DNA of 64,000 nucleotides, taken from the NCBI GenBank assembly GCA_004138175.2, contig RYFE02000008.1, positions 1 to 64,000 on the forward strand, given 5' to 3'. Within the stretch, counting starts at the first letter, position 1. Each line of letters opens with the position of its first letter. Made by a program: the position numbers and the translations under genes. The stretch is from Chloroflexales bacterium ZM16-3 (GTDB lineage Bacteria; Chloroflexota; Chloroflexia; Chloroflexales; Chloroflexaceae). The notes below the pieces were generated by a model that was not told the origin of the DNA, made no database searches, and saw only the letters and a program-made list of their open reading frames with translations. Positions 1 to 64,000 of the stretch are shown piece after piece.

Positions 1-598
1 TCAGCCCGCGAGTCAGCGTCGCCAGGCCCAGCAGCGCCCCAGCCCCGGCCAGCCAGGCCCAGCCGCCGCGCCGCGCCCATGCCCCCAGCGCCGCCAGCGC
101 GCCCAGCAGCAGCGTCGTAAACAGAGTCTCGCTCAGCAGCAGCTGCCCGTAGCTGGCGAAGGGCAAGTACACCGCCGCCAAAATAGCCGCGATCCCCGGC
201 GCTCTCGCCATCTGCCCCCGGCCCCCAGTCCCCAACCCCCAACCCCCAACCCCCAGAGCCGCGATGACATACACCAGCGCCACATTCAGCAGGCTCAAGA
301 TCGTCTGGCTGACAAAGATCGGCGTCAGGCTCTTGCCGAAGATCGCCAGGTGGGCGGCCAGGAAGAGCGGGTAGAGCGGGGCGCGCGTCCAGAGGTACTG
401 CAAGTGCCATGCGAAGCCCCGCCCATTGGCCAGCCAGTCGGCGGCCGCCAGGTACTCCGCCTCATCGCCGATCATCCCCAGGCGCGGCAGCCTGCCCCAC
501 AGGGCGATCCGCAGCCCCAGGCCGAGCAGCAGGGCAAGGATGAGTATTGCGTGTTGCGGGTTGCGGGTTAAGTTGGGGCGTCGGAGAATCCTGAGCAT
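1..598 (-). CDS. Membrane glycosyltransferase, GT39/ArnT-like (partial, C-terminus outside window)
   Basis: The reading frame is open from an ATG at 598 to the left edge, so only about 199 N-terminal residues are visible. After a basic N-terminus comes one hydrophobic segment, then an acidic motif GDEAEYL followed by a WLANGRGF-like loop. This is typical of the first periplasmic loop of PMT/ArnT family (GT39/GT83) lipid-linked sugar transferases. Further hydrophobic helices follow. A glycine-rich stretch (LGVGGWGLGTGG) encoded at about 221-256 comes from a CCCCAAC-type simple repeat read in frame and looks like an insertion in a loop. Family assignment is by motif only; donor and acceptor cannot be told. 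Confidence 0.72.
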   Translation of the reverse strand, partial: MLRILRRPNLTRNPQHAILILALLLGLGLRIALWGRLPRLGMIGDEAEYLAAADWLANGRGFAWHLQYLWTRAPLYPLFLAAHLAIFGKSLTPIFVSQTILSLLNVALVYVIAALGVGGWGLGTGGRGQMARAPGIAAILAAVYLPFASYGQLLLSETLFTTLLLGALAALGAWARRGGWAWLAGAGALLGLATLTRGL

Positions 599-870
599 GC
601 TATCCTGCACAGCCTGAGACGTTGAGCGTAACACTCTACTTTTGCGCAAAGATCGCCTGATCAAGTATGGAACCAGGCCAGCACATTATGCACCCATTTC
701 ATTGACCAAAATCAGCATCTCCTGGGCGGCAAAGCGGCAGGTCGCATTTTTTTGTGCGGGACATAGCCTCTGGTACGCCCCTCGGCGGCGGCGCTGGCTT
801 CGTGGGTGGGCAAATGAATGGGTGGGTGCCTACCGGCACCCACCCATTCTCGCTCGTGCGTATGGCGAGC
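599..870. other. Intergenic region between gltB and the glycosyltransferase
   Basis: No convincing gene is seen. It holds the gltB terminator hairpin at 817-848 and a short T-run near 746. A plus-strand reading frame running through it continues into antisense gltB and is taken as a shadow. Confidence 0.5.
817..848 (-). terminator. Hairpin downstream of gltB
   Basis: A perfect 14-bp inverted repeat (AATGGGTGGGTGCC and its complement) with a TACC loop lies 22 bp beyond the gltB stop. No clear U-tract follows on the minus strand, so termination efficiency is uncertain. Confidence 0.55.
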
Positions 871-3800
871 TTACGCCGCGTGCTTGGCCGTCTTCCCCTC
901 CTCGGTGCCCTCAGCCTCAGCCTCGATCTTCGCCACCGCCTCGCGGGGCATCGCCGTGCGGAACAGGCTGCGGTAGGTGTCCCAGCGGGCCAGGATCTCG
1001 GAGGCGCGCGGGCTGCCGGTCAGCTCCGCGTGGCGGCGGATAAGCTGCTGGAGGCGGGCCTCATCGCGGACGCTCAGGGGCCGCAGCTCGATCAGCTGCG
1101 GGTTACAGCGCTGCGCCAGGGTGCCCGCCTCATCGAGGATATAGGCCGTGCCGCCAGTCATGCCGGCCCCGAAGTTGCGCCCCGTGTGCCCGAGGATCAC
1201 CACCGTGCCGCCGGTCATATACTCGCAGCCGTGGTCGCCCACGCCCTCCACCACAGCGGTGGCGCCCGAGTTGCGCACCGCGAAGCGCTCGCCCACCTGG
1301 CCGGCGGCATAGAGCTCGCCGCCGGTGGCCCCGTAGAGCAGCGTGTTGCCAGCGATCACGTTCTCGTGCCAGGCGAAGCGGGCGCTCTGGGGCGGGGCGA
1401 TGGTGATCATGCCGCCGGCCATGCCCTTGCCAACATAGTCGTTGGCCTCGCCGATCAGGTTCAGGGCCACGCCGGGGGAGTTGAAGACGCCGAAGCTCTG
1501 TCCAGCGCTGCCCTGGAAGCTGATCGTGATCGTGCCGGTGGGCAGGCCCTTGTCGCCATAGATCTGGCCGATCGTCCCGCTGAGCCGCGCGCCCACCGAG
1601 CGGTCGCCATTGCGGATGCTGTAGCTGAGCTGAACCGGGCCGCGCGCCGAGAGCGCGCCCTTGGTGTCCTGGATGATCTTATCGTGCAGGGTCTCGCCGC
1701 CGGGCAGGCGGTTGGCCTTGCCGCCGTGGCGGATGGCGTTGCCCTCGATCATCCGCGCCGCGCCGAGCACCGGGCTCAGGTCGAGCAGATCCGCGCCGAC
1801 AAACCCCGTCTCCCGCTGGCGCAGCAGGTCGGCCCGACCGACCGCCTCATCGAGCGAGCGCAGGCCGAGCGAGGCCAGAACCTCACGCACCTCCTGGGCC
1901 AGGTAGCGGAAGAAGGACATCACCATCTCAGGCTTGCCGGGGAACTTGGCCCGCAGGTCGGTGCGCTGGGTGGCGATGCCCACCGGACACGTGTTGTTAT
2001 GACAGGCGCGGGCCATAATACAGCCCTCGGCCACCAGGGCCGCCGTGCCAAAGGAGAACTCGTCCGCGCCGAGCATCGCGGCAACCACCAGGTCGCGGCC
2101 GGTCTTCATGCCGCCGTCGGCGCGCAGGCGCACCCGCTCGCGCAGCCCGTTCAGCACCAGGGTCTGCTGGGTCTCGGCGAGGCCGAGCTCCCAGGGGATG
2201 CCGACATTCTTGATGCTGCTAAGCGGCGCGGCGCCGGTGCCGCCATTGTAGCCGCTGATCAGGATCACATCGGCGTAGCCCTTGGCCACACCGGCGGCGA
2301 TCGTGCCCACCCCGGAGGTGGACACCAGCTTCACCGAGACAAAGGCGTTCGGGTTGACCTGCTTGAGGTCGTAGATCAGCTGGGCCAGATCCTCGATGCT
2401 GTAGATATCGTGGTGGGGCGGCGGCGAGATCAGGGCCACGCCGGGCACCGTGTGGCGGATCTTGGCGATCTCCTCGTTGACCTTGTGGCCGGGCAGCTGG
2501 CCGCCCTCGCCGGGCTTGGCGCCCTGGGCCATCTTGATCTGGAGCTCGGTCGCGCTCGCCAGGTAGGCCGGCGTCACGCCGAAGCGGCCGGAGGCCACCT
2601 GCTTGATCCGGCTGTTGCGCTCGTCCTTGAAGCGCTCGGCGTCCTCGCCGCCCTCGCCGCTGTTCGACATGCCGCCCAGGCGGTTCATGGCGATCGAGAG
2701 CGTGACGTGCGACTCGGAGCTGGTGGAGCCGAGGCTCATGGCGGCGGTGGAGAAGCGGGCCACAATCGCCTCAATCGACTCGACCTCATCGAGCGGCACC
2801 GGCGCGCCAGCAGGCAGCAGATCCAGCAGGTCGCGCGGCTCCGTGGGCACGCGGCCATTCACCAGCTCAGCGTAGCGCTGGTACGTCGCGTAGCCCTCGG
2901 CGGATGGCGTGGCGCTGCGGCTGTCGCCGTTGAGGGCCTGCGGGCTCTGGACAGCCTTATGCAGGGCGTTGACAACCGGCGGGCTGAAGGCGTGGTTCTC
3001 GCCGTCGCGCTTGAACTTGTAGAAGCCGGGGTGGGGAAGAGTCAGCTCCTCATCCTCCACATCGGCGGGGAAGGCGCGGGCGTGGCGGGCCAGCACATCG
3101 GCCTCCAGCTTGGCGAAGGAGATGCCGCCGACGCGGGTGGGCGTGCCGACGAAGCACTGATCCACCAGCTCCTGGTCGAGGCCGAGCGCCTCGAAGATCT
3201 GGGCGCCGCAGTAGCTGTCGAGCGCGGCGATGCCCATCTTCGACATCGTCTTCAGCAGGCCCTTCTCCAGGGCGTGGATGACGTGCTGCTCGGCCTCGTC
3301 GGCCAGGGTGAGCGCGCGCGGGTCAGACGGGTCGGTCATGGCGATGCCGTCGAGCTTGCGCTCCTTGAGCACGTTACGCTCAAAGGCGATCTGGCGGGCG
3401 CTGGCCAGGGCCAGGTACGGGCTAACCGCCTCGGCACCGTAGCCCGCCAGGCAGGCCAGGTGATGCACCTCGCGCATCTCGCCGGTCTCGACCAGCAGGC
3501 TATGCCGCGAGCGCAGGCCGGTGCGGATGAGGTGGTGGTGGACCGCGCCGACGGCCAGCAGCGACGGGATGGGCGCGTGGTCAGCGTCCACGCCCCGGTC
3601 GCTGATGATCAGGATGGCCGCGCCGCCGCGCACAGCGGCCTCGGCATCCTGACAGAGGCGGGCCACGGCATCGCGGAGGGGCGCATCGCGATGCTCCCCT
3701 ACAGGCGGCACCGGCATCAGCGCCGAGATCGTCACGCTGCGCAGCAGCGGGTCGTCCACCCGGCGCAGGGCGGCCATCTGGGCGTCGGTGAGGATCGGCG

Positions 3801-5526
3801 AGGTGAGCTGGAGCAGATGGGCGTGCTCAGGCGTCTCGGCGAGGATGTTGCGGCGGATGCCGACGGCCACGCTGAGCGACATCACCAGATCCTCGCGGAG
3901 TGAGTCGATCGGCGGGTTCGTAACCTCAGCGAAGCGCTGCTTGAAGAACTGGAAGAGCGGGCGGCCCAGCTCCAGCTGCGAGAGCACGGCGGTGGGCGTG
4001 TCGTCGCCCATCGAGCCGATGGGCTCGTGGCCGCTGCTGAGCATCGGCCGCAGCACCACATTCAGCTCCTCAGAGGTGTAGCCGAAGGCCATCTGAAGGG
4101 ATTGCAGATTGTCGATTGCAGATTGCAGATTGCTCTCGTCCTCTGCAATCTGCAATCTGCAATCTGCAATATTCTGCATGTGCTGGTCAAGCCAACGCTC
4201 GTAGGGCTGGTTGGCGGCCAGGCTGGCCTTAATATCCTCATCGGTGTAGATCTGGCCGGTGGCCGTGTCCACGGCGATCATCTGGCCGGGGCCAAGCTTG
4301 CCCTTGTGGACGATGCGGGAATCATCTACCTGGACGGCGCCCACCTCGGAGCCGGAGATCACCAGGCCATCGTCGGTGACGATATAGCGGGCCGGGCGCA
4401 GGCCATTGCGGTCGAGGGTGGTGCCGACCACGCGGCCGTCGCTGAAGGTGAGGGCGGCCGGGCCGTCCCATGGCTCCATTAAGCAGGCGTGGTACTGGTA
4501 GAAGGCGCGCAGGGCCGGGCTGAGGTCGGGGATCTTCTCCCACGCCTCGGGCACCAGCATCGTCATCGCGTGGCGGATGTCGCGCCCGGCGATGACCAGC
4601 ATCTCCAGGGCGTTATCGAGCTGGGCCGAGTCGCTGCCGCTAGGGTCGAGCACCGGCGTAAGCAGGGCGGAGGCGTCCGAGCTACCGGGCAGGAAGTCCT
4701 CGGGGAGCACCAAGGCCGCCTCACGAGCGCGCATCCAGTTAGCGTTGCCCTGGACGGTGTTGATCTCGCCGTTATGCGAGAGCATGCGGAAGGGCTGGGC
4801 GCGCTCCCACGTCGGGAAGGTATTGGTCGAGTAGCGCTGGTGGTAGACCGCGAGCGCCGTGACGAAGGCCGGGTCGCACAGATCGTTATAGAAGTCGGCC
4901 AGGTGGCTGCCGAGCAGCAGGCCCTTATAGACCACCGTGTGGCAGGAGAGCGAGGGCACATAGGCCGGGATGCCCTGGTCGATGAAGGCCGCCTCCATCT
5001 GCTTGCGGGCCAGGAAGAGGCCGCGCTCACAGATCGTGGCCGGGCCGCCGTGAGGCCGCTCGATGATCGCCTGACAGATATGGGGCATCGCCTCGCGGGC
5101 GCGGTCGCCGAGGGCGTCGGGGCTCACCGGCACATCGCGCCAGGCCAGCAGGGTGAAGCCGCGTGACTCGATTGCCTGGACGGCAATCGCGCGGGCCGCC
5201 TCGTGCTGGGCCGCGTCCTGGGGGAAGAAGAACATCCCGAGGGCGAGACGATCCGGGGCAGTCGTGCGGCCCTGGGCCGCCAGCTCGCGCAGCAGCAGAT
5301 CACGCGGCAGCTGCACCAAGACGCCAGCCCCATCGCCCGTCTTCGCGTCATCGGCCACCGCCCCACGGTGCTCTAGGTTACAGAGCGCCTCAAGGGCCAT
5401 CGACAGCGTGCTGTGGCCGGCCTCGCCGCTAATCTGGGCGACAAAGCCGATCCCGCAGGCATCGTGCTCAAAACGGGGGTCATAGAGGCCGTGGAGATCT
5501 CGCTCAGGAAGTTGCATCGCTGTCAC
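871..5526 (-). CDS. gltB: Glutamate synthase large subunit
   Basis: At 1551 aa this is full length for the GOGAT large chain, which makes glutamate from glutamine and 2-oxoglutarate. The N-terminal amidotransferase domain begins at DACGIGF with Cys24, the expected nucleophile after removal of a propeptide. The middle holds the central and FMN-binding synthase domains. A 3Fe-4S-type cysteine cluster is visible (CIMARACHNNTCPVG), followed by the C-terminal glycine-rich beta-helix. Start ATG at 5526 has AAGGGTGA upstream. An odd in-frame insert of about 27 residues (around 450-476) is encoded by a palindromic repeat at 4096-4176. No small subunit gene is next to it, so NADPH versus ferredoxin dependence cannot be decided. 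Confidence 0.96.
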   Translation of the reverse strand: MTAMQLPERDLHGLYDPRFEHDACGIGFVAQISGEAGHSTLSMALEALCNLEHRGAVADDAKTGDGAGVLVQLPRDLLLRELAAQGRTTAPDRLALGMFFFPQDAAQHEAARAIAVQAIESRGFTLLAWRDVPVSPDALGDRAREAMPHICQAIIERPHGGPATICERGLFLARKQMEAAFIDQGIPAYVPSLSCHTVVYKGLLLGSHLADFYNDLCDPAFVTALAVYHQRYSTNTFPTWERAQPFRMLSHNGEINTVQGNANWMRAREAALVLPEDFLPGSSDASALLTPVLDPSGSDSAQLDNALEMLVIAGRDIRHAMTMLVPEAWEKIPDLSPALRAFYQYHACLMEPWDGPAALTFSDGRVVGTTLDRNGLRPARYIVTDDGLVISGSEVGAVQVDDSRIVHKGKLGPGQMIAVDTATGQIYTDEDIKASLAANQPYERWLDQHMQNIADCRLQIAEDESNLQSAIDNLQSLQMAFGYTSEELNVVLRPMLSSGHEPIGSMGDDTPTAVLSQLELGRPLFQFFKQRFAEVTNPPIDSLREDLVMSLSVAVGIRRNILAETPEHAHLLQLTSPILTDAQMAALRRVDDPLLRSVTISALMPVPPVGEHRDAPLRDAVARLCQDAEAAVRGGAAILIISDRGVDADHAPIPSLLAVGAVHHHLIRTGLRSRHSLLVETGEMREVHHLACLAGYGAEAVSPYLALASARQIAFERNVLKERKLDGIAMTDPSDPRALTLADEAEQHVIHALEKGLLKTMSKMGIAALDSYCGAQIFEALGLDQELVDQCFVGTPTRVGGISFAKLEADVLARHARAFPADVEDEELTLPHPGFYKFKRDGENHAFSPPVVNALHKAVQSPQALNGDSRSATPSAEGYATYQRYAELVNGRVPTEPRDLLDLLPAGAPVPLDEVESIEAIVARFSTAAMSLGSTSSESHVTLSIAMNRLGGMSNSGEGGEDAERFKDERNSRIKQVASGRFGVTPAYLASATELQIKMAQGAKPGEGGQLPGHKVNEEIAKIRHTVPGVALISPPPHHDIYSIEDLAQLIYDLKQVNPNAFVSVKLVSTSGVGTIAAGVAKGYADVILISGYNGGTGAAPLSSIKNVGIPWELGLAETQQTLVLNGLRERVRLRADGGMKTGRDLVVAAMLGADEFSFGTAALVAEGCIMARACHNNTCPVGIATQRTDLRAKFPGKPEMVMSFFRYLAQEVREVLASLGLRSLDEAVGRADLLRQRETGFVGADLLDLSPVLGAARMIEGNAIRHGGKANRLPGGETLHDKIIQDTKGALSARGPVQLSYSIRNGDRSVGARLSGTIGQIYGDKGLPTGTITISFQGSAGQSFGVFNSPGVALNLIGEANDYVGKGMAGGMITIAPPQSARFAWHENVIAGNTLLYGATGGELYAAGQVGERFAVRNSGATAVVEGVGDHGCEYMTGGTVVILGHTGRNFGAGMTGGTAYILDEAGTLAQRCNPQLIELRPLSVRDEARLQQLIRRHAELTGSPRASEILARWDTYRSLFRTAMPREAVAKIEAEAEGTEEGKTAKHAA
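4096..4176. repeat. Intragenic palindromic repeat (GATTGCA type) inside gltB
   Basis: Two arms built of repeated GATTGCAGATT / AATCTGCAATC units form an imperfect hairpin. The repeat is read in frame in gltB as a stretch beginning NIADCRLQIAED, just before the conserved MAFGYTSEEL segment. The same family occurs at about 9531-9550 and 38265-38320. Confidence 0.85.
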
Positions 5527-6044
5527 CCTTACAACTGGCTAAAAAAATAGACAAACGCCCGCCGGGCCCTCAGGACACTGAGGTGTTGGCGAGCGTCATT
5601 GTCGCATCAGTTGGGTGCCGCAGGCTGCGGCGGCGGATAGCGAAATGCCCCCGGTGCGCATCATAGCGCGGTAGGGGGCTTGCCGGGGCTCTTCGGTGGG
5701 ACGCCCGGCGCGGGCCTATGAGGACGAGGGAGACGTAGGTTACAGTACCGGGCGGTGAGTCGCGCCTAGCATGAAGAACGGGAACTCAGGTCTTTGAGCT
5801 CTCGTCAGGGCCTCTTTGCGCCAGGGCAGGAAAATTAAACGCCGGTTAGGTATTAACGTAAATGATACAAGGTTGTCTACGTTCTGTCAAGTGCAATTGG
5901 GCAAAGTGTACAAGTCAGGGGTCAGGAGTCGGGAGTCGGGAGTCGGGAGTCGGTGCGTTTGGCACCGACTCCCGACTCCCGACTCCCGACTCCCGACTCC
6001 TGACTCCTGACTCCTGACCCCTGACTCCTGGTAGAATTGCCGCC
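5527..6044. other. Intergenic region between divergent gltB and GT4 gene
   Basis: This 518-bp divergent spacer contains the gltB leader. A TATGAT hexamer on the minus strand (5660-5665) could be a -10 but has no recognisable -35. The large hairpin at 5914-6030 occupies the end nearest the plus-strand gene. No conserved riboswitch was recognised. Confidence 0.5.
5914..6030. repeat. Large hairpin of GGAGTCG/CGACTCC repeats upstream of GT4 gene
   Basis: The left arm is repeated GGGAGTC and GGTCAG units and the right arm is their complement, joined around a GTGCGTTTGGCAC core. The pairing extends for roughly 50 bp. It ends about 15 bp before the ATG at 6045, so it could hide the ribosome-binding region. 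Related units occur at 7283-7376 and 52620-52662. Confidence 0.85.
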
Positions 6045-7478
6045 ATGCACACGCCACGAATCGCCTACTGCTCGCCGATCAACCCCGCGCCGTCGGGGAT
6101 CTCGGATTACAGCGAGGAGCTGCTGCCCTACCTCGGGCAGTACGCCGAGATCACGCTGTTTGTTGAGGACGGGCTGCGGCCCACGAACCCCGACCTGGCC
6201 GCGCACTTGGAGGTGCTGCCGCTGCGGCGGCTGCCCCGCGAGCTGCGCCGCCGCCGCTACGACGGCATCGTCTACCATATGGGCAACAGCCCCGCCCACG
6301 CAGGGATCTGGCGGGCCGCCCAGCGTATGCCGGGCGTGATCGTGATGCACGAGCTGGTGCTGCACCACTTTATGCTCTGGTACGCGGCCAACGTCCAGCG
6401 CGATGTGCAGCTCTATGTGCGCGCTATGGCCGAGCGCTACGGCGAGCCCGGCGCGCACATGGCCCAGCTCATGATCCGCTCGCGATTCACCGACGCCGCC
6501 TTCGACTTCCCCTGCTGCGAGCCGGCCCTGGCTGCCGCCCGCGGCATCATCACCCACAGCCGCTATGTGGCTGATCGCGCCGCCGCGATCAGGCCCGATC
6601 TGCCCTCCGCCGTGGTGCCGATGGGCGTGCCGCTGCCCGCACCTGTTGGGCGCGATGCGGCCCGCGCCCGCCTGGGGCTGCCTGAGGGCGCCGACATCCT
6701 GTCCAGCTTCGGCCATATCAACGCCTGGAAGCGGGTCGAGCCAGCCCTGCGCGCCCTGCGCCAGCTGCGCGAAGACGGCCGCGACGCGCGCTACATCCTG
6801 GTCGGCAGCGTCTCGCCCAACTACGACCTGCCCGGCCTGATCGGGCGCATGGGCCTGGCCGAGCACGTCACCATCACCGGCTACGTGCCGCGCGAGCAGT
6901 TCGAGGACTATGTGGCCGCCGCCGACATCTGCGTGAACCTGCGCCACCCCACCGCAGGCGAGACGAGCGCCAGTCTGCTGCGCCTGCTGGGTGCCGGGCG
7001 GCCGACTCTGGTGAGCGCCATCGGCTCCTTCGCTGAGCTGCCCGCTGGCGTGGCCGCCCAGGTGGACACTGATGCCGCAGAGGGCGACCTCATCCTGGCC
7101 TACTGTAGGCTGCTGCTGGGCAGGCCCGATCTGGCCGCCGCGCTCGGCGCGCGGGCGCGGGCCTTCGTGGCCGCCGAGCACTCGCTGGATGCCGCCGCGC
7201 TCGGCTATGCCCGCTTCCTCGCCCGGCTCTACGGCTGGCCCGCCCTGCGCAGGCTCCGCGAGCGACCGCTGTGGGAACCAGGGGTCAGTGGTCAGGATTC
7301 GGGAGTCGGTGCCCGGCCCCCCAACCCCCAACCCCCAACCCCCAACCCCCAACCCCCAACCCCCGACTCTTGGCCTCTGGTTGCCGCCACGGGCCGGGCG
7401 ATTACCGAGATCGGGCTGGGCGAGGGCGATGATGGGCTGATGCGGGCGGCGGCCGCCCGTATCGCCGAGATCATATAA
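6045..7478 (+). CDS. Glycosyltransferase family 4 (GT-B fold)
   Basis: This 477-aa protein starts with RIAYCSPINPAPSGISDYS, a typical N-terminal Rossmann strand with the glycine loop of GT4 enzymes. The C-terminal half has the FGHINAWKRVEPALRAL, YILVG and GYVPREQFEDYVAAADI segments of the donor nucleotide-sugar domain. GETSASLLRLLGAGRP is the E-x7-E-like region. No strong Shine-Dalgarno is visible before the ATG. Residues about 413-444 are low complexity (repeated PNPQPPT) and come from a repeat insertion in the DNA at 7283-7376. The normal-looking C-terminus resumes afterwards. The stop abuts the next gene's ATG, implying co-transcription. Sugar specificity is unknown. Confidence 0.88.
   Translation: MHTPRIAYCSPINPAPSGISDYSEELLPYLGQYAEITLFVEDGLRPTNPDLAAHLEVLPLRRLPRELRRRRYDGIVYHMGNSPAHAGIWRAAQRMPGVIVMHELVLHHFMLWYAANVQRDVQLYVRAMAERYGEPGAHMAQLMIRSRFTDAAFDFPCCEPALAAARGIITHSRYVADRAAAIRPDLPSAVVPMGVPLPAPVGRDAARARLGLPEGADILSSFGHINAWKRVEPALRALRQLREDGRDARYILVGSVSPNYDLPGLIGRMGLAEHVTITGYVPREQFEDYVAAADICVNLRHPTAGETSASLLRLLGAGRPTLVSAIGSFAELPAGVAAQVDTDAAEGDLILAYCRLLLGRPDLAAALGARARAFVAAEHSLDAAALGYARFLARLYGWPALRRLRERPLWEPGVSGQDSGVGARPPNPQPPTPNPQPPTPDSWPLVAATGRAITEIGLGEGDDGLMRAAAARIAEII
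7283..7376. repeat. Intragenic simple repeat inside the GT4 gene
   Basis: Units of GGTCAG/GGAGTCGG are followed by a run of CCCCAAC heptamers. The tract is read in frame and makes a proline-rich loop near the C-terminus. The CCCCAAC run matches the one at 221-256 in the partial GT39 gene. Confidence 0.8.
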
Positions 7479-9329
7479 ATGACCACTGACATCCTCATTG
7501 TCTTCGGCATCCTGGCCGCCACCATCGCCCTGTTCGTCAGCGACCGCCTACGGCTCGACCTGGTCGCCCTGCTGGCCCTGCTCTCGCTGCTGCTGGCCGG
7601 GCTGCTCACCCCCGCCGAGGCCGCCGCCGGCTTCGGCGACTCCACCGTGATGCTGATCGCATCGCTCTTTGTGGTCGGCGACGGGCTGTTTCAGACCGGC
7701 GTGGCCGCCGCGATGGGCCGCTGGCTGGGCAGGGTGGCAGGCACCAGCGAGCTGCGCGTCCTGATCGTGACGATGCTGGTGGTCGCACCGCTTTCGGCAT
7801 TCATCAGCTCCACCGGCACCGTGGCGATCATGATGCCGATCGCGGTCAGCCTAGCCCGCCGCGCCGGGTTCAGCCCTTCGCGCCTGCTCATCCCCATGGC
7901 CTACGCCGCCCTGATCGGCGGGATGCTGACTCTGATCGGCACACCGCCGAATCTGGTGGTGAACGAGGCCCTCATCGCCGCCGGGCGACCGTCCCTGGGC
8001 TTCTTCAGCCTCACGCCGATCGGGCTGATCATCCTGCTGGCCGGCGTGGCCTTTATGGCGCTGACGAGCCGACGGCTGCTGCCCGCCAGGGTTGACCCCG
8101 CCGCAGGCGCGGGCCGCTCGCAGATCTCGCTGGCCGAGCTGTCGGCGGCATATCTATTGCCCGACAGCATCTCGCGGCTGCGGGTGCGCGAGGGCTCGCC
8201 CCTGGCCGGGCGCAGCCTTGCCGAGAGCGGCCTGCGCGCCCGCTACGGGGCCACCGTGGTGGCGGTGCAGGCGTGGCCCCCGGCCCGGCCCGCGCCCGGC
8301 CCATCGCGCCCGGCCATCGCCGAGAGCAGGCTGGCCGTCGGCGACCTGATCGAGGTGCAGGCTCCCGCCGCCCGCGTGGCCGATCTCGTGGCCGACCAGG
8401 GGCTCGACCGGCTGCCGGTGACGCCCGGCGGCCAGATGATCAGCTCCGACCTGCACATCATTGAGGTGGCCCTGAACCCGCGCTCGCGCTTCATCGGCCG
8501 CTCGATCGCCGACGCCAACATCCGCCGCGAGTTCGGCGTCACCGTGCTGGGCTTCCAGCGCCTCGGCCAGCCGCTTGATGTTGACCTGGCCGACGAGCCG
8601 CTGCGCTTCGGCGACACCCTGCTTGTGGCTGGGTCAGCCGAGGCGCTGGAGCCGGTGATTCAGGAGCAGCGCCACTTCGGCGACTTCGTGGTGGCCTCAG
8701 TGCCACGCGAGCTTGAGGAGCGGGCCAGCGAGCAGCTCTCGCCGCGCTGGCCCGCCGCCGTGGCGATTATGCTGGCCATGCTGGTGGCCATGGCCCTCGG
8801 CTGGCTGCCCACCGTCACGGCGGCCCTGCTCGCCGCCGTGGCCATGGTGCTCAGCGGCTGCGCGCCCATCGCCAAGGTCTACCGGCGCATGAGCTGGGAG
8901 AGCCTGGTGCTGATCGCGGCGATGCTGCCGATGGCCACGGCCCTCCAGAAGACCGGCGGGGCGGCCCTGATCGCCGAGGCCCTGACGACAACCCTGGGCG
9001 GCGCCGGGCCGCTCGCGCTGATGGCCGGGGTCTTTGTGCTCACCAGCCTGTTCAGCCAGTTCATCTCGAACACAGCCACGGCAGTGCTGCTGGCCCCGAT
9101 CGCCCTAGAGGCCGCCACGCGCATCGGCGTACACCCCGAGCCGCTGCTGGTGGCCACCGCCATCGCCGCATCCACCGCCTTCGCCACGCCGATAGCCACC
9201 CCGGTGAACACGCTCGTCCTCTCGCCCGGCGGCTACCGCTTCGCCGACTACGCCCGCGCCGGCCTGGCGCTCCAGCTGATCGTGCTGCTGATCTGCGTGG
9301 TCGCCGTGCCGATCTTTTTTCCGTTCTAG
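7479..9329 (+). CDS. SLC13/DASS-type permease with two TrkA-C (RCK-C) domains
   Basis: This 616-aa membrane protein has hydrophobic segments in two halves flanking a soluble region. The first half carries GTPPNLVVNEAL and the second SNTATAVLLAPIA. These are the paired xGTxxN / SNTA ion- and substrate-binding hairpins of SLC13/ArsB-like transporters. Between about residues 225 and 400 are two TrkA-C-like modules (VREGSPLAGRSLAESGL and NPRSRFIGRSIADANI), which often sense ligands or nucleotides. The ATG directly follows the TAA of the upstream glycosyltransferase. The substrate (dicarboxylate, sulfate or other anion) cannot be read from sequence. Confidence 0.88.
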   Translation: MTTDILIVFGILAATIALFVSDRLRLDLVALLALLSLLLAGLLTPAEAAAGFGDSTVMLIASLFVVGDGLFQTGVAAAMGRWLGRVAGTSELRVLIVTMLVVAPLSAFISSTGTVAIMMPIAVSLARRAGFSPSRLLIPMAYAALIGGMLTLIGTPPNLVVNEALIAAGRPSLGFFSLTPIGLIILLAGVAFMALTSRRLLPARVDPAAGAGRSQISLAELSAAYLLPDSISRLRVREGSPLAGRSLAESGLRARYGATVVAVQAWPPARPAPGPSRPAIAESRLAVGDLIEVQAPAARVADLVADQGLDRLPVTPGGQMISSDLHIIEVALNPRSRFIGRSIADANIRREFGVTVLGFQRLGQPLDVDLADEPLRFGDTLLVAGSAEALEPVIQEQRHFGDFVVASVPRELEERASEQLSPRWPAAVAIMLAMLVAMALGWLPTVTAALLAAVAMVLSGCAPIAKVYRRMSWESLVLIAAMLPMATALQKTGGAALIAEALTTTLGGAGPLALMAGVFVLTSLFSQFISNTATAVLLAPIALEAATRIGVHPEPLLVATAIAASTAFATPIATPVNTLVLSPGGYRFADYARAGLALQLIVLLICVVAVPIFFPF

Positions 9330-9392
9330 GTTGGGGGCTGGCAGGGCTGGTGCAACGTCCTGAGCAGACCCCGACTGGCAACTGGAAGTCGC

Positions 9393-9457
9393 GCCCCGTA
9401 GCCCGCCCGTTTACGGGCCGGGCTCTCAGGGTGACCGGGTGAGTTCTGCGCTACTGC
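9393..9457. repeat. Half copy of GCAGTAGCGC-ended palindromic element
   Basis: It contains the CCCGTTTACGGGCCGGGC palindrome also seen at about 14362-14388 and, inverted, near 29981-30000. It ends in TTCTGCGCTACTGC, the terminal repeat of the family. Confidence 0.65.
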
Positions 9458-9561
9458 AACTACAGAGATCAGCCCTGGTGCGGATGTACGGCTGAAGGCA
9501 GCTGTGGTAGATTCGCGCCTGGGTTGCTCCCAATCTGCAATCTGCAATCTCACGAGGGAAA

Positions 9562-9795
9562 CTTACCGTTCGCTTAAATTTTTGGGCGCTAAATGAAATT
9601 CTTTCCCCACTTGCGCCCGAAAAACTGGCTAAAATCGAGCTCCATTCCCCACTTCGTCATACACGATGTCGGAATGTGTAAAGCGTTTCGGCTCAATCCA
9701 TCACCAAGTGGGGCAGATTGCCTTCCAGGTAGCCGGTTTTTACCCGCCAGTGGGGGAATTTCACGAACCGATTCCGAATATAAGCGAACGCTAAG
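9562..9795. mobile_element. 234-bp MITE with 19-bp terminal inverted repeats
   Basis: The left end (9562-9580) and right end (9777-9795) are inverted repeats matching at 17 of 19 positions, with core CGTTCGCTTA. The interior is itself partly palindromic (arms with CCCCACTTGCG and CCGGTTTTTACCCG). GGGAAA lies at both junctions (9556-9561 and 9795-9800), consistent with a 5-6 bp target duplication. No coding capacity. It sits 8 bp before the ATG at 9804. Confidence 0.8.
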
Positions 9796-9803
9796 GGAAA
9801 AGA

Positions 9804-10646
9804 ATGACCTATCGAACCTACGTGGTGCGCATCTATCTGCTCGCGCTGATCCTGATATACGTCCTCCGCCAGGGGGTAGCCCTGGCCACTGAGCCCGCTG
9901 CGCTGCCAACCATCAACCTGCGCCACGGGAGCCGCCAGAGCCTCGCCCGTACTCCCGGTCCGAGCATCGATCCCTACATCCGCCCCGATATGGCCCGGCG
10001 TATGCTACAGCTGCGGACGACGATCCTGGCCGCCGCCTATCGCCACAACCTCCCGGCCCTCTCTGGTATGAGCAATCAAGAGTTCGCCGCCGTAATCGTG
10101 ACGATTCTCTACAACGAGAACTTCGGCTGGCTTGAGGACGATATCGCGCCGCTGCGCGCGGTAACACCGCTCTACCAGGATCTCCAGCGGCGGGCGAACG
10201 AGAGCCGCATGGGCGGCAACTTCAGCGTGTGGCCGGCCAACCTGCGCCCCTCGGTGGCCCTGGAGATCCTGCGCCACGAGCTGCCGCTCGCGTGCGGGCG
10301 CGTAGAAAGCGTGCCTGTGCGCGTGGAGGGCAGCCAGATCGACCTCGACGCCTACGCCTCGCAAGACGACCTGTACGCCGCGATCACGCAGGAGATTAGT
10401 CGGGATGATATGGCGGTAGAGTATCTGGCGGCGAATCTGGAGCGCGGGCTGTACCGTGCGGCGGCGGATGGCGTGCCCGTGAGCTGGCGCACCCTGGCGG
10501 CATGGCACAACCAGGGCATCATGAGTCCGCAGGCCATCCAGCAGAACCCCGCGGCGCGCGACTATGTCCGGCGCGCGACTGCCTACCTGCCGGCAGCCAG
10601 GGCGCTGGTGCGCCACAAATCATCGGGCTACATGGGTATGATATAG
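9804..10646 (+). CDS. Hypothetical exported or membrane-anchored protein, possibly lysozyme-like
   Basis: The 280-aa product has one N-terminal hydrophobic segment (residues about 7-22) serving as signal or anchor, then a soluble domain. GGGAAAAG precedes the ATG. Segments such as FAAVIVTILYNENFGW and SWRTLAAWHNQGI followed by ARDYVRRATAYLP resemble the catalytic-Glu helix and late helices of lysozyme/transglycosylase folds. That link is weak and I do not assign an activity. A hairpin at 10679-10718 probably ends its transcript. A MITE inserted immediately upstream has probably separated the gene from its original promoter. Confidence 0.6.
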   Translation: MTYRTYVVRIYLLALILIYVLRQGVALATEPAALPTINLRHGSRQSLARTPGPSIDPYIRPDMARRMLQLRTTILAAAYRHNLPALSGMSNQEFAAVIVTILYNENFGWLEDDIAPLRAVTPLYQDLQRRANESRMGGNFSVWPANLRPSVALEILRHELPLACGRVESVPVRVEGSQIDLDAYASQDDLYAAITQEISRDDMAVEYLAANLERGLYRAAADGVPVSWRTLAAWHNQGIMSPQAIQQNPAARDYVRRATAYLPAARALVRHKSSGYMGMI

Positions 10647-10678
10647 CTCAGCCTCTTGGAAGGCAGCTGTAGGTATGA

Positions 10679-10718
10679 AGAACCGACGACTGACCACGGG
10701 TGGTCGGTCGTCGGTTCT
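10679..10718 (+). terminator. 19-bp hairpin downstream of 9804-10646
   Basis: Inverted repeat AGAACCGACGAC.. pairs with ..GTCGTCGGTTCT over 19 bp with one G-T mismatch and a short loop. It lies 33 bp beyond the stop. No U-tract follows. Confidence 0.5.
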
Positions 10719-10882
10719 GCCGCACAGGACTCCCTACATGACATGTCTAGAGAGGCGGGCAGAAGGATTGAGCCTGTCATAGAAAGACGCGAGCGACCGG
10801 CCCTGAGCTTGCCGAAGGGAGCGAGCCACCAGGTTCAGTGCCTCAGTGGCTCAAGCATGCTGCTCAGTGCTATAGCGTTGCC

Positions 10883-11119
10883 CTACGAAGTGCCTACGTG
10901 GAGGCTCTCTTGGACGAGCCGGATCAGCTCCTGGGGGACGACTTGTGGGTAGTAGGACGTATCGACCATAATGGCCGGTACGTCGTCGCATGCGGCCATG
11001 CACTCTAGCTCGACGACATCTATCTCGCCGGGGTACGACGCGACAAGCTGAGCGACCGCGCGCAGAAAATCTGGGCGGCTCCTGGCACACAGGCGACACA
11101 TAGTAAGCTGGAGGGGCAT
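10883..11119 (-). CDS. Thioredoxin-like [2Fe-2S] ferredoxin domain protein
   Basis: The 78-aa protein has cysteines at 8, 11, 40 and 44 (CRLC ... CMAAC). The second pair sits in ELECMAACDDVPAIMVD, strongly like the CxxxC cluster half of NuoE/HoxE-type thioredoxin-like ferredoxins. It therefore likely carries one [2Fe-2S] centre and acts in electron transfer. The reading frame extends upstream to 11152, but I choose the internal ATG at 11119 because GGAAAGG lies 7 nt before it. No partner oxidoreductase is adjacent. Confidence 0.75.
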   Translation of the reverse strand: MPLQLTMCRLCARSRPDFLRAVAQLVASYPGEIDVVELECMAACDDVPAIMVDTSYYPQVVPQELIRLVQESLHVGTS

Positions 11120-11336
11120 TGGGGAGCCTTTCCAGGTGTGGGATGAAGCCATTCAACGACCACGCCGCATTAGAGAATTCGATGGGCCCTGTTAGCAGTG
11201 TCTGCGCAGGAATGTAGCGCGAATATAGTGTACACCTTTTGTCAGTTCTTTGCAATGTATAGCACAAGGAATACCCGCAACCCTGCGACAGCAGCCTTCA
11301 TTGTGAGAGCCCAAGACCTCAGCCGCCGGGCGATGA

Positions 11337-11342
11337 TATAAT
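11337..11342 (+). promoter_or_regulatory. Possible -10 box for the alpha/beta hydrolase gene
   Basis: A perfect TATAAT lies 36 bp before the ATG at 11379. No good -35 hexamer is seen at the expected spacing. Confidence 0.35.
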
Positions 11343-11378
11343 TTGGCTAGCCACCCACTCACCAGAGATTAGCCACAT

Positions 11379-12230
11379 ATGCGCAAGCGAAGCGATCCGC
11401 CCGCCGCGATCCGTCGGGAGCGACACGAGAGCCTGGACATGAGCTACCTGCGCGCCGGAGACTCGGGGCCGGTTCTGCTATTGCTGCACGGCTGGGGCGC
11501 CTTCAAGGAGCTGTGGTGGATGGCCATGGCCGACCTCGGGCGCGACCACCGCTGCTTTGCGCTGGACTTCCCGGGCCACGGGGGCTCGCCGATCGGCCGG
11601 GCCGACACGATTGGCGGGCTGGCTGACGCGGTCGCCGCCTTCTGCGACTCGCTCGGCCTGCGCGAGATCGCCCTCTTCGGCCACTCGATGGGCGGCTGCG
11701 TGGCCGCCGAGCTGGCCATGCGCCGGCCCGACCTGCTGCGCCGCCTGATTCTTGTGGACGCCGCCATAGACTCGCAGGATATGCCGTTCTTTGCCCAGAC
11801 CTACCTACAGCCCCACGTCGGCTGGCCGGCACTGCGGGTCAGCCAGCTGCTCGGCCGGGCCTTCAGCCCGCTTGGCGCGCGGGTGCCCCATGATCACGGC
11901 GGTGGCTGGCTGCGGCCCTGGGCGCGCCGGGCCTCCTACCTGGCCACCTTCGACGCCGATGGTCTACACCGCCAGCTGCGCTCGCTCTTCGCCAGCCAGG
12001 GCAGCGACCGCCTGGCCCAGATCGTCACGCCAACCCTGGTGCTCAGCGGCCAGCTCGACGCGCTGGTGCCCGCGCCGCTCTCGCGCCGCCTGGCCGCCCG
12101 CATCCCTGGCGCCAGCTACGTCGAGATCCCCGGCGCCATGCATAACCCGATGGACGAGCGGCCAAAGGCGTTCTGCCGCGCGGTGCGGGCGTTTCTCCAG
12201 GGAGAGCCAGAGCGGGCTTTGCCCGCGTAG
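11379..12230 (+). CDS. Alpha/beta hydrolase
   Basis: This 283-aa single-domain protein has the oxyanion-hole segment LLLLHGWGAFKELWW and the nucleophile elbow GHSMGG. The acid lies near SGQLDALVP and the catalytic His near PGAMHNPMDERP. The fold covers esterases, haloalkane-type hydrolases and C-C hydrolases, so the substrate cannot be named. It has no signal peptide and appears monocistronic. An imperfect hairpin (GGACGCTG...CAGCGTCC, about 12277-12314) may end the transcript. Confidence 0.88.
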   Translation: MRKRSDPPAAIRRERHESLDMSYLRAGDSGPVLLLLHGWGAFKELWWMAMADLGRDHRCFALDFPGHGGSPIGRADTIGGLADAVAAFCDSLGLREIALFGHSMGGCVAAELAMRRPDLLRRLILVDAAIDSQDMPFFAQTYLQPHVGWPALRVSQLLGRAFSPLGARVPHDHGGGWLRPWARRASYLATFDADGLHRQLRSLFASQGSDRLAQIVTPTLVLSGQLDALVPAPLSRRLAARIPGASYVEIPGAMHNPMDERPKAFCRAVRAFLQGEPERALPA

Positions 12231-12536
12231 TTGCCAGGGCGAAGGAGCGCCATAGAGGGCATTAGATCGTAGGGGACGCTGCCTCAGCGGCAATGTCGCT
12301 GCCCGCGACAGCGTCCGTAACCTACATCGCCCCCAGCTGCCCGGCCAGCCGGCCCTCGTCGGCGAAGCCCTGGTTGAAGAAGATCTTGTGTGTCATGTCA
12401 GCCTCCACTGTGCCATAATGGATAGATGGACATAGGGCAGCAATCGGCAGGCGCATAGGCGAAGCGTGCCAGCAAGCACTGGCCATAGCCGACCTGCACA
12501 ACCCACACGAAGACCTCGCATCGGAGAAACATCACA
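12231..12536. other. Intergenic region with a possible gene remnant
   Basis: It holds the imperfect hairpin after the hydrolase gene and a 24-codon minus-strand frame with a good ribosome-binding site (12322-12396). CATAAT at about 12414 may be a -10 for the DICT-GAF gene. Nothing else is supported. Confidence 0.45.
12322..12396 (-). pseudogene. 24-codon ORF with strong RBS; likely 5' remnant of a lost gene
   Basis: The ATG at 12396 is preceded by GGAGG with 5-nt spacing, unusually good for such a short frame. It encodes MTHKIFFNQGFADEGRLAGQ and four more residues before TAG. This looks like the amino end of a cytosolic protein cut by deletion. It could also be a real micropeptide. The parent family is not recognised. 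Confidence 0.35.
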
Positions 12537-13625
12537 ATGAACGTCTCACTCTTTCGCTCCATCGCCAACCAATATAAGGACCTGCGCGGAGTCAACACGG
12601 TGTCAATGATGAACTCGATCAGTCAGCTGATTGAGAACCAGATCATCGACAACCAGCTGCCCGTCAACTTCTACGCCGGGTTCGAGCGGTTCTCGTACTT
12701 CCCGAGCCAGCTGCGGCGCTACAGTCGGCTCGGCGCAGTCTGTCGGCGGGTGTATGTGTTCGGCATCCCCGACGTCCGCCCGCCATCTATCCCAGGCATC
12801 GAGTTTGTCGAGATCCCCCCGAGCTCGCCGCTCGCCCGCGAGTGGTTTCTGCTGGTGGACACGCCCGACTTCTGGACGACCCTGCTGACCCAGGAGGTTG
12901 AGGGCCGCGATGCGATCACCGGCGGGCGGCGCTTCGACGGGATCTGGTCGTTCGATGAGCAGGTGGTCGACCGGGTCTCGCTGCTAATGTCCCAGGTACT
13001 TGAGAACTCCTACCTGCCGGTGACGCAGCGCAACCCTGATCGCCAGAGTCGGCACGTCGCCGACATCAGCGGCCACCTCGTCGGTGCCCTTGATACGGTC
13101 AAGCTGACCAGCCAGCGCCGCTGGCGGCAGATCACCACCTTGCAGAAGCTCGCCGAGCTCAGCCTGCAGAACAAGCCCCTCGGCGTGATGCTCAACGACG
13201 CCGCGCAGGTGCTGCACACGATCTTTGGGGCCACCGATGTCGCCATCACGCTGAGCGATGATAGCGCGCACCACACGATGGTCGGCACGGCTGGCAATGT
13301 GATCAGCAGCAAGCAGTCGTTCGTGATCGACAGCGGCCCGAGCGCGACGGCGCTCAGCCAGGGGCGCCTCGTGCAGATAGATGATATGCGCCAGGCCCGC
13401 GACCGTGACACCTGTCTGCCGATGGCGCTCTCGATCTGCACTGCGCCGCTGGTTGGCCGCAGCCGGGCCCAGGGCGTCGTGGTGATCGGCAGCCCGAAGG
13501 CAGGCGTATGGAACGAGGAGGATGGCAGGACTGTCGCCGCCTTCGCCAATATGCTGATGCCGATGATCGAGCGCTCGCGCCTGCAGAAGGTGCTGTTCGA
13601 TGTCACCCGCCAGCAGAATAAGTGA
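12537..13625 (+). CDS. DICT sensory domain plus GAF domain protein
   Basis: The 362-aa protein starts MNVSLFRSIANQY. Residues about 30-150 resemble the DICT sensory domain (FYAGFERFSYFPSQLRRY, VYVFGIPD, EWFLLVDTPDF). A GAF domain covers about 195-350 (LGVMLNDAAQVLHTIFGATD through VVVIGSPKAGVWNEEDGRTV). There is no output domain, so it likely works as a small-molecule or light sensor for a partner, as DICT proteins do in cyanobacteria and Chloroflexota. The ligand is unknown. Confidence 0.8.
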   Translation: MNVSLFRSIANQYKDLRGVNTVSMMNSISQLIENQIIDNQLPVNFYAGFERFSYFPSQLRRYSRLGAVCRRVYVFGIPDVRPPSIPGIEFVEIPPSSPLAREWFLLVDTPDFWTTLLTQEVEGRDAITGGRRFDGIWSFDEQVVDRVSLLMSQVLENSYLPVTQRNPDRQSRHVADISGHLVGALDTVKLTSQRRWRQITTLQKLAELSLQNKPLGVMLNDAAQVLHTIFGATDVAITLSDDSAHHTMVGTAGNVISSKQSFVIDSGPSATALSQGRLVQIDDMRQARDRDTCLPMALSICTAPLVGRSRAQGVVVIGSPKAGVWNEEDGRTVAAFANMLMPMIERSRLQKVLFDVTRQQNK

Positions 13626-13632
13626 GAAATGA

Positions 13633-13690
13633 GGCGTGAGGCGTGAGGCGTGAGGCGTAACTACGTTGCACCTCACGTTTTTTTTACGTA
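13633..13690. repeat. GAGGCGT heptamer repeat and T-run
   Basis: Four tandem GAGGCGT units are followed by a partial inverted copy (CCTCACG) and then eight T residues. It resembles a rho-independent terminator for the DICT-GAF gene built from simple repeats. Confidence 0.55.
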
Positions 13691-13702
13691 TCCCAGCCTT
13701 AT

Positions 13703-13775
13703 GTCACGCTGAGCGCAGCGAAGCGTCCCGGCAGCCCATACTACTGTCGGGACGCTTCGCTGCGCTCAGCGTGAC
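13703..13775. repeat. Palindromic element with 28-bp arms
   Basis: The arms start GTCACGCTGAGCGCAGCG and end with the exact complement, separated by about 17 bp. It belongs to the CTGAGCG(A/C)AGCGAAG family found at 14120-14177, 27160-27225 and 37275-37340. Confidence 0.85.
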
Positions 13776-13817
13776 CGGTCATCCGCGCTGGGATGCTTAA
13801 AGATTTCCATGTCCCCT

Positions 13818-14089
13818 AATCCTTTTGGCCGAGGGGCTAATGCCTTTGGCCGAGGGGCTAATGCCTTTGGCCGAGGGGCTAATGCCTTTGGCCGAGGGGC
13901 TAATGCCTTTGGCCGAGGGGCCAATGCCTTTGGCCGAGGGGCCAATGCCTTTGGCCGAGGGGCTAATGCCTTTGGCCGAGGGGCTAATGCCTTTGGCCGA
14001 GGGGCTAAGCCTTTGGCCGAGGGGCCAATGCCTTTGGCCGAGGGGCCAATGCCTTTGGCCGAGGGGCTAATGCCTTTGGCCGAGGGGCC
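13818..14089. repeat. 21-bp tandem repeat array, 13 copies
   Basis: Twelve 21-bp units and one 20-bp unit follow the consensus AATGCCTTTGGCCGAGGGGC(T/C). Units differ mainly in the last base. In one plus frame they encode the heptapeptide NAFGRGA, but the 20-bp unit breaks this frame. Two degenerate units reappear at about 14212-14244 after an inserted palindromic element. No Cas genes or spacers are present, so this is not a CRISPR array. Confidence 0.92.
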
Positions 14090-14095
14090 AATGCC

Positions 14096-14209
14096 GCAAT
14101 ACCGCAGAAGTAACGCTGTCACCCTGAGCGAAGCGAAGGGTCCCGGCCGGGATTCTTCGCTTCGCTCAGAATGACAAGCTCTCCCACAGCGCCACTTATG
14201 CGGTATTGC
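14096..14209. mobile_element. Palindromic MITE-like element (GCAATACCGC ends) inside the 21-bp array
   Basis: It starts GCAATACCGCAGAAG and ends TGCGGTATTGC, with inner arms CTGAGCGAAGCGAAG. AATGCC flanks both ends, part of the tandem-repeat unit. The element therefore appears to have inserted into the array and duplicated its target. Confidence 0.75.
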
Positions 14210-14244
14210 GAAATGCCTTTGGCAGAGGGGGAAATGCCTTTGGC

Positions 14245-14421
14245 GCAATACCGCAGAAGTCGCCCTGTGCGGCATCGCCCGGCGGCTGAAGCCGCGGGCT
14301 AGCGGCTGCGAAGCCCGCCTGCGCGGGCTGGCCGAGGCCGCGCAGGCGGCATTTGCCGAACCGTAGCCCGCCCGTTTACGGGCCGGGCACTCAGTGTGAC
14401 AGGGTGACTTCTGCGCTACTG
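14245..14421. repeat. Composite palindromic repeat
   Basis: It begins GCAATACCGCAGAAG and ends TTCTGCGCTACTG. Inside are GCGGCTGAAGCCGC and CCCGTTTACGGGCCGGGC hairpins also found at 29950-30081, 31755-31808 and 9393-9457. Confidence 0.7.
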
Positions 14422-14436
14422 ACCTTTCGGGTTCCG

Positions 14437-14495
14437 ATGACGAACGACCAACGACCAATGACGCCCCGGCCTTCGTCGTTCGTCGTTCGTCATTA
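14437..14495. repeat. GACGAACGACCA inverted repeat
   Basis: The left arm ATGACGAACGACCAACGA pairs with repeated TCGTCGTTCGTC units on the right. It may serve as a terminator or as a boundary before the phosphorothioation island. Confidence 0.6.
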
Positions 14496-14578
14496 AAAAG
14501 AGCTCCGTGATAGGCCGCCAATGCGAGGCGGGGTGCTATACTACGGACATCGCCCACGACACGACAGGTAGCCCGCCG

Positions 14579-16651
14579 ATGACCTCGTTTCGCACGCTGC
14601 CCCTGCCAGCCATGATGGACACCTCCAGCCACGATCTGGCCGGTGCCTTCTTCACCCCGCTCCTCGCCCGCGCCGCGCGCTATGATCGCGGCGTCGGATT
14701 CTTCTCCTCCTCGTGGCTACGCATCAATGCTCAGGGCATGGCTGCTTTTGCAGCACATGGCGGGCGCGCTCGCTGGGTCACGAGCCCGATCCTCGATCCA
14801 GCTGATTGGGAGGCGCTGCTGCTCGGCGATGCCGCCCGCGATGATGTAGTGATCCGTGTCGCTCTGGAGCGCAGTATTGCGAACCTTGCAGACACCCTTG
14901 ATCGGGCGACCCGTAGCGCACTTGCTTGGATGGTGGCCGATGATATTTTGACGTTTAAGCTCGCCCTGCCACGCAATAAGCTAGAGCGCGGCGACTTCCA
15001 TGATAAGTTTGGCGTGTTCACCGATGCTACGGGTGATCAGGTGAGCTTTAACGGCTCATATAACGACAGCCTCCAGGGGATGCGTAACTACGAGTCGATC
15101 AAGATTTTTCGCTCCTGGGAGTCGGCGTTTGCCCCGCTGGTGAAGGCTGATGACGAGCGTTTCGATCGCTTGTGGAACAACCAGGATCCAAATGTGCGCG
15201 CCTTCGATCTTCCCGCTGCGGTGCGCGAGCAGATTGTCCGCCTGCGCGAGGATACACGGCCCTACTCTGAGCCGGAGTGGGTAGCGCTCAAACGAATTCA
15301 GGATGAGAGGCTGAGTTATAGAGCGCCGCGCCCAACATTGCCGCCGACAGTTACGCTGCGCGACTACCAGATCGATGCAATTGATGCCTGGTTTGCTCAC
15401 GGTTGTTGTGGCCTCATGGAGATGGCGACGGGAACCGGCAAGACGATCACTTCGCTTGCCGCCTCTGCTCGCCTCTACGAGCGTGAGGGCCAGCTGGCCG
15501 TGATTATTGCAGTGCCGTATCAGCACCTTGTTGATCAATGGGCGGAAGAGGCGCGATCCTTTGGTTATGAGCCGATATTAGCCTATCAGAGTAAGGCGCG
15601 CTGGCTCGACCCGCTCAACCAGCAGATCATGGAGTACAACGGCGGCTATCGGCGCTGCATCTCAGTGATCGTCACCCACAGCACTTTTGCCCGTGAAGAC
15701 TTTCAGCGCACGATCTATCGTCTCCAAGGTACATCACTGCTTATCGCCGATGAGGCACACCACCTCGGTGCCGAGCAACAACGCCAGAGCTATCCCGACC
15801 ATGTGCCGTTTCGGCTGGCGCTCTCGGCTACACCTGATCGTTGGTTTGATGATGCGGGAACCCTAGCGCTGCGCGACTACTTTGGCGAGACGGTTTTCTC
15901 CTTCACACTAGAGCAGGCGATTGGGGTCAGCCTGACGAACTACTACTACTACCCCCATCGGGTGGAGCTCACCGATGAGGAGATGGAGCGCTATGCCGAT
16001 CTCTCAGCGAAGATTGCGCGTCTAGCTCATCGCGACGACACCGATGCGCAGGAAGCTCTACGTATGTTGCTGATCAAGCGGGCCGATCTGCTGAACAATG
16101 CCGAAAATAAACTAACTGAGCTGGCGCAGCTGATCACGAACCCCGACGATGTCGCCCATGCCCTCTTCTACTGTGCCCCCGGCCAGATCGATGCCGCACT
16201 GCGCCTGCTCGGCATTGAGAAGGGCATACGTGTCCATCGCTTCACCGCAGAAGAGGTACCTCGCACGCGGCAACGGCTTTTAGCCGAGTTCAGTAGTGGT
16301 CAACTTCAAGGTCTTGTGGCAATGAAATGTCTCGATGAAGGGGTTGACGTACCTACTACTCAGAGTGCATACTTTCTTGCTAGTAGCGGTAATCCGCGCG
16401 AGTTCATCCAGCGCCGTGGGCGAGTCTTGCGGCGAGCGCCTGGAAAGCAGTTTGCCATCCTTCACGATCTGGTTGCGATCCCCAATCCAACCTTCAGTGA
16501 TCAGGCGGGCACTTCCTTTGATATGGAGCGCAGCATCATGCGCCATGAGTTCCAGCGCATTAAGGAATTTGCCAACCCCGCGCTGAATAAGCACCTGGCT
16601 CTTGATGCCGTGTGGGATATGGCCCGGCTCTATGGCATCATAGACTTTTAG
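14579..16651 (+). CDS. PLD-family nuclease-DEAD/DEAH helicase, phosphorothioation-system restriction enzyme (PbeA-like candidate)
   Basis: This 690-aa protein joins two parts. N-terminally, HDKFGVF at His141 and NGSYNDS about 15 residues later form an HKD-type phospholipase-D nuclease half-site. C-terminally is an SF2 helicase: Walker A ATGTGKT (about 283-289), DEAH at 391-394, SATPDRW, and motif VI QRRGRVLRR (about 611). The layout matches helicases annotated as DNA phosphorothioation system restriction enzymes. The frame is open upstream to 14507; I chose ATG 14579 because a TATACT box lies at 14537. It leads a tight four-gene module that converges on dndBCDE. It likely unwinds and cuts unmodified DNA; this role is inferred. 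Confidence 0.82.
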   Translation: MTSFRTLPLPAMMDTSSHDLAGAFFTPLLARAARYDRGVGFFSSSWLRINAQGMAAFAAHGGRARWVTSPILDPADWEALLLGDAARDDVVIRVALERSIANLADTLDRATRSALAWMVADDILTFKLALPRNKLERGDFHDKFGVFTDATGDQVSFNGSYNDSLQGMRNYESIKIFRSWESAFAPLVKADDERFDRLWNNQDPNVRAFDLPAAVREQIVRLREDTRPYSEPEWVALKRIQDERLSYRAPRPTLPPTVTLRDYQIDAIDAWFAHGCCGLMEMATGTGKTITSLAASARLYEREGQLAVIIAVPYQHLVDQWAEEARSFGYEPILAYQSKARWLDPLNQQIMEYNGGYRRCISVIVTHSTFAREDFQRTIYRLQGTSLLIADEAHHLGAEQQRQSYPDHVPFRLALSATPDRWFDDAGTLALRDYFGETVFSFTLEQAIGVSLTNYYYYPHRVELTDEEMERYADLSAKIARLAHRDDTDAQEALRMLLIKRADLLNNAENKLTELAQLITNPDDVAHALFYCAPGQIDAALRLLGIEKGIRVHRFTAEEVPRTRQRLLAEFSSGQLQGLVAMKCLDEGVDVPTTQSAYFLASSGNPREFIQRRGRVLRRAPGKQFAILHDLVAIPNPTFSDQAGTSFDMERSIMRHEFQRIKEFANPALNKHLALDAVWDMARLYGIIDF

Positions 16652-16659
16652 GAACAGCT

Positions 16660-16860
16660 ATGCACCGCGAACGTTTGCGCAACCTTTTTAGCAGCTACGA
16701 GCCGGCGATCCAGTCGGTCATCGATCAGGTGCTCCAGCTTGAGCAGGAGTACATCACGATGGATCGCCCCCGGCTCAAAGACCAGATTGACGACATCATT
16801 GAGGAAGTGGCAAAGCAAGAGCTTGGGATCACGAAGAAGCCCCACACCTCACGAGCATAG
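16660..16860 (+). CDS. Small helical protein of the phosphorothioation restriction module (PbeB-like candidate)
   Basis: The 66-aa product starts MHRERLRNLFSSYEPAIQSV and is mostly charged helix, probably a short coiled coil, ending in a basic tail. It sits 8 bp after the helicase stop and 3 bp before the next ATG, so it is almost certainly translated with them. A longer frame from 16612 overlaps the helicase and is less likely. No known domain was recognised. A role as assembly subunit between helicase and SMC-like ATPase is inference from position. Confidence 0.7.
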   Translation: MHRERLRNLFSSYEPAIQSVIDQVLQLEQEYITMDRPRLKDQIDDIIEEVAKQELGITKKPHTSRA

Positions 16861-16863
16861 ACT

Positions 16864-18825
16864 ATGAAGCTTGACCGGATCGTCCTCGAAAACTTCCGCC
16901 AATACTTCGGCAAGCAGCGCCTCACCTTCGCCCGCGACTCGCAGCGCAATGTCACGGTGATCCACGGCGTGAATGGCGCAGGCAAGACCTCGCTCTTCCT
17001 GGCGATCAACTGGTGTCTCTACGGCCAGGCGGTTGATAACACCAAGATCGTCGAGAATGTTGGTGAGTTGATCAGCAAAGAGCTGATCAGCCGCAGTCAG
17101 CCCGGCGACCGGGTGATGACGGCGGTTGAGTTGCATTTTCTACATGATGGCGAGCGCTATATGGCCCGCCGTACGCTGCGTGGCTCGCGTGAGCGGAGCG
17201 GCGGGGTTTTGCTTGACCCCAAGGATAACTTCACGCTGATGCGGACACGCGGCGATGGTCAGACCGAGACGATCAAGAATCCAATCTTGACTATCAACTC
17301 TATGTTGCCGCCGAACGTCCGTATGTACTTCTTGTTCGATGGCGAGAAGATCGACGAGTTTGCCAAGCCCGAGTCGCGCAAGGATGTCAAGAACGCGATC
17401 TATCTGGTGCTGAAGCTCGAAATCCTAGAGCGGGCCAAGCGACATCTTGAAGGGAATGCCGACGAGTACAGCCGTGAGCTGCGCAAGGTGTCGAGCGGCG
17501 AGCTAGCTCGATTGCTTGACCGTGATGAAAAGGCTCGCGCAGAGCGCATGCGCGACGAGGAGCGCAAGACTGAGTTGCTGCGCACGATCGAGTCGGCCCG
17601 CCGCAAGATTGTTGATATCGACACCGCCCTGCGCGAGTCGCAGAACGCCCGCGAGCTTCAGCAACAGCGCGACCGGCTTGATCAGGCGCTCCGTGAGCGG
17701 CGAGGCGAGCTTGAGGCACAGATCGGCCAGATCCGCGATCTGGCGGTGGGCAGCTACTTTGCGATTGCCCAGCCCGCCGTCGACCGGGCGCTCCAGATCC
17801 TTGATGAGAAGCGCGAGCGTGGCGAGATCCCCAGCAGCATCCGCCAGCAGTTCGTACAGGATCTGATCGCACAGATGCGCTGTATCTGTGGCCGCCCAAT
17901 CGACGACGGCAGCCCTGAGCATCAGCGTCTGCTCAACCTGATACAGCATAGCCTGCCCGGCTCGCTCGAAGATGATGTGCTGAACACCAGCGCCAAACTG
18001 CTCCCCTTCGCCGAGCGCGTCACTCGCCAGCGCCAGGACATTGACGCGGCGATGCGCCAGCGGACAGAGCTGATTGGCGCGATCAACCAGCTCGATGCCG
18101 AGCTTGGCGACATCAGGCACCAGCTAGAGAAGTCGCCAGTGGCCGAGATCAGCCGCCTGGAGCGCCAGCGCCAGGATTTCTCCGCCGATGTTGATACCGC
18201 CAACCTGGAGATTGGCAGCATCAATGGCAACCTGGAGAAGCTGACAAAAGAGATCGCCCAGCTTGAGAAAGACATCGCCCGCGCAAAGACCGAGGAGCAG
18301 AAGGCGAACCTGCTCCAGACCAAGATCGACCTGGCCCGGCGCTCGGCGAACGCGATTGGCGAGATGTACGAGCGCTTCGCCGATGACATGCGCCTAAAGA
18401 TTGAGGCAAAGACCAAAGAGATCTTCAAGCTGCTGGCCTGGAAGGGCGAGCACTTCGAGGATGTGCGCCTGGGCGAGGATTACCACCTTGAGGTGATCGA
18501 CCGCTACGGCACAGCAGCCCGCCCCGACCTCTCGGCCGGTGAGCGCCAGGTGCTGAGCCTCTCGTTCATCACTGCGATGTCGCGGGTGAGCGAAGAAGAG
18601 GCCCCCCTGGTGATGGACACCCCCTTCGGGCGGCTCTCCTCGCAGCACCGCAACAACATCACCCAGCACCTACCGGCACTCGCCGACCAGCTGGTGCTGT
18701 TTGTGACCGACGAGGAGCTACGCGACCAGGCCCGCAGTAACCTGGAGCCGCTGATCGGCTTTGAGTACCGCCTGAACTTTGACCCGCGCACCAGCTGCAC
18801 AACAATTGAAGAGGAGGCAGTATGA
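16864..18825 (+). CDS. DndD-like SMC/Rad50-type ATPase of the restriction module (PbeC-like candidate)
   Basis: This 653-aa ATPase has Walker A GVNGAGKTS (about 37-45) and the DndD-type FLFDGEKIDEFAK segment. Two coiled-coil arms flank a central RCICGRPIDD turn (Cys340, Cys342), which resembles a zinc hook but with CxC spacing. The C-terminal lobe has the signature SAGERQ and Walker B/D-loop VMDTPFGRLSS. It is a paralogue of the canonical dndD at 25057-27114. Its stop overlaps the start of the next gene by 4 nt. By analogy it should couple ATP hydrolysis to DNA opening or sensing during restriction rather than to sulfur insertion. Confidence 0.88.
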   Translation: MKLDRIVLENFRQYFGKQRLTFARDSQRNVTVIHGVNGAGKTSLFLAINWCLYGQAVDNTKIVENVGELISKELISRSQPGDRVMTAVELHFLHDGERYMARRTLRGSRERSGGVLLDPKDNFTLMRTRGDGQTETIKNPILTINSMLPPNVRMYFLFDGEKIDEFAKPESRKDVKNAIYLVLKLEILERAKRHLEGNADEYSRELRKVSSGELARLLDRDEKARAERMRDEERKTELLRTIESARRKIVDIDTALRESQNARELQQQRDRLDQALRERRGELEAQIGQIRDLAVGSYFAIAQPAVDRALQILDEKRERGEIPSSIRQQFVQDLIAQMRCICGRPIDDGSPEHQRLLNLIQHSLPGSLEDDVLNTSAKLLPFAERVTRQRQDIDAAMRQRTELIGAINQLDAELGDIRHQLEKSPVAEISRLERQRQDFSADVDTANLEIGSINGNLEKLTKEIAQLEKDIARAKTEEQKANLLQTKIDLARRSANAIGEMYERFADDMRLKIEAKTKEIFKLLAWKGEHFEDVRLGEDYHLEVIDRYGTAARPDLSAGERQVLSLSFITAMSRVSEEEAPLVMDTPFGRLSSQHRNNITQHLPALADQLVLFVTDEELRDQARSNLEPLIGFEYRLNFDPRTSCTTIEEEAV

Positions 18826-19226
18826 GCGAGGGTAGTGCATTGCGCAGTGATCGTGTTATTATTGACGAGACGGTGATCGAGATCTACCATGAGTTGACCG
18901 ATGGTTCCAATGTCGAGCAGGCACCTTTCCGAACTCTCAAAGATGTCTTCATGCTCGCCGTAGCTCTCGGCTTCCGGCGTGGCAACCGCCGCGCCACCAG
19001 CGGACACTCGAAGCACTCCATCCGCAAAGAGGTGTTCACCGAGAACGACTACACCCTGCTAAAGGCCATCGCCATCGCCACCACCGGCGACGTGGAGGTG
19101 CTGATGAGCCAGGGCGAGGTGCTGACGATTGCCGAGGAGTATGCCCGAGTCGGTATCCACGATGTGAAGGCTGAACTGCTTGACCAGGCTGGTAGGCCGT
19201 TGTGGAATTTGGTGTCAATTCTCTAA
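18822..19226 (+). CDS. Dnd system-associated protein 4 homologue (PbeD-like candidate)
   Basis: The 134-aa protein has the layout of Dnd-associated protein 4: a central FMLAVALGFRRG segment, an SIRKEVF strand, a helix with AIAIATTGDVEVL and a late AEEYARVGI motif. These match the family's FaaalGfk, epI..eVF, iAla.tgd and EEYAnGG positions as I remember them. ATGA overlap with the SMC gene shows translational coupling. Its molecular role is not established; it is found with PT restriction modules. No catalytic motif is seen. Confidence 0.78.
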   Translation: MSEGSALRSDRVIIDETVIEIYHELTDGSNVEQAPFRTLKDVFMLAVALGFRRGNRRATSGHSKHSIRKEVFTENDYTLLKAIAIATTGDVEVLMSQGEVLTIAEEYARVGIHDVKAELLDQAGRPLWNLVSIL

Positions 19227-19243
19227 AGGAAGGAGTTAAATCT

Positions 19244-21022
19244 ATGGAAGCGAAGAGGATGTCTATTGCAACACTGCTGTACCAAAAGATGCCTTTTGTT
19301 GTTCCCAAATATCAGCGTGCTTATGCCTGGGAAGATGAGGAAATTGAGGACTTTATTAATGACATCCTAAAACTTTATACTCACCGAATAGACAATCCTT
19401 CTAGTGAAAAAAAGCATTTTTTTGGTGGAATTGTAAGTATAAATAAGGAGTTTTATGAGGTCATTGACGGACAACAGCGCCTTGCTACATTTATGATGTC
19501 TATTGCATTGACTATCAAATCATTAGGAAATATCATCGCTGATACTCACAAATCAAAAGACACCGATACTAAAAGCAAAGCTGAGGAATATGAGCGTGAA
19601 ACAAGACGTGATTATTTTCAGTACCGTGATCTCGAAGCTAGGCAAGATCGCTTACGACTTAGGCTCTCACTAGCAGATCTGAACTTCTACGAGCAACTTG
19701 TGCTTGGAAACAAGCCAACACCGACGCGCGAGTCTCATAAGAGACTCCGATATGCTTATGCGACTTTGCAAAAAAGATTATTCGATAGTATTCTAAAAGA
19801 CACCAATCTGGATTACCCTAAGAAGCTTGACAGAATTCTCACAATTCTTAATTGCCTGCTACAGGATTGCTATGTTATACATATAGCAAGTGACAACAAG
19901 AACGAAGCGTATCAGCTTTTTACTACATTGAATGATCGAGGTAAGTCCTTAAGCACCGGAGATTTATTAAGAGCACGGAGTTTGGAGCTACTTGAGGGCT
20001 ACGATCATCTTCAGCCTAACACTCAGCAGCATTGGGATAGTATTTTAGCTCCTCGAAGGCAGGATATCGACCATTTTTTGGAAAGTTATTATCCTTCTCA
20101 TAAAGGAGAACGTGCTTCCAAGCGCAATGTATTTGACGAATTTGTTGCGGTATTTTTTAGTTTTGTTTCTCCTATGAGCCACAAAGATGCTTTGGTTATC
20201 GAGCAACGAGTGGCCAGCATGAGCATAGAAAGTGATTTATTTGAAAAAATCAAAGATGGTGATTGGCCATACGAAAGTCCTACAGCTTCCACATGGAATA
20301 AAGATCGATTATTTAGGTTAATACGAGTTCTCAAACATGAACTCTGTTTGCCGATCCTAATGGCAGCAACTCTTCATCTCGACGAAAAGGTATTTGCGGA
20401 TATCGTTGGCTTGATTGAGAGATTTGCTTTTCGCTATGTGACGATGGTTGGAGCACATATTGGCCCTCTAGCTGACAAATACTACAAGTATGCAGTCAAG
20501 ATCCGTGGAGGGATATTTGATTTTCATGAACTGGAAAACGAACTCAAAATACTAGCTCAAACCAATGCGCAGGATGGTGTATTTGAAGCAAATCTTTCTG
20601 CTAAACTCAGGTATTCCGAGAAGTCATCCCAGCAAAATCGGGTTATCAAACACTTTTTGACGACCCTTGAGGATTATCAGGAGTGGTTAAATACTGGTGC
20701 TTCTGGCCATCCTCGTAAGAAGGATCAAACGAAATGCTTTGATCTTAATCAGGTGACAGTTGAGCATATTTATCCTAAGAATGCGGCTACCCCTATACCA
20801 GATCTTGTAGAGCATCGACATGATCTAGGAAATCTCACCATACTTGGCCCTGAAAACTCAAGCCTAGGTAACAAGCCATTCTTATCAAAGACTGGTGAAT
20901 ACGGAAAATCCCACATTTCAATGACTCGTGCATTATCTAATCTCCCTGATTGGACAATAGATTCTGTAGATAAGCGACAGAAAGAACTCATCCGACAAGC
21001 TCTTAAGGTATATGCATTCTAG
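19244..21022 (+). CDS. DUF262-DUF1524 (GmrSD/SspE-type) nuclease
   Basis: The 592-aa protein has an N-terminal DUF262 domain with VPKYQRAYAWEDEEI and the nucleotide-binding IDGQQRLATFM motif (Asp75). The C-terminal DUF1524 His-Me nuclease domain carries VEHIYPKN (His508) and HDLGNLTILGPENSSLGN. GmrSD cuts modified DNA; SspE of the Ssp PT system has the same layout and is stimulated by PT. I choose ATG 19244 because GGAAGGAG lies just before it. The gene starts 17 bp after the preceding stop. Base composition is strikingly different: 18 of 60 bases are G/C at 19501-19560 against 37 of 60 at 18541-18600. It is therefore probably a later acquisition. Confidence 0.9.
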   Translation: MEAKRMSIATLLYQKMPFVVPKYQRAYAWEDEEIEDFINDILKLYTHRIDNPSSEKKHFFGGIVSINKEFYEVIDGQQRLATFMMSIALTIKSLGNIIADTHKSKDTDTKSKAEEYERETRRDYFQYRDLEARQDRLRLRLSLADLNFYEQLVLGNKPTPTRESHKRLRYAYATLQKRLFDSILKDTNLDYPKKLDRILTILNCLLQDCYVIHIASDNKNEAYQLFTTLNDRGKSLSTGDLLRARSLELLEGYDHLQPNTQQHWDSILAPRRQDIDHFLESYYPSHKGERASKRNVFDEFVAVFFSFVSPMSHKDALVIEQRVASMSIESDLFEKIKDGDWPYESPTASTWNKDRLFRLIRVLKHELCLPILMAATLHLDEKVFADIVGLIERFAFRYVTMVGAHIGPLADKYYKYAVKIRGGIFDFHELENELKILAQTNAQDGVFEANLSAKLRYSEKSSQQNRVIKHFLTTLEDYQEWLNTGASGHPRKKDQTKCFDLNQVTVEHIYPKNAATPIPDLVEHRHDLGNLTILGPENSSLGNKPFLSKTGEYGKSHISMTRALSNLPDWTIDSVDKRQKELIRQALKVYAF

Positions 21023-21248
21023 TCTTACGCCGTTCTTTAATCTGACCTCTAGTTGAATCTATATCCCCCTGAATCTCAGCCAGCATCTGCCGCTGGACTT
21101 CCAGGGCACCGTGGAGCATCTGGCGTTGGGCATCAATCGCATCCTGAAGCTTCGCAAGGTTTTGCATAATGTGGCCAACTGCCATCTCAACTGTGATCTG
21201 CTCCTGGCTCCATAGGCGAACAAGTTCTTTGGGTGGCACCGTGCTCAT
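21003..21248 (-). CDS. Small coiled-coil protein, unknown function
   Basis: The 81-aa product is highly helical, with IMQNLAKLQDAIDAQRQML and a following QRQMLAEIQ heptad-like stretch that suggests oligomerisation. AAAGG lies 9 nt before the ATG at 21248; a TTG at 21257 is an alternative start. Its 3' end overlaps the end of the convergent DUF262 gene by 20 bp. No family was recognised. Position suggests part of the island, but no role can be given. Confidence 0.5.
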   Translation of the reverse strand: MSTVPPKELVRLWSQEQITVEMAVGHIMQNLAKLQDAIDAQRQMLHGALEVQRQMLAEIQGDIDSTRGQIKERRKTRMHIP

Positions 21249-21420
21249 ACTGCTCAACCTTTCTGTCTGTCTGTGCGTCTATAGGCGCAAATATATCATG
21301 CTTTATCGGGCATGTCAAGCAATACATTCTGTTGATCCAGGCGTGCGCTGAACCACCGGCACACCTGGTCGCCTGATGGATGTTGTATCGTCACTGAGTG
21401 ATGTTGAAGATATTGGATCT

Positions 21421-21636
21421 ATGCAGCGCTTCGGAGAGAAATTACGAACTCTGCGTCAGCAGCGGGGTATGACAATGCGCGACATGGCCGACGCGCTCGG
21501 CTTTAAGTCGCACGGGTTCGTCAGTGATCTGGAGAGTGGGCGCAAGCACCCGTCGCTTGAGTTGGCGATCAAAATTGCCGACTACTTCGGCGTCGCGCTC
21601 GATCAGCTTGCGCGGGATGAGCTGGAGGTTTCCTGA
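21421..21636 (+). CDS. XRE-family HTH regulator
   Basis: The 71-aa core MQRFGEKLRTLRQQRGMTMR is followed by DMADALGF...FVSDLESGRKHPSLELAIKIADYFGV, a textbook Cro/C1-type HTH of five helices. An upstream in-frame ATG at 21376 would add 15 residues and cannot be excluded. With no other domain it probably acts as a dimeric repressor. Candidate targets are its own promoter, the neighbouring MntA-HepT genes or the PT genes. Confidence 0.85.
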   Translation: MQRFGEKLRTLRQQRGMTMRDMADALGFKSHGFVSDLESGRKHPSLELAIKIADYFGVALDQLARDELEVS

Positions 21637-21759
21637 ACCGCGACGTCGCCCTAGACGCCCGTGTTTTCGGCCTGCACAATCTCGACAACAACCTTACTGA
21701 CGCCTATGCTACAATAATAGCGGATCCAACGTTCGCAGCGGCGAGGGAGGCGTTGAGCT

Positions 21760-22086
21760 ATGAGCGCTGCGTCAAAAGCTATCATCCACGAGTCTATCGA
21801 CACGATCCGTGCTTTTTGCCAGCAATGGGGCATCACCGAGTTTGCCCTGTTCGGCTCAGTGTTGCGCAGCGACTTTCGTCCCACCAGCGATATTGATGTC
21901 CTCGTCGACTTCCGCGACGAGGTGCGCTACAGCCTGTTCGACCTGGCGCGCATGGGCGACCAGCTTGAACAGATGTTTGGTCGCCCTGTCGATCTGATCG
22001 ACCGCAAGGCCATCGAGCAAAGCCCCAACTATCTCCGGCGCCAGACGATTTTGCACTCAGCCGAGGTTGTCTATGCGGAGCGATGA
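21760..22086 (+). CDS. mntA: MntA-type nucleotidyltransferase antitoxin
   Basis: The 108-aa protein has the minimal nucleotidyltransferase (MNT) motif ALFGSVLRSDFRPTSDIDVL: GS, then DxD metal ligands, followed by VDLIDR. Such proteins neutralise HepT RNases, in characterised cases by adding AMP to the toxin. It overlaps the hepT start by 14 bp, the usual arrangement. TACAAT at 21710-21715 may be its -10. Confidence 0.9.
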   Translation: MSAASKAIIHESIDTIRAFCQQWGITEFALFGSVLRSDFRPTSDIDVLVDFRDEVRYSLFDLARMGDQLEQMFGRPVDLIDRKAIEQSPNYLRRQTILHSAEVVYAER

Positions 22087-22426
22087 GGCCCTGCTGCTCG
22101 ACATGCTGCTCGCCCTCCAGAAGATTGTGCACTTTACGCAGGGGCTAGGCGAGGCCGAGTTTCAGGCGAGCGACCTCGTCCAGAGCGCGGTGATCCGTGA
22201 GTTTCAGGTCTTGGGAGAAGCGGCACGGCTCGTATCTGCAGAAGCGCAGGCCCAGCATCCGGCGATTCCCTGGAGATTAATCGCGGGAATGCGTAACCGC
22301 CTGATTCATGAGTATTTTGACGTACGCCTTGATGTTGTCTGGACGACCGTACAGCGTGACATCCCACAGCTGCTTCAGCAGCTTGTAGCCGTGGTGCCGC
22401 CGCCAGTCCCCGATCAGGAAGGATGA
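22073..22426 (+). CDS. hepT: HepT-type HEPN RNase toxin (DUF86)
   Basis: This 117-aa all-helical HEPN protein carries the catalytic RxxxxH motif in MRNRLIHEYF, followed by the tyrosine that MntA modifies in studied pairs. ATG 22073 lies within the 3' end of mntA; a TTG at 22067 is possible. With mntA it forms a complete toxin-antitoxin pair lying between the two arms of the PT island. It could act as an addiction element or as a fail-safe triggering dormancy. Confidence 0.9.
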   Translation: MRSDEALLLDMLLALQKIVHFTQGLGEAEFQASDLVQSAVIREFQVLGEAARLVSAEAQAQHPAIPWRLIAGMRNRLIHEYFDVRLDVVWTTVQRDIPQLLQQLVAVVPPPVPDQEG

Positions 22427-22458
22427 TGTGAGCCAGGGACTACCGTGAGGAGATCAGT

Positions 22459-22584
22459 TCACAGATTCCGGCGGCGCATCTCATCGGACTGGAAGGCAGC
22501 AAAATCAATCCCGCTGATGTACCGCTCGATCCTGGTGATCGCCTCCAGGATATCCTCCAGATACAGGCGATAGTCCCTCGGCAT
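22459..22584 (-). pseudogene. Truncated HepT (DUF86) toxin fragment
   Basis: ATG at 22584 overlaps the adjacent MNT gene, as in intact pairs. It encodes MPRDYRLYLEDILEAITRIE and about 21 more residues before a stop after SDEMRRRNL. This is the first third of a DUF86 protein. The catalytic RxxxxH region is missing, so the toxin is dead. Confidence 0.75.
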
Positions 22585-22885
22585 AGACAACCTCGCTCAG
22601 GATAACCGGGCGTAGCCGTGGCTTCAGCGTATCAACCAGTACCAGATCGACCGGCAGGCCGAAGGTGTCTTCAAGCCAGAACTTGAGGTTCATATAGCCA
22701 TCGAATGATGGGTGTTCCAGGTCTGTCAGGAAGTCCAGATCGCTGTTGAGCTGCGGTGTCCCGCGCCGGTACGAGCCAAACAGGCCAAGCGAGCGCACCC
22801 CCAGCGACCGGAGCCGCGCGCGGTTGCGCGCCAGTTCGGCGAGCACCTCGGCAGCCGTCCACTGTTGTCTGGTCGTCACGCTCAT
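22505..22885 (-). CDS. MNT-domain nucleotidyltransferase (orphan antitoxin, extended C-terminus)
   Basis: The 126-aa protein has LGLFGSYRRGTPQLNSDLDF with the GS and DxD residues of minimal nucleotidyltransferases, plus LPVDLVLVDTLKPRL. Homologues normally end near the EVVYAE segment. Here the frame runs on through the overlapping truncated hepT, adding about 19 low-similarity residues. With its toxin partner broken it is probably decaying or serves cross-immunity. Confidence 0.78.
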   Translation of the reverse strand: MSVTTRQQWTAAEVLAELARNRARLRSLGVRSLGLFGSYRRGTPQLNSDLDFLTDLEHPSFDGYMNLKFWLEDTFGLPVDLVLVDTLKPRLRPVILSEVVYAEGLSPVSGGYPGGDHQDRAVHQRD

Positions 22886-22927
22886 CGGCGCATTGCTCCT
22901 GTATCGGCCCTCATTCTATCATGCCCG

Positions 22928-24094
22928 CTACGCCGCCGCGATCATCGCCCGCAGCTCGGCGGCGCGGCGGGCGACGATCGCGATCGCGGCATCGACCTGC
23001 GCGGCGTCGTTGGCGCGGCCCAGGCCGAAGCGCAGCGAGCAGTGGGCGCGCTCCTCACCGAAGCCCAATGCCATAATGACATGTGATGGCTCGACCGAGG
23101 CGCTGGTGCAGGCCGAGCCGGTGGCCACGGCGAGATCTTTGAGGCCAGCGATGAAGGCGCGGCTCTCGACGCCGGGGATGTAGATGTTCAGGTTGTGCGG
23201 CAGGCGCTCGCGCGGGTGGCCGTTGAGCGCGACCCCTGCGATGCGCTGCTGCAAGCCGGCGAACAGCTGCTCGGTCAGTGCTCGCAGCTGGGCCGCCTGC
23301 TGCTTCATCTCGCGCCGGGCAATCTCCGCCGCCGCGCCGAGGCCGACGATCCCCGGCACGTTCAGCGTGCCCGAGCGCATGCCGCGCTCGTGGCCGCCGC
23401 CGTAGATCTGCGGGGCCACGCGCACGCGCGGGCCGCTGCGCCGCACATAGAGCGCGCCGACGCCCTTGGGGCCGTACATCTTGTGCGCCGAGAGCGAGAG
23501 CAGGTCGATCTGCATCTGCTGCACGTCGAGCGGCACATACCCCGCCGCCTGGGTGGCGTCGGTATGGAAGAGCGCGCCGTGGTCGCGGGCGATCTGGCCG
23601 ATCGCGGCCAGCGGGGCCAGCGTACCGATCTCGTTGTTGGCGGCCATGATCGAGATCAGCACCGTCTGCGGGGTGATCGCCGCGCGCAGCTCGTCCAGGT
23701 CGATCTGGCCGTACTGGTCAACGCCCAGGTAGCTCACCCGCCTGCCCTGCGCCTCCAGGCGCTTCGCCGCATCAAGCACCGCCTTATGCTCGGTGACGCA
23801 GGTGATGATATGGTCGCCCCTATCGGCGTAGCGCTCGGCAACCCCGAAGAGGGCCAGGTTATCGGACTCGGTGGCCCCGCTGGTGAAGATGATCTCGTCG
23901 GGGCGGGCGCCGATCAGCGCCGCCACCTGAGCGCGGGCCTGCTCGACGGCATGGCTGGCCTGGTAGCCGAACTCGTGGTCCTTGCTGGCCGCGTTGCCAA
24001 AGATCTCGGTGAAGAAGGGCAGCATGGCCGCCAGCACGCGCGGCTCAACCGGCGTGGTGGCGTGGTGGTCCATGTAGATCGGCGTGGCGGGCAT
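22928..24094 (-). CDS. dndA: Cysteine desulfurase (DndA/IscS type)
   Basis: This 388-aa PLP enzyme starts with IYMDHHATTPVEPRVL. It contains TSGATESDNLALFG, the His of TEHKAVLD, the PLP lysine in SLSAHKMYGPKG and the active-site cysteine loop ATGSACTSAS. It releases sulfur from cysteine as a persulfide. In Dnd systems this sulfur is passed to DndC. The location 25 bp after the embedded toxin gene and on the same strand as dndBCDE supports dndA, but sequence alone does not separate DndA from a housekeeping IscS. Confidence 0.9.
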   Translation of the reverse strand: MPATPIYMDHHATTPVEPRVLAAMLPFFTEIFGNAASKDHEFGYQASHAVEQARAQVAALIGARPDEIIFTSGATESDNLALFGVAERYADRGDHIITCVTEHKAVLDAAKRLEAQGRRVSYLGVDQYGQIDLDELRAAITPQTVLISIMAANNEIGTLAPLAAIGQIARDHGALFHTDATQAAGYVPLDVQQMQIDLLSLSAHKMYGPKGVGALYVRRSGPRVRVAPQIYGGGHERGMRSGTLNVPGIVGLGAAAEIARREMKQQAAQLRALTEQLFAGLQQRIAGVALNGHPRERLPHNLNIYIPGVESRAFIAGLKDLAVATGSACTSASVEPSHVIMALGFGEERAHCSLRFGLGRANDAAQVDAAIAIVARRAAELRAMIAAA

Positions 24095-24118
24095 CGTATA
24101 GCTATCCTCGCGACTACC

Positions 24119-24388
24119 TCAGGCCCTGCCTAGCAGGCGCTCGTACTCGTCGTGATTGCCAATCCAGAACCAGACGATAGTGTCATCACTCCGTATACCA
24201 ACGGCACGGTAGTCGCGATTGATACGAGCAGAATAGATAGGCCGCGTCGGGTGGACTTGCCGAAAGCGCAGACCCGGATGGCTCGGACTGGCCTGAAATA
24301 GGCGATATGCCTCACGGGCCTGACGCTGGATGCCTTCGGGAAGATCAGCAAAAGCGCTGCGAAATCTCTCAGTGGTGCGTGATTTCAC
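24119..24388 (-). CDS. RelE/ParE-superfamily toxin
   Basis: The 89-aa basic protein has an N-terminal helical hairpin (FRSAFADLPEGIQRQAREAY) and the beta-sheet end typical of RelE/YafQ/ParE toxins (IYSARINRDYRAVGIRSDDT, then WFWIGNHDEYERLL). GTG is the likely start. It begins 7 bp after the stop of a 70-aa partner. mRNA cleavage versus gyrase inhibition cannot be distinguished here. Confidence 0.8.
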   Translation of the reverse strand: MKSRTTERFRSAFADLPEGIQRQAREAYRLFQASPSHPGLRFRQVHPTRPIYSARINRDYRAVGIRSDDTIVWFWIGNHDEYERLLGRA

Positions 24389-24395
24389 GGCGGTT

Positions 24396-24608
24396 TCAGT
24401 CTACATCCAGCGGCTTCGTTGTGCCCGCCCGAAATTCGCGCAGAGCTTCATCTGCGAGCGCATTGAGGGTATCGGCACTCCTCGCAAAAAGCGTATTCCA
24501 GCGATGCTCGGCCTTCAGCTCGGAGATGATCCAGGCGGCGAACAGCTCTTGATCTTCAGGCGCAAGCTTTGCTGCCTCGCTAAAAGCTGCTTCGAGTGTC
24601 GTCGTCAT
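24396..24608 (-). CDS. Putative antitoxin partner of the RelE/ParE-like toxin
   Basis: The 70-aa acidic protein MTTTLEAAFSEAAKLAPEDQ continues with a helix-rich ELFAAWIISELKAEHRW segment and a C-terminal ALREFRAG tail. It resembles the small ParD/Phd-unrelated antitoxins that precede RelE-type toxins in cyanobacteria and Chloroflexota. A much longer frame running upstream through dndE is an artefact of high GC; GGAGG lies before ATG 24608. Confidence 0.7.
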   Translation of the reverse strand: MTTTLEAAFSEAAKLAPEDQELFAAWIISELKAEHRWNTLFARSADTLNALADEALREFRAGTTKPLDVD

Positions 24609-24685
24609 AACCCACGCCTCCTCCGCATATGCCGCTCGTCCTATACGTAGTATACACCTGCCTCCTGCCTCCTGCCTCCTGCCGA

Positions 24686-25060
24686 TTACCCCTCCCCCGA
24701 CGCAAGCGCGCAGAGGTCGGGCAGGGACTTGGCGCGCTGGTAGAGCAGCAGGACGCCACGGTTCATATGGGCGTGGAGCTGGGCGTCGAAGGCGTCGCCG
24801 TAGGTGGGCAGCTGGTCGGCCAGGCAGCGCTGGCGCAGCAGGGCGATGATCAGGGCGTCGTAGCGGCCGACGAGCGTGCCGCGCTCGATCTCGCGCGGGC
24901 TGTCCTCGGGGTACTGCGCGGGATCGGGCGCGCCCGGCTCGGCGAGCGAGAGGCTGAACCCGAAACGGCAGAGCAGGTTGGCGCTGAGGCCGGTGCGCGC
25001 CCGCAGCAGGCGCAGGCGTGTGTCGGCCTCGGCGCAGAAGCGGACGCGGGTGAGGCTCAT
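24686..25060 (-). CDS. dndE: DNA sulfur modification protein DndE
   Basis: The 124-aa protein has the DndE hallmark TGLSANLLCRFGFSLSL in its N-terminal third, matching the family's TGLtpNilcRlaf signature. A helical C-terminus with HMNRGVLLLYQ follows. DndE binds nicked duplex DNA within the DndCDE complex. Its ATG overlaps the dndD stop (ATGA), showing translational coupling. Confidence 0.92.
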   Translation of the reverse strand: MSLTRVRFCAEADTRLRLLRARTGLSANLLCRFGFSLSLAEPGAPDPAQYPEDSPREIERGTLVGRYDALIIALLRQRCLADQLPTYGDAFDAQLHAHMNRGVLLLYQRAKSLPDLCALASGEG

Positions 25061-27114
25061 AGGGCCAGCTCTTCTTCGGCTTGCGGCCAGAAGTAGCCCG
25101 GCTCCACCTGGCTGCCGGCCTCGCCGGGGCGGTACGTGAGCTGGTAGGTGCGGGCGATGGCCGGGGCCAGGTCGGCGTAGAGCGCGGCGTCGATCTCGGT
25201 GTCGGTAGAGAGCAGGACGACCTGGTGGCTGGCGTGGGGGAAGTAGTGCTGTACCAGGCGGCGGCGGTGGTCGCTGTCGAGGCGACCGAGGGGCGTATCG
25301 ATAATGATCGGCAGGCTGCGCCCGGAGACCAGCCGCAGCGCCCAGAGGACGGCGACGGCGTAGATCTGCTTCTCGCCGGCCGAGAGCTGCTCGCGGGGCA
25401 GGGCGTCGCCCTTCTGGCTGTAGAGCGTGGTGGCGAAGGTGGCCGGGTCGATAGCGATGCGCCGGATATAGCGGCCCTTGCGGCTGAGCCGGCTGAAGCA
25501 CTCGACGATCGCATTCTCCAGCTCGCCGAGCCGGCGCTGGCGCAGCGCCTCCTCGTAGCGCACAAGCACCTGCTGGGCGCGGCCAGCCAAGCGCACGCGC
25601 TGGCTCGGGTCGTCGCCGCGCATCAGGCGGGTCGAGAGGGCTTTCTCCTCGTGGTCGAGGGCGGCGCGGCGCTTGCGGATCTGCTCAACAAGCAGCTCTT
25701 GCGTCTTGTGCCTCACCTCCAGGGCGCCCAGCTCGCGCTGGAGGGCAGAGAGCTGCTGGAGGAGCGGCTGGACATGCTCCTCAGCCGGAAGGCTGTCAAG
25801 CGAGGACTCCACCGTGGCAAGCTCATCCATCGCCGCGCGGAGATCATCTCCCAGCGGGCCGATCTGCTGCGGCAGCGCGCCGGTGGCCTGGTCGAGCCAG
25901 CGGATCAGCTCGCGCCGCTCGTCTTTCTCCAGCGGGTGGATGATCGTCTCAGCGGCCAGGGCGACATCATCCGCGTGAACCATGCTGGAGCGGATCTCGC
26001 GGGCCAGTTGCTTGAGGCTTCTGCGCAGAACCCCGTGATCCTTGTTGCTCAGCTTGATCGGGCCGATCCAGTCTTTCTGATAATCAAGCTGCTGATCAAA
26101 CCGCTCAATGAACTCATCGGCTGTGCTGGAAACCTGAATATACTGCTCGACGCGCTCGTCAAGCTCAAGGCGATCCTTCAGCGCCAGGGTGAGCTGCGGG
26201 ATGATCGCAAAGGGCAGCAGACCGGCGGCGTGCTCGGCGACGGCGCGCTCGTAGCGGCGGATGCGCTCGCGCAGGTTATCAGCCTGCTGCTTGAGGTTGT
26301 CGCGCCGGATAGCGATATCGCCGCCCTCGCTGGCGAGCTGGCGTTCGGCGGCCTCAACCTGGGACTGAGCCTGGCCGATCAGGCTGGCCAGGTGGGCCTC
26401 CTCGGTGTGGGCAAGGGCGAACTCCGCATCGAGGACGGTGCGGCGCGCGTTCAGCTCGGCGATCTGAGCGTCGAGCCCAACATTGCCAGATCGGCGCTGG
26501 CGGTTCTGATACGCAACCAGATCACCGCGCAGGCGGTCGAGCAGGTCAAGGCCGAGCAGCGAGCGGATGGCCTCGCCGAGGGCGGTGTAATCCGGGTCAT
26601 CGGCGAGCGCCTGGATCTTCTCACCATCGAAGAAGAAGAGGTCGGCCAGCCCCGGCGGCAGCAGGTCGTAGAGAAACGGCTCCCAGATCGCCAGCTCCGG
26701 AGCGGGGAGGGGCGCGCCATCGCGGGTGACATCGACCGTCTCCGCTACACCGCTGCGCTGGCGCTGCCACATGCGGCGCATGCTAAATGTGTGTTCAGCG
26801 CCGCCGACAGTGTGGACAAACCCGACCCCGACGCCAGCAAAGGCGAGCCCCTGCGGCGCACCGGGCAGGCGGTGGATGCGGCCGAGCAGGTAGCGCTCGT
26901 AGGCCGCGCGCTTTGTCCCCTTGCCGAGGGCGACCGACCCATACAGGCAGAGCCGCACCGCCTCTAGGATGGTTGTCTTGCCTGCGCCATTTCTCCCGCC
27001 GATCAGCGTGATCGGCCGGTCGGTGGTGGCCTGATCGGCGGGGGGGCGAACATCGATGACATGCTCGCCAGGGTAGAGGCCGAAATTGATCAGGCGAAAC
27101 TCAGTGAAGTACAC
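25057..27114 (-). CDS. dndD: DNA sulfur modification protein DndD (SMC-like ATPase)
   Basis: This 685-aa protein starts MYFTEFRLINFGLYPGEHVI and has Walker A GRNGAGKTTIL. The DndD marker FFFDGEKIQALADD is present. Long coiled-coil arms lead to the ABC-type signature SAGEKQ and Walker B/D-loop IIDTPLGRLDSD. DndD is thought to open or nick DNA so DndC can place sulfur on the backbone. Unlike the paralogue at 16864, no cysteine hook is obvious at the arm turn. It lies 132 bp after dndC, and that gap is filled by a palindromic MITE. Confidence 0.96.
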   Translation of the reverse strand: MYFTEFRLINFGLYPGEHVIDVRPPADQATTDRPITLIGGRNGAGKTTILEAVRLCLYGSVALGKGTKRAAYERYLLGRIHRLPGAPQGLAFAGVGVGFVHTVGGAEHTFSMRRMWQRQRSGVAETVDVTRDGAPLPAPELAIWEPFLYDLLPPGLADLFFFDGEKIQALADDPDYTALGEAIRSLLGLDLLDRLRGDLVAYQNRQRRSGNVGLDAQIAELNARRTVLDAEFALAHTEEAHLASLIGQAQSQVEAAERQLASEGGDIAIRRDNLKQQADNLRERIRRYERAVAEHAAGLLPFAIIPQLTLALKDRLELDERVEQYIQVSSTADEFIERFDQQLDYQKDWIGPIKLSNKDHGVLRRSLKQLAREIRSSMVHADDVALAAETIIHPLEKDERRELIRWLDQATGALPQQIGPLGDDLRAAMDELATVESSLDSLPAEEHVQPLLQQLSALQRELGALEVRHKTQELLVEQIRKRRAALDHEEKALSTRLMRGDDPSQRVRLAGRAQQVLVRYEEALRQRRLGELENAIVECFSRLSRKGRYIRRIAIDPATFATTLYSQKGDALPREQLSAGEKQIYAVAVLWALRLVSGRSLPIIIDTPLGRLDSDHRRRLVQHYFPHASHQVVLLSTDTEIDAALYADLAPAIARTYQLTYRPGEAGSQVEPGYFWPQAEEELAL

Positions 27115-27130
27115 GGGAGACCTTTAATGT

Positions 27131-27244
27131 GCAGTAGCGCAGAAGTAACGCTGTGAGGCGTCCTGTCATTCTGAGCGAAGCGAAGAATCCCGGCCGGGAC
27201 CCTTCGCTTCGCTCAGGGTGACAGCGTTACGTATGCGCTACTGC
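27131..27244. mobile_element. Palindromic MITE-like element between dndC and dndD
   Basis: The 114-bp element starts GCAGTAGCGCAGAAGTAACG and ends GTATGCGCTACTGC, with inner arms TGAGCGAAGCGAAG. CTTTAATG before it and CTTTATG after it may be a degraded target duplication. It has no coding capacity. The hairpin could attenuate or process the dndBC-dndDE transcript. Confidence 0.8.
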
Positions 27245-27246
27245 CT

Positions 27247-28671
27247 TTATGCCCTGTTGATTCCGCTCGCCTGCGCCTCAACGAGCTGGTGGTGGCGTTC
27301 CACAGACGCGACGACATCTGCCTCGCTGCGCCAATCGCTGTGGAGGGCCGCGTCGATGCGGGCGTGGGTGGCGGCGCGCCCGCCGAGGCCAGCGGTCGCC
27401 TGATGCTGGCTCTCGATCAGCGCGATCATCAGGCCGACGGGCAGATCCTCCTCGGCGCAGATCTGGGCCAGCAGAGCGCGCTCGGCCTCGCCGAAGATCG
27501 CCCCATCGTCCTCAGGCCAGGGCAGATCGCTGTGCGTAACATCACGATAGATCCGCTTGACCGAGTCTTCCCAGTCCTGAGCCTCGGCCCGCCAGAGACG
27601 GCGGATGGCGTAGAGCTCAGCGGGGCTGATCAGCTCGTACTGCGGGTCGGGGCCGTCTCGTCGCACCTGGTTCTGCACATCAAGCAGGCGAGCCAGCAGA
27701 TCCTGGCGAAACTCCAGCTTATAGGGGCCACGGATAAGCAGCTCGCCCTGGCCGCGCTTGCGGTAGTGAACCTGCCCATCACGGCGGCGGTAGTCGCGCA
27801 CCTCGGCGCGCCGCTCGGGCTGCTGGGTGGCCGCCAGAAAGTCGCGGAACTCAAGCATCGGGGCCATCCACTCCTCGCCGTTATCGATCAGCGCCTCCAT
27901 CGAGCGGTCGCGCTCGACCACGGTGCAGACCCAGCAGCCGAAGCGGCTGTTCCCGCAGGAGGGCGTAGAGAGATCGACCACCAGCGGGCACTCGCCCGAC
28001 TGCGCGCTACGGTAGAGCGAGGCCAGGTCGCGGTTATTGCCGCCCCAGGGCGAGGGGACGCTCAGCAGGTAGCTCCAGACATCATCGGTGCTGAAGGTGT
28101 CGATCGGCGTGTAGACATAGGCGCGTGGCAGGGTCGAGTGGCGCGAGAGGCGCGAGCCAGTAATGCGATACTCGTCCATCACCTGCGCGCGCGACGTGCT
28201 CTCGCTATGGCGCTGGCCGAGCACGAGGACGACATCGCCGTGCTTGGCCACCGTGCCGAGGATGAAAGAGTCGGCCGGCTTAATCTTCATGCGCTCGGTA
28301 CACCAGCGAAAGCGGCTGTGGGGGGTCGGGTAGCCGCGCCCAAGCAGGTTCACCCAGAAACTATCATTCACCTCGGGGGTGAGGCGATGGACGGTCAGCG
28401 GAAGGCCAGCCTCGCGGGCGGCGCGGCCGATCTGGCCGAGGTTATTGTTCACGTGGTCGACGATCAGCGGCGTCTCGACCAGCGTATCGGTGGCGATCAC
28501 AAAGATCGGCTTGGTCAGCTGATCGCGCGGCAGGTCGCGCAGAGCGAGCCAGACCAGCTGGAGCGTGGCGGTAGAGTCCTTGCCGCCGCTGTAGCCGATC
28601 ACCCAGGGCATGGTGTTCGAGAGATACACCTCGCGGATATCGCGGTAGGTCGCGGGGAGATCAATCGTCAT
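27247..28671 (-). CDS. dndC: DNA sulfur modification protein DndC
   Basis: The 474-aa protein belongs to the PAPS-reductase/ATP-pyrophosphatase family. It begins MTIDLPATYRDIREVYLSNT and has the PP-loop YSGGKDST near residue 28. A cysteine cluster (CPLVVDLSTPSCGN, then FGCWVCTVV) would hold the Fe-S centre. DndC activates the DNA backbone with ATP and receives sulfur from the desulfurase. Its start overlaps the end of dndB by 4 nt. Confidence 0.96.
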   Translation of the reverse strand: MTIDLPATYRDIREVYLSNTMPWVIGYSGGKDSTATLQLVWLALRDLPRDQLTKPIFVIATDTLVETPLIVDHVNNNLGQIGRAAREAGLPLTVHRLTPEVNDSFWVNLLGRGYPTPHSRFRWCTERMKIKPADSFILGTVAKHGDVVLVLGQRHSESTSRAQVMDEYRITGSRLSRHSTLPRAYVYTPIDTFSTDDVWSYLLSVPSPWGGNNRDLASLYRSAQSGECPLVVDLSTPSCGNSRFGCWVCTVVERDRSMEALIDNGEEWMAPMLEFRDFLAATQQPERRAEVRDYRRRDGQVHYRKRGQGELLIRGPYKLEFRQDLLARLLDVQNQVRRDGPDPQYELISPAELYAIRRLWRAEAQDWEDSVKRIYRDVTHSDLPWPEDDGAIFGEAERALLAQICAEEDLPVGLMIALIESQHQATAGLGGRAATHARIDAALHSDWRSEADVVASVERHHQLVEAQASGINRA

Positions 28672-29789
28672 CGCTCGGCCTCCAGAAGATCATCATCAGC
28701 TGGCGTGGTATCGTCGGCGGGCAGCTGCTCAAGGCGCAGCTCCTCGGGCGAGAGCGGCAGGGCGAGCGCCTGCTTGATCGCGCTGGCGGTGCGGATGATC
28801 TGGGCGCGGGCCTTACTGAGCTGCCCGCCAACCATGGCCCGGCCCTCCCAGAGCTGATTGGTGCGCCGCCAGTCGAGCGGGCGCAGCCGGGCGAGCTGAT
28901 CGCGCCAGGTTCGCGGGTAGGTGGCGACCAGGTCGGCGCCGGCGATGCCGAGGGCGTGCAGGGTGACGCTGTGGAAGTGGATGTAGTCGCGGCGCAGCTC
29001 TAGGCTTGAGGTGGCGCGCATAATCCGCTCGCCCCACTCGGGGATGACATCGCAGAGGGCGGACCAGAAGGCCACGGCGAGCTGCTCTTCGTGGGGTGAG
29101 ATCTCGTCCTCGGCGTGCTTACGCAGCAGGGCGCCGGTGGCGTAGTAGATCCCGCTGAGCGTAAAGAGCTTGAGCGAGCGGTTGGCGATGGATGATCGCT
29201 CCATCTCGGTCATACCCTTAAAGGCGGGAACCTCGGCGGCGACGCGGCGGGCGGCCTGGGCCAGGGGCGAGCGGAAGTCGTAGAGGATGCCGATCGAGGC
29301 GCTCGCCCGCACCGCATGGGTGTTCAGGTCGGCGAAGAGCTGTTGGCTGCGCTTGAGCCCGGCGTCGAGGAAAAAGACCACCGCGATCGTCTCATCGCCG
29401 AGGTCGGGCTGCTCGCGCAGCGCATCCTCAATCGCCGCGCGGCGGTGCTGGCCGTCGTTGACAATAAAGCGTGCGGCGAGCGGCACCGTCAGCTGACCGA
29501 CATTTCGCAGCGCGCCCTGCGCTCCGACGGGGGAGAATATGACCTGGCCATCAATCGACGCAGTGATCGCCGAGAAGACATAGTCGCGCGGGTGCTCGAC
29601 GATATAGCGGGTGAGCGCCGGGATACGCGCCCGGTTGAGCACACGCTGGGCGCGCATCTCGGGCGGCAGATCCTGGCTGTCGAACTGGAGCAGCCTGGGC
29701 AGTACACGCAGCGGACACATGGCCACAAAATACTCGCGGCCAGCCTGCACGCCGCGCAAGGCCGCAAACGTGTAGGTAAAGCTGTCCAT
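28668..29789 (-). CDS. dndB: DGQHR-domain protein DndB
   Basis: The 373-aa protein has the defining NDGQHRRAAIEDAL motif, then VVFFLDAGLKRSQQLFADLN, as in DndB/DGQHR proteins distantly related to ParB/DUF262 folds. DndB represses dnd transcription in studied hosts and adjusts PT level. The frame is open to 29924, but I choose ATG 29789 (MDSFTYTFAALRG) because a good promoter lies at 29867-29895 and TGGAG precedes this ATG. It is the first gene of the operon. Confidence 0.93.
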   Translation of the reverse strand: MDSFTYTFAALRGVQAGREYFVAMCPLRVLPRLLQFDSQDLPPEMRAQRVLNRARIPALTRYIVEHPRDYVFSAITASIDGQVIFSPVGAQGALRNVGQLTVPLAARFIVNDGQHRRAAIEDALREQPDLGDETIAVVFFLDAGLKRSQQLFADLNTHAVRASASIGILYDFRSPLAQAARRVAAEVPAFKGMTEMERSSIANRSLKLFTLSGIYYATGALLRKHAEDEISPHEEQLAVAFWSALCDVIPEWGERIMRATSSLELRRDYIHFHSVTLHALGIAGADLVATYPRTWRDQLARLRPLDWRRTNQLWEGRAMVGGQLSKARAQIIRTASAIKQALALPLSPEELRLEQLPADDTTPADDDLLEAER

Positions 29790-29866
29790 ACGCGAGGCTC
29801 CAGGCATCAAAAAGGCAGACTGGAAGGATAGTATTGTTCTTTGGAAGTATATAAGATACGTACAAA

Positions 29867-29895
29867 AGTATACGCGCAAGCGCACGGATTGGCAA
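29867..29895 (-). promoter_or_regulatory. Sigma70-type promoter of dndBCDE
   Basis: On the minus strand TTGCCA is followed by exactly 17 nt and then TATACT, about 78 nt upstream of the dndB ATG. The AT-rich leader just downstream has short dyads (GTACGTATC, CTTATATAC) that could be operator sites. Confidence 0.65.
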
Positions 29896-29949
29896 GTAGC
29901 GACACGTGACCGCCCCCTACACACCCGTGCTACAATCTCAGGACATACG

Positions 29950-30081
29950 GCAGTAGCGCAAAAGGAACGCTGTCACCCTGCACGTGCCCGGCCCGTAAAC
30001 GGGCGGGCTACGGTTCTGCGAAGGCCGCGCAGGCGGCCTTCGTCAAACAAGAGCCCGGCGGCTAAAGCCGCGCGGTATTGC
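29950..30081. mobile_element. Palindromic MITE-like element with 9-bp target duplication
   Basis: It starts GCAGTAGCGCAAAAGG and ends GCGGTATTGC, imperfect inverted repeats. GGACATACG occurs directly on both sides (29941-29949 and 30082-30090), the clearest target-site duplication of this family in the window. Inside are CCCGTAAACGGGCGGGC and GCGGCTAAAGCCGC hairpins. It borders the dnd island on its dndB side. Confidence 0.85.
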
Positions 30082-30252
30082 GGACATACGTATCAGATCT
30101 TGCAAGGGGGATTACGCTACGCCATGAACGCAGATGCCTTCCGCCGCGCGCGCGATAGCGCCCGCCGGGGCGCGTCGCGGCGGTGTGCATCCCGCACATA
30201 AACGTTTTTTGCGGTACTGCGAGGGTTCAGATCGATCAACCAAAAAAATGAA

Positions 30253-31584
30253 CTACTGCGTACACATTTCATTGAAGCTTATGTGACAGCAGCTCAGGGC
30301 AAGCTCATTCAGCGCAAAGATGATCTCTGCGCGCTCGCTTCGGATGGACTCGGTGCCGCCAAATAGGCGCTCCCGCCGAATATTCTCGCGCAGGCGGGCC
30401 TCTAGCGTCAGGTATTCGGCCATAGACTCAGCGCTTAGTCGCCTCTTCAGATCGTGCAAGCCCCGCTCGTAATCGAGCCCGTGGATGCCCGATGCCCGCG
30501 CCGCACCTTCTTTATGCGGAGCGGTTGTGCCGCGCCGTTGCACAGCGCGGCCGCTCCGGGTGAACAGGACAGGCAGCCACCACTCATCAGTCTTCGCGAT
30601 CACCCCCCTCGCGATAGCGACAGCTTGCTCAATTGGGCAATGCTGATCGAGCTCGCTGAAGAGCGCCCGCCCGAGGCGGTCGCCCGAGGCGAGCGACAGA
30701 TCGCCCTGCATTGCCAGCACCGCTGGAACCCCGGCGCGAATGAGGCGCGCCCCAAGGGTGCTGAGCCACCCGTCGCTATGGCTCAGGCCAGCCCCGCGAC
30801 AAACCATAAGCACGATCAGCTCGGGCTGTCGCCGCAGATCGGCCACCTGGCGGACAAGCTCCGATGCAGGCAGCGCGTAGCCGAGCCCGGCGTCGTCTTC
30901 GAGCCACAGGTGAATCTCATCATTTACACCTACCCCATGCGCTACCAGATAGACGTAGCCCGGGCTCGCTCGCAGTGCGCTCATAAGGTTTGCGCGCGTG
31001 GGGCTGCGCGAGCCAAGCTCACGCGCGAGGATCGTGGTGGGTCGGTGAGCGCAGAACGCGGTAATCGTATCGATCTGACCGGCGACATCAATCTGCGCAA
31101 GGTTAAACCTCGCAGAGTCGCGGGGAGCAGCGACAAGCGCCACCACTGCCGAGCTCGCAGGCCCAGCGGGCGGTGCCGGGTCATCGGCATCAAGCGTGCG
31201 GCTCAGCCAGATCCCAGTGCTGAGCGCCAGTGGCCGGGATGAGTCGCGCGGATCTACGAGGGTTTCCCAGCGTAGCGCCTGAAGATTCTCGCTAGCAAGG
31301 TCGCAGCTTAGCCGCAGGTGCAGTGGCGCGGTGGAGGCGCTGCGGTAGCCCATGGCGCGGTGCCAGGCGTTCTGCATTGGTGCCGAAAAGACCATCGCAG
31401 TTAGCGCCCGCCCATACGCGCGGGCATCCGAGGTTAGGCTCAGCAGCGCAGTCTGGTCAATATCAATCTCGTCAGTGGCAAGCGTCGCCGGTGTGCCGCC
31501 ATCGGGCGACAGGCGCGCGGTGACAGTGTAGCGCTTCTGTTGACCGTGTCCAAATACGAGCTCGAAGTCTACTACCTGACTCAT
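30253..31584 (-). CDS. CHAT-domain (caspase-like) protein with C-terminal effector-associated domain
   Basis: This 443-aa protein has an N-terminal beta-rich region (about 1-135). A CHAT protease-like domain (about 145-345) has the His in YLVAHGVG (His216) and the Cys in LMVCRGAG (Cys262), the expected catalytic dyad. Residues about 370-441 form a helical domain (YERGLHDLKRRL ... ARLRENIRRERLFGG ... ISFNEMC). The NACHT protein at 33645-35681 carries the same domain at its N-terminus. CHAT proteins are death or cleavage effectors in several bacterial immune systems. The substrate is unknown; a defence role is inferred from neighbours. Confidence 0.85.
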   Translation of the reverse strand: MSQVVDFELVFGHGQQKRYTVTARLSPDGGTPATLATDEIDIDQTALLSLTSDARAYGRALTAMVFSAPMQNAWHRAMGYRSASTAPLHLRLSCDLASENLQALRWETLVDPRDSSRPLALSTGIWLSRTLDADDPAPPAGPASSAVVALVAAPRDSARFNLAQIDVAGQIDTITAFCAHRPTTILARELGSRSPTRANLMSALRASPGYVYLVAHGVGVNDEIHLWLEDDAGLGYALPASELVRQVADLRRQPELIVLMVCRGAGLSHSDGWLSTLGARLIRAGVPAVLAMQGDLSLASGDRLGRALFSELDQHCPIEQAVAIARGVIAKTDEWWLPVLFTRSGRAVQRRGTTAPHKEGAARASGIHGLDYERGLHDLKRRLSAESMAEYLTLEARLRENIRRERLFGGTESIRSERAEIIFALNELALSCCHISFNEMCTQ

Positions 31585-32216
31585 CGCTGCTCCCTTCGTT
31601 CTGCCGTTGCTATAGCCAGAGCTGTTGCAACATCCTGGGGTTTCGCCCTAGACCCGGTTTTTTGTTGGGTTTGGGCGGCGAAGCCGCCCAAACCCAACAA
31701 AAAAATGCTGCGCAGATGGCTCGCCCACATCCGATGCCTGCGCGGCCTCGTCCAGCCCGCGTAGGCGGGCTTCTCAGACCCTAGCCCGCGGCTTCAGCCG
31801 CCGGGCAATGGGATGTTAGCCGAACAGCTCTGTGCTTCGACATCCACCGGGTTTCCCTCTGAAAACCCACCAATGTCATCGGAACAGCCGCCCCACATCC
31901 TTGAGTCATCCCTGTCAGTTGATCTAAAATTATCCCACAGCAAGCGACGAAATAACAGCGAGATACACCACTGAAAGGAGTAAAGGCAATGAACAATCCG
32001 CCGGGGCCAGCCTCCCCGGCCAGCCAAGGCCGCGTACGATGTCGTTGCGAAGGTGAAAACGACCATACACCCAATGTCGTCAGACAAGAAAAGGAGGGCT
32101 AGCGAGAAGAAACAGACAAGCATATCCAATCATTCGCCGTCGGCCCCGGGCCTGCTCCGGGGCCGACACGCCCGATACAAGCGGCCACTGAGCCAGTAGC
32201 GCTATGGAGGATTACT
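31585..32216. other. Intergenic region with hairpin repeats
   Basis: It divides the divergent CHAT and SPFH genes. It holds a partial copy of the GGGCTGTTGCAAC element (31618-31712) and a GCCCGCGTAGGCGGGC/GCGGCTTCAGCCGC repeat (31755-31808). The remaining 400 bp before the SPFH start shows no supported gene; GGAGG precedes the GTG at 32217. Confidence 0.5.
31618..31712. repeat. Partial GGGCTGTTGCAAC element with long terminator-like hairpin
   Basis: It begins near GAGCTGTTGCAAC and contains a TTTTTTGTTGGGTTTGGGCG hairpin closing on its complement with an A-run. It resembles the left two-thirds of the intact element at 47260-47407. Confidence 0.8.
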
Positions 32217-33464
32217 GTGAGCATCGACAAGAATCGGGGAGAATTCTTGGCAGTGATGATCGTCTCACTGCTCGCCATCATCGCCATATCGCCCAGCCCG
32301 GTAGCGATCATCTGTTGCCTGGTTTTCGGTGGCTGCGGCCTGATCCTCTCTCGAATGCCGGAGCGGATCGCCGGCTTCATCCTTGGCGGCCTTGCCGTCA
32401 CCAGCAGCGGCGTCGCCAGCATCGCTATCACCAACACCTGGTTCGGCTGGCCGCCGCTGGCCAGCGGCGCAGCGGCGCTGATCACGATGATCCTGATCGG
32501 CCTGGGGCTGATACGGAGCTGGAGCAAGCACATTCTGGTGCGCCACGGGCATCAGGTCAATATCAGCACCATCTTTGGCCCGCGCCAGATCCGTGGGCCA
32601 GCCCGCATCCGAAAGCCGCACGCCTGGCTCGGCAGCCGGATCATCTCCAACATCTCCTTGCGCCCGATCAAGACGAACGTGTATGTCACCGAGATCGATA
32701 TCTGCCCGAGCACCCCTGCCTCTGGAGCGAAGATCCGTACCATACGTCCCGAGACGATCAACCTGGAGGTTGACTCTCGCACGACGAAGATCCACGCGAT
32801 TGAGCTGAGCATCGACTATAGCATCGACGGCGGCAACTGGTTCCTGCTCTATAACATCCCCCACGCTCACCAGTATATCGCGCAGCTAGAGAAGCAGGTT
32901 AGGTTCGACCAGCCGGAGTACTGGGAGACCATCGTAACGGGATTTATCGCTGAGGAGACGGCCGAGGTGTTGCGCAGGGTGGTTCACCACCAGGGCTGGG
33001 ATGCCGCAACCGTGCGCAACGAGCGCGAGCGTGTAGCCACCCTCCTGCTGGATGAGCTGCGCACCGAGGCGGTAAAGAAGGGCATTAGCGTGGATCGTAT
33101 CGAGCTGCTCACCGTTGACATTGATGCACCGGATGTCCTGCGGGCGGCGCGCAACAACAGTGTGTATGACCTAGAGGTAGCGGAAAACCAGGAGCGGGTG
33201 GGCAGCGTCCACATCGGCCTTCAGCGCGACATCCTGAACTATATGCAAGAGCTGATGAGCAACCCCGATCACCCGATCCCGGCGGAGGTGGTCGCGGCCA
33301 TCGCCCGCAGCCAGATCCGTGGGCTGAGCCGCAGCACCGCGCCGACGACGAGCATTGAGGATGTGCTGGAAGAAGTGATTGGTCAGGATACGCTACGGCG
33401 GGGGATGGCGATGGCGAAGTATAGACACCATCAGCCGAACAAGCCGGATCGGGGTGCCGCATAA
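32217..33464 (+). CDS. SPFH/Band 7 (stomatin-like) membrane protein
   Basis: The 415-aa protein starts at GTG with GGAGG upstream. Residues 10-100 contain about three hydrophobic segments. Residues about 105-310 have the SPFH/PHB layout (NISTIFGPRQIRGPARI, KTNVYVTEIDI, an EETAEVLRRVV helix and RNERERVATLLLDELRTEA, then VDIDAPDVLRAA). A helical tail follows. Such proteins form membrane rings or microdomains and often partner proteases or NTPases. It sits between the CHAT and NACHT genes on the opposite strand, which suggests but does not prove a shared function. Confidence 0.8.
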   Translation: MSIDKNRGEFLAVMIVSLLAIIAISPSPVAIICCLVFGGCGLILSRMPERIAGFILGGLAVTSSGVASIAITNTWFGWPPLASGAAALITMILIGLGLIRSWSKHILVRHGHQVNISTIFGPRQIRGPARIRKPHAWLGSRIISNISLRPIKTNVYVTEIDICPSTPASGAKIRTIRPETINLEVDSRTTKIHAIELSIDYSIDGGNWFLLYNIPHAHQYIAQLEKQVRFDQPEYWETIVTGFIAEETAEVLRRVVHHQGWDAATVRNERERVATLLLDELRTEAVKKGISVDRIELLTVDIDAPDVLRAARNNSVYDLEVAENQERVGSVHIGLQRDILNYMQELMSNPDHPIPAEVVAAIARSQIRGLSRSTAPTTSIEDVLEEVIGQDTLRRGMAMAKYRHHQPNKPDRGAA

Positions 33465-33475
33465 CGCCACAGCGG

Positions 33476-33593
33476 GGAGTGGACGGCTTCGTCGCCCCCG
33501 CAGAATTTTTTATTGGGTTTGGGCGGCTTCGCCGCCCAAACCCAATAAAAAACCGGGTCTGGGGCGAAGCCCCAGGATGTTGCAACAGCCCTG
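33476..33593. repeat. GGGCTGTTGCAAC element (inverted orientation)
   Basis: The copy contains the TTTTTTATTGGGTTTGGGCG hairpin and ends GATGTTGCAACAGCCC. It lies between the convergent SPFH and NACHT genes, where the U-flanked hairpin could terminate both transcripts. Confidence 0.85.
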
Positions 33594-33644
33594 CGTGATC
33601 TGTCGTGGGCAGCATACGACCTGCTGAGCACACAGGTGCGCGCA

Positions 33645-35681
33645 TCAGGGGAAGATCTCGATAATCGTATCCACCAGATAGCAGATCGGCTCGACCGAGT
33701 CGGGGAAGTGGTAGCGGATCGCCGGCGCGAGCGCGCTTAGGGCATCGAGCACGTTGGCCCGTGGCGACGGCAGCGGAGAGACGGTCGCCTGCCTGCGCGC
33801 AAACTGGGTGATCAGCCGCAGGATCTGGGCAAACTCGCGCTGGGGATGCGCAGATGCCCTTAGCCATGACTGCCCAAGCTCGCTCACCAGGAGCACAAAT
33901 GCCTCAGGCGACTGCCCCTTGCCATCCGCGTCCCCAGCGAGCAACCCCATGAGCGCAGCAAAATCCCGCGTCTCCACCGGCCCAGGCGATCCGGTCGAGT
34001 CCCGCAGCTGATCGGTCAGCAGGATGCGGTACTCCTCATCCGGCGACGGGTCTCTAGGCGGCGGCAGCGCATGCCGCCCGTGGGGCCACGATGTGATCAG
34101 CAACGCGTAGGCCAGCACATCCTCCGTGCGACACCCCGAGGGAGCAGCTTCGAGCGGCTGGGTAAGGGCATGCTCGACCGTGTTCCACGCCTGGGTGATC
34201 GCGGCGATCCAGTCCTCTCGTGATCGGATCGATGATTCGAAGAGCTCGCCCCATCCCAGGCAGTTAACCCTGCTATGCTCACGTAACAAGGGCATAAGGT
34301 GATAAAGGAGGCGTGAGACGAACGCAGTGGAGAGCGGCTGCGTCGATGTCTGGCTCGCAGTCCATTCATCCCAGCGCTTACGCATCGTAGCGAGAGTCAC
34401 CTGCCAGTCGGCGCGATCCAGCAGGTACTCCGCAAACTGCGGGTGGCTAAAGGCCAGGCTGCCGTCGCCTGTATATCTGCGGAAGCGGTCGAGCCGCTGG
34501 GCCAGAGCCTGAATTGACACCGGCGGGGCGTCCAGCACATCGGCCAGTTGCTCTAGCTGGAGCGACTGACGCGCGACGGCTAATGTGGCGAGGATATTGT
34601 GTAGCAGCTGCTTTTCGTGCTCAAAGGTGCAGCGGTAATCCATCTGGTCGAGCTCATGGTCGAAGAGGTCGTGAAAGTTATCCAGCGGCGGGATCTGCTT
34701 GAGGACATCGTCCGGGTCATGTTCCATACGCATCGCCTCTTCGAGCGAGCGACAGAGCGAGACCACGGCAGCGGGCAGTCCAGCGCTTAGCGTTTCGATC
34801 TTCTTGCAGAGGGTTGGCTCGGCATAGATATGGTATTGCTCGAACAGCATGCGACGAATATCATCTACGCTCAGCGGTTGAAGATGGTATATTCGGGCAG
34901 ATTGACGAAAGGGGTGGATACGATCAAAGTGGGCGTTGATCGCCTCATGCACTACCGGGCGCATCGTAACGACGATGCCAACATTATCCGGGATCTGAGC
35001 CGGGAGCAACTCATGAAACAGGACTCGCTCGCTATGGTCACATTCATCGAGACCATCGAGCAAGATCAGAAGCTGTGGCCAATTACGTCGGCGCGCCACC
35101 GACCACGGCTGGATGCGCACCTTCTGGATCAGCTCTGCAAGAGAGTAGTTATGCGCCGAGGTGAGGTTGCCCCGTGATCGCAGCTGCTCTCGCAGCGACT
35201 CTAGGGCCATATCAACCGATCTGCGTCCCTGAACTCGGGTGAAGGTGTAGATCACTGTCTCCGGCCTGCGCCGCTGGGAGAGGTAGCTCATGAGCGCTGT
35301 CTTCCCAAAGCCAGCCTCGGCGAATATGATGTGGTATCCAGATGTCGTGCAGATCTGCGTGAGGAGATCGACAATCGCTGATGAGAGCGCGTAGGTGGCG
35401 TGGGCAGATTGCAGTTGCCCATGGGGCTGAATGGCATCTGCACACAGATCGTTAAAGGTCTGCGTGAAAAGCTCCGTTGCCAGGCTGTTCAGCTCTTTAA
35501 TGATCTGCGCAAGGTCGTGATCGAGCGTACCTGTATTGCCATAGAGCCGGGCTCGGTTGATGTTCTCACTCAGCCGCTGCTCGAATACAAGCAACTCGCT
35601 ATAGCGCACATGATCAGGCCCAAGCCGCTGCTTGAGCAGGTCGATTCCGCGCTCATATTTCGTGTAGGTATCCACCGACAT
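33645..35681 (-). CDS. NACHT-type STAND ATPase with N-terminal effector-associated domain
   Basis: This 678-aa protein begins with a helical domain (about 8-80: YERGIDLLKQRLG ... FEQRLSENINRARLYGNTGT ... QTFNDLC) shared with the C-terminus of the CHAT protein. A NACHT P-loop ATPase follows: Walker A FAEAGFGKTALM (about 120-131) and Walker B LLILLDGLDECD (204-215). A winged-helix-like and helical C-terminal region of about 350 residues, without clear repeats, probably senses a trigger. Such STAND proteins oligomerise on stimulation and recruit effectors by like-with-like domains. The start directly abuts the stop of the upstream gene. Confidence 0.85.
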   Translation of the reverse strand: MSVDTYTKYERGIDLLKQRLGPDHVRYSELLVFEQRLSENINRARLYGNTGTLDHDLAQIIKELNSLATELFTQTFNDLCADAIQPHGQLQSAHATYALSSAIVDLLTQICTTSGYHIIFAEAGFGKTALMSYLSQRRRPETVIYTFTRVQGRRSVDMALESLREQLRSRGNLTSAHNYSLAELIQKVRIQPWSVARRRNWPQLLILLDGLDECDHSERVLFHELLPAQIPDNVGIVVTMRPVVHEAINAHFDRIHPFRQSARIYHLQPLSVDDIRRMLFEQYHIYAEPTLCKKIETLSAGLPAAVVSLCRSLEEAMRMEHDPDDVLKQIPPLDNFHDLFDHELDQMDYRCTFEHEKQLLHNILATLAVARQSLQLEQLADVLDAPPVSIQALAQRLDRFRRYTGDGSLAFSHPQFAEYLLDRADWQVTLATMRKRWDEWTASQTSTQPLSTAFVSRLLYHLMPLLREHSRVNCLGWGELFESSIRSREDWIAAITQAWNTVEHALTQPLEAAPSGCRTEDVLAYALLITSWPHGRHALPPPRDPSPDEEYRILLTDQLRDSTGSPGPVETRDFAALMGLLAGDADGKGQSPEAFVLLVSELGQSWLRASAHPQREFAQILRLITQFARRQATVSPLPSPRANVLDALSALAPAIRYHFPDSVEPICYLVDTIIEIFP

Positions 35682-37127
35682 TTAATCCACCGTATGTATC
35701 AGGCGAATATAGCCAGGCACCTTCTGAAAGTACTGCGGGTTCTTCGGATCGGGCTCAAGGATCCGGGTCAGCCGATCAACGAGCTTGCGCAGCGAGTCCT
35801 CGTCAGCGGGCTTCTTCTCGGCGGCCCAGACATGCTCGATCACCTCTTTGTGTGAGCAGAGGCGGTGACGGTTAGCGAAGAGGTAATCGAGAAAGCGGCG
35901 CTGGAGCGGCGTGATCTGGGTCCAGCGCTCAAACAGCCGCGTGCCGAAGCGGATCTCGCCGTCAGGCATGATACACAGCGGCGGCACCTCGGTCTGCTCG
36001 GCGGGTACTGCCGCGACCTGCGCTGGCTGAGGCTGGGGCGACAGCATGGTGTGGGAGGTGATCGCGGCAGACAGATGGGCAGACATAATCAGCATCGTAT
36101 GCTCATCGGGGTGATCGGCGCAGGTCTGGAAGAGCGCCTCACTGAGGTTGAGCAGCGCGCGTGGCGAGCCGCCCGCAGCCTGGACGATCAGGCTGTCGGT
36201 GTCCTCAACATTGCCTGGCGCATTGCGCTGGGCCAGGCGTGTGATCAGGCCATTGCTGAATGCCTGGAGCCGACGCGACAGCAGCTCGCGCAGCAGCTCA
36301 TCGCTCCAGCGGACGGCCAGCACCTGAATGCGGTCGCTGCGCAGGCGCCCGCGCCCCTGGATCTCGTGGACGACCTCGGAGGGGAGAAAGAACTTGAAGG
36401 CAATCTGATGCGCCTCAATGATCGCCAGGTTCGCCAGCAGGGCTTCGATCAGGTTGGCACCGGCCGCCCAGTCACCCGCCGTGTCGAGCACCTCATCCAC
36501 GCCATCGACCAGCACATAGCAGCCAGGGAATCCGAGGGCAACCACGAGATCGGCGAGGAGCTGAACGCGGCGGGCAACCGGGATGCGGTTGATCGCGTAG
36601 GGGCTAACATCAGAGCCCTCCGGCAGCCAGCCGTACCCCGCCAGCCTCCGCCGCTCAGCAGGGATCAGGTAGTCGCCATAGGTGAAGCACAGCCAGGCGA
36701 TCAGCCCGTGCAGGTCGGGGCTTAGGCTTGTGTAGCGCTGAGGGATGTGCTCAACCTGGGCGAGCGCCACCACCACCCGTTTAGCAAGCTCGCTGAAGTG
36801 AGTCTCGGGCGAAATAATCGTCGTCGTCACACCACGGTGATGCGCGGTGATCGGCATCCAGTCGGTGAGGCTGACCACGAGGGGGCGGGGATCGACGGTG
36901 TCGCGTCGGCAATGCTGCTCAAACATGCGGCGCATGCTACTCTTGCCAGAACCGCGCGGCGCATGTAAAACACTACTACGGTATATCGTAGAATCGATGA
37001 TCGCGCTATAGGACGGGTGAGCCACGAAGTATTCGTTAAGCTGCTCGCCCTCATCATCGGCCTGCTTGAGCGCAAACGGATTGCCAAGAAACCCGACGTG
37101 CTGGAGCCACTCTTGCAGGTTCATCAT
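35682..37127 (-). CDS. P-loop ATPase with C-terminal OmpR-type winged helix
   Basis: In this 481-aa protein residues about 15-330 form an AAA/STAND-like ATPase with Walker A HAPRGSGKSSMRR (about 55-67) and Walker B YVLVDGVDEVLD. The region after about 395 (IMPDGEIRFGTRLFERWTQI onward, ending YFQKVPGYIRL) is a trans_reg_C winged helix. It lacks the shared helical domain. Fusion of an ATPase with a DNA-binding end suggests nucleic-acid sensing or transcriptional control. It is co-transcribed with the NACHT gene (0-bp spacing). Confidence 0.8.
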   Translation of the reverse strand: MMNLQEWLQHVGFLGNPFALKQADDEGEQLNEYFVAHPSYSAIIDSTIYRSSVLHAPRGSGKSSMRRMFEQHCRRDTVDPRPLVVSLTDWMPITAHHRGVTTTIISPETHFSELAKRVVVALAQVEHIPQRYTSLSPDLHGLIAWLCFTYGDYLIPAERRRLAGYGWLPEGSDVSPYAINRIPVARRVQLLADLVVALGFPGCYVLVDGVDEVLDTAGDWAAGANLIEALLANLAIIEAHQIAFKFFLPSEVVHEIQGRGRLRSDRIQVLAVRWSDELLRELLSRRLQAFSNGLITRLAQRNAPGNVEDTDSLIVQAAGGSPRALLNLSEALFQTCADHPDEHTMLIMSAHLSAAITSHTMLSPQPQPAQVAAVPAEQTEVPPLCIMPDGEIRFGTRLFERWTQITPLQRRFLDYLFANRHRLCSHKEVIEHVWAAEKKPADEDSLRKLVDRLTRILEPDPKNPQYFQKVPGYIRLIHTVD

Positions 37128-37240
37128 CCCTGTGACCTTTCCTATGTCGCGCAGGGTGCCGATGTTCTGTAAGCAGGTACCAGATCGCCTCTTCCGGGAC
37201 GGTGCGAGAGAGGGGTGAAATCTAACTACATCCTATAAGA

Positions 37241-37365
37241 GGCAGTAGAGCAGATGTAGCGCTGTCATACATGTCACGCTGAGCGAAGCGAAGCGTCCCG
37301 GCCGGGATTCTTCGCTTCGCTCAGAATGACAGGATTCCTCACAGCGTTACTTCTGCGGTATTGCC
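37241..37365. mobile_element. Palindromic MITE-like element
   Basis: It starts GGCAGTAGAGCAGATG and ends TTCTGCGGTATTGCC, with inner arms CTGAGCGAAGCGAAG. TATAAGAG before and CATAAGAG after look like an 8-bp target duplication with one change. Confidence 0.78.
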
Positions 37366-37498
37366 ATAAGAGCGTATCAGCCACTGAGGCGAAAGTCAAG
37401 CAGGGAACCTGTGCATGTCGCAGGCGCTGATCCTCCCAGCGCACAAATGATCGCATAGGCCTTGTATGCTGGTGCTACGATGACAAGAATATTAGCTT

Positions 37499-37573
37499 GT
37501 GCCGCCCAAACCCAACAAAAAATTCTGCGGGGGCGGCGAAGCCGCCCCCGCACCCCCACCGGATGGGCAAGCA
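37499..37573. repeat. Half copy of GGGCTGTTGCAAC element
   Basis: It holds only the right part: GCCCAAACCCAACAAAAAA, then the CGGGGGCGGCGAAGCCGCCC hairpin and the CACCCCCACCGG tail. Confidence 0.75.
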
Positions 37574-37635
37574 GAAGCGGGCCTGGGGAGAGAAACCCTC
37601 CCCAGGCCCGCTTCGGTTGTGTGCGCGTGCCGGGC

Positions 37636-38226
37636 CTAGCGGGCGGCGCGGCGGGTGGCGAGCCCCGCGCCCAGCAGCAGCGCCCCCAGCGCCAGGGGCA
37701 GCGCCCAGGCATCCGCGCCCGCCCCGGTGTTGGGCAGTGCGACGGGCGTTGGGGCAGGTGTCGGCGCGGGCTCTGCCGGAGCCACAGCCGGGGCCGGGCT
37801 GGTGAAGAACAGGTGCTGCACCACGGTCTGCCCGGCCGCTAGGGCCAAAGTTAGCTCGCCCTGGGCCGCCGCGCCCTGGCCCTCGGCCAGCACGAGCGCC
37901 ACCGCGTAGCTGCCCGGCGCCAGCCCGTTGATATCGTAGTTGCCGCTGGCGTCGCTAGTCAGGCTGGCGTCGCCCACCCGCACCGCCACCCCCGGCGCGG
38001 GCGCCCCGGTGCGCTGGTCGATCACCGTGCCGGTGATCCGCCCCGGCACCACCGCCGTCGGCTTGGGGTTGTCTTTTGGCGCCGCCGTCGGCGCAACCGT
38101 CGGGCGCGGCGGCAGGGTCTGGGCATAGGCCGCCCCTGACGTGCTCGCCAGAGCGAGGGTAAGGGCCGCGAGGATCAGGGCCGCGCCGCAGGCGAGCAGG
38201 ACTCGGCTGAAGAGGGATGTTCGCAT
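37636..38226 (-). CDS. Secreted surface protein with carboxypeptidase-regulatory-like domain and LPNTG sorting signal
   Basis: The 196-aa precursor has a signal peptide (hydrophobic residues about 8-35) and a proline/threonine linker. A CarboxypepD_reg-like beta-sandwich (GRITGTVIDQRTGAPAPGVA through GLAPGSYAVAL) follows, then another PAPTPAPTP linker. The C-terminus is a classic sortase signal: LPNTG, hydrophobic helix and RRAAR tail. ATG 38226 has AGGAG before it. It should be anchored to the cell surface by a sortase encoded elsewhere. The next gene upstream on the strand is another secreted protein. Confidence 0.85.
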   Translation of the reverse strand: MRTSLFSRVLLACGAALILAALTLALASTSGAAYAQTLPPRPTVAPTAAPKDNPKPTAVVPGRITGTVIDQRTGAPAPGVAVRVGDASLTSDASGNYDINGLAPGSYAVALVLAEGQGAAAQGELTLALAAGQTVVQHLFFTSPAPAVAPAEPAPTPAPTPVALPNTGAGADAWALPLALGALLLGAGLATRRAAR

Positions 38227-38264
38227 GGGAGAAGTTCTCCTGAGTATTGCGCGATAGGCCAGCT

Positions 38265-38320
38265 CAATTGCAGATTGCAGATTGCACCAAATCTGCAATC
38301 TACAATCTGCAATCTACAAT
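38265..38320. repeat. GATTGCA-type hairpin repeat
   Basis: ATTGCAGATTGCAGATTGCA is followed by complementary AATCTGCAATCTACAATC units. It lies between the beta-helix and LPNTG genes and may be a terminator or processing hairpin. Confidence 0.75.
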
Positions 38321-38321
38321 C

Positions 38322-40889
<2,568 letters not shown>

Positions 40890-41332
40890 TGACAACTCCT
40901 GTTCCAATGTGTTGTTCGGGTGCCAGACCACATATCGTCGTCGCCCAAAACGTACACTACGCAAAAACCAGATCGGGGGGCACGTCGCGATGTGCCTCCC
41001 CGATCCGGTTTTCATCGCGGCAGTATCTGCCTCGTGTATACGCTTCTGTTAAGCTCTCCCTGGGTCAATTGTATAGCGAAAGATCGTAATCACTATTACA
41101 TTTACTTCATAGAAAATTGTGTGTCGTAGCGAATTCGTAAATAGAAACTGATATTAAATACAATGAATTATCACAGCATATCTAGAGGCATCCCTGTCCG
41201 CCATGACATGCGGAGTGCCTATAATATTGACACCTCCCTCCGGCCTATACACGCAACATGCCAGCTTCCTCTGTCTCAACCGGTGCTATACTTGGCCGCA
41301 TCCATACCCGGTTATGTGCAAGGAATGTAGCG
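40890..41332. other. Divergent intergenic region
   Basis: It separates the beta-helix gene from the epimerase-like gene and is clearly AT-richer than its flanks. It holds a strong palindrome at 40964-41013 and no supported ORF. Confidence 0.5.
40964..41013. repeat. 20-bp inverted repeat upstream of beta-helix gene
   Basis: AAAACCAGATCGGGGGGCAC pairs with GTGCCTCCCCGATCCGGTTT around a short GTCGCGAT loop. Lying in the leader of the minus-strand gene and with flanking A/T runs, it could be an attenuator or a terminator. Confidence 0.65.
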
Positions 41333-42277
41333 ATGATCCTGATCACCGGCTGCGCCGGCTACATCGGCCGACACCTGGCCCGCGCCCTGCGCGCCGACGG
41401 CCTGGCCGTGCGCGGCATCGACCGCGACGCGGCGCGGCTGGGCGAGCTGGCCGACATCGGCGTCGAGACAATCGCCGCCGATGTGGGCGATGCCAACACG
41501 CTGATCGCGGCCCTGCGCGGCGTCGAGGTGGTCTACCACCTAGCCGGGTCCGCCCTGGGCACGCCCGCCGAGATTGTGCGCGGGAACGTCGCGGGCGCGC
41601 GAGCGGTGGCGGTGGCCTGCGCCAGCATGCCCGGCGTGCGCGCCCTAATCTTCGCTGGCAGCGGCGCGCTCTACCCCAGCGGCGACGCCTGGCTCACCGA
41701 GGAGACCCCGCCAGCGCCAGCCTTCCACTACGCCAGGGCCAAGGCCGAGGCCGAGCAGCTGTTGCTGCGCACCCACGCGGGCGTCGGCGTGCCCGTCGTT
41801 ATCGCCCGCATCGCCGGGGTCTACGGCCTGGGCAGCGGGAACCTGATGACCGAGCAGGTGCGGCGCGGGCGCTTCCCGCTGATCGGCGGCGGCCACGGCT
41901 ACGCCAGCTATATCCATATCGACGACACGGTGGCCGGGCTGCGCGCCCTGGCCGAGCGCGGCCGACCCGGCCAGATCTACAACCTGGCCGACGACGAGCC
42001 GACCCTGATCCGCGACTTCTACGGCGAGCTGGCCCGCCTGCTCGGCGGCCCGCCCCCGCCGACCATGGCCCCCGCCGTCGCCCGCGCCCTGGTCTGGGCG
42101 CTGGGCACCCTCGCCCGCCTGCGCGGCCGCCCCGCGCCCCTGCCGCCCGACCTCGCCGATATGGCGGCGGTCTCCCACCGCATGAGCAACCGGCGCATGC
42201 GCGAGGATCTGGGCGTGACGCCGCGCTACCCCAGCTACCGCGAGGGGCTGCCGACCTGTGTCGGCGATCAGAGCTGA
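41333..42277 (+). CDS. NAD-dependent epimerase/dehydratase family protein (extended SDR)
   Basis: The 314-aa protein starts MILITGCAGYIGRHLARAL with the Rossmann GxxGxxG motif. The active-site Tyr-Lys pair lies in FHYARAKAEAEQL (YxxxK). VYGLGSGNLM and YIHIDDTVAGL match the substrate-binding half. AAGGA precedes ATG 41333; a longer frame from 41258 lacks a site. Homologues act on nucleotide sugars or other small molecules; the substrate is not determined. Confidence 0.87.
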   Translation: MILITGCAGYIGRHLARALRADGLAVRGIDRDAARLGELADIGVETIAADVGDANTLIAALRGVEVVYHLAGSALGTPAEIVRGNVAGARAVAVACASMPGVRALIFAGSGALYPSGDAWLTEETPPAPAFHYARAKAEAEQLLLRTHAGVGVPVVIARIAGVYGLGSGNLMTEQVRRGRFPLIGGGHGYASYIHIDDTVAGLRALAERGRPGQIYNLADDEPTLIRDFYGELARLLGGPPPPTMAPAVARALVWALGTLARLRGRPAPLPPDLADMAAVSHRMSNRRMREDLGVTPRYPSYREGLPTCVGDQS

Positions 42278-42284
42278 TGCCCCA

Positions 42285-42383
42285 AACCCTCATTTCTTGT
42301 TGAATTTTGGCGGCTTCGCCGCCAAAATTCAACAAGAAATTAAATTGTGGGGGCGGCGGAGCCGCCCCCACTCCCCCACGGGG
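42285..42383. repeat. Partial GGGCTGTTGCAAC-family hairpin element
   Basis: TTTCTTGTTGAATTTTGGCG pairs with its complement, then GGGGGCGGCGGAGCCGCCCC and CCCCCACGGGGT follow. It lies between convergent genes and supplies the stop codon and last residues of the UbiA gene. Confidence 0.78.
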
Positions 42384-43383
42384 TGGACACCCACCGCAGC
42401 GCGTCGTAGGTCATGCCGTTGGCCAGCAGGGGCAGCGTGTGGGCGAGCAGGGTGGCGGCGCGCAGCGGTCGGCCGAGGCCGGGCGTCACCAGGGCCACCG
42501 GCGCGCTGAGCAGCAGGATCAGGTGGAGCATACCCACATCGGCGGGCCTGGCCCCGCCCCGCGCCGCCTCAGCCAGCAGGGCCACCGTCAGGCCGCCGAT
42601 GCTGCTCACCCCGAGGGCGGCCACGCCGCCGGGCACGGCGGGGTAGCTGCCCAGGTTGGTTGCGGCGGCCCACATCGGCAGGGCCAGCAGCGCCACCTGG
42701 AGCGTCAGCGCGTAAGCCAGCAGCCCCGGCGGCATGCGCAGCCCGCCGGGCGTCTCCGCAGCCCCCAGCATCATCGCCGTTGTGCGCGCCCCACAGACCT
42801 GATCATTCCCCAGGTCGCGCAGCGCGCCATGCACCCCGTTCACCATCAGGATCAGCAGCAGCTCATAGCCCATCAGCGCGCTGGTCAGCCGCCCAGCCGG
42901 TCGCCCGGCCGCCGCCGCGCCATAGGCGATCAGCAGCGCCCAGCCCGCCCCCTGCGCCAGGTCCGTCAGCGGCGGGAAAGGGCACGCCTTGCCCCAACGG
43001 TTATAGGTCGCCATCAGGGCGAAGGCCGCTGCAAGGTAGAGACGCCCCGGCGGGGCGTCTCTACGACGATCATCAGCAGCCCACCGATCAACCGCAAACG
43101 CCAGCGGCACACACCCCACAGCTACCGCCATAGCCGCCTGCGGCGAGACATCCCCGCGCACCAGGGGGTAATCGGCGCGCAGCGGCTGGCTGCGGTCGAT
43201 CTCCAGGTCGCACACATCGTTATGCACATAGGCGAAGGCGTGGAAGGTGGCGGCCACCCCGAGCATACCAAGGGTGCGACGCCATCCCAGCTTCGGCCGC
43301 ACGCTGCCCGCCCCCAGCAGCGGCAGCACCGCCGTGGCCCCGAAGGCCGAGAACCTGAAGAACCTGTAGATGTCCAGGAGCAT
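42340..43383 (-). CDS. UbiA-family prenyltransferase
   Basis: This 347-aa membrane protein has the first aspartate-rich motif NDVCDLEIDR (about 55-64) and a second near RDLGND, as in UbiA enzymes that attach prenyl chains to aromatic or other acceptors. About eight hydrophobic segments are visible. Two oddities: a palindrome at 43036-43068 is read in frame in a loop (DDRRRDAPPGRL), and the C-terminal GSGGGSAAPTI comes from repeat DNA. Acceptor unknown. Confidence 0.82.
   Translation of the reverse strand: MLLDIYRFFRFSAFGATAVLPLLGAGSVRPKLGWRRTLGMLGVAATFHAFAYVHNDVCDLEIDRSQPLRADYPLVRGDVSPQAAMAVAVGCVPLAFAVDRWAADDRRRDAPPGRLYLAAAFALMATYNRWGKACPFPPLTDLAQGAGWALLIAYGAAAAGRPAGRLTSALMGYELLLILMVNGVHGALRDLGNDQVCGARTTAMMLGAAETPGGLRMPPGLLAYALTLQVALLALPMWAAATNLGSYPAVPGGVAALGVSSIGGLTVALLAEAARGGARPADVGMLHLILLLSAPVALVTPGLGRPLRAATLLAHTLPLLANGMTYDALRWVSTPWGSGGGSAAPTI
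43036..43068. repeat. Perfect palindrome inside the UbiA gene
   Basis: GTAGAGACGCCCC and GGGGCGTCTCTAC form a near-perfect hairpin with a CGGC centre. The repeat keeps the reading frame and falls in a loop between membrane segments. Similar GTAGAGACG palindromes are known as dispersed repeats in other bacteria. Confidence 0.85.
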
Positions 43384-43396
43384 AGGAGGCTATCAC

Positions 43397-43504
43397 CCGG
43401 TGGGGGTGCGGGGGCGGCTGCGCCGCCCCCTCGATAGTTTTTTTATTGGGGTTGGGCGGCTTCGCCGCCCAACCCCAATAAAAACTAGGTTTGGGGCGTA
43501 GCCC
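43397..43504. repeat. GGGCTGTTGCAAC-family hairpin element (partial)
   Basis: It contains GGTGGGGGTGCGGGGGCGGC, TTTTTTTATTGGGGTTGGGC paired to its complement, and GGGGCGTAGCCCC. It lies between the kinase-ATPase stop and the UbiA start. Confidence 0.78.
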
Positions 43505-43505
43505 C

Positions 43506-46500
43506 TCACGTCGTCCACTCGCTCAGCCGGAAGCCCGCCTCGCGCAGCATGCGGAAGACGTTGGCCGTGTAGGCGGCGATGAACTCGCTGGGCTGGCGGG
43601 CCGTGGCCAGCATATCCATGGCCGACATGGCCATCTGGCGGCGGATCTTCGGGTAGTAGGTGCAGGAGTGGACAACCTGGTTGAACATGCCCAGCCAGTA
43701 GATGAAGCGGCGCACCAGCTCGGTGTCGGCGGCGGCGGCCACCCGGCGCTGGAGATCCTCGCTCAGGCCGACCTGGTTCATAAACACGTCCACATCGTCC
43801 AGGTGCAGGGTGCGGATGGTCGCCAGCGTGGTGACGAGGCTCTCCGGGTAGGCGTTCGGCTCAAGGCCGGCCAGCAGGTCGCCGAGCAGGCGGAAGGTCG
43901 GCTCGGGGTGGTAGAAGCCCACGGCGGCCAGCCCGGCCACACAGCGCGCGATCTGACGGTCGTCCCCGCGCAGCAGCCCGTCCTGGAGCAGCAGCTCGAT
44001 CGCCGGCATGGTCTGGCCGACCTTGCCGTAGGCCAGGCCGAGCGGCAGCAGCAGGATATCGAGCTGGCCGAGGATGCCGGGCGCCTCGCCATAGACAATA
44101 TCCGGGTGCTCGACGAACATACGCTCGGTGAGCTGCTCGATCAGGGGTGCCCATGCTGGCGGGGTGTGCGGCATCAGCACCGAGAAGCTGAGCAGCACCC
44201 AGAGCCTGCCGGGGCCGGGCAGGCGCTCGAAGAGGCCGCGCACCAGCGGCTCAGCAGCGGCGAAGTTCCCGGCGGAGTGGATGGCCAGCTGGGCCGAGCC
44301 AACCAGGTTGAAGAAGATATTCCCCCCGCGCAGCAGCTCCTCCATAATGTCAATATGCTCAGCCAGGGGCGTCGCCGGGTCGAACAGGGGCGCGGCGCGC
44401 ACCAGCAGCGCCCGATCCTCAACCGGCAGGGCGAAGAACTGGTCCACCGGCATCACCTCGGCCAGCATAATCGTGTCGAGGATGGGCTGCGAGAAGGCGC
44501 TGGCCACCGCCTGGAAGATCAGATCCTCAATCGTCTTGCCAAACAGCCCGGTGTTGATAATATCCAGATGCAGGCGCTGCTTAGCCAGCTCGTAGTACAG
44601 ATCCACCGTGCGGTCGATCACATCCTGCCGGTCGCAGTGGTTGATATAGATCACCACCGAGAGCTCGAAGAAGAACTCCACGATATTGCGCAGGTCGCGC
44701 AGGGCGCCGGGGCCAACCTTACCCACCAGATCTTTAAGCAGCCCATAGGTAAAGTCGGGGTCGCCGCGCCAGATCAGATAGAGCGCGTCGCGGGCCACCC
44801 GGCGCAGGGCGGGGGAGCCCTTAGCGGCGGCCCAGAGGAAGATCTCGCGGGCGCGCGGGCCGATATAGTAGGCCGCCTTCAGGCCGGTGCGCCTGGCCTC
44901 GTCCGAGTCGCGCTGGCAGAGCTGCTTGATCAGCTCGTTGGCGGCAGCCGGCTCGTCGGCGTGCAGCTCCACCAGGCTCTCCACCACCAGCTCGCGCTGC
45001 TCCACATCGGGCGACTGGGCCAGCTCGGCGAAGCCATCGGGCTGGCGGTAGATCAACATGGCGGTGCGGGCCACATCCCAGGCCAGCGGGAAGCTGCGCA
45101 CGCGGGACAGCAGGCCGCCGATCACCGCGCCGATCCCGTCGCGGGCCACGCCCTCGCGCAGGATGTGGCGGGCCAGCACATAGGCACCCACCTCGGCATA
45201 GGTGAAGCCAACCATCTCGCCGGAGAGCAGATCGCCGCTCAGCTCAGTCAGCACACCGCCGTCGAGCAGGCGCGTGTAGGCCGAGTCAGGGTCATCGCTG
45301 AGCAGGTCGTCGCGCAGCTGGTCGTTGCGGGCCAGGTCGCGGATGGGCGCGGCGGCCTGGCCGAGGCGCAGCATCTCGCCGGCCAGCTCCTCAATAAAGA
45401 GCTGCTCGCGGCGCTGGCGCACCCGCTCATCGAAGAAGCGCCGGAAGATCCCCAGGCTCAGCCCGCGCGAGGCCACCACCACCGGGCCGTCGCGGTAGGA
45501 CTCGGCGAGCATGCGCAGGAGCAGCGGCTTGCGCAGGCGCTCGCGCAGGTGCAGGGGCAGCCCCTCCAGCGGCGTCTGGAGCTGGAAGAAGCGCCGGTAG
45601 CGCTCATAGGCGGCGGCCAGCTCGGCGGGGGCGAAGGGGTCAATCCGCAGGGTCGGCTCGCCATCGGCGGCGTAGTGATAGGCGCCCCAGAAGAGCCGGG
45701 TGGCCCCGGCGCGGTCGAGCTGGCTCCAGGTGGCGCTGTTGCAGCTGACCACGACCCGCAGATGTGGGCTGGCCACCCGGCCCACCAGGCCATCGATCTG
45801 CTTCAGCAGCGCCTCGGGACCAGCCTGGGCGCCGCTACGGTACTCATTGATCGCGTCGAAAATGATCACCAGATGCCTGCGGGCGGCGGCTGCCAGCTGC
45901 GCGATCTGGCTCAGGTCGCCCAGCAGCAGCTCAGGCAGCTCGCGGCCCAGGTCGCGGGCGATCTCCTTATCGATCTCGGGGCCGAGCGAGCCGCCGCAGC
46001 GATAGAGCAGCACAGCATCGCCGGAATCGCGCAGCTCGCTTGCCCAGCGGGCCAGCAGCGAGGTCTTGCCCACACCCGAGTCACCGATCAGCAGCAGGGC
46101 GCCGCTCGGGCCATCCATAAAGGCGGCCAGCTCATCCTCAGCGGCACGCGGGACATACGCCTCAGGGATGTAGGTGCCGAGGCGGCGCGAGCTACCCTGA
46201 AGCTCACGCAGGACGAAATCGCACTGCTGGCCAGCGGCATCGCGCACCTGCTCCCAGCCGATGCTGAGCGGGCGGTCAGGGGAAGGCGCGGGCAAGGCAG
46301 ACGTCAGCGCGGCGCGGCGCGGCGCGAGCGCAGGGTCGCCCACAAAGGTGCGTGAGATCAGGGCGCCCGCGTCGCGCAGAGCCTGGCGCATGGCGGATGC
46401 CGAGGGCGGGCGGGCCTCGCGGCCAATCGCCAGGGCGCGGTCGAACACATCGCCGAGCTCCGGCGAAACCTCAGGGCTCAGCTCGCTCAGCGGGCGCAGC

Positions 46501-47168
46501 GGGTCGGGCCGACCAGACAGCAAGGCATCGGCGCGCACCGGCGCGTTGGCCGGCGCGCGGTCGGTGAGCATATGGTAGAGCGTGGCCGCCAGGGCGTAGA
46601 GATCAGAGCGCGGCTCAGTGCCGCTGGCGTCGATCTGCTCAAGCGGCGCGTACTGCAGCGTGTAGCCGAAGAAGCTGGTGTCCTGATCGGCGCCACGGGC
46701 CAGGCCAAAGTCCAGCAGCACCACCTGGCCATCGGGGGTAAGCTTCAGGTTCTGCGGCTTAATATCGCGGTGAACCACCGGCGGGGTGCGGGTGTGCAGG
46801 TACTCCAGGGCGGCCAGGATCTGGTCGGCCCAGTCGAGCACATCAACCAGGGGGAAGGGGCCACCACGGCGGGCCTGGAGAGCAGCCAGGTCGGCACCGC
46901 TAAAAAACTCCATCACCAAGAAGCGCCCCGAGGCGTCGCTAAAATAGTCGATCACCTTCGGCAGCGCCGGGTGGCGCAGGGCGGCCAGAAGCTGGGCCTC
47001 GTGCTGAAAGGCATCGGCGTTCTCAGCCGAGCTGCCGATCATCTGCTTGAGGGCGACCGTGTTGCGCAGGCGCTGGTCGACCGCCTCATACACGGCACCC
47101 ATGCCGCCGCGCCCGATCAGGCGGACAATCTGATAGCGCTGGATCACGAGCGAGCCGGGCTCAAGCAT
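43506..47168 (-). CDS. Ser/Thr protein kinase fused to P-loop ATPase and helical-repeat region
   Basis: This 1220-aa protein starts with a Hanks-type kinase (about 12-265): GRGGMGAVYEA, VALKQM, HRDIKPQNLKL and LLDFGLARG are all intact. A NACHT/AAA-like ATPase follows with Walker A LIGDSGVGKTSLLARW near 362 and Walker B HLVIIFDAINEY. The C-terminal 600 residues are helical and HEAT-like. No transmembrane segment is obvious, unlike PknB-type kinases. The layout suggests a STAND-type sensor whose output is phosphorylation. The FHA-wHTH gene lies divergently upstream and may read the phosphorylation. Confidence 0.9.
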   Translation of the reverse strand: MLEPGSLVIQRYQIVRLIGRGGMGAVYEAVDQRLRNTVALKQMIGSSAENADAFQHEAQLLAALRHPALPKVIDYFSDASGRFLVMEFFSGADLAALQARRGGPFPLVDVLDWADQILAALEYLHTRTPPVVHRDIKPQNLKLTPDGQVVLLDFGLARGADQDTSFFGYTLQYAPLEQIDASGTEPRSDLYALAATLYHMLTDRAPANAPVRADALLSGRPDPLRPLSELSPEVSPELGDVFDRALAIGREARPPSASAMRQALRDAGALISRTFVGDPALAPRRAALTSALPAPSPDRPLSIGWEQVRDAAGQQCDFVLRELQGSSRRLGTYIPEAYVPRAAEDELAAFMDGPSGALLLIGDSGVGKTSLLARWASELRDSGDAVLLYRCGGSLGPEIDKEIARDLGRELPELLLGDLSQIAQLAAAARRHLVIIFDAINEYRSGAQAGPEALLKQIDGLVGRVASPHLRVVVSCNSATWSQLDRAGATRLFWGAYHYAADGEPTLRIDPFAPAELAAAYERYRRFFQLQTPLEGLPLHLRERLRKPLLLRMLAESYRDGPVVVASRGLSLGIFRRFFDERVRQRREQLFIEELAGEMLRLGQAAAPIRDLARNDQLRDDLLSDDPDSAYTRLLDGGVLTELSGDLLSGEMVGFTYAEVGAYVLARHILREGVARDGIGAVIGGLLSRVRSFPLAWDVARTAMLIYRQPDGFAELAQSPDVEQRELVVESLVELHADEPAAANELIKQLCQRDSDEARRTGLKAAYYIGPRAREIFLWAAAKGSPALRRVARDALYLIWRGDPDFTYGLLKDLVGKVGPGALRDLRNIVEFFFELSVVIYINHCDRQDVIDRTVDLYYELAKQRLHLDIINTGLFGKTIEDLIFQAVASAFSQPILDTIMLAEVMPVDQFFALPVEDRALLVRAAPLFDPATPLAEHIDIMEELLRGGNIFFNLVGSAQLAIHSAGNFAAAEPLVRGLFERLPGPGRLWVLLSFSVLMPHTPPAWAPLIEQLTERMFVEHPDIVYGEAPGILGQLDILLLPLGLAYGKVGQTMPAIELLLQDGLLRGDDRQIARCVAGLAAVGFYHPEPTFRLLGDLLAGLEPNAYPESLVTTLATIRTLHLDDVDVFMNQVGLSEDLQRRVAAAADTELVRRFIYWLGMFNQVVHSCTYYPKIRRQMAMSAMDMLATARQPSEFIAAYTANVFRMLREAGFRLSEWTT

Positions 47169-47526
47169 AGATGGGATCCTCGCCGTTCGTCACCGCCGTG
47201 CCACGAGCTATTGTAGCACGGGAACAAGGGACAGGGGGCAGGGGACGGGGGACGGGGTAGGGCTGTTGCAACGTCCTGGGGCTTCGCCCCAGACCCGGTT
47301 TTTTGTTGGGTTTGGGCGGCTTCGCCGCCCAAACCCAACAAAAAAATACTGCGGGGGCGGCGAAGCCGCCCCCGCACCCCCACCGGGAGGTGACGTTGCA
47401 ACAGCCCTGGGGGACAGGGGACAAGGTTTCAGTCTGTACGACCCTATGTTACACTGAAGGACAAACAGGCAGAAGATGGCCACACCTGTACCCTGTACCC
47501 TCTACCCTGACCGTGGAGCGCAGCCT
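47169..47526. other. Divergent intergenic region holding an intact repeat element
   Basis: It separates the kinase-ATPase and FHA genes. Apart from the 148-bp element, it has a GGGACAGG-rich simple-sequence tract (47222-47258 and 47408-47425). No gene is seen. Confidence 0.5.
47260..47407. mobile_element. Intact 148-bp MITE-like element with GGGCTGTTGCAACGTC ends
   Basis: Perfect 16-bp terminal inverted repeats (GGGCTGTTGCAACGTC) flank three hairpins: TGGGGCTTCGCCCCA, a long TTGGGTTTGGGCGGC stem bounded by T and A runs, and GGGGGCGGCGAAGCCGCCCC. It is the best-preserved of seven copies. No target duplication is obvious. Confidence 0.85.
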
Positions 47527-48171
47527 ATGACAGATGTCGAGATCCCGTTTGCCCGGCTGATCAGCCTAAGCGACGACATCGCGCCGATGGAGTTTCTGCT
47601 TAGCGGGCGCGAGCACAGCCTGGGCAGATCGCCCCTGTGCGACATCGTCATCCCGCGTAACAACATCTCGCGCATCCACGCCCGCGTCACCCGCGAGGGG
47701 CCGCGCTACCTGCTGCACGATGCGGGCAGCGCCAACGGCACGTTTATCAACGGCCAGCCGCTGGGCGCCCCGCACATGCTCAGTAACCGCGACGGGATCG
47801 GCCTGGGCAGTGCCGGTGAACTGCTGCGCTTCCTCGACCCCGACCCCACCGTCGTCACGGCCAGCCGCCTGCGTCTCGACGAGCGCACCCAGACCTTCTT
47901 GCTCGGGAGCCTGCCGCTCAGCCTGCCGCCCAACCAGTTCCGCCTGCTCACCCACCTCTACCGCCACATGGGCAATCTCTGCACCCGCGAGGAGTGCGCC
48001 GAGGCCGTCTGGGGCCGCGACTACGACCCCGGCATGGATGCGGAGTCGCTAGACAAGGCGATCAGCGGGCTGCGCAGCGCCCTGCGGCGCGCAGACGACG
48101 ACGCGGCGGGCCTGCTCCAGACCCGCCGTGGCATGGGCTATGTACTGCTGCCGACGTTGACCACAGAGTAG
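47527..48171 (+). CDS. FHA domain plus winged-helix regulator
   Basis: The 214-aa protein has an FHA domain (about 15-115) with LGRSPLCDIVIPRNNISRIH and ANGTFING, the phosphothreonine-binding loops. A trans_reg_C winged helix (about 125-210; LTHLYRHMGNLCTREECAEA, VWGRDYDPG, RRGMGYVLL) follows. It likely binds DNA in response to phosphorylated partners. The divergent Ser/Thr kinase gene makes a kinase-FHA circuit plausible. ATG 47527 is chosen at the MTDVEIPFARL start. Confidence 0.88.
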   Translation: MTDVEIPFARLISLSDDIAPMEFLLSGREHSLGRSPLCDIVIPRNNISRIHARVTREGPRYLLHDAGSANGTFINGQPLGAPHMLSNRDGIGLGSAGELLRFLDPDPTVVTASRLRLDERTQTFLLGSLPLSLPPNQFRLLTHLYRHMGNLCTREECAEAVWGRDYDPGMDAESLDKAISGLRSALRRADDDAAGLLQTRRGMGYVLLPTLTTE

Positions 48172-48191
48172 GGGCGGCTCGTGAGCCGCCC

Positions 48192-51008
48192 TTACGTGGC
48201 GCTACATGCCAGGGCCACCACCGTCAGGTCATCGATCACCGAGCCGACCAGGGCTGGCAGGGCAAGGATGCGCTCGACCATCGCCGGGGCCTCCACATCA
48301 TCGCTGAGCAGCTCGGCCAGGATCAGGTGGTCATCGGCGAGGGCCGGCCATGTGTCGAGCAGGCCATCGCTAAAGAGGATGAGCGCGTCGCCGGGGTTAA
48401 GCTGCACCTCGCCCTGGGCATAGGGCTCGCGGGAAGGCACGCCGAGCGGCACCCCGCGCGGGCTGAGCGTCTCAACGCTGCCGCCGGCCCGCCGTACAAA
48501 GACAAGCCCGTGGCCCGCATCAATGAACGAGAGCCGCCGCGATACAAGGTCAAGCTGGGCGTGGAACATCGTCACGAAGGCCCGCGCGTGGTTCAGGTCA
48601 GAGTCGAGGGCGGTGAGGGCGTAGCGCAGATTCACCAGCGGCGGCGTCTGCCGACCGACCGAGCGCATCACTGCGCGCACCGTCGTCATCAGCAGGGCGG
48701 CGGGCATCCCCTTCCCCATCACATCGCCAAAGGTCAGATTGAGCAGGCCGGGGCCAGGGCTGTGCCAGTCGTAGAAATCGCCGCCGACCTGGCGAGCCGG
48801 GATGCAGCGGGCGGCCAGGGTGAAGCCGGGCAGGCGCGGCATCTGGCGGGGCAGCAGGTCGCTCTGGACGCGGGCGGCACGGGCCAGCTCAACCTCAAGC
48901 TGCTGGCGCTGCTCCTCAAGCTCGTGCTGGAGGGCGCTGTTTTGACGGCGCAGGCGCAGGCGCTCCAGATTGCGCTCCAGCACCGTCTGAAGCTCTTCAG
49001 CCATGATCGGCTTGCGCAAGTAGTCGTCGGCACCCCGGCGCATCGCGTTCACCGCGATGCGCTCAGAGCCGTAGGCGGTGGTAAGAACGATGGCCGCGTC
49101 ACAGCCGCTGGCGCGCAGGTTGTCGAGCACCTCCAGGCCATCGACATCGGGCATCAGCACATCAAGCAGCACCAGATCCGGGTTCATCTGCGAAACCATA
49201 GACAGCGCCTCGTGCCCAAGCGAAGCGCTGTCCACCACATAGTTCGCCGAACTAAGCCAGTGCTTGAGCAGATCGCGCACATACGGGTCATCATCGACGA
49301 TCAGCACACGCGCCTGCGTCCCGAGGATCATGGCCGAGTCGATCACACTGGGCGGGGCATCCTGAGGGAGCGTATCATCGCGAAACAGATTGCGGGTGGC
49401 CAGCACGAGCTGGTTGCGCCCATGGTTCTTGGCCTGGTAGAGCGCAATATCGGCGCTCTCGCTCATAGCCGCAGCATCATCGAACGACTGGAGGCTCGCC
49501 ACACCGCCAGAGAGCGTGACGATGAACTCAGTGTCGCCGGCGCGGTGGTGTACCTGAGCGAAGCGCTCGCGGATCGAGTCGATCACATTGAGCGCGTCCT
49601 GCCCGTCGGTCTCGGGCATGAGCACCACAAACTCCTCGCCGCCGTAGCGCCCGATCAGGTCTGACATGCGCATGCGCTGCTGGAGCATACGCGCCAGGCT
49701 TTTGAGCACTCGGTCGCCAGCGGCGTGGCCATAGCGGTCATTCACCTGTTTAAAATGATCAAGGTCGAGCAGGGCCATCGAGAATGGACGCTTGTTCCGG
49801 TGGGCGCGCGAGATCTCGCGGGCCAGCAAGTCCTCGGTGACGCTATGATTGAACAGGCCGGTCAGGCTATCGCGCAGCATCTGGCTGCGCATCACCCGGG
49901 CGCGGCGGATGCGGCTCGTCACCGCAGCCACCAGATGATCCGGGTCAATCGGCTTTGTGAGAAAGTCGTCGCCGCCCTCGTGCAGCGCGGAGAGCTGCGT
50001 AAGCCGATCCGTCTCGGCAGAGAGGAAGACGATCGGGATGCTATGCAGCTCGGGCTGCTGCCGAAGCACAGCCGCCAGCTCACGGCCCTCGCATCCCGGC
50101 ATATACATGTCCATCAGGATCAGGTCGGGCTGGAGATCATGAAGCATCCCACTGACGACGGTGGGGTCGGTGATCACCGTGACCTGCATGCCAGCGACAC
50201 GCAGGAAGGTGGCGTAGGTGTCCGCCAGGATCTGCGAGTCATCCACGATCAGGACTCGGTAGGGATCTGAGCGCTGGCGCTCGGTGATCTGATCGAGCTG
50301 GTCGATCAGCGTGCCGATATCGACCGGTCGCACAAAGTAAGCCCCGCCCCCAGCGCGCACAGCGTGCAGGCGTGCATCAAAGTCGCTGCGCTGCGCGATC
50401 ACGATCAGCGGAACCGTCGTGGCCCGCATGTGGCGAAGCCGATCAATGGCGACGCGCGGCTCGGCATGCTCAAGGAAGGCCATATCGAGCACGAGGGCAT
50501 CGGGAGGGGAGTCCTGGACAGCGGGAAGCAGCTCATCGATATGCGTGAAGACATTCGTCTCGTAGCCAAAGTTGGCCACCTGAGCAGCCAGAGACTCGCC
50601 CTCGTCGGCATCGGTGAAGAGAAAGCTAACGCAGGTTATAGCCACAACGGTGGGGGGCGACGTGTCAGGGCCGACAGGCACCAGCTCAGGGCCGCCGGAC
50701 GAGATCTGCTGGAGGCCACGCACAAGATCGCGCACCTCAGCGATCAGCGAGGTGCCGCCCTCCCCCGCAGACAGCTGCCGCAGAGCCACCTCGATGGCGT
50801 GTGCGATGCTGCTCACCTGAGGAAATCCGAACGTACTCCCGGTGCCCGCCAGGTTGTGCGCCACCCGCTGGATATCCTCAAGGAGCGTCGGGGTTGCGGA
50901 ACCAGCCTCAACCTTCTCCCAGTCACCAGCCATCTGGGCTGACTTCTCGGCCAGCTGAATAACGTAGCTCTGGCGCAACTCTTCGAAGCGTGCGCTGAAA
51001 CTCTGCAT
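48192..51008 (-). CDS. Multi-domain signalling hub: Hpt-REC-REC-GGDEF-REC-PP2C
   Basis: The protein is 938 aa from ATG 51008 (a GTG at 51041 is possible). Domains in order: Hpt with VAHNLAGTGSTFGF; a divergent receiver (about 115-235); receiver 2 (RVLIVDDSQILADTY); a diguanylate cyclase with intact GGEEF near 456; receiver 3 (RVLIVDDDPYVRDLL, about 565-685); a coiled coil; and a SpoIIE-type PP2C phosphatase (GGDFYDWHSP, GDVMGKGMPAALLMT, LFSDGLLDTW). It may join phosphorelay, c-di-GMP synthesis and dephosphorylation of an anti-sigma antagonist or Ser/Thr kinase targets in one chain. No histidine kinase is adjacent. Confidence 0.88.
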   Translation of the reverse strand: MQSFSARFEELRQSYVIQLAEKSAQMAGDWEKVEAGSATPTLLEDIQRVAHNLAGTGSTFGFPQVSSIAHAIEVALRQLSAGEGGTSLIAEVRDLVRGLQQISSGGPELVPVGPDTSPPTVVAITCVSFLFTDADEGESLAAQVANFGYETNVFTHIDELLPAVQDSPPDALVLDMAFLEHAEPRVAIDRLRHMRATTVPLIVIAQRSDFDARLHAVRAGGGAYFVRPVDIGTLIDQLDQITERQRSDPYRVLIVDDSQILADTYATFLRVAGMQVTVITDPTVVSGMLHDLQPDLILMDMYMPGCEGRELAAVLRQQPELHSIPIVFLSAETDRLTQLSALHEGGDDFLTKPIDPDHLVAAVTSRIRRARVMRSQMLRDSLTGLFNHSVTEDLLAREISRAHRNKRPFSMALLDLDHFKQVNDRYGHAAGDRVLKSLARMLQQRMRMSDLIGRYGGEEFVVLMPETDGQDALNVIDSIRERFAQVHHRAGDTEFIVTLSGGVASLQSFDDAAAMSESADIALYQAKNHGRNQLVLATRNLFRDDTLPQDAPPSVIDSAMILGTQARVLIVDDDPYVRDLLKHWLSSANYVVDSASLGHEALSMVSQMNPDLVLLDVLMPDVDGLEVLDNLRASGCDAAIVLTTAYGSERIAVNAMRRGADDYLRKPIMAEELQTVLERNLERLRLRRQNSALQHELEEQRQQLEVELARAARVQSDLLPRQMPRLPGFTLAARCIPARQVGGDFYDWHSPGPGLLNLTFGDVMGKGMPAALLMTTVRAVMRSVGRQTPPLVNLRYALTALDSDLNHARAFVTMFHAQLDLVSRRLSFIDAGHGLVFVRRAGGSVETLSPRGVPLGVPSREPYAQGEVQLNPGDALILFSDGLLDTWPALADDHLILAELLSDDVEAPAMVERILALPALVGSVIDDLTVVALACSAT

Positions 51009-51142
51009 AGTTTTATTGGTAGTCAGCGACTTTTCATTCACCTATAGTGTATATCATGTGAGATAGTAATCCAGTGCCATTCATGGCCCCATATGTAACA
51101 GATTCGTCACTTCTGGGCATGCGCGCGTGATGCGGGGCCGCC

Positions 51143-52396
51143 CTACGGGTAGATCCCACGGGTCGTCACGGCGTCGGCCACGCGCTGGACGGCGAGTATA
51201 TAGGCGGCGGTGCGCATATGGACACAATTCTGCTGGGCCAGGCTCAGCACACTCTGGAAGGCGCGGGTCATCACCCGCTCCAGCTGTGCGTATACCTCAC
51301 GCTCCGTCCAGAAGAACTCCTGTAGGCCCTGCACCCACTCGAAGTAGCTAACCGTGATCCCGCCGGCACCAGCGAGCACATCGGGCAGGACAAAGCACCC
51401 CTGGTCGTAGAGGATGCGGTCGGCGGCGGGGGTGATCGGGGCGTTGGCAGCCTCGGCAATTAGGCGGGCCCGGATGCGAGGGGCGTTCTCCTCGCTGATC
51501 TGAATGCCGAGGGCCGCCGGTACGAGCACATCGCAGTCGATCTCCAGCAGCTCGGCGTTGCTGATCTGATCGGCCTCGGCGAAGCCCACGACGCTGCCAG
51601 AGAGACGCTTGTGCGTAAGCAGGGCATCAACATTCAAGCCACCGGGGTTGTATACGCCGCCACGGCTATCGCTCACCGCCACCACCGTCGCCCCAAGCTC
51701 CGCGAGCATCCGCGCAGTGTTGGCACCGGCATTGCCGAAGCCCTGCACGGCCACCCTGGCCCGGCCCAGATCCATGCTCAGGTGGCGGGCCGCCTCTGAG
51801 AGCACATACACCACGCCGCGTGCCGTGGCATCGCTCCGGCCCTCGGAGCCGCCGATATTCAGCGGCTTGCCCGTCACCACCGCCGGCACCGTGTAGCCCT
51901 TATGCATCGACACTGTATCCATGATCCAGGCCATAATCTGCGGGTTCGTGTTCACATCGGGCGCGGGGATGTCCTTCTCGGGGCCAATCACCAGGCTGAT
52001 CTCGCTGGCGTAGCGGCGGGTAAGCCGCTCAAGCTCGCTCTCCGAGAGCGTCTTCGGGTCTACCACAACGCCGCCCTTGGCCCCGCCGTAGGGCAGGCCG
52101 CTCACCCCACACTTCCAGGTCATCAGCATCGCCAGGGCGCGCACCTCGTCCAGACTCACGCTCGGGTGGTAGCGGATGCCGCCCTTGGTCGGCCCGCGCG
52201 AGAGGTTGTGCTGGATGCGGTAGCCCGCATAGACACGGGTGCTGCCGTCGTCCATCTTCACCGGGAAGTTCACGCACAGCTCGCGCTGTGGGACGCGCAG
52301 GTGGCTGCGCAATGACTCGGGGAGATGAAGCAGATCTGCGGCGATATCGAACTGCTCCTGAGCAATCACAAAGGGGTTCAGCGCCTCGGTAATCAT
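51143..52396 (-). CDS. Glutamate dehydrogenase (Glu/Leu/Phe/Val family)
   Basis: At 417 aa this is the hexameric GDH size. Conserved segments include GYRIQHNLSRGPTKGGIRYH, the catalytic-lysine MTWKCGVSGLPYGGAKGGV, DIPAPDVNT and the Rossmann VAVQGFGNAGANTARML. It interconverts glutamate and 2-oxoglutarate; with gltB in the same window both routes of ammonium handling are present. ATG 52396 is chosen because GAGGAGG lies 8-9 nt upstream; ATG 52429 is less likely. Confidence 0.95.
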   Translation of the reverse strand: MITEALNPFVIAQEQFDIAADLLHLPESLRSHLRVPQRELCVNFPVKMDDGSTRVYAGYRIQHNLSRGPTKGGIRYHPSVSLDEVRALAMLMTWKCGVSGLPYGGAKGGVVVDPKTLSESELERLTRRYASEISLVIGPEKDIPAPDVNTNPQIMAWIMDTVSMHKGYTVPAVVTGKPLNIGGSEGRSDATARGVVYVLSEAARHLSMDLGRARVAVQGFGNAGANTARMLAELGATVVAVSDSRGGVYNPGGLNVDALLTHKRLSGSVVGFAEADQISNAELLEIDCDVLVPAALGIQISEENAPRIRARLIAEAANAPITPAADRILYDQGCFVLPDVLAGAGGITVSYFEWVQGLQEFFWTEREVYAQLERVMTRAFQSVLSLAQQNCVHMRTAAYILAVQRVADAVTTRGIYP

Positions 52397-52703
52397 GCGA
52401 ACGGGCCTCCTCGTCACTGAGTTGGTCATCGTCTGATCGTCGTGACAGCATTGGCACAACGGCGCTATTGTACCACTCCACACAAGGAATGGGATGATAA
52501 TTCATATCGTGAGCGAGCACGATCTGTGATACTTCAGCGTCGCCCTATGCCCAATGCGCAGCCATGCTGATCGCCGCGTTTATTAGGAACAAGGCAATAC
52601 CGCAGAAGGAACGCTGTTGCCTTCTCCCGACTCCCGACTCCTGACTCCCGACTCCCGACAGCCTATTTCCAGGCGTAGCACGCGGTGTTATAGTGAGCAC
52701 ACC
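52397..52703. other. Divergent intergenic region with chimeric repeat
   Basis: It holds a half element GCAATACCGCAGAAGG (52592-52619) joined directly to CGACTCC units (52620-52662), that is, two repeat families fused. No gene is seen. Confidence 0.55.
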
Positions 52704-55700
52704 ATGCGCCAATGTCCATCCTGTGGCGAAAACATTCCAGACGACCACCGCTACTGCGGGTATTGCGGTGTGCGGATCGACGCGCCCATAGGCGCGGACT
52801 CCTCCAGCGAGCAGCGTGAGGCAACCGTGATGTTCGTCGATGTGACGAACTTCACTGCGGCATCACACAGTATGGACAGCGAGCAGGTGTTCACCTGGAT
52901 GGATGAGACGATGCGCCTGCTGGCGACGGTCGTCGATCACTACGATGGCACCATCGACAAGTTCACTGGCGACGGCCTTATGGCGCTGTTCGGGGTTCCC
53001 ATCGCCCACGAGGACGACCCGGAGCGCGCGGTGCGTGCGGCGCTAGAGATGCAGCAGGCCCTAGCGCCCCTGCGCGCCCGGCTGGCTAAGGAGCGCGGCG
53101 CAAGCTTTCAGGTGCGGATCGGGCTGAACAGCGGGCCGCTGGTGGCCGGCATGATCGGCGGCGAGCGCCACGGAGAGTACACGGTGCTCGGCGATAGCGT
53201 GAACCTGGCCTCGCGCCTGGAGAAGGCCGCCGAGCCAGGGACGGTTCTGGTAAGCGCCAGCACCTACGCCCGCACCGCACCGCTGTTCAGCTTCCAGCCG
53301 ATGCCGCCTCTGAGCGTGAAAGGGGTGAGCGAGCCACTCCAGACCTACAGACCGCTCGGGCCAGCCGCGCAGCCCGGCTCGCTCCGTGGGATCGCCGGGC
53401 TGCACGCGCCCCTGATCGGTCGCGCCACCGACCTGGATCAGCTACGATCACATATTGGAGCCATCTGCGACGACCGGCGGCGGCGAGTCGCCCTGATCTC
53501 CGGCGAGGCTGGCGTTGGCAAGAGCCGCCTGGTGGTCGAGCTGCGCCACAGGCTGGCCGATCTCCCCATGCGCTGCATTCAGGCGACATGCCGCTCGCAT
53601 ACACGATACACGCCGCTCTGGCTGGCGGGCGAGGTGCTGCGCGAGCTGATCGGGGTCGGGCCAGCCGACCCGCCCGCCGTGCGCGACGAGCGTCAGATCG
53701 CCTTCCTCCAGCGCCATAAGCTCTCCCCGGCAGACATTCTGCCCTACCTGCGCCACGCCATGGGCGAGGCCGAGCTCTACCCCGAGACAACCCACCTGGC
53801 CGCCCTTGACCCGAGCATGCTCCAGCTCCAGACACAGACCGCGTTCCGCCTGGCCCTGCTCGCGGAGACACGCACCGAACCTCTGATACTCATCTGCGAC
53901 GACCTCCACTGGGCCGACGAGCCCTCGCGCGATCTGCTGCGCTACGTGATGGATACGACCCGCGATGCGCCCCTGGGCATGGTCTTTATCTTGCGCGCCT
54001 CCGAGATCGATCTGGCGCGCAGCCTCATCGCCAATGTAGAGTCGATGCTCTGCGAGGTTCACCTGAGCGCCCTTAGCGAGACAGAGGGGCTCGCTCTGAT
54101 CGACGAGTTGCTCCAGCGCCCGCCCGGCTCCGACTCGATCCTGGCCACGCAGATCGTCGAGCGAGCGACAGGCAACCCCTTCTATATCGAAGAGATCATC
54201 CGTATGCTGATCGAGCAGGGCGGGCTCACGCTCGGCGCAAGCGGCTGGGAGATCGCCCCGCACGTCGGCGATCTGCTTGGCAGCGTGCCGCCCAACCTGC
54301 GCGACTTGATCTTAGCCCGCTTCGACCGGCTGCCGGCTGATCTGCGGCTCACCCTCCAGCGCATGGCGGCGATCGGGCGGGCGGCTCCCCTTCGGCTGCT
54401 GGCCCGGCTCGACGGAGGCACGGATCAGCTCACAGGCGAGCGCCTGCACGAGCTGGAAGATCGCAGCTTTGTGACCCACGTCGCGCGCGCGGAGCCGGGC
54501 TACGCGCTTCAGAACGCCCTCGCCCAAGATGCAGTGTACGAGACAATGCTGCGCCGCGACCGCCGCCAGCTGCACACGCTGATCGCCGAGGCGGTGGTGG
54601 CCGAGAGCTGCTGGGAGCCCGACGAGCGAAGCGATGTGCTGGCGCACCAGTACGCAGAGAGCGCCACACCCCAGCTGGCGATCCCCTATCAGATCGAGGC
54701 CGCTGATCACGCCGAGCGGCGCTTCGCCAGCGCCACAGCCGCGCAGCTCTACCGGCAGGCAATCATCCTGATCGAGCAGTATCCGGCGGGCCACGGCGAG
54801 CACGCTGTCCGCGCACGCATTGGGCTCGGCCGCGCCCTCAAGTACCTCGGCAGCTTCGCCGAGGCTGCCGACGTGCTAGAGGAGGCCCGCGAGCGATTGC
54901 TGGTGGGCGGCTTGTCGCACGACACATGGCGTGCGAGTAGCGTCGCTGTCCTTGGAGAGCTGGCCGACGTACGTACCCGCGAGGGCCAGCTCGATACGGC
55001 AGCCGATGCCATCCAGACCGGCATCGCCCTTCTAGGCGCAGACGGCCTCCGCAGCATGTTGGCGGCATGGCAGATGTTGATGGAGCGGCTTGCCTGGATC
55101 AGGTTCCGCGAGGGCCAGCTCGACCAGGCCCGCGAGATCGCGGACGCTGCGGTCGAGGCCGCAGGGCCTTCGGCCGACCCAATCACCATGGCGAACCTGT
55201 TCCGAGTGCTGGCCGGCGTCTACTACCAGCAGGATCATCTTGCGGAGGCGGCTAACTATGTCGAGCGTAGCCTGACGATCTACCGTGGCATTGGCTACAC
55301 GCCGGGGATCGCTACCGCCCTCGACAACCTGGGCAGCCTCTACTACACCCAGGGGAAGTGGCCCGCAGCCCTCGCCAGCTTGGAGGAGACCCTCCACCTG
55401 CGCGATGAGATCGGCTATGTGCCTGGCCAGGCGCTGACCCTGGCCAATCTCGGACAGCTCCGCATGGCGGTGGGCGATCATGTGCAGGCAGCGGCAGACC
55501 TTGAGCGCAGCTGGCGGATGAGCGCACAGGTCGGCGAGGAGCTTGCTGTCATCCACGCCACGATTGGGTTGATCCACCTTGACCTAATCAGCGGAAACCT
55601 TGTTGCGGCAAGAGCACACCTCAACGAGGCGCACGCACATATCAATGCCGTGGGCGAGGACGAAGCCATCCAGATCTTCTGGCTCCAGGCACTTGTGCAG

Positions 55701-56078
55701 GCTCGTAGCGGCGACCTAGTCGGCGGGTATGCCCAGGCCACCGAGGCTCTCAGCTTGGCACAGAAGACTGGTCTACAGGATCAGGAGACGGAGTGCCTCC
55801 TGGCGATCAGCGAGATCGAGGTGCTCCAGGGGAAGGCCATCGCGGCAGAGCAGCACCTCCGCACCGCTGTCGCCAGCAGCCGAGAGAGGGGTGACTTCTA
55901 CCAGCTCGGGCTCGGGCTCCTCGCCCTCGGGCAGCTCTATATCGATCACGGAATCGCTAAAGATGCCCACGCAGTGCTTAGTGAGGCCGTGAGCCATCTG
56001 GAGCAACTCGGGGCCAGATTCGACCTGGCCCGCGCCCGTGCATCTCTCGCCAACCTCGAAACGCCCGCATCATCATAA
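52704..56078 (+). CDS. Zinc ribbon, class III adenylate/guanylate cyclase, AAA ATPase and TPR protein
   Basis: This 1124-aa protein begins with a double-CxxC zinc ribbon (Cys4, 7, 18, 21). A class III cyclase domain (about 38-215) has VMFVDVTNFTA, FTGDGLMALFG and VLGDSVNLASRLE. An ATPase with Walker A SGEAGVGKSRL (about 268) and Walker B LILICDDLHWAD follows. About 14 TPR-like helical repeats fill the C-terminus. Such proteins are common in Chloroflexota and link a signal sensed by TPRs to nucleotide chemistry. ATG 52704 starts the zinc ribbon; the frame upstream comes from repeat DNA. Confidence 0.92.
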   Translation: MRQCPSCGENIPDDHRYCGYCGVRIDAPIGADSSSEQREATVMFVDVTNFTAASHSMDSEQVFTWMDETMRLLATVVDHYDGTIDKFTGDGLMALFGVPIAHEDDPERAVRAALEMQQALAPLRARLAKERGASFQVRIGLNSGPLVAGMIGGERHGEYTVLGDSVNLASRLEKAAEPGTVLVSASTYARTAPLFSFQPMPPLSVKGVSEPLQTYRPLGPAAQPGSLRGIAGLHAPLIGRATDLDQLRSHIGAICDDRRRRVALISGEAGVGKSRLVVELRHRLADLPMRCIQATCRSHTRYTPLWLAGEVLRELIGVGPADPPAVRDERQIAFLQRHKLSPADILPYLRHAMGEAELYPETTHLAALDPSMLQLQTQTAFRLALLAETRTEPLILICDDLHWADEPSRDLLRYVMDTTRDAPLGMVFILRASEIDLARSLIANVESMLCEVHLSALSETEGLALIDELLQRPPGSDSILATQIVERATGNPFYIEEIIRMLIEQGGLTLGASGWEIAPHVGDLLGSVPPNLRDLILARFDRLPADLRLTLQRMAAIGRAAPLRLLARLDGGTDQLTGERLHELEDRSFVTHVARAEPGYALQNALAQDAVYETMLRRDRRQLHTLIAEAVVAESCWEPDERSDVLAHQYAESATPQLAIPYQIEAADHAERRFASATAAQLYRQAIILIEQYPAGHGEHAVRARIGLGRALKYLGSFAEAADVLEEARERLLVGGLSHDTWRASSVAVLGELADVRTREGQLDTAADAIQTGIALLGADGLRSMLAAWQMLMERLAWIRFREGQLDQAREIADAAVEAAGPSADPITMANLFRVLAGVYYQQDHLAEAANYVERSLTIYRGIGYTPGIATALDNLGSLYYTQGKWPAALASLEETLHLRDEIGYVPGQALTLANLGQLRMAVGDHVQAAADLERSWRMSAQVGEELAVIHATIGLIHLDLISGNLVAARAHLNEAHAHINAVGEDEAIQIFWLQALVQARSGDLVGGYAQATEALSLAQKTGLQDQETECLLAISEIEVLQGKAIAAEQHLRTAVASSRERGDFYQLGLGLLALGQLYIDHGIAKDAHAVLSEAVSHLEQLGARFDLARARASLANLETPASS

Positions 56079-56080
56079 AC

Positions 56081-56120
56081 AGCGCGGGGGATGGCCGATG
56101 TATCGGCCATCCCCCGCGCT
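56081..56120. terminator. Bidirectional terminator hairpin
   Basis: A perfect 19-bp stem (AGCGCGGGGGATGGCCGAT and complement) with a 2-nt loop sits between the convergent cyclase and subtilisin genes. No strong U-tracts follow. Confidence 0.65.
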
Positions 56121-56151
56121 ATTGCTCCGTCCGTCACACCCAACGACACCC

Positions 56152-58263
56152 CTACGGCACGTTCACCCAGCTCGTCGTCATAATGCTGTCCGTCGTCGGA
56201 TCTATCGCCGATGCCCAGGCCATCTTCCGACTCGAATCGACCAATGCGTCAGCCCAGGTAATTCCACCATACCAGTCGCTCAGACCGCTCATCCAAACCA
56301 CGCGGAGGCTCGGGTCAACCTTTGCGGCGGCCTGACCACTGAGCAGGCCATCCAGCCACGTGCCCTCACCATCCCACAGCAGCATGCTGCTCGCCCAGGC
56401 CATCTTGCGGCTCGACTCAACCGACTGGCTAAGCAGTGTTATTGTGCCACCGGCCCAGATGATCTGCGCATCAGGCATTGGGATCAGGCCACTCGCCCAG
56501 GCCATCTTGCGGCTCGCCAACACGTCCTGCGTCAGCCAGCCGTCCGGGGCAGACCAGGCACCCAGGCTGAGGAAGCGACCATCAGCGAAGCCGATGTAGT
56601 ACAGCTGGGCCGTGGCGTCAGTGCTCTGCGCCATCTTGACTAACCCCTGGTAGTGGTAGGTCAGGTCGCGATCCGTCAGGAAGCCGTGCTTAAGGTCAGC
56701 CTTGATATCCATGCCAGCATTGGCGGCCGCCTTCGACTTGAACGTGCCCAGAACCGCGTCGGGGGCCCAGATCCGCCCCGCGCCCTGTCGGAAGACCGTG
56801 TAGACAAGCTCGGCCGGGTCGCCGGCTACCGCCGGGCGGGCCGAGGCCATCAGCCGGTACTTGACCTGATCCGGCGTGAGCTTGGGGTTGGCCTGCAAGG
56901 TCAGGGCGGCCACACCCGAGGCCACAGCAGCCGACATGCTCGTGCCGCTCATCCGGAACAGGCTCGTGGTAACGGCGTTATCCGGGTGGATCTGCACAAT
57001 CTGCTGGGATTGCGTCGGGTCCGTCGGGTCCTTATACATAAAGGTGATGATGTTCACGCCAGGCGCGAGGATGTCGGGCTTGACGAAGCCATCGCCGGTG
57101 GGGCCAGCCGCCGACCAGTTGGGGATCGTGTCGTCAGCCCAGTAGCCCGGCGTGCGGTGCTCATCGACGGCACCAACCGTGATCACGTAGGGGTCGTTCC
57201 CTGGCACGGTGATACTGCCCGGGGCTGAGCCGTTGTTGCCGGCGGCCGCGATGACAACGATATCACGCGACCATGCCTGCTCGACGGCCCGGTTCAACGG
57301 ATCGACGAAGTACGGAACCGACGTGGGTGCGCTGATCGAGAGGTTCATCACCTTCACGTCGTAGCGATTGCGGTTCTTCACCACATACTGGATACCCTTG
57401 ATCACTGTCGCGTAAGTGCCCGTGCCGTCGTCCCCGAGCACGCGAACGCTGAGGATGTCGGCGGCCGGCGCGACGCCGAGGGTGACGCCCGTATTGCTAT
57501 CGGTGAAGTTATTCCAGATGATGCTGGCGACAGCGGTGCCGTGGCCGTAGCCGTCATTCGTGTCGGTGTGGCCCAGCCAGCAGTAGCCATTGCCCTGGGT
57601 GCCTACCAGCTGCGTCTTGCCGTGCTGCTTGGTGATGGTGGCGCAGGTGCTATCGACAAAGTCGGCCTGGCCGACAAACTGCTTCGCCACGACCTTCCCG
57701 AGGGTGGCGCGCACCTGCTTGTCGAAGTAGATGCCCGAGTCGACCAGGGCGACCGTCACGCCGTCGCCACGGATCGGCTTGCCAGAGCGCAGCAAGGTGC
57801 TGTGCAGTGTATCTGCGCCGATGTCGATAGGCACCGGGTTCACAATATTCCAGACCGTCGGGTCAGCGGTGGACTGCGCATCAGGGCGGCCGTCCCACTC
57901 GCTTGGGAGGGGAAGATCCGTCACCCAGCCATCCCAGTCAGAGGATGTGACGCCGTAGTTTAGCACTACCGAGATGATCCCAGGGGTGGAGGCCAAGGCG
58001 CTCACCGCCGAAGCGGGAATATCAGCGGCCACCGCTTCGATCAGCCACAGGTCATCGGTCACTGTCCCGCCAATCGCCTCAACGGCCTGGGCGGCATTGC
58101 TGCCGCTCACGATAACGCTAACTTGGCCGACTGTCTGGGCAGCAAGTGCGGGGTCAACATAGGCAGCAGAGGCGGCAACTCTCGGTGTCGCGGGCGATGT
58201 GCAGGTGAGCAGCACCAGAGCCGCGAAGAGGGAGAGCGCAGTGGATAGGTGGGTGCGGTTCAT
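56152..58263 (-). CDS. Secreted subtilisin-like serine protease (S8)
   Basis: The 703-aa precursor has an N-terminal signal (hydrophobic residues 7-20, then TCTSPA, not an ideal lipobox) and an I9-like propeptide region. The catalytic triad is intact: Asp175 in VALVDSGIYF, His241 in GYGHGTAVAS and Ser442 in SGTSMSAAVASG, with Asn in IAAAGNNGS. After the catalytic domain, about 200 residues carry four copies of an (S)RKMAW(A)S-type motif. ATG 58263 has GAGGAG before it. It probably acts on extracellular protein; the C-terminal repeats may bind a surface or partner. Confidence 0.92.
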   Translation of the reverse strand: MNRTHLSTALSLFAALVLLTCTSPATPRVAASAAYVDPALAAQTVGQVSVIVSGSNAAQAVEAIGGTVTDDLWLIEAVAADIPASAVSALASTPGIISVVLNYGVTSSDWDGWVTDLPLPSEWDGRPDAQSTADPTVWNIVNPVPIDIGADTLHSTLLRSGKPIRGDGVTVALVDSGIYFDKQVRATLGKVVAKQFVGQADFVDSTCATITKQHGKTQLVGTQGNGYCWLGHTDTNDGYGHGTAVASIIWNNFTDSNTGVTLGVAPAADILSVRVLGDDGTGTYATVIKGIQYVVKNRNRYDVKVMNLSISAPTSVPYFVDPLNRAVEQAWSRDIVVIAAAGNNGSAPGSITVPGNDPYVITVGAVDEHRTPGYWADDTIPNWSAAGPTGDGFVKPDILAPGVNIITFMYKDPTDPTQSQQIVQIHPDNAVTTSLFRMSGTSMSAAVASGVAALTLQANPKLTPDQVKYRLMASARPAVAGDPAELVYTVFRQGAGRIWAPDAVLGTFKSKAAANAGMDIKADLKHGFLTDRDLTYHYQGLVKMAQSTDATAQLYYIGFADGRFLSLGAWSAPDGWLTQDVLASRKMAWASGLIPMPDAQIIWAGGTITLLSQSVESSRKMAWASSMLLWDGEGTWLDGLLSGQAAAKVDPSLRVVWMSGLSDWYGGITWADALVDSSRKMAWASAIDPTTDSIMTTSWVNVP

Positions 58264-58362
58264 GAGAATGCTCCTCTCCAACTAACTCGATAGCGTCGCT
58301 AGGTATCCGCGACACTCCTAAAGCAAGTATAAAGAGGAGGTTTCGGTTATCTTTCGGTCGGT

Positions 58363-58388
58363 GGCAACAGCAGAGCTGTTGCCACGCC
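58363..58388 (-). terminator. Hairpin after the BTAD regulator
   Basis: GTGGCAACAG and CTGTTGCCAC pair across a CAGAG loop. It lies 13 bp beyond the BTAD stop and upstream of the subtilisin gene. It may be a remnant of the GCTGTTGCAAC family. Confidence 0.45.
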
Positions 58389-58400
58389 CTGGGGAGAGCA

Positions 58401-59420
58401 TCAGGGGGCGTGCCGGGTAGATACGCTCATGGCGGTGTAGGCAGCCACAGCGGCATCATCCAGCTCGCAGCAAGGGTCAACACCGGAGTGTTTGAGGTAG
58501 CGCCGGTAGGTGTCTTCGAGATCAATACGCAGGCCGAGACGCTCGTATGCCTGGAGCAGCATGGCAACCACATCGTCGGCTGCGGGGTCTACTTCTAGCG
58601 CCCTGCGACAGAACAGGACGCACTGACGATCATTGCCCTGCTCCAAGGCGTGGCTCGCCAGGCGCTCAGCGGCGATCACAAAGCTGTTGGAGATCATTGT
58701 CCGCCGCTCGGCACCCCAGTCGCTCGCACGCGGGATGGCCTGCATATAGGGGCCATCGTAGAGGGCGATCACCTGGTGGTAGAGCGCCGCCGCCGCCGCG
58801 AGGCCGGCCTGATCCTCGCGCTGGGTGGCCAGATCATAGGTGCGCTCGAAGTGGTCGGCGTCGCACATGTAGATCCTGGGGCTCAGGGCGCAGTGATCTC
58901 TATCGACGACAAGCGCCTCATGGGCAAACTCGGGAGAGCCAAGCTGTATGAGCATCTGGCGGAGGGCGCCGATGGTGCGCGAGAAGCTCGCGGCGCTCAC
59001 GTGGTCGCCCCAGACCGCCTCGGCCAGCTCGGCTCGACCGGTGCCTCGGTGCCCACAGTGGACAAGGTAGGCAAAGATGCCTTGCACCTTACGCCCACCG
59101 GCCCGCCCACTCTCGGCCTGAGACCAGTCCTGCGGCAGTACCTCGCGGCCATGGACAAAGACCTGAAACTCGCCCAGGCAACGCACGTAGATGCCACGAA
59201 ACGGCTCCAGCACAACGTGAATACCGCTCGTCTCTGCGAGTGACAGCAGCGCGGCGCGGGCCTGATGACAGATCTCGGGGTCGGGGTCATCAAGCATGCG
59301 GCGCAGGTAGGTGATGCCGCGCTCGCCATATGTGGCAATCAGAATAACGCCGACCTGACGACGTACGTCTGGGTCGGCGTGTGTAAGAAGCGGCAGATAC
59401 AGCGCCGTTGGGTTGCCCAT
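58401..59420 (-). CDS. BTAD-domain transcriptional regulator with HEAT-like N-terminus
   Basis: In this 339-aa protein residues about 1-70 look like HEAT repeats (HADPDVRRQVGVILIATYG). A winged helix (about 80-175; YVRCLGEFQVFVHGREVLP, AELAEAVWG) follows. A BTAD helical domain (about 180-330; AALYHQVIALYDGPYM, DVVAMLLQAYERLGLRIDLE) completes the SARP/AfsR-like layout. It likely activates transcription of linked genes. It lies downstream of the GAF protein with a 5-bp gap, so the two are co-transcribed. Confidence 0.85.
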   Translation of the reverse strand: MGNPTALYLPLLTHADPDVRRQVGVILIATYGERGITYLRRMLDDPDPEICHQARAALLSLAETSGIHVVLEPFRGIYVRCLGEFQVFVHGREVLPQDWSQAESGRAGGRKVQGIFAYLVHCGHRGTGRAELAEAVWGDHVSAASFSRTIGALRQMLIQLGSPEFAHEALVVDRDHCALSPRIYMCDADHFERTYDLATQREDQAGLAAAAALYHQVIALYDGPYMQAIPRASDWGAERRTMISNSFVIAAERLASHALEQGNDRQCVLFCRRALEVDPAADDVVAMLLQAYERLGLRIDLEDTYRRYLKHSGVDPCCELDDAAVAAYTAMSVSTRHAP

Positions 59421-59425
59421 AGCGG

Positions 59426-60526
59426 CTAGAAGAGATCGCCGAGCCAGCTTGGCGATGACACAGATGCGAGCGACTCGAAGAGCAGCAGCATCCCGCCCAC
59501 GGCGGCAGTGATCCGCAGCAGTGAGAGATCGTTCTCGGTAAATGCGCCGTCGATCTTGTTGATCAGCTGGAGCACGCCGCGAACCTGGCCAAGGGCGACG
59601 AGCGGAACACAGAGCATCGACTGTGTATGAAAGCCCGTCTGCCGATCAAACGTCACCTCAAAACGAGGGTCCTGGCTCACATCGGGGATCAGCAGCGACT
59701 CACCGTTGCGGGCAACCCAACCAGCGATGCCGCGATCCAGCGAGAGCCGGCGCTGGCTCAGCTCATTCTGGAAGGGGCCGAGGACCACCTCGAAGACGAG
59801 CCGATTATCAGAGGGGTCGAGGCGAAACAGGGTCCCCGCTTCAACTGAGATCAGATCGCGGACGATCGTCATCAGCTTCAGCATCGCGTCCTGAGCGGTC
59901 TTCGCCTTGGTGACGCTGCGGATCACGGTGGCGACCGTGCGCATCTCGAAATCGCTATGGTTCATCTGCTCAACTGAATGGCGCAGCTTGAGGTTGGCGC
60001 GGGCCTGATCGATGTAGCAGGTCGCAAGCGCGATTGTGTAGGGAGACAGCGTCGAATCGGTTGTGCCAGGGGGAAGCAGGCCAACGGTCGCCGCAGCAGA
60101 TACGCCAGTGCTCAGATGATCGTCGGCCCCAGAGGCGATCAGGAGCAGATCATACATAGGCTGGCCTTTGGCAGCGTGCAGGGCAGAAACCACGTCTACA
60201 GCGACGCCGCGATTCGCCAGGAAGCTACACAGCGCATGCTCCGGCCCGTGGCTGAGCACCAAGGCACGAAGATCGGCCTGTGATGGCGTATAGGCATCGA
60301 GCATCGTCATGAGCGAATCGCGCAGCTCTTGCTGCTGGCCCAAGACTCGCTCAAGATCGCTCCGAGAGACATAGCCGCAGCGCACCAAGATCTCACCCAA
60401 GCGGTCGCCCGGATAATCCTGCTGCTGGAGCAGGAGGGCGGCATTGATCTGCTCCTGGGTGAGCATGTCTTCAGCGACGAGCAGTGCGCCGAGAAGGGGG
60501 ACGATGGGTTTCTCCGGTGTTTTCAT
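59426..60526 (-). CDS. MshEN-like plus GAF domain protein
   Basis: In the 366-aa protein residues about 8-75 (PLLGALLVAEDMLTQEQINA ... RLGEILVRCGYVSRSDL) match the type II secretion E N-terminal/MshEN fold, which binds c-di-GMP in some proteins. A GAF domain (about 205-350; KLMTIVRDLISVEAGTLFRL ... VLQLINKIDGAFTENDL) follows. There is no output domain. It precedes the BTAD regulator in a two-gene operon and may control it. A link to the GGDEF protein at 48192 is possible through c-di-GMP, but is inferred. Confidence 0.8.
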   Translation of the reverse strand: MKTPEKPIVPLLGALLVAEDMLTQEQINAALLLQQQDYPGDRLGEILVRCGYVSRSDLERVLGQQQELRDSLMTMLDAYTPSQADLRALVLSHGPEHALCSFLANRGVAVDVVSALHAAKGQPMYDLLLIASGADDHLSTGVSAAATVGLLPPGTTDSTLSPYTIALATCYIDQARANLKLRHSVEQMNHSDFEMRTVATVIRSVTKAKTAQDAMLKLMTIVRDLISVEAGTLFRLDPSDNRLVFEVVLGPFQNELSQRRLSLDRGIAGWVARNGESLLIPDVSQDPRFEVTFDRQTGFHTQSMLCVPLVALGQVRGVLQLINKIDGAFTENDLSLLRITAAVGGMLLLFESLASVSSPSWLGDLF

Positions 60527-60836
60527 GACGGGCCCCTCGCTGGCAGCGCTCTTAGAGCACTGAGCAGCATGATTGGCTAACGAGCTACTGTTGCACTTAC
60601 CCTATCCATGCACAAGATTCGGATGAAGGCGGCTGACAGGCGCATCCTCCACATTACCGTCTTGTCATTATACATCGCCACGCAAGGAAGAAGGGACATC
60701 GCCGAGCTGGTGGAACGTCACCTCCCGGTGGGGGTGCGGGGGCGGCTTCGCCGCCCAAACCCAATAAAAAATAGGTCTGGGGCAAAGCCCCAGGACGTTG
60801 CAACAGCCCCGGGCTGTTGTAGCGCCGCCCCTACAT
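60527..60836. other. Intergenic region with inverted repeat element
   Basis: It contains an internally deleted copy of the GGGCTGTTGCAAC element (60717-60812) and otherwise no supported gene. Confidence 0.5.
60717..60812. repeat. Internally deleted GGGCTGTTGCAAC element (inverted orientation)
   Basis: It runs from GTCACCTCCCGGTGGGGGTG through half of the central hairpin to GACGTTGCAACAGCCC. Part of the middle stem is missing. Confidence 0.8.
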
Positions 60837-61670
60837 TCAGTGCCGCGCGAGAAACTCCTCCATCACCGCGATGTACTCGGGGAAGCGGGTGAGCGCGGTG
60901 ATATGGCCCCTGCTGTGGAAGGTATGAGTCTCGGCCTGGGGGAAGCGCGCGCGCAGGCCCGCGCGCTCGGCGGACGAGAACAGCGGGTCGGCGGCGGTCT
61001 CCAGGAGCAGGGTCGGCCCGCCCCAGCAGACGGGCGGGCGGATCAGATGGCCCTGGCGATCCATATCGATCATCACGCGCACCCGGTTCACAAACTCGGG
61101 CACCGTGAGCATGGCGACCACGCCCTTGAAGTAGCGCTGCCAGAATGAGTGGCTCGTCGTATCGCCCTTGAGCACGTAGGCCAGGACGGCGGCGAGGGTG
61201 GCATGAAGCCCCAGTCGCGGCATCTGCGCGATCGCCGTGATCGCTATCTGTAACGCCAGCGCCCGATCTGGCCGAGGCACGCCAGTGTCGCCGATCAGCA
61301 GGCTGGCGACCCGATCGGCATGGCGGCAGATGAGGTACTGCGCCACCATACCGCTGTAGGACGCCCCGATCAGGTGGATCGGCCCGTCGGCGGCCTCGGC
61401 CGCGAGCAGGCCGTCGAGCCCGTCGAGCAGCTGCACGAGCGAGCCAACATTGGCCGGGTAGCTCGGGGCGATCACGCGGCAGTGCCGCTCAAAGGCCGCA
61501 ATATAGGGGAAGGCCATCTCGGCGATCCCAGGGGCGCCAGGCAGCAGCAGCAGCGTATCTGGCCCGCTCCCGCCGACAATATAGCTCCACTCGATGCCCG
61601 CAAAGCGAGAGCGCACCGTCCGATGCGTCGCCCGGAATGTCGCCAGCTGTGTGTCGAGGTTGGATGACAT
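60837..61670 (-). CDS. Alpha/beta hydrolase (lipase-like)
   Basis: The 277-aa protein has LLLLPGAPGIAEM as oxyanion region and LIGASYSGMVAQYL as a nucleophile elbow (GxSxxG, variant of GxSxG). A late HSRGHITAL supplies the catalytic His. The start MSSNLDTQLATF at 61670 is preferred over a longer frame. Substrate unknown. It is convergent-adjacent to the antiporter operon on the same strand. Confidence 0.82.
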   Translation of the reverse strand: MSSNLDTQLATFRATHRTVRSRFAGIEWSYIVGGSGPDTLLLLPGAPGIAEMAFPYIAAFERHCRVIAPSYPANVGSLVQLLDGLDGLLAAEAADGPIHLIGASYSGMVAQYLICRHADRVASLLIGDTGVPRPDRALALQIAITAIAQMPRLGLHATLAAVLAYVLKGDTTSHSFWQRYFKGVVAMLTVPEFVNRVRVMIDMDRQGHLIRPPVCWGGPTLLLETAADPLFSSAERAGLRARFPQAETHTFHSRGHITALTRFPEYIAVMEEFLARH

Positions 61671-61756
61671 GGTTGATGCCCACATTGAAAAGAGATGTCT
61701 GCACGATGCAGCACCAGCGATAGTGTACCAGAGCTGAGAGGCCGTGATGCCACAGC

Positions 61757-63661
61757 CTATGTCGCAGGCGCGGGCATTGATCGCACCTCCTCGCGGAGCG
61801 AATCGGCATCCCAACCAGCGTCCCGCTCAAGGTCGGGCGACTCGCGGTCGGCTCGCATCTGCCGCTCCAGCGCCTCGATCCGCTCGCGGGCCATGCTGAT
61901 GTAGCCTGCCTTATCGCCGCTCGGGCCGGTCAGCTCACGCAGCGCCGCCTCCTCGTGGCGCAGAAATGCCTGGGCCGCGCGCCGGGTGGTGTAGCCGTGC
62001 GCGCCCAGCAGGCGCATCACATCCACGCCACTGCGCACGGCGGTGTCGATGTCCTCGCGGTAGACGTGGCTCACCCCGGCTGCGTAGAGCGCGTGGGTGT
62101 CGGGCCAGTCGAAGCTGCGGGCGATGATCGTCAGGTGCGGGAAGTGCGTGCGCGCCGTGTGGACAAGCTCCAGAGTCTTCTCGGGGCTATCGAGGGCCAG
62201 CACTAGCACGCGGGCCTCGCCGGCCCCCGCCGTCTCCAGCAGGTCGTAGCGCGAGGCGTCCCCATAGTAGACCTTCAGGCCCATGCGGCGCAGCAGATCG
62301 ACCCGGTCGGAGTCGATGTCGAGGACGGTGGCGCTGACCCCGTTGGCCCGCAGCATGCGGCCGACGGTTGAGCCGAAGCTGCCGAACCCGGCGATGATCA
62401 CAGGCGACTGCTCATCAATCGCGTCGTCCGCGCGGGGCTGGCCCTGGCGGGTGCCGAAGCGCGGCTGCACGAGGCGCTCGTTGATGATCAGCAGCAGCGG
62501 GGTGAGGGCCATGGAGATGGCCACCGCGGCGACGATCGGGCTGGTGATGGCTGTATCGAGCACGCCCTGCTGGTTGGCGAAGGAGCAGAGCACAAAGGCG
62601 AACTCGCCCACCTGGGGCAGCGCGAAGGCGAAGAGCAGCCCCTGGTCGAGGCTGAGCTTAAAGACCCGCGAGAGGCCAAAGAGCACGGCGAACTTCAGGG
62701 CGATGATCGCCAGCACGAGGCCAGCAATCAGCAGCGGCTGGGCCAGAATGAGCGCAAAGTCCACTGATGCGCCCACGGCGATGAAGAAGAGGCCGAGCAG
62801 CAGCCCCTTGAAGGGGTCGATGTCGCTCTCTAGCTCGTGGCGATACTCGCTGTTGGCCAGCACCACGCCAGCCAGAAAGGTGCCCAGGGCCGGGCTCAGT
62901 CCGACGGCGGTCATCAGCAGGGCGATGCCGATCACCAGCAGCAGCGCGGCGGCGGTGAAGAGCTCGCGCAGGCGGGCGGCGGCGACCGCCCGCAGGGCAG
63001 GGCGCACCAGGAAGCGCCCGGCCAGGATCACCGCCGCCACCGCCCCCAGGACTGCCAGGGTCTGCGCCCAGCCCGGCATCCCGCCCACCAGCGTCGTCGC
63101 CTCGGCGGCGTGGCCGGCGTCGCCCTCGGCCGCGTGGGGCGCGGTGGCCAGCAGCGGGAAGAAGGCCAGCATCGGGATGACTGCGATGTCTTGGAAGAGC
63201 AGCACGGCGAAGGAGCTCTGGCCGCCCTCGGTCTTCAGCACACCCTTCTCGGCCAGCGACTGGAGCACGATGGCGGTTGAGGATGGCGCCAGGATCATGC
63301 CGATAGCCAGGGCTACCTGCCAGCTCATGCCGAGGGCCAGCGCCACACCGGCCACGGCCAGCACGGTGAGCAGCACCTGGAGGCCGCCCAGGCCGAGGAT
63401 GGGCGCGCGCAGCCGCCAGAGCAGAGCCGGCTCAAGCTCCAGCCCCACCACAAACAGCATCATCACCACGCCGAACTCGGCGAAGTGCATCACGTCCTGG
63501 CCCTCGGCGCCCACCAGACGCAGGCCAAAGGGGCCGATGGCGATGCCGGCCAGCAGGTAGCCCAGCACCGACCCGAGGCCGAGGCGTTTGGCGATCGGCA
63601 CGGCCACCACGGCCGCCGCCAGGTAGATGAATGCCTGGAAGAGAAAGCTTTCGCTGCTCAC
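61757..63661 (-). CDS. KefB-type K+/H+ antiporter with TrkA-N domain
   Basis: This 634-aa protein has about 12 membrane segments of the CPA2 family (FQAFIYLAAAVVAVPIAKRL ... FGVVMMLFVVGLELEP ... LAPSSTAIVLQSL). A cytosolic TrkA-N nucleotide-binding domain (about 412-530; VIIAGFGSFGSTVGRMLRAN) follows, then a tail. GTG 63661 overlaps the stop of the upstream flavodoxin-like gene, so the two are coupled. It exports potassium under control of NAD(H) or thiol adducts in known homologues. Confidence 0.92.
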   Translation of the reverse strand: MSSESFLFQAFIYLAAAVVAVPIAKRLGLGSVLGYLLAGIAIGPFGLRLVGAEGQDVMHFAEFGVVMMLFVVGLELEPALLWRLRAPILGLGGLQVLLTVLAVAGVALALGMSWQVALAIGMILAPSSTAIVLQSLAEKGVLKTEGGQSSFAVLLFQDIAVIPMLAFFPLLATAPHAAEGDAGHAAEATTLVGGMPGWAQTLAVLGAVAAVILAGRFLVRPALRAVAAARLRELFTAAALLLVIGIALLMTAVGLSPALGTFLAGVVLANSEYRHELESDIDPFKGLLLGLFFIAVGASVDFALILAQPLLIAGLVLAIIALKFAVLFGLSRVFKLSLDQGLLFAFALPQVGEFAFVLCSFANQQGVLDTAITSPIVAAVAISMALTPLLLIINERLVQPRFGTRQGQPRADDAIDEQSPVIIAGFGSFGSTVGRMLRANGVSATVLDIDSDRVDLLRRMGLKVYYGDASRYDLLETAGAGEARVLVLALDSPEKTLELVHTARTHFPHLTIIARSFDWPDTHALYAAGVSHVYREDIDTAVRSGVDVMRLLGAHGYTTRRAAQAFLRHEEAALRELTGPSGDKAGYISMARERIEALERQMRADRESPDLERDAGWDADSLREEVRSMPAPAT

Positions 63662-64000
63662 TCTGGCACCTCCTGGCCGATCAGCTTATCCAGGGCCAGG
63701 TTCAGGCTGGCCTGACCCCGAGCGGCCTCCAGGTCGATCCGGCCCGCGTGGAGCAAGCTCAGCAGCTGGCGGTAGCGACCAACCTCCCGCTCGATCTCTG
63801 CCTCATCCATGCGGTGGGTGCCCTGGATGAGATAGGGCGGCAGGTACTCCATCCCACAGAGGTAGGCCGTCTGCTCAATCGGGGCCAGCAGGTCACGCAT
63901 AGTGAAACGGTTATAGCCATCGCGCCGGTAGGCGTCCGCCGGCCCGCCGGTGCTGATCAGGCTGAGCAGCCGCTTGCCGCGCAGGGCCGTGCCCTGCGCG
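63658..64000 (-). CDS. KefF/MdaB-type NAD(P)H oxidoreductase (partial, N-terminus outside window)
   Basis: The frame is open from the right edge. Visible residues include GGPADAYRRDGYNRF, LLAPIEQTAYLCGMEYLPPY and a C-terminal helix. These match the second half of flavodoxin-like quinone reductases that serve as ancillary subunits of Kef antiporters. It overlaps the antiporter gene by 4 nt. The flavin-binding N-terminal part is not in the window. Confidence 0.85.
   Translation of the reverse strand, partial: AQGTALRGKRLLSLISTGGPADAYRRDGYNRFTMRDLLAPIEQTAYLCGMEYLPPYLIQGTHRMDEAEIEREVGRYRQLLSLLHAGRIDLEAARGQASLNLALDKLIGQEVPE

Follow-up and report, generated by a model that had tools for sequence, protein, structure and literature searches.

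The window (the whole 64,000-nt stretch of DNA analyzed) carries at position 9804 a gene whose reading frame is intact and whose protein has no match in Pfam or NCBIfam. A long near-perfect hairpin (gaaccgacgactgaccacgggtggtcggtcgtcggttc), possibly a terminator, follows the gene directly at 10678-10718. Upstream, a MITE lies between a conserved promoter-like block and the start codon. The features of the locus, with their coordinates and strands, are as follows.

9480..9513, plus strand: conserved promoter-like block, GCGGATGTAC-N15-TGGTAGATT, of a form common to the leaders of relatives G004 and G002
9505-9513, plus strand: extended -10, TGGTAGATT, intact, 48 bp before the insertion
9557..9561, plus strand: left copy of the 5-bp duplication GGAAA; together with the overlapping GAGG, what is left of the original ribosome-binding site
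9562..9795, plus strand: MITE, non-coding, an imperfect palindrome throughout; multicopy in its own genome, with matches in 16 of 61 genomes and an RNA fold z of -7.1
9562..9580, plus strand: left terminal inverted repeat, CTTACCGTTCGCTTAAATT, from arm comparison; its outer end is common to IS1634-family ISs
9777..9795, minus strand: right terminal inverted repeat, from comparison with the left arm
9792..9800, plus strand: putative hybrid ribosome-binding site, TAAG (element) plus GGAAA (duplication), from the sequence and predicted duplex energies (-5.7 occupied versus -7.0 for the joined flanks)
9796..9800, plus strand: right copy of the duplication GGAAA, from flank comparison
9804..10646, plus strand: gene for a 280-aa protein that has a hydrophobic stretch at its N terminus; conserved in the order, as 47 of 61 genomes have homologues

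An initial annotation of this DNA described a 234-bp MITE with 19-bp inverted ends, and this description holds: the element is 234 bp long, begins CTTACCGTTCGCTTA and finishes TAAGCGAACGCTAAG, its 19-nt terminal arms (9562-9580 and 9777-9795) are 89% complementary, and copies are dispersed. The coordinates then given, 9556-9804, do enclose the element, but they also take in flanking sequence. The ORF list contains only short mechanical frames within it, and these cross its ends. When the host genome (6.27 Mb in 127 contigs) was searched, the same unit was found in full on two further contigs, C38 and C121, at 92-93% identity, along with an internally deleted, 111-bp version on C96 (L081:1782-1892) that retains its 5-bp duplication (CTTCT) and a 45-bp remnant of the right end on C1. 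Because copies are dispersed in this way, the possibility that the palindrome arose by chance was rejected. MITE ends also occur at the ends of contigs C110, C68, C24, C53, and C116. Pairing their flanks by eye, we found GGATG to be common to C110 and C24 and ATGTC to C68 and C116, which fits a single insertion per pair, split by assembly. The copy on C110 (L083) lies within the end of an ORF, presumably that of a PIN-domain gene.

Overall, 16 of the 61 genomes searched contain MITE matches, and every one of them belongs to the window's own family; the order's other families, represented by 24 genomes, gave no match. The nearest named relatives, based on the orthologue searches, are Oscillochloris (family Chloroflexaceae). 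No plasmid copies were found, and the interior of the MITE could not be traced to a source through the 35-nt match to it in G015 (L041). An IS1634-type right end precedes the MITE by 5 bp in G023 (L034), where the 5-bp flanks of the MITE copy (TATGA and TCATA) are mutually reverse complementary, as if rearranged.

GGGAAA had been noted at both junctions. It is indeed present, but the exact duplication is the 5-bp GGAAA, the G at 9795 being the terminal base of the element. Both flanks are readable for 16 insertions (the 15 full-length copies and C96), of which seven have an exact 5-bp duplication, versus none of 240 mismatched pairings of left and right flanks; exact duplication is absent from the other nine, including C38 and C121. 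Given these duplication counts and the recurrence of the unit on two other contigs, the insertion in the window is more than a chance resemblance, and the initial annotation was for the most part right about it.

The ends of the MITE point to its probable source of transposase. Other elements in the host genome have a MITE-like end and a different interior, and one of them, on contig C70, encodes a C-terminal transposase fragment of 306 aa. Full-length relatives of this transposase are encoded on 1,822-bp elements in G010, G030, G004, G033, and G027. The G010 protein matches the NCBIfam model for IS1634 family transposases (NF033559, E 8.4e-87), as well as Pfam DDE_Tnp_1 and DUF4277. The ends of the 1,822-bp IS are CTTACCGTTCGCTTAAAT...AAATAAGCGAACGGTAAG, and the terminal CTTACCGTTCGCT is common to the MITE and to the IS with the IS1634 transposase. 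Eight IS loci were examined, one of which is flanked by N; the seven with readable flanks have target duplications of 5 bp (four loci) or 6 bp (three loci). Thus, the MITE resembles IS1634-family ISs in its terminal sequence and in its 5- to 6-bp class of target duplication, and differs in that it has no transposase gene, is 234 rather than 1,822 bp long, and is similar near the ends only. We found no complete IS1634 copy in the host assembly, only the C-terminal fragment and IS ends (most of them at contig ends), and a search of that genome with the DUF4277 model returned no match. Judging from the shared ends, the MITE was probably mobilized in trans by an IS1634-family transposase; a MITE with IS1634 parentage was not found in the portions of the literature available to us.

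Hairpin-type MITEs are familiar from the Correia elements, which are intergenic, form stems, and may be co-transcribed with neighboring genes. The window MITE shares these features, the co-transcription as a possibility, and has other ends, another size, and another host; it is not known to have a promoter or RNase III role. Among IS-derived bacterial MITEs, the portions of the reports available describe MITECca01 (parent IS, IS982) and MITEAba12 as being, like the element here, short, non-coding, multicopy, and IS-like at the ends, with target duplications reported for MITEAba12 (PMC6382973, PMC9769881). As far as those accounts go, both have other parents, and MITEAba12 is said to have weak secondary structure, whereas the window MITE is palindromic over its full length and occurs in several genera of a single family.

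The site as it would have been before insertion can be compared with that in five genus relatives, none of which has the MITE at this gene (in all five, the gene and any MITE matches are on different contigs). The joined flanks of the window (...GAGGGAAAAGAATG) align with CAGGGGCAATTATG in G004 and GAGGGGCAGTTATG in G002, and in all three a purine-rich block begins 11 nt before the ATG. The leaders of G001, G003, and G005 differ and align poorly. A matching empty site in relatives, which the initial annotation named as a check, is thus supported by two of the five.

The same comparison makes visible the promoter-like block at 9480-9513, which can be seen by comparison only. The block has a single match in the window and none in shuffled sequence. 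Among the 30 loci taken in (from the 47 genomes with the gene), the form TGGTANAYT occurs upstream of 13 orthologues (the window's own included), versus 0.08 expected from downstream sequence of the same loci. It is absent within 300 nt in the other 17, including G001 and G005, two of these 17 having <160 nt of upstream sequence. On sequence grounds, the block is the probable original promoter of the gene. The initial annotation held that the insertion had moved the original promoter 234 bp away; a probable promoter was indeed displaced, by 239 bp once the duplication is counted, so that its distance to the ATG went from 60 to 299 nt.

Immediately before the gene, the occupied site reads TAAG-GGAAA-AGAATG. 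It had been suggested that the right-hand duplicate by itself rebuilt the ribosome-binding site. The MITE does lie in that region and the sequence before the ATG was rebuilt, but as a hybrid to which the element contributes TAAG. Because the pattern used did not locate a 16S 3' end in the host genome, duplex energies were calculated with an assumed anti-Shine-Dalgarno sequence. The predicted value is -5.7 kcal/mol for both the occupied site and G004, versus -7.0 for the joined flanks and -7.7 for G002. Shine-Dalgarno strength was rejected as evidence in itself, because these duplexes are no stronger than those of many random 20-mers from the window (median -3.8 kcal/mol, with 48.5% at or below -4.0). 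For an assumed transcription start at 9520-9526, the mean predicted openness of -16 to +6 is 0.55 with the MITE versus 0.58 in the joined flanks. Given the duplex and openness predictions, the insertion is predicted to be tolerated, with translation probably using the hybrid site, which by prediction is slightly weaker than the original.

The reading that we favor, with a probability of about 0.8, is as follows. A 234-bp hairpin MITE, moved in trans by an IS1634-family transposase, would have entered the Shine-Dalgarno region and duplicated GGAAA, sparing the gene's own extended -10 promoter. Because that promoter was left intact, transcription most likely still starts there (at about 9520) and would run through the MITE, giving a leader lengthened by 239 nt with the long hairpin (234 nt) inside it. 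The hairpin would stop at the last base of the MITE, so the start region should stay largely open, and translation would begin at the hybrid AAGGGA site. The element, its copies, ends, and duplication, the related empty sites, and the conserved promoter-like block are read directly from the sequence. From these, we infer the identity of the mobilizing transposase, the transcription start, the read-through, and the level of translation. The most likely effect on the gene would be near-neutral to mildly reduced expression.

A harsher outcome, in which the leader hairpin halts transcription or blocks translation and this strain has little or no expression of the gene, is in our view unlikely. The plus strand of the MITE as RNA folds at -89.9 kcal/mol (the z of -7.1 being relative to dinucleotide shuffles), and in Microcystis an IS1634 insertion reduced expression of the downstream genes, according to the part of that report available (PMC11448079). 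However, a scan found no terminator-like site, the start region is predicted to be open, and the frame is intact.

Very doubtful is the idea that the gene is now driven from within the MITE, by an outward promoter close to the right end (TATAAG, 9779-9784), a new outward promoter also having been raised as a possibility by the initial annotation. TATAAG does point outward close to the ATG, and transcripts begin inside MITEAba12, according to the portion of the report available (PMC6382973). However, a sigma-70 consensus scan of 9330-9820 found no site, TATAAG is not conserved (in many other copies its place is taken by AAATAAG or some different sequence), and the intact promoter-like block upstream argues against it, making a new promoter unnecessary.

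A further possibility, that the palindrome serves this gene as a regulatory RNA of the host and is not a mobile element, is extremely improbable. Its fold is strong and its interior conserved, but copies occur at unrelated sites (several with target duplications), there is no Rfam match at E <= 1, and the five genus relatives lack it at the orthologous gene. The 15 aligned copies all fold nearly end to end, with the longest pair spanning 230-245 nt and z values of -2.0 to -7.8 relative to mononucleotide shuffles, and 14 of the 15 are 232-234 bp long (C121 was entered as a chosen 234-bp stretch). The interior, which has paired CCCCAC/GTGGGG blocks and TACAC/GTGTA, has a pairwise identity of 0.74, versus 0.86 for the outermost 16 columns of either end. 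Covariation is weak overall (RNAalifold covariation term, -0.05) and was not accepted as proving that the RNA is functional. On the structure of the window copy, 24 cells are changed on both sides versus 13.7 in shuffles, and further pair types are not above shuffled levels (412 of 500 shuffles at least as high); the rows of the alignment are related to one another, and joint change at the two ends accounts for the variation in the outer helix. It is conceivable, but quite unlikely, that the conserved interior of a family-specific MITE kept at near-constant length across several genera is under selection, perhaps because it binds transposase or a host factor or because, as a hairpin in leaders, it tunes host genes. 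The TAAG end could then contribute half of a ribosome-binding site at any insertion where a purine-rich duplication follows it.

To return to the favored read-through account, this insertion in a filamentous green bacterium is an event of an ordinary kind, of which it makes a neat example. Its value is as a worked case, with the MITE between a promoter-like block and a start codon and the empty site in two relatives, from a family for which literature searches on MITEs in Chloroflexus/Chloroflexi returned, at the level of listings, no description of this or any such element. Because a TAAG end followed by a purine-rich duplication forms a passable ribosome-binding site, the case suggests how a gene may survive having a MITE in its leader.

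Two further features of the window were noted. The palindrome ccctgagcttgccgaaggg, at 10803-10821, resembles what we take to be a widespread short bacterial repeat. At 7292-7440, short tandem repeats encode a NPQPPTPNPQPPTP-like peptide near the end of ORF 6045-7478, and ORF 5922-7352, on the opposite strand, has similar repeats at its ends.

Follow-up and report, generated by a model that had tools for sequence, protein, structure and literature searches.

We propose that orf5, an AT-rich gene at 19244–21022 (plus strand) of the window, i.e., of the whole 64,000-bp stretch analysed, encodes a DndI-type nickase sensing phosphorothioate (PT) marks and is the fifth and terminal gene of a pbeABCD-orf5 operon that converges on the PT modification genes dndBCDE-dndA. 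The gene appears to be an old resident of this locus, in a slot whose content can be exchanged. We put the probability of this reading at roughly 70%. It draws on sequence homology and motifs, on gene order and common junctions, on an equal synonymous depth, and on differing cargo at one and the same position.

The orf5 gene and its neighborhood

The reading frame of orf5 is intact, with an ATG start, 592 codons, and a stop at 21020–21022. The 592-aa product matches the Pfam families GmrSD_N (DUF262; 1.9e-32) and GmrSD_C (DUF1524; 1.3e-19), both above the Pfam cut-offs, which bears out the domain assignment made in the initial annotation. Its best PADLOC profiles are Orf5 (3e-183) and HEC-06 (2e-74), but these are profile labels only, and no paper defining PADLOC Orf5 was found in a search of the open-licence literature.

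The only strong relative among solved structures is DndI (PDB 9JFL), which matches the protein full-length (residues 5–592, E = 1e-65), the match to SspE being marginal (1e-3). Residues essential in DndI (PMC11662687), i.e., Y25, D83GQQR87, and N541, are kept in orf5 as Y23, D75GQQR79, and N538, and neither these positions nor H508 and N530 vary among five homologues. The DndI features present thus comprise the N-terminal DUF262 domain, the C-terminal DUF1524/HNH domain, the DGQQR motif, the P-x-Y-Q tyrosine, and the HNH catalytic Asn; PxYQR and DGQQR residues, often seen in DUF262 proteins without PT sensing too, are not exclusive to DndI. AlphaFold2 models of orf5 and of the DGQHR protein of a relative described below had pLDDT values of 33–34, too poor for structural support. 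DndI is reported to nick DNA, to have an ATPase affected by PT, and to be harmful to cells that lack PT (PMC11662687); by homology, the orf5 protein may likewise sense PT and nick DNA.

The GC content of orf5 is 40.2% (51/34/35% by codon position). The initial annotation was right about a strong fall to low GC after a GC-rich gene, although its value of 30% was too low. Stretches of the same length in the 64-kb window have a mean GC of 64.9% (sd 3.5, minimum 56%), placing orf5 approximately 7 sd under the mean. Its GC3 is 0.35, against a mean of 0.80 (sd 0.087) in the other long ORFs of the window, and its codon-usage fit is the poorest of 29 long ORFs, so that a composition foreign to its neighbors, as originally claimed, is confirmed by the full profile. 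In 100-bp steps the GC content is uniformly low, with no mosaic, and the drop is sharp, setting in at the final bases of pbeD (~19200) and ending just past the orf5 stop (21000–21100).

Upstream, on the same strand, the traits of PbeABCD are found in order: a PbeA helicase, a PbeB of 66 aa, and a CxC ABC ATPase PbeC. The pbeA gene (14579–16651) encodes an SF2 helicase of ~690 aa with an N-terminal extension (PADLOC PbeA, 1.6e-231; NCBIfam dnd_restrict_1, 8.7e-159, under the profile cut-off); a longer ORF is possible from a GTG at 14507, and homologues begin at the ATG at 14579. The small pbeB gene (16660–16860) has a reading frame kept in the two closest relatives. The SMC-like pbeC gene (16864–18825; 653 aa, GC 60.8%) matches PADLOC PbeC at 3.5e-250 and has a CIC motif at residues 340–342 by alignment. 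It is followed by pbeD (18822–19226; DNA phosphorothioation-associated protein 4, 134 aa, GC 56.5%), which scores 58 bits with TIGR04062 (9.9e-16), short of the cut-off of 74, and 7e-4 with PADLOC PbeD; its size and position fit, and orthologues are found in the same position in relatives. Hence the SMC-like gene does not directly precede orf5, as had been stated, but stands one gene further up, with pbeD between them. The 17-bp gap between the pbeD stop and the orf5 start was described correctly, as was a separate Shine-Dalgarno sequence, AAGGAG (19230–19235, plus strand), read from the sequence 8 nt before the ATG. A consensus scan listed no terminator between the two genes. Orf5 is probably co-transcribed with the pbe operon, in line with the earlier suggestion of a placement for co-expression with a PT-linked module, and its product may cooperate with PbeABCD.

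On the other side, orf5 is followed by a small convergent ORF (21003–21248, minus strand) and by a gene for an 86-aa XRE-type regulator (21376–21636, plus strand). The PT modification genes dndBCDE-dndA adjoin this region at 22928–29924, all on the minus strand: dndA, encoding a cysteine desulfurase (22928–24094; PADLOC DndA, 6e-167), dndE (24686–25060, start approximate), dndD (25057–27114; DndD, 2e-228), dndC (27247–28671; DndC, 1.2e-189), and dndB (28668–29924; DndB, 9.8e-153). The dndE gene is assigned from its position after dndD and from ~72% identity over 121 aa to a small gene that a relative of the same genus (G037, locus L022) has between its dndA and dndD. The interval from orf5 to dndA also contains, at 21760–22426, a gene matching a nucleotidyltransferase profile (PDC-S09) and an overlapping 119-aa ORF, which together resemble an MNT/HEPN toxin-antitoxin pair; a second nucleotidyltransferase-like ORF lies at 22505–22885 (minus strand).

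At the left edge of the pbe-dnd island we observed a 7-bp tandem repeat (13630–13658) and a 13-copy array of a 21-bp tandem repeat (13816–14095). Copies of a palindromic repeat element are found at 9396–9456, 14246–14421, 29951–30039, and 31736–31810, and by chance the middle two lie on either side of the island. That inverted repeats at 14246–14421 and 29951–30039 set the island edges was considered and rejected, as these are interspersed elements with more copies in the window. The same-genus genome G034 is homologous over 12379–13649 (93%) and then diverges, and contigs of two further genomes (G035 and G036) end exactly at the right edge of the island, so that no clean empty site can be read.

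Distribution and age of orf5

Among 158 genomes of the class, pbeC was found in five, the window's own included, and in three of these five orf5 is present in the pbe context at an identity of at least 43%. The pbeC search of genome contigs gave three loci, and a broader survey covered genomes and plasmids. Chloroflexi AL-N1 (G056, locus L023) carries pbeABCD-orf5 with the same junction, its orf5 protein being 77% identical to that of the window and having a GC3 of 0.35. In G022 (L024), orf5 also follows pbeD (43% identity, GC3 0.34–0.36) and is split by a frameshift. Both are draft or metagenome assemblies. The uncultured Oscillochloris KT5_bin-278 (G037), of the same genus as the window, has no orf5; here an HNH_5 gene (279 aa) begins 17 bp past the pbeD stop and is followed by a DndB/DpdB-like DGQHR gene (390 aa); the pair, which has GC3 values of 0.35 and 0.36, extends directly to dndA. 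Finally, G018 (L025) has several other genes at this place, one of them with an HNH_2 domain. Hence the gene and its composition, which the initial annotation had proposed to compare across relatives, recur in two of the four other module carriers, and in the remaining two, one with different AT-rich genes and one with unrelated genes, the slot does vary. The outcome that the annotation had named as refuting its reading, this gene with this composition in every relative with the module, is seen in part.

The order pbe(A)CD-orf5 facing dndA, seen in AL-N1 and G022, is also found in a plasmid of Methylobacterium bullatum (L043), where pbeA-C-D-orf5 faces dndA-E-D-C-B, orf5 is ~31% identical, and GC3 is 0.59 for orf5 vs. 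0.67 for pbeC. Two other arrangements were observed. In Salmonella Infantis SARB27 (L092, 7896–10779; a record filed among phages), a DGQHR gene and, after it, a DndI-like gene are convergent with dndE-D-C-B in a stretch that has no pbe genes and adjoins genes of an integrative-conjugative element. In a plasmid of Candidatus Chlorohelix allophototropha (L034, 2039–7976), pbeA is split by an opposite-strand gene of 381 aa, and pbeC, truncated at ~112 aa, is followed by very AT-rich genes (GC3 0.23–0.27).

The age of the insertion was assessed by comparison with AL-N1. Residual fourfold-site identity, i.e., the part in excess of what base composition predicts, amounts to 0.169 in orf5 (95% CI 0.06–0.27) and 0.148 in pbeC (0.06–0.23), while pbeA and pbeD give 0.03 and ~0, respectively. 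Synonymous sites of all four genes are near saturation, and there is no sign that orf5 is younger than pbeC. At the same time, GC4 in the window and AL-N1 is 0.31 and 0.32 for orf5 vs. 0.80 and 0.56 for pbeC. Nucleotide homology with AL-N1 runs on 3' of orf5 through the small ORF (67% identity) and the XRE gene, of which AL-N1 retains a decayed copy in the same place. Since flanks and junctions are common to both genomes and orf5 and pbeC have the same synonymous depth, the two genomes share the insertion, which would be old unless a different AT-rich allele has replaced the gene in situ in one lineage or in both. By the same token, its low GC content is old or repeatedly renewed and provides no clock.

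An assembly chimera at orf5 was rejected, as the same gene order is seen in independent genomes. A phage-borne cassette was rejected on searches of viral contigs and of a phage collection: no relatives of orf5 were found among IMG/VR viral contigs, and the phage collection gave a single one, on a draft Salmonella contig with integrative-conjugative-element genes.

The slot after pbeD and the low GC content

The 3' end of pbeD is the fixed upstream border of a variable slot, and dndA is its downstream border. AL-N1 retains part of a second pbeD, an 84-bp tail that is joined to the XRE remnant and shares 83% identity with AL-N1's own pbeD. A second DUF262/DUF1524 gene, interrupted by a single in-frame stop, follows 28 bp past this tail (the whole at 14680–16699 of the reverse complement). 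This looks like a relic of an earlier pbeD-cargo arrangement. We surveyed the slot in some 40 additional pbe loci (Chloroflexota, Halobacteria, and plasmids), a number of which are near-duplicates. The content after pbeD varies, from no same-strand gene to an N6_N4 methylase, a McrB-like AAA protein, Mrr_cat, or Pfam-less genes; in a Halorhabdus tiamatea plasmid (L042, 9610–13723), for instance, pbeD is immediately followed by a McrB-like AAA gene (MrcB_N + AAA_5) with a partner of 442 aa. The GC3 of the same-strand gene after pbeD minus that of pbeC ranges from -0.10 to +0.20 in the surveyed loci and from -0.16 to -0.44 in the window, AL-N1, G022, and G037. Hence the strong GC contrast is peculiar to the latter group and is not general to pbe loci.

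What keeps these genes AT-rich may be explained in several ways. One explanation, which has some weight while falling short of probable, is that a pool of circulating AT-rich effectors has repeatedly refilled the slot or overwritten orf5, so that the low GC content is young each time and the position old. It accounts for three different cargos all having a GC3 of 0.32–0.38 whatever the GC3 of the host module (0.50–0.79), and the pbeD-tail fossil in AL-N1 shows that recombination at pbeD occurs; however, the evenness of the low GC along orf5, the divergence of its flanks in step with it, and the near-absence of relatives from viral and phage sequences all speak against such a supply.

Alternatively, though we hold this to be somewhat unlikely, the composition could be constrained: a nuclease that is harmful when PT marking fails may be kept weakly expressed by poor codons or by AT-rich silencing. 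Toxicity of DndI in the absence of PT has been reported (PMC11662687), and the GC4 of orf5 is unchanged in two hosts despite near-saturated synonymous sites. Moreover, GmrSD_C genes across the class have a GC content below that of their flanks (median -6.9 points; 23 of 26 genes; Wilcoxon p = 7e-5), and N6-methylase genes do not (+1.6 points; Mann-Whitney p = 3e-6 against GmrSD_C genes), with the reservation that the methylases are an imperfect control, their flanks often being other restriction genes, and that related genomes are not independent points. On the other hand, another GmrSD gene of the window's own genome (L111) has a GC content of 61%, hence the family does not force low GC, and the Methylobacterium orf5 is only slightly AT-shifted. 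Constraint and repeated AT-rich supply are both possible, and the data favor neither. A bolder version, which we consider doubtful, is that the pbeD end is a recombination-prone slot exchanging toxic, self-sparing nucleases whose AT-rich codons are kept by selection as a safety device; if so, low GC would signal function and not recent transfer.

It is improbable that orf5 is a stand-alone type IV (GmrSD-like) enzyme directed against modified phage DNA and placed beside the PT genes by chance. The GmrSD_N and GmrSD_C matches and the existence of unlinked DUF262/DUF1524 genes in the class agree with this, but DndI is the best match among solved structures, and orf5 is linked to pbe and dnd genes in members of two phyla. 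Least probable is the proposal of the initial annotation, that the gene came recently into this lineage from an AT-rich donor and was spliced onto an existing operon, which we reject despite the extreme composition of orf5 and its absence from the module-carrying G037: AL-N1, with the same gene, junctions on both sides, flanks, composition, and a divergence as deep as that of pbeC, largely refutes it, and the state of G037 reads as a replacement and not as ancestral, because its pbeC is closer to that of the window than is that of AL-N1 (86 vs. 71%).

A possible mechanism and relation to known systems

In the reading that we prefer, that of a DndI-type nickase, DndABCDE would put a sulfur mark on host DNA, and the ParB-fold DUF262 NTPase domain of orf5, with its DGQQR motif and P-x-Y-Q pocket, would by homology read this mark. 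On NTP hydrolysis the enzyme would then let go of marked DNA, and nicking of unmarked invading DNA would fall to its C-terminal HNH (DUF1524) domain. The gene would have been in place before the modules of the window and of Chloroflexi AL-N1 split, with the pbeD–dndA interval serving as an exchangeable effector slot, in which orf5 may have given way to the HNH and DGQHR pair in G037 and been joined by another DUF262 gene in AL-N1.

DndI itself, PbeABCD, and the occurrence of nucleases near ABC-ATPase/DndE cores are already known. Orf5 is homologous to DndI of Salmonella enterica Cerro 87 (IscS-DndBCDE-DndI; PMC11662687) over its whole length, agrees with it in the order of the domains and in the catalytic and PT-sensing residues, and is likewise linked to a dnd modification module. 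The Cerro 87 gene belongs with a dndFGH operon, whereas orf5, whose activity is predicted, ends a pbeABCD operon and has a GC content far below that of its neighbors; we regard the dndFGH setting as incidental to the type case and not as part of what defines DndI. The order and sizes of PbeA, B, C, and D and the linkage to PT genes are shared with DndCDEA-PbeABCD of Haloterrigena jeotgali (PMC6459918), but the archaeal system is described as having four pbe genes and as acting without direct cleavage of viral DNA (PMC6459918), and the operon in the window has an attached fifth gene, for a nuclease. SspE is likewise a PT-sensing nickase with DUF262 and DUF1524 domains; however, it is similar to orf5 only at the marginal level given above, and no sspBCD genes were found near orf5. 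Diverse nucleases near CxC ABC-ATPase/DndE cores have been described in a review (PMC10853773) whose main text does not name DUF262 or DUF1524; no mention of a slot at the pbeD end or of its composition was found there. PADLOC Orf5 profiles show that such genes are already catalogued; in the open-licence literature we came across neither a pbe operon with a DndI-type gene in fifth place nor an exchange at the pbeD end.

These observations suggest that DndI is a portable effector, attachable to different PT restriction modules, i.e., dndFGH in Salmonella and pbeABCD here. The pbeABCD system would thereby gain an explicit nickase, though its archaeal counterpart reportedly acts without cleaving DNA directly. 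Strong AT-richness, often taken as a mark of recent transfer, has in this case lasted, or has been renewed, while synonymous sites diverged almost to saturation, and the slot at the end of pbeD may be a place to seek new PT-linked nucleases.
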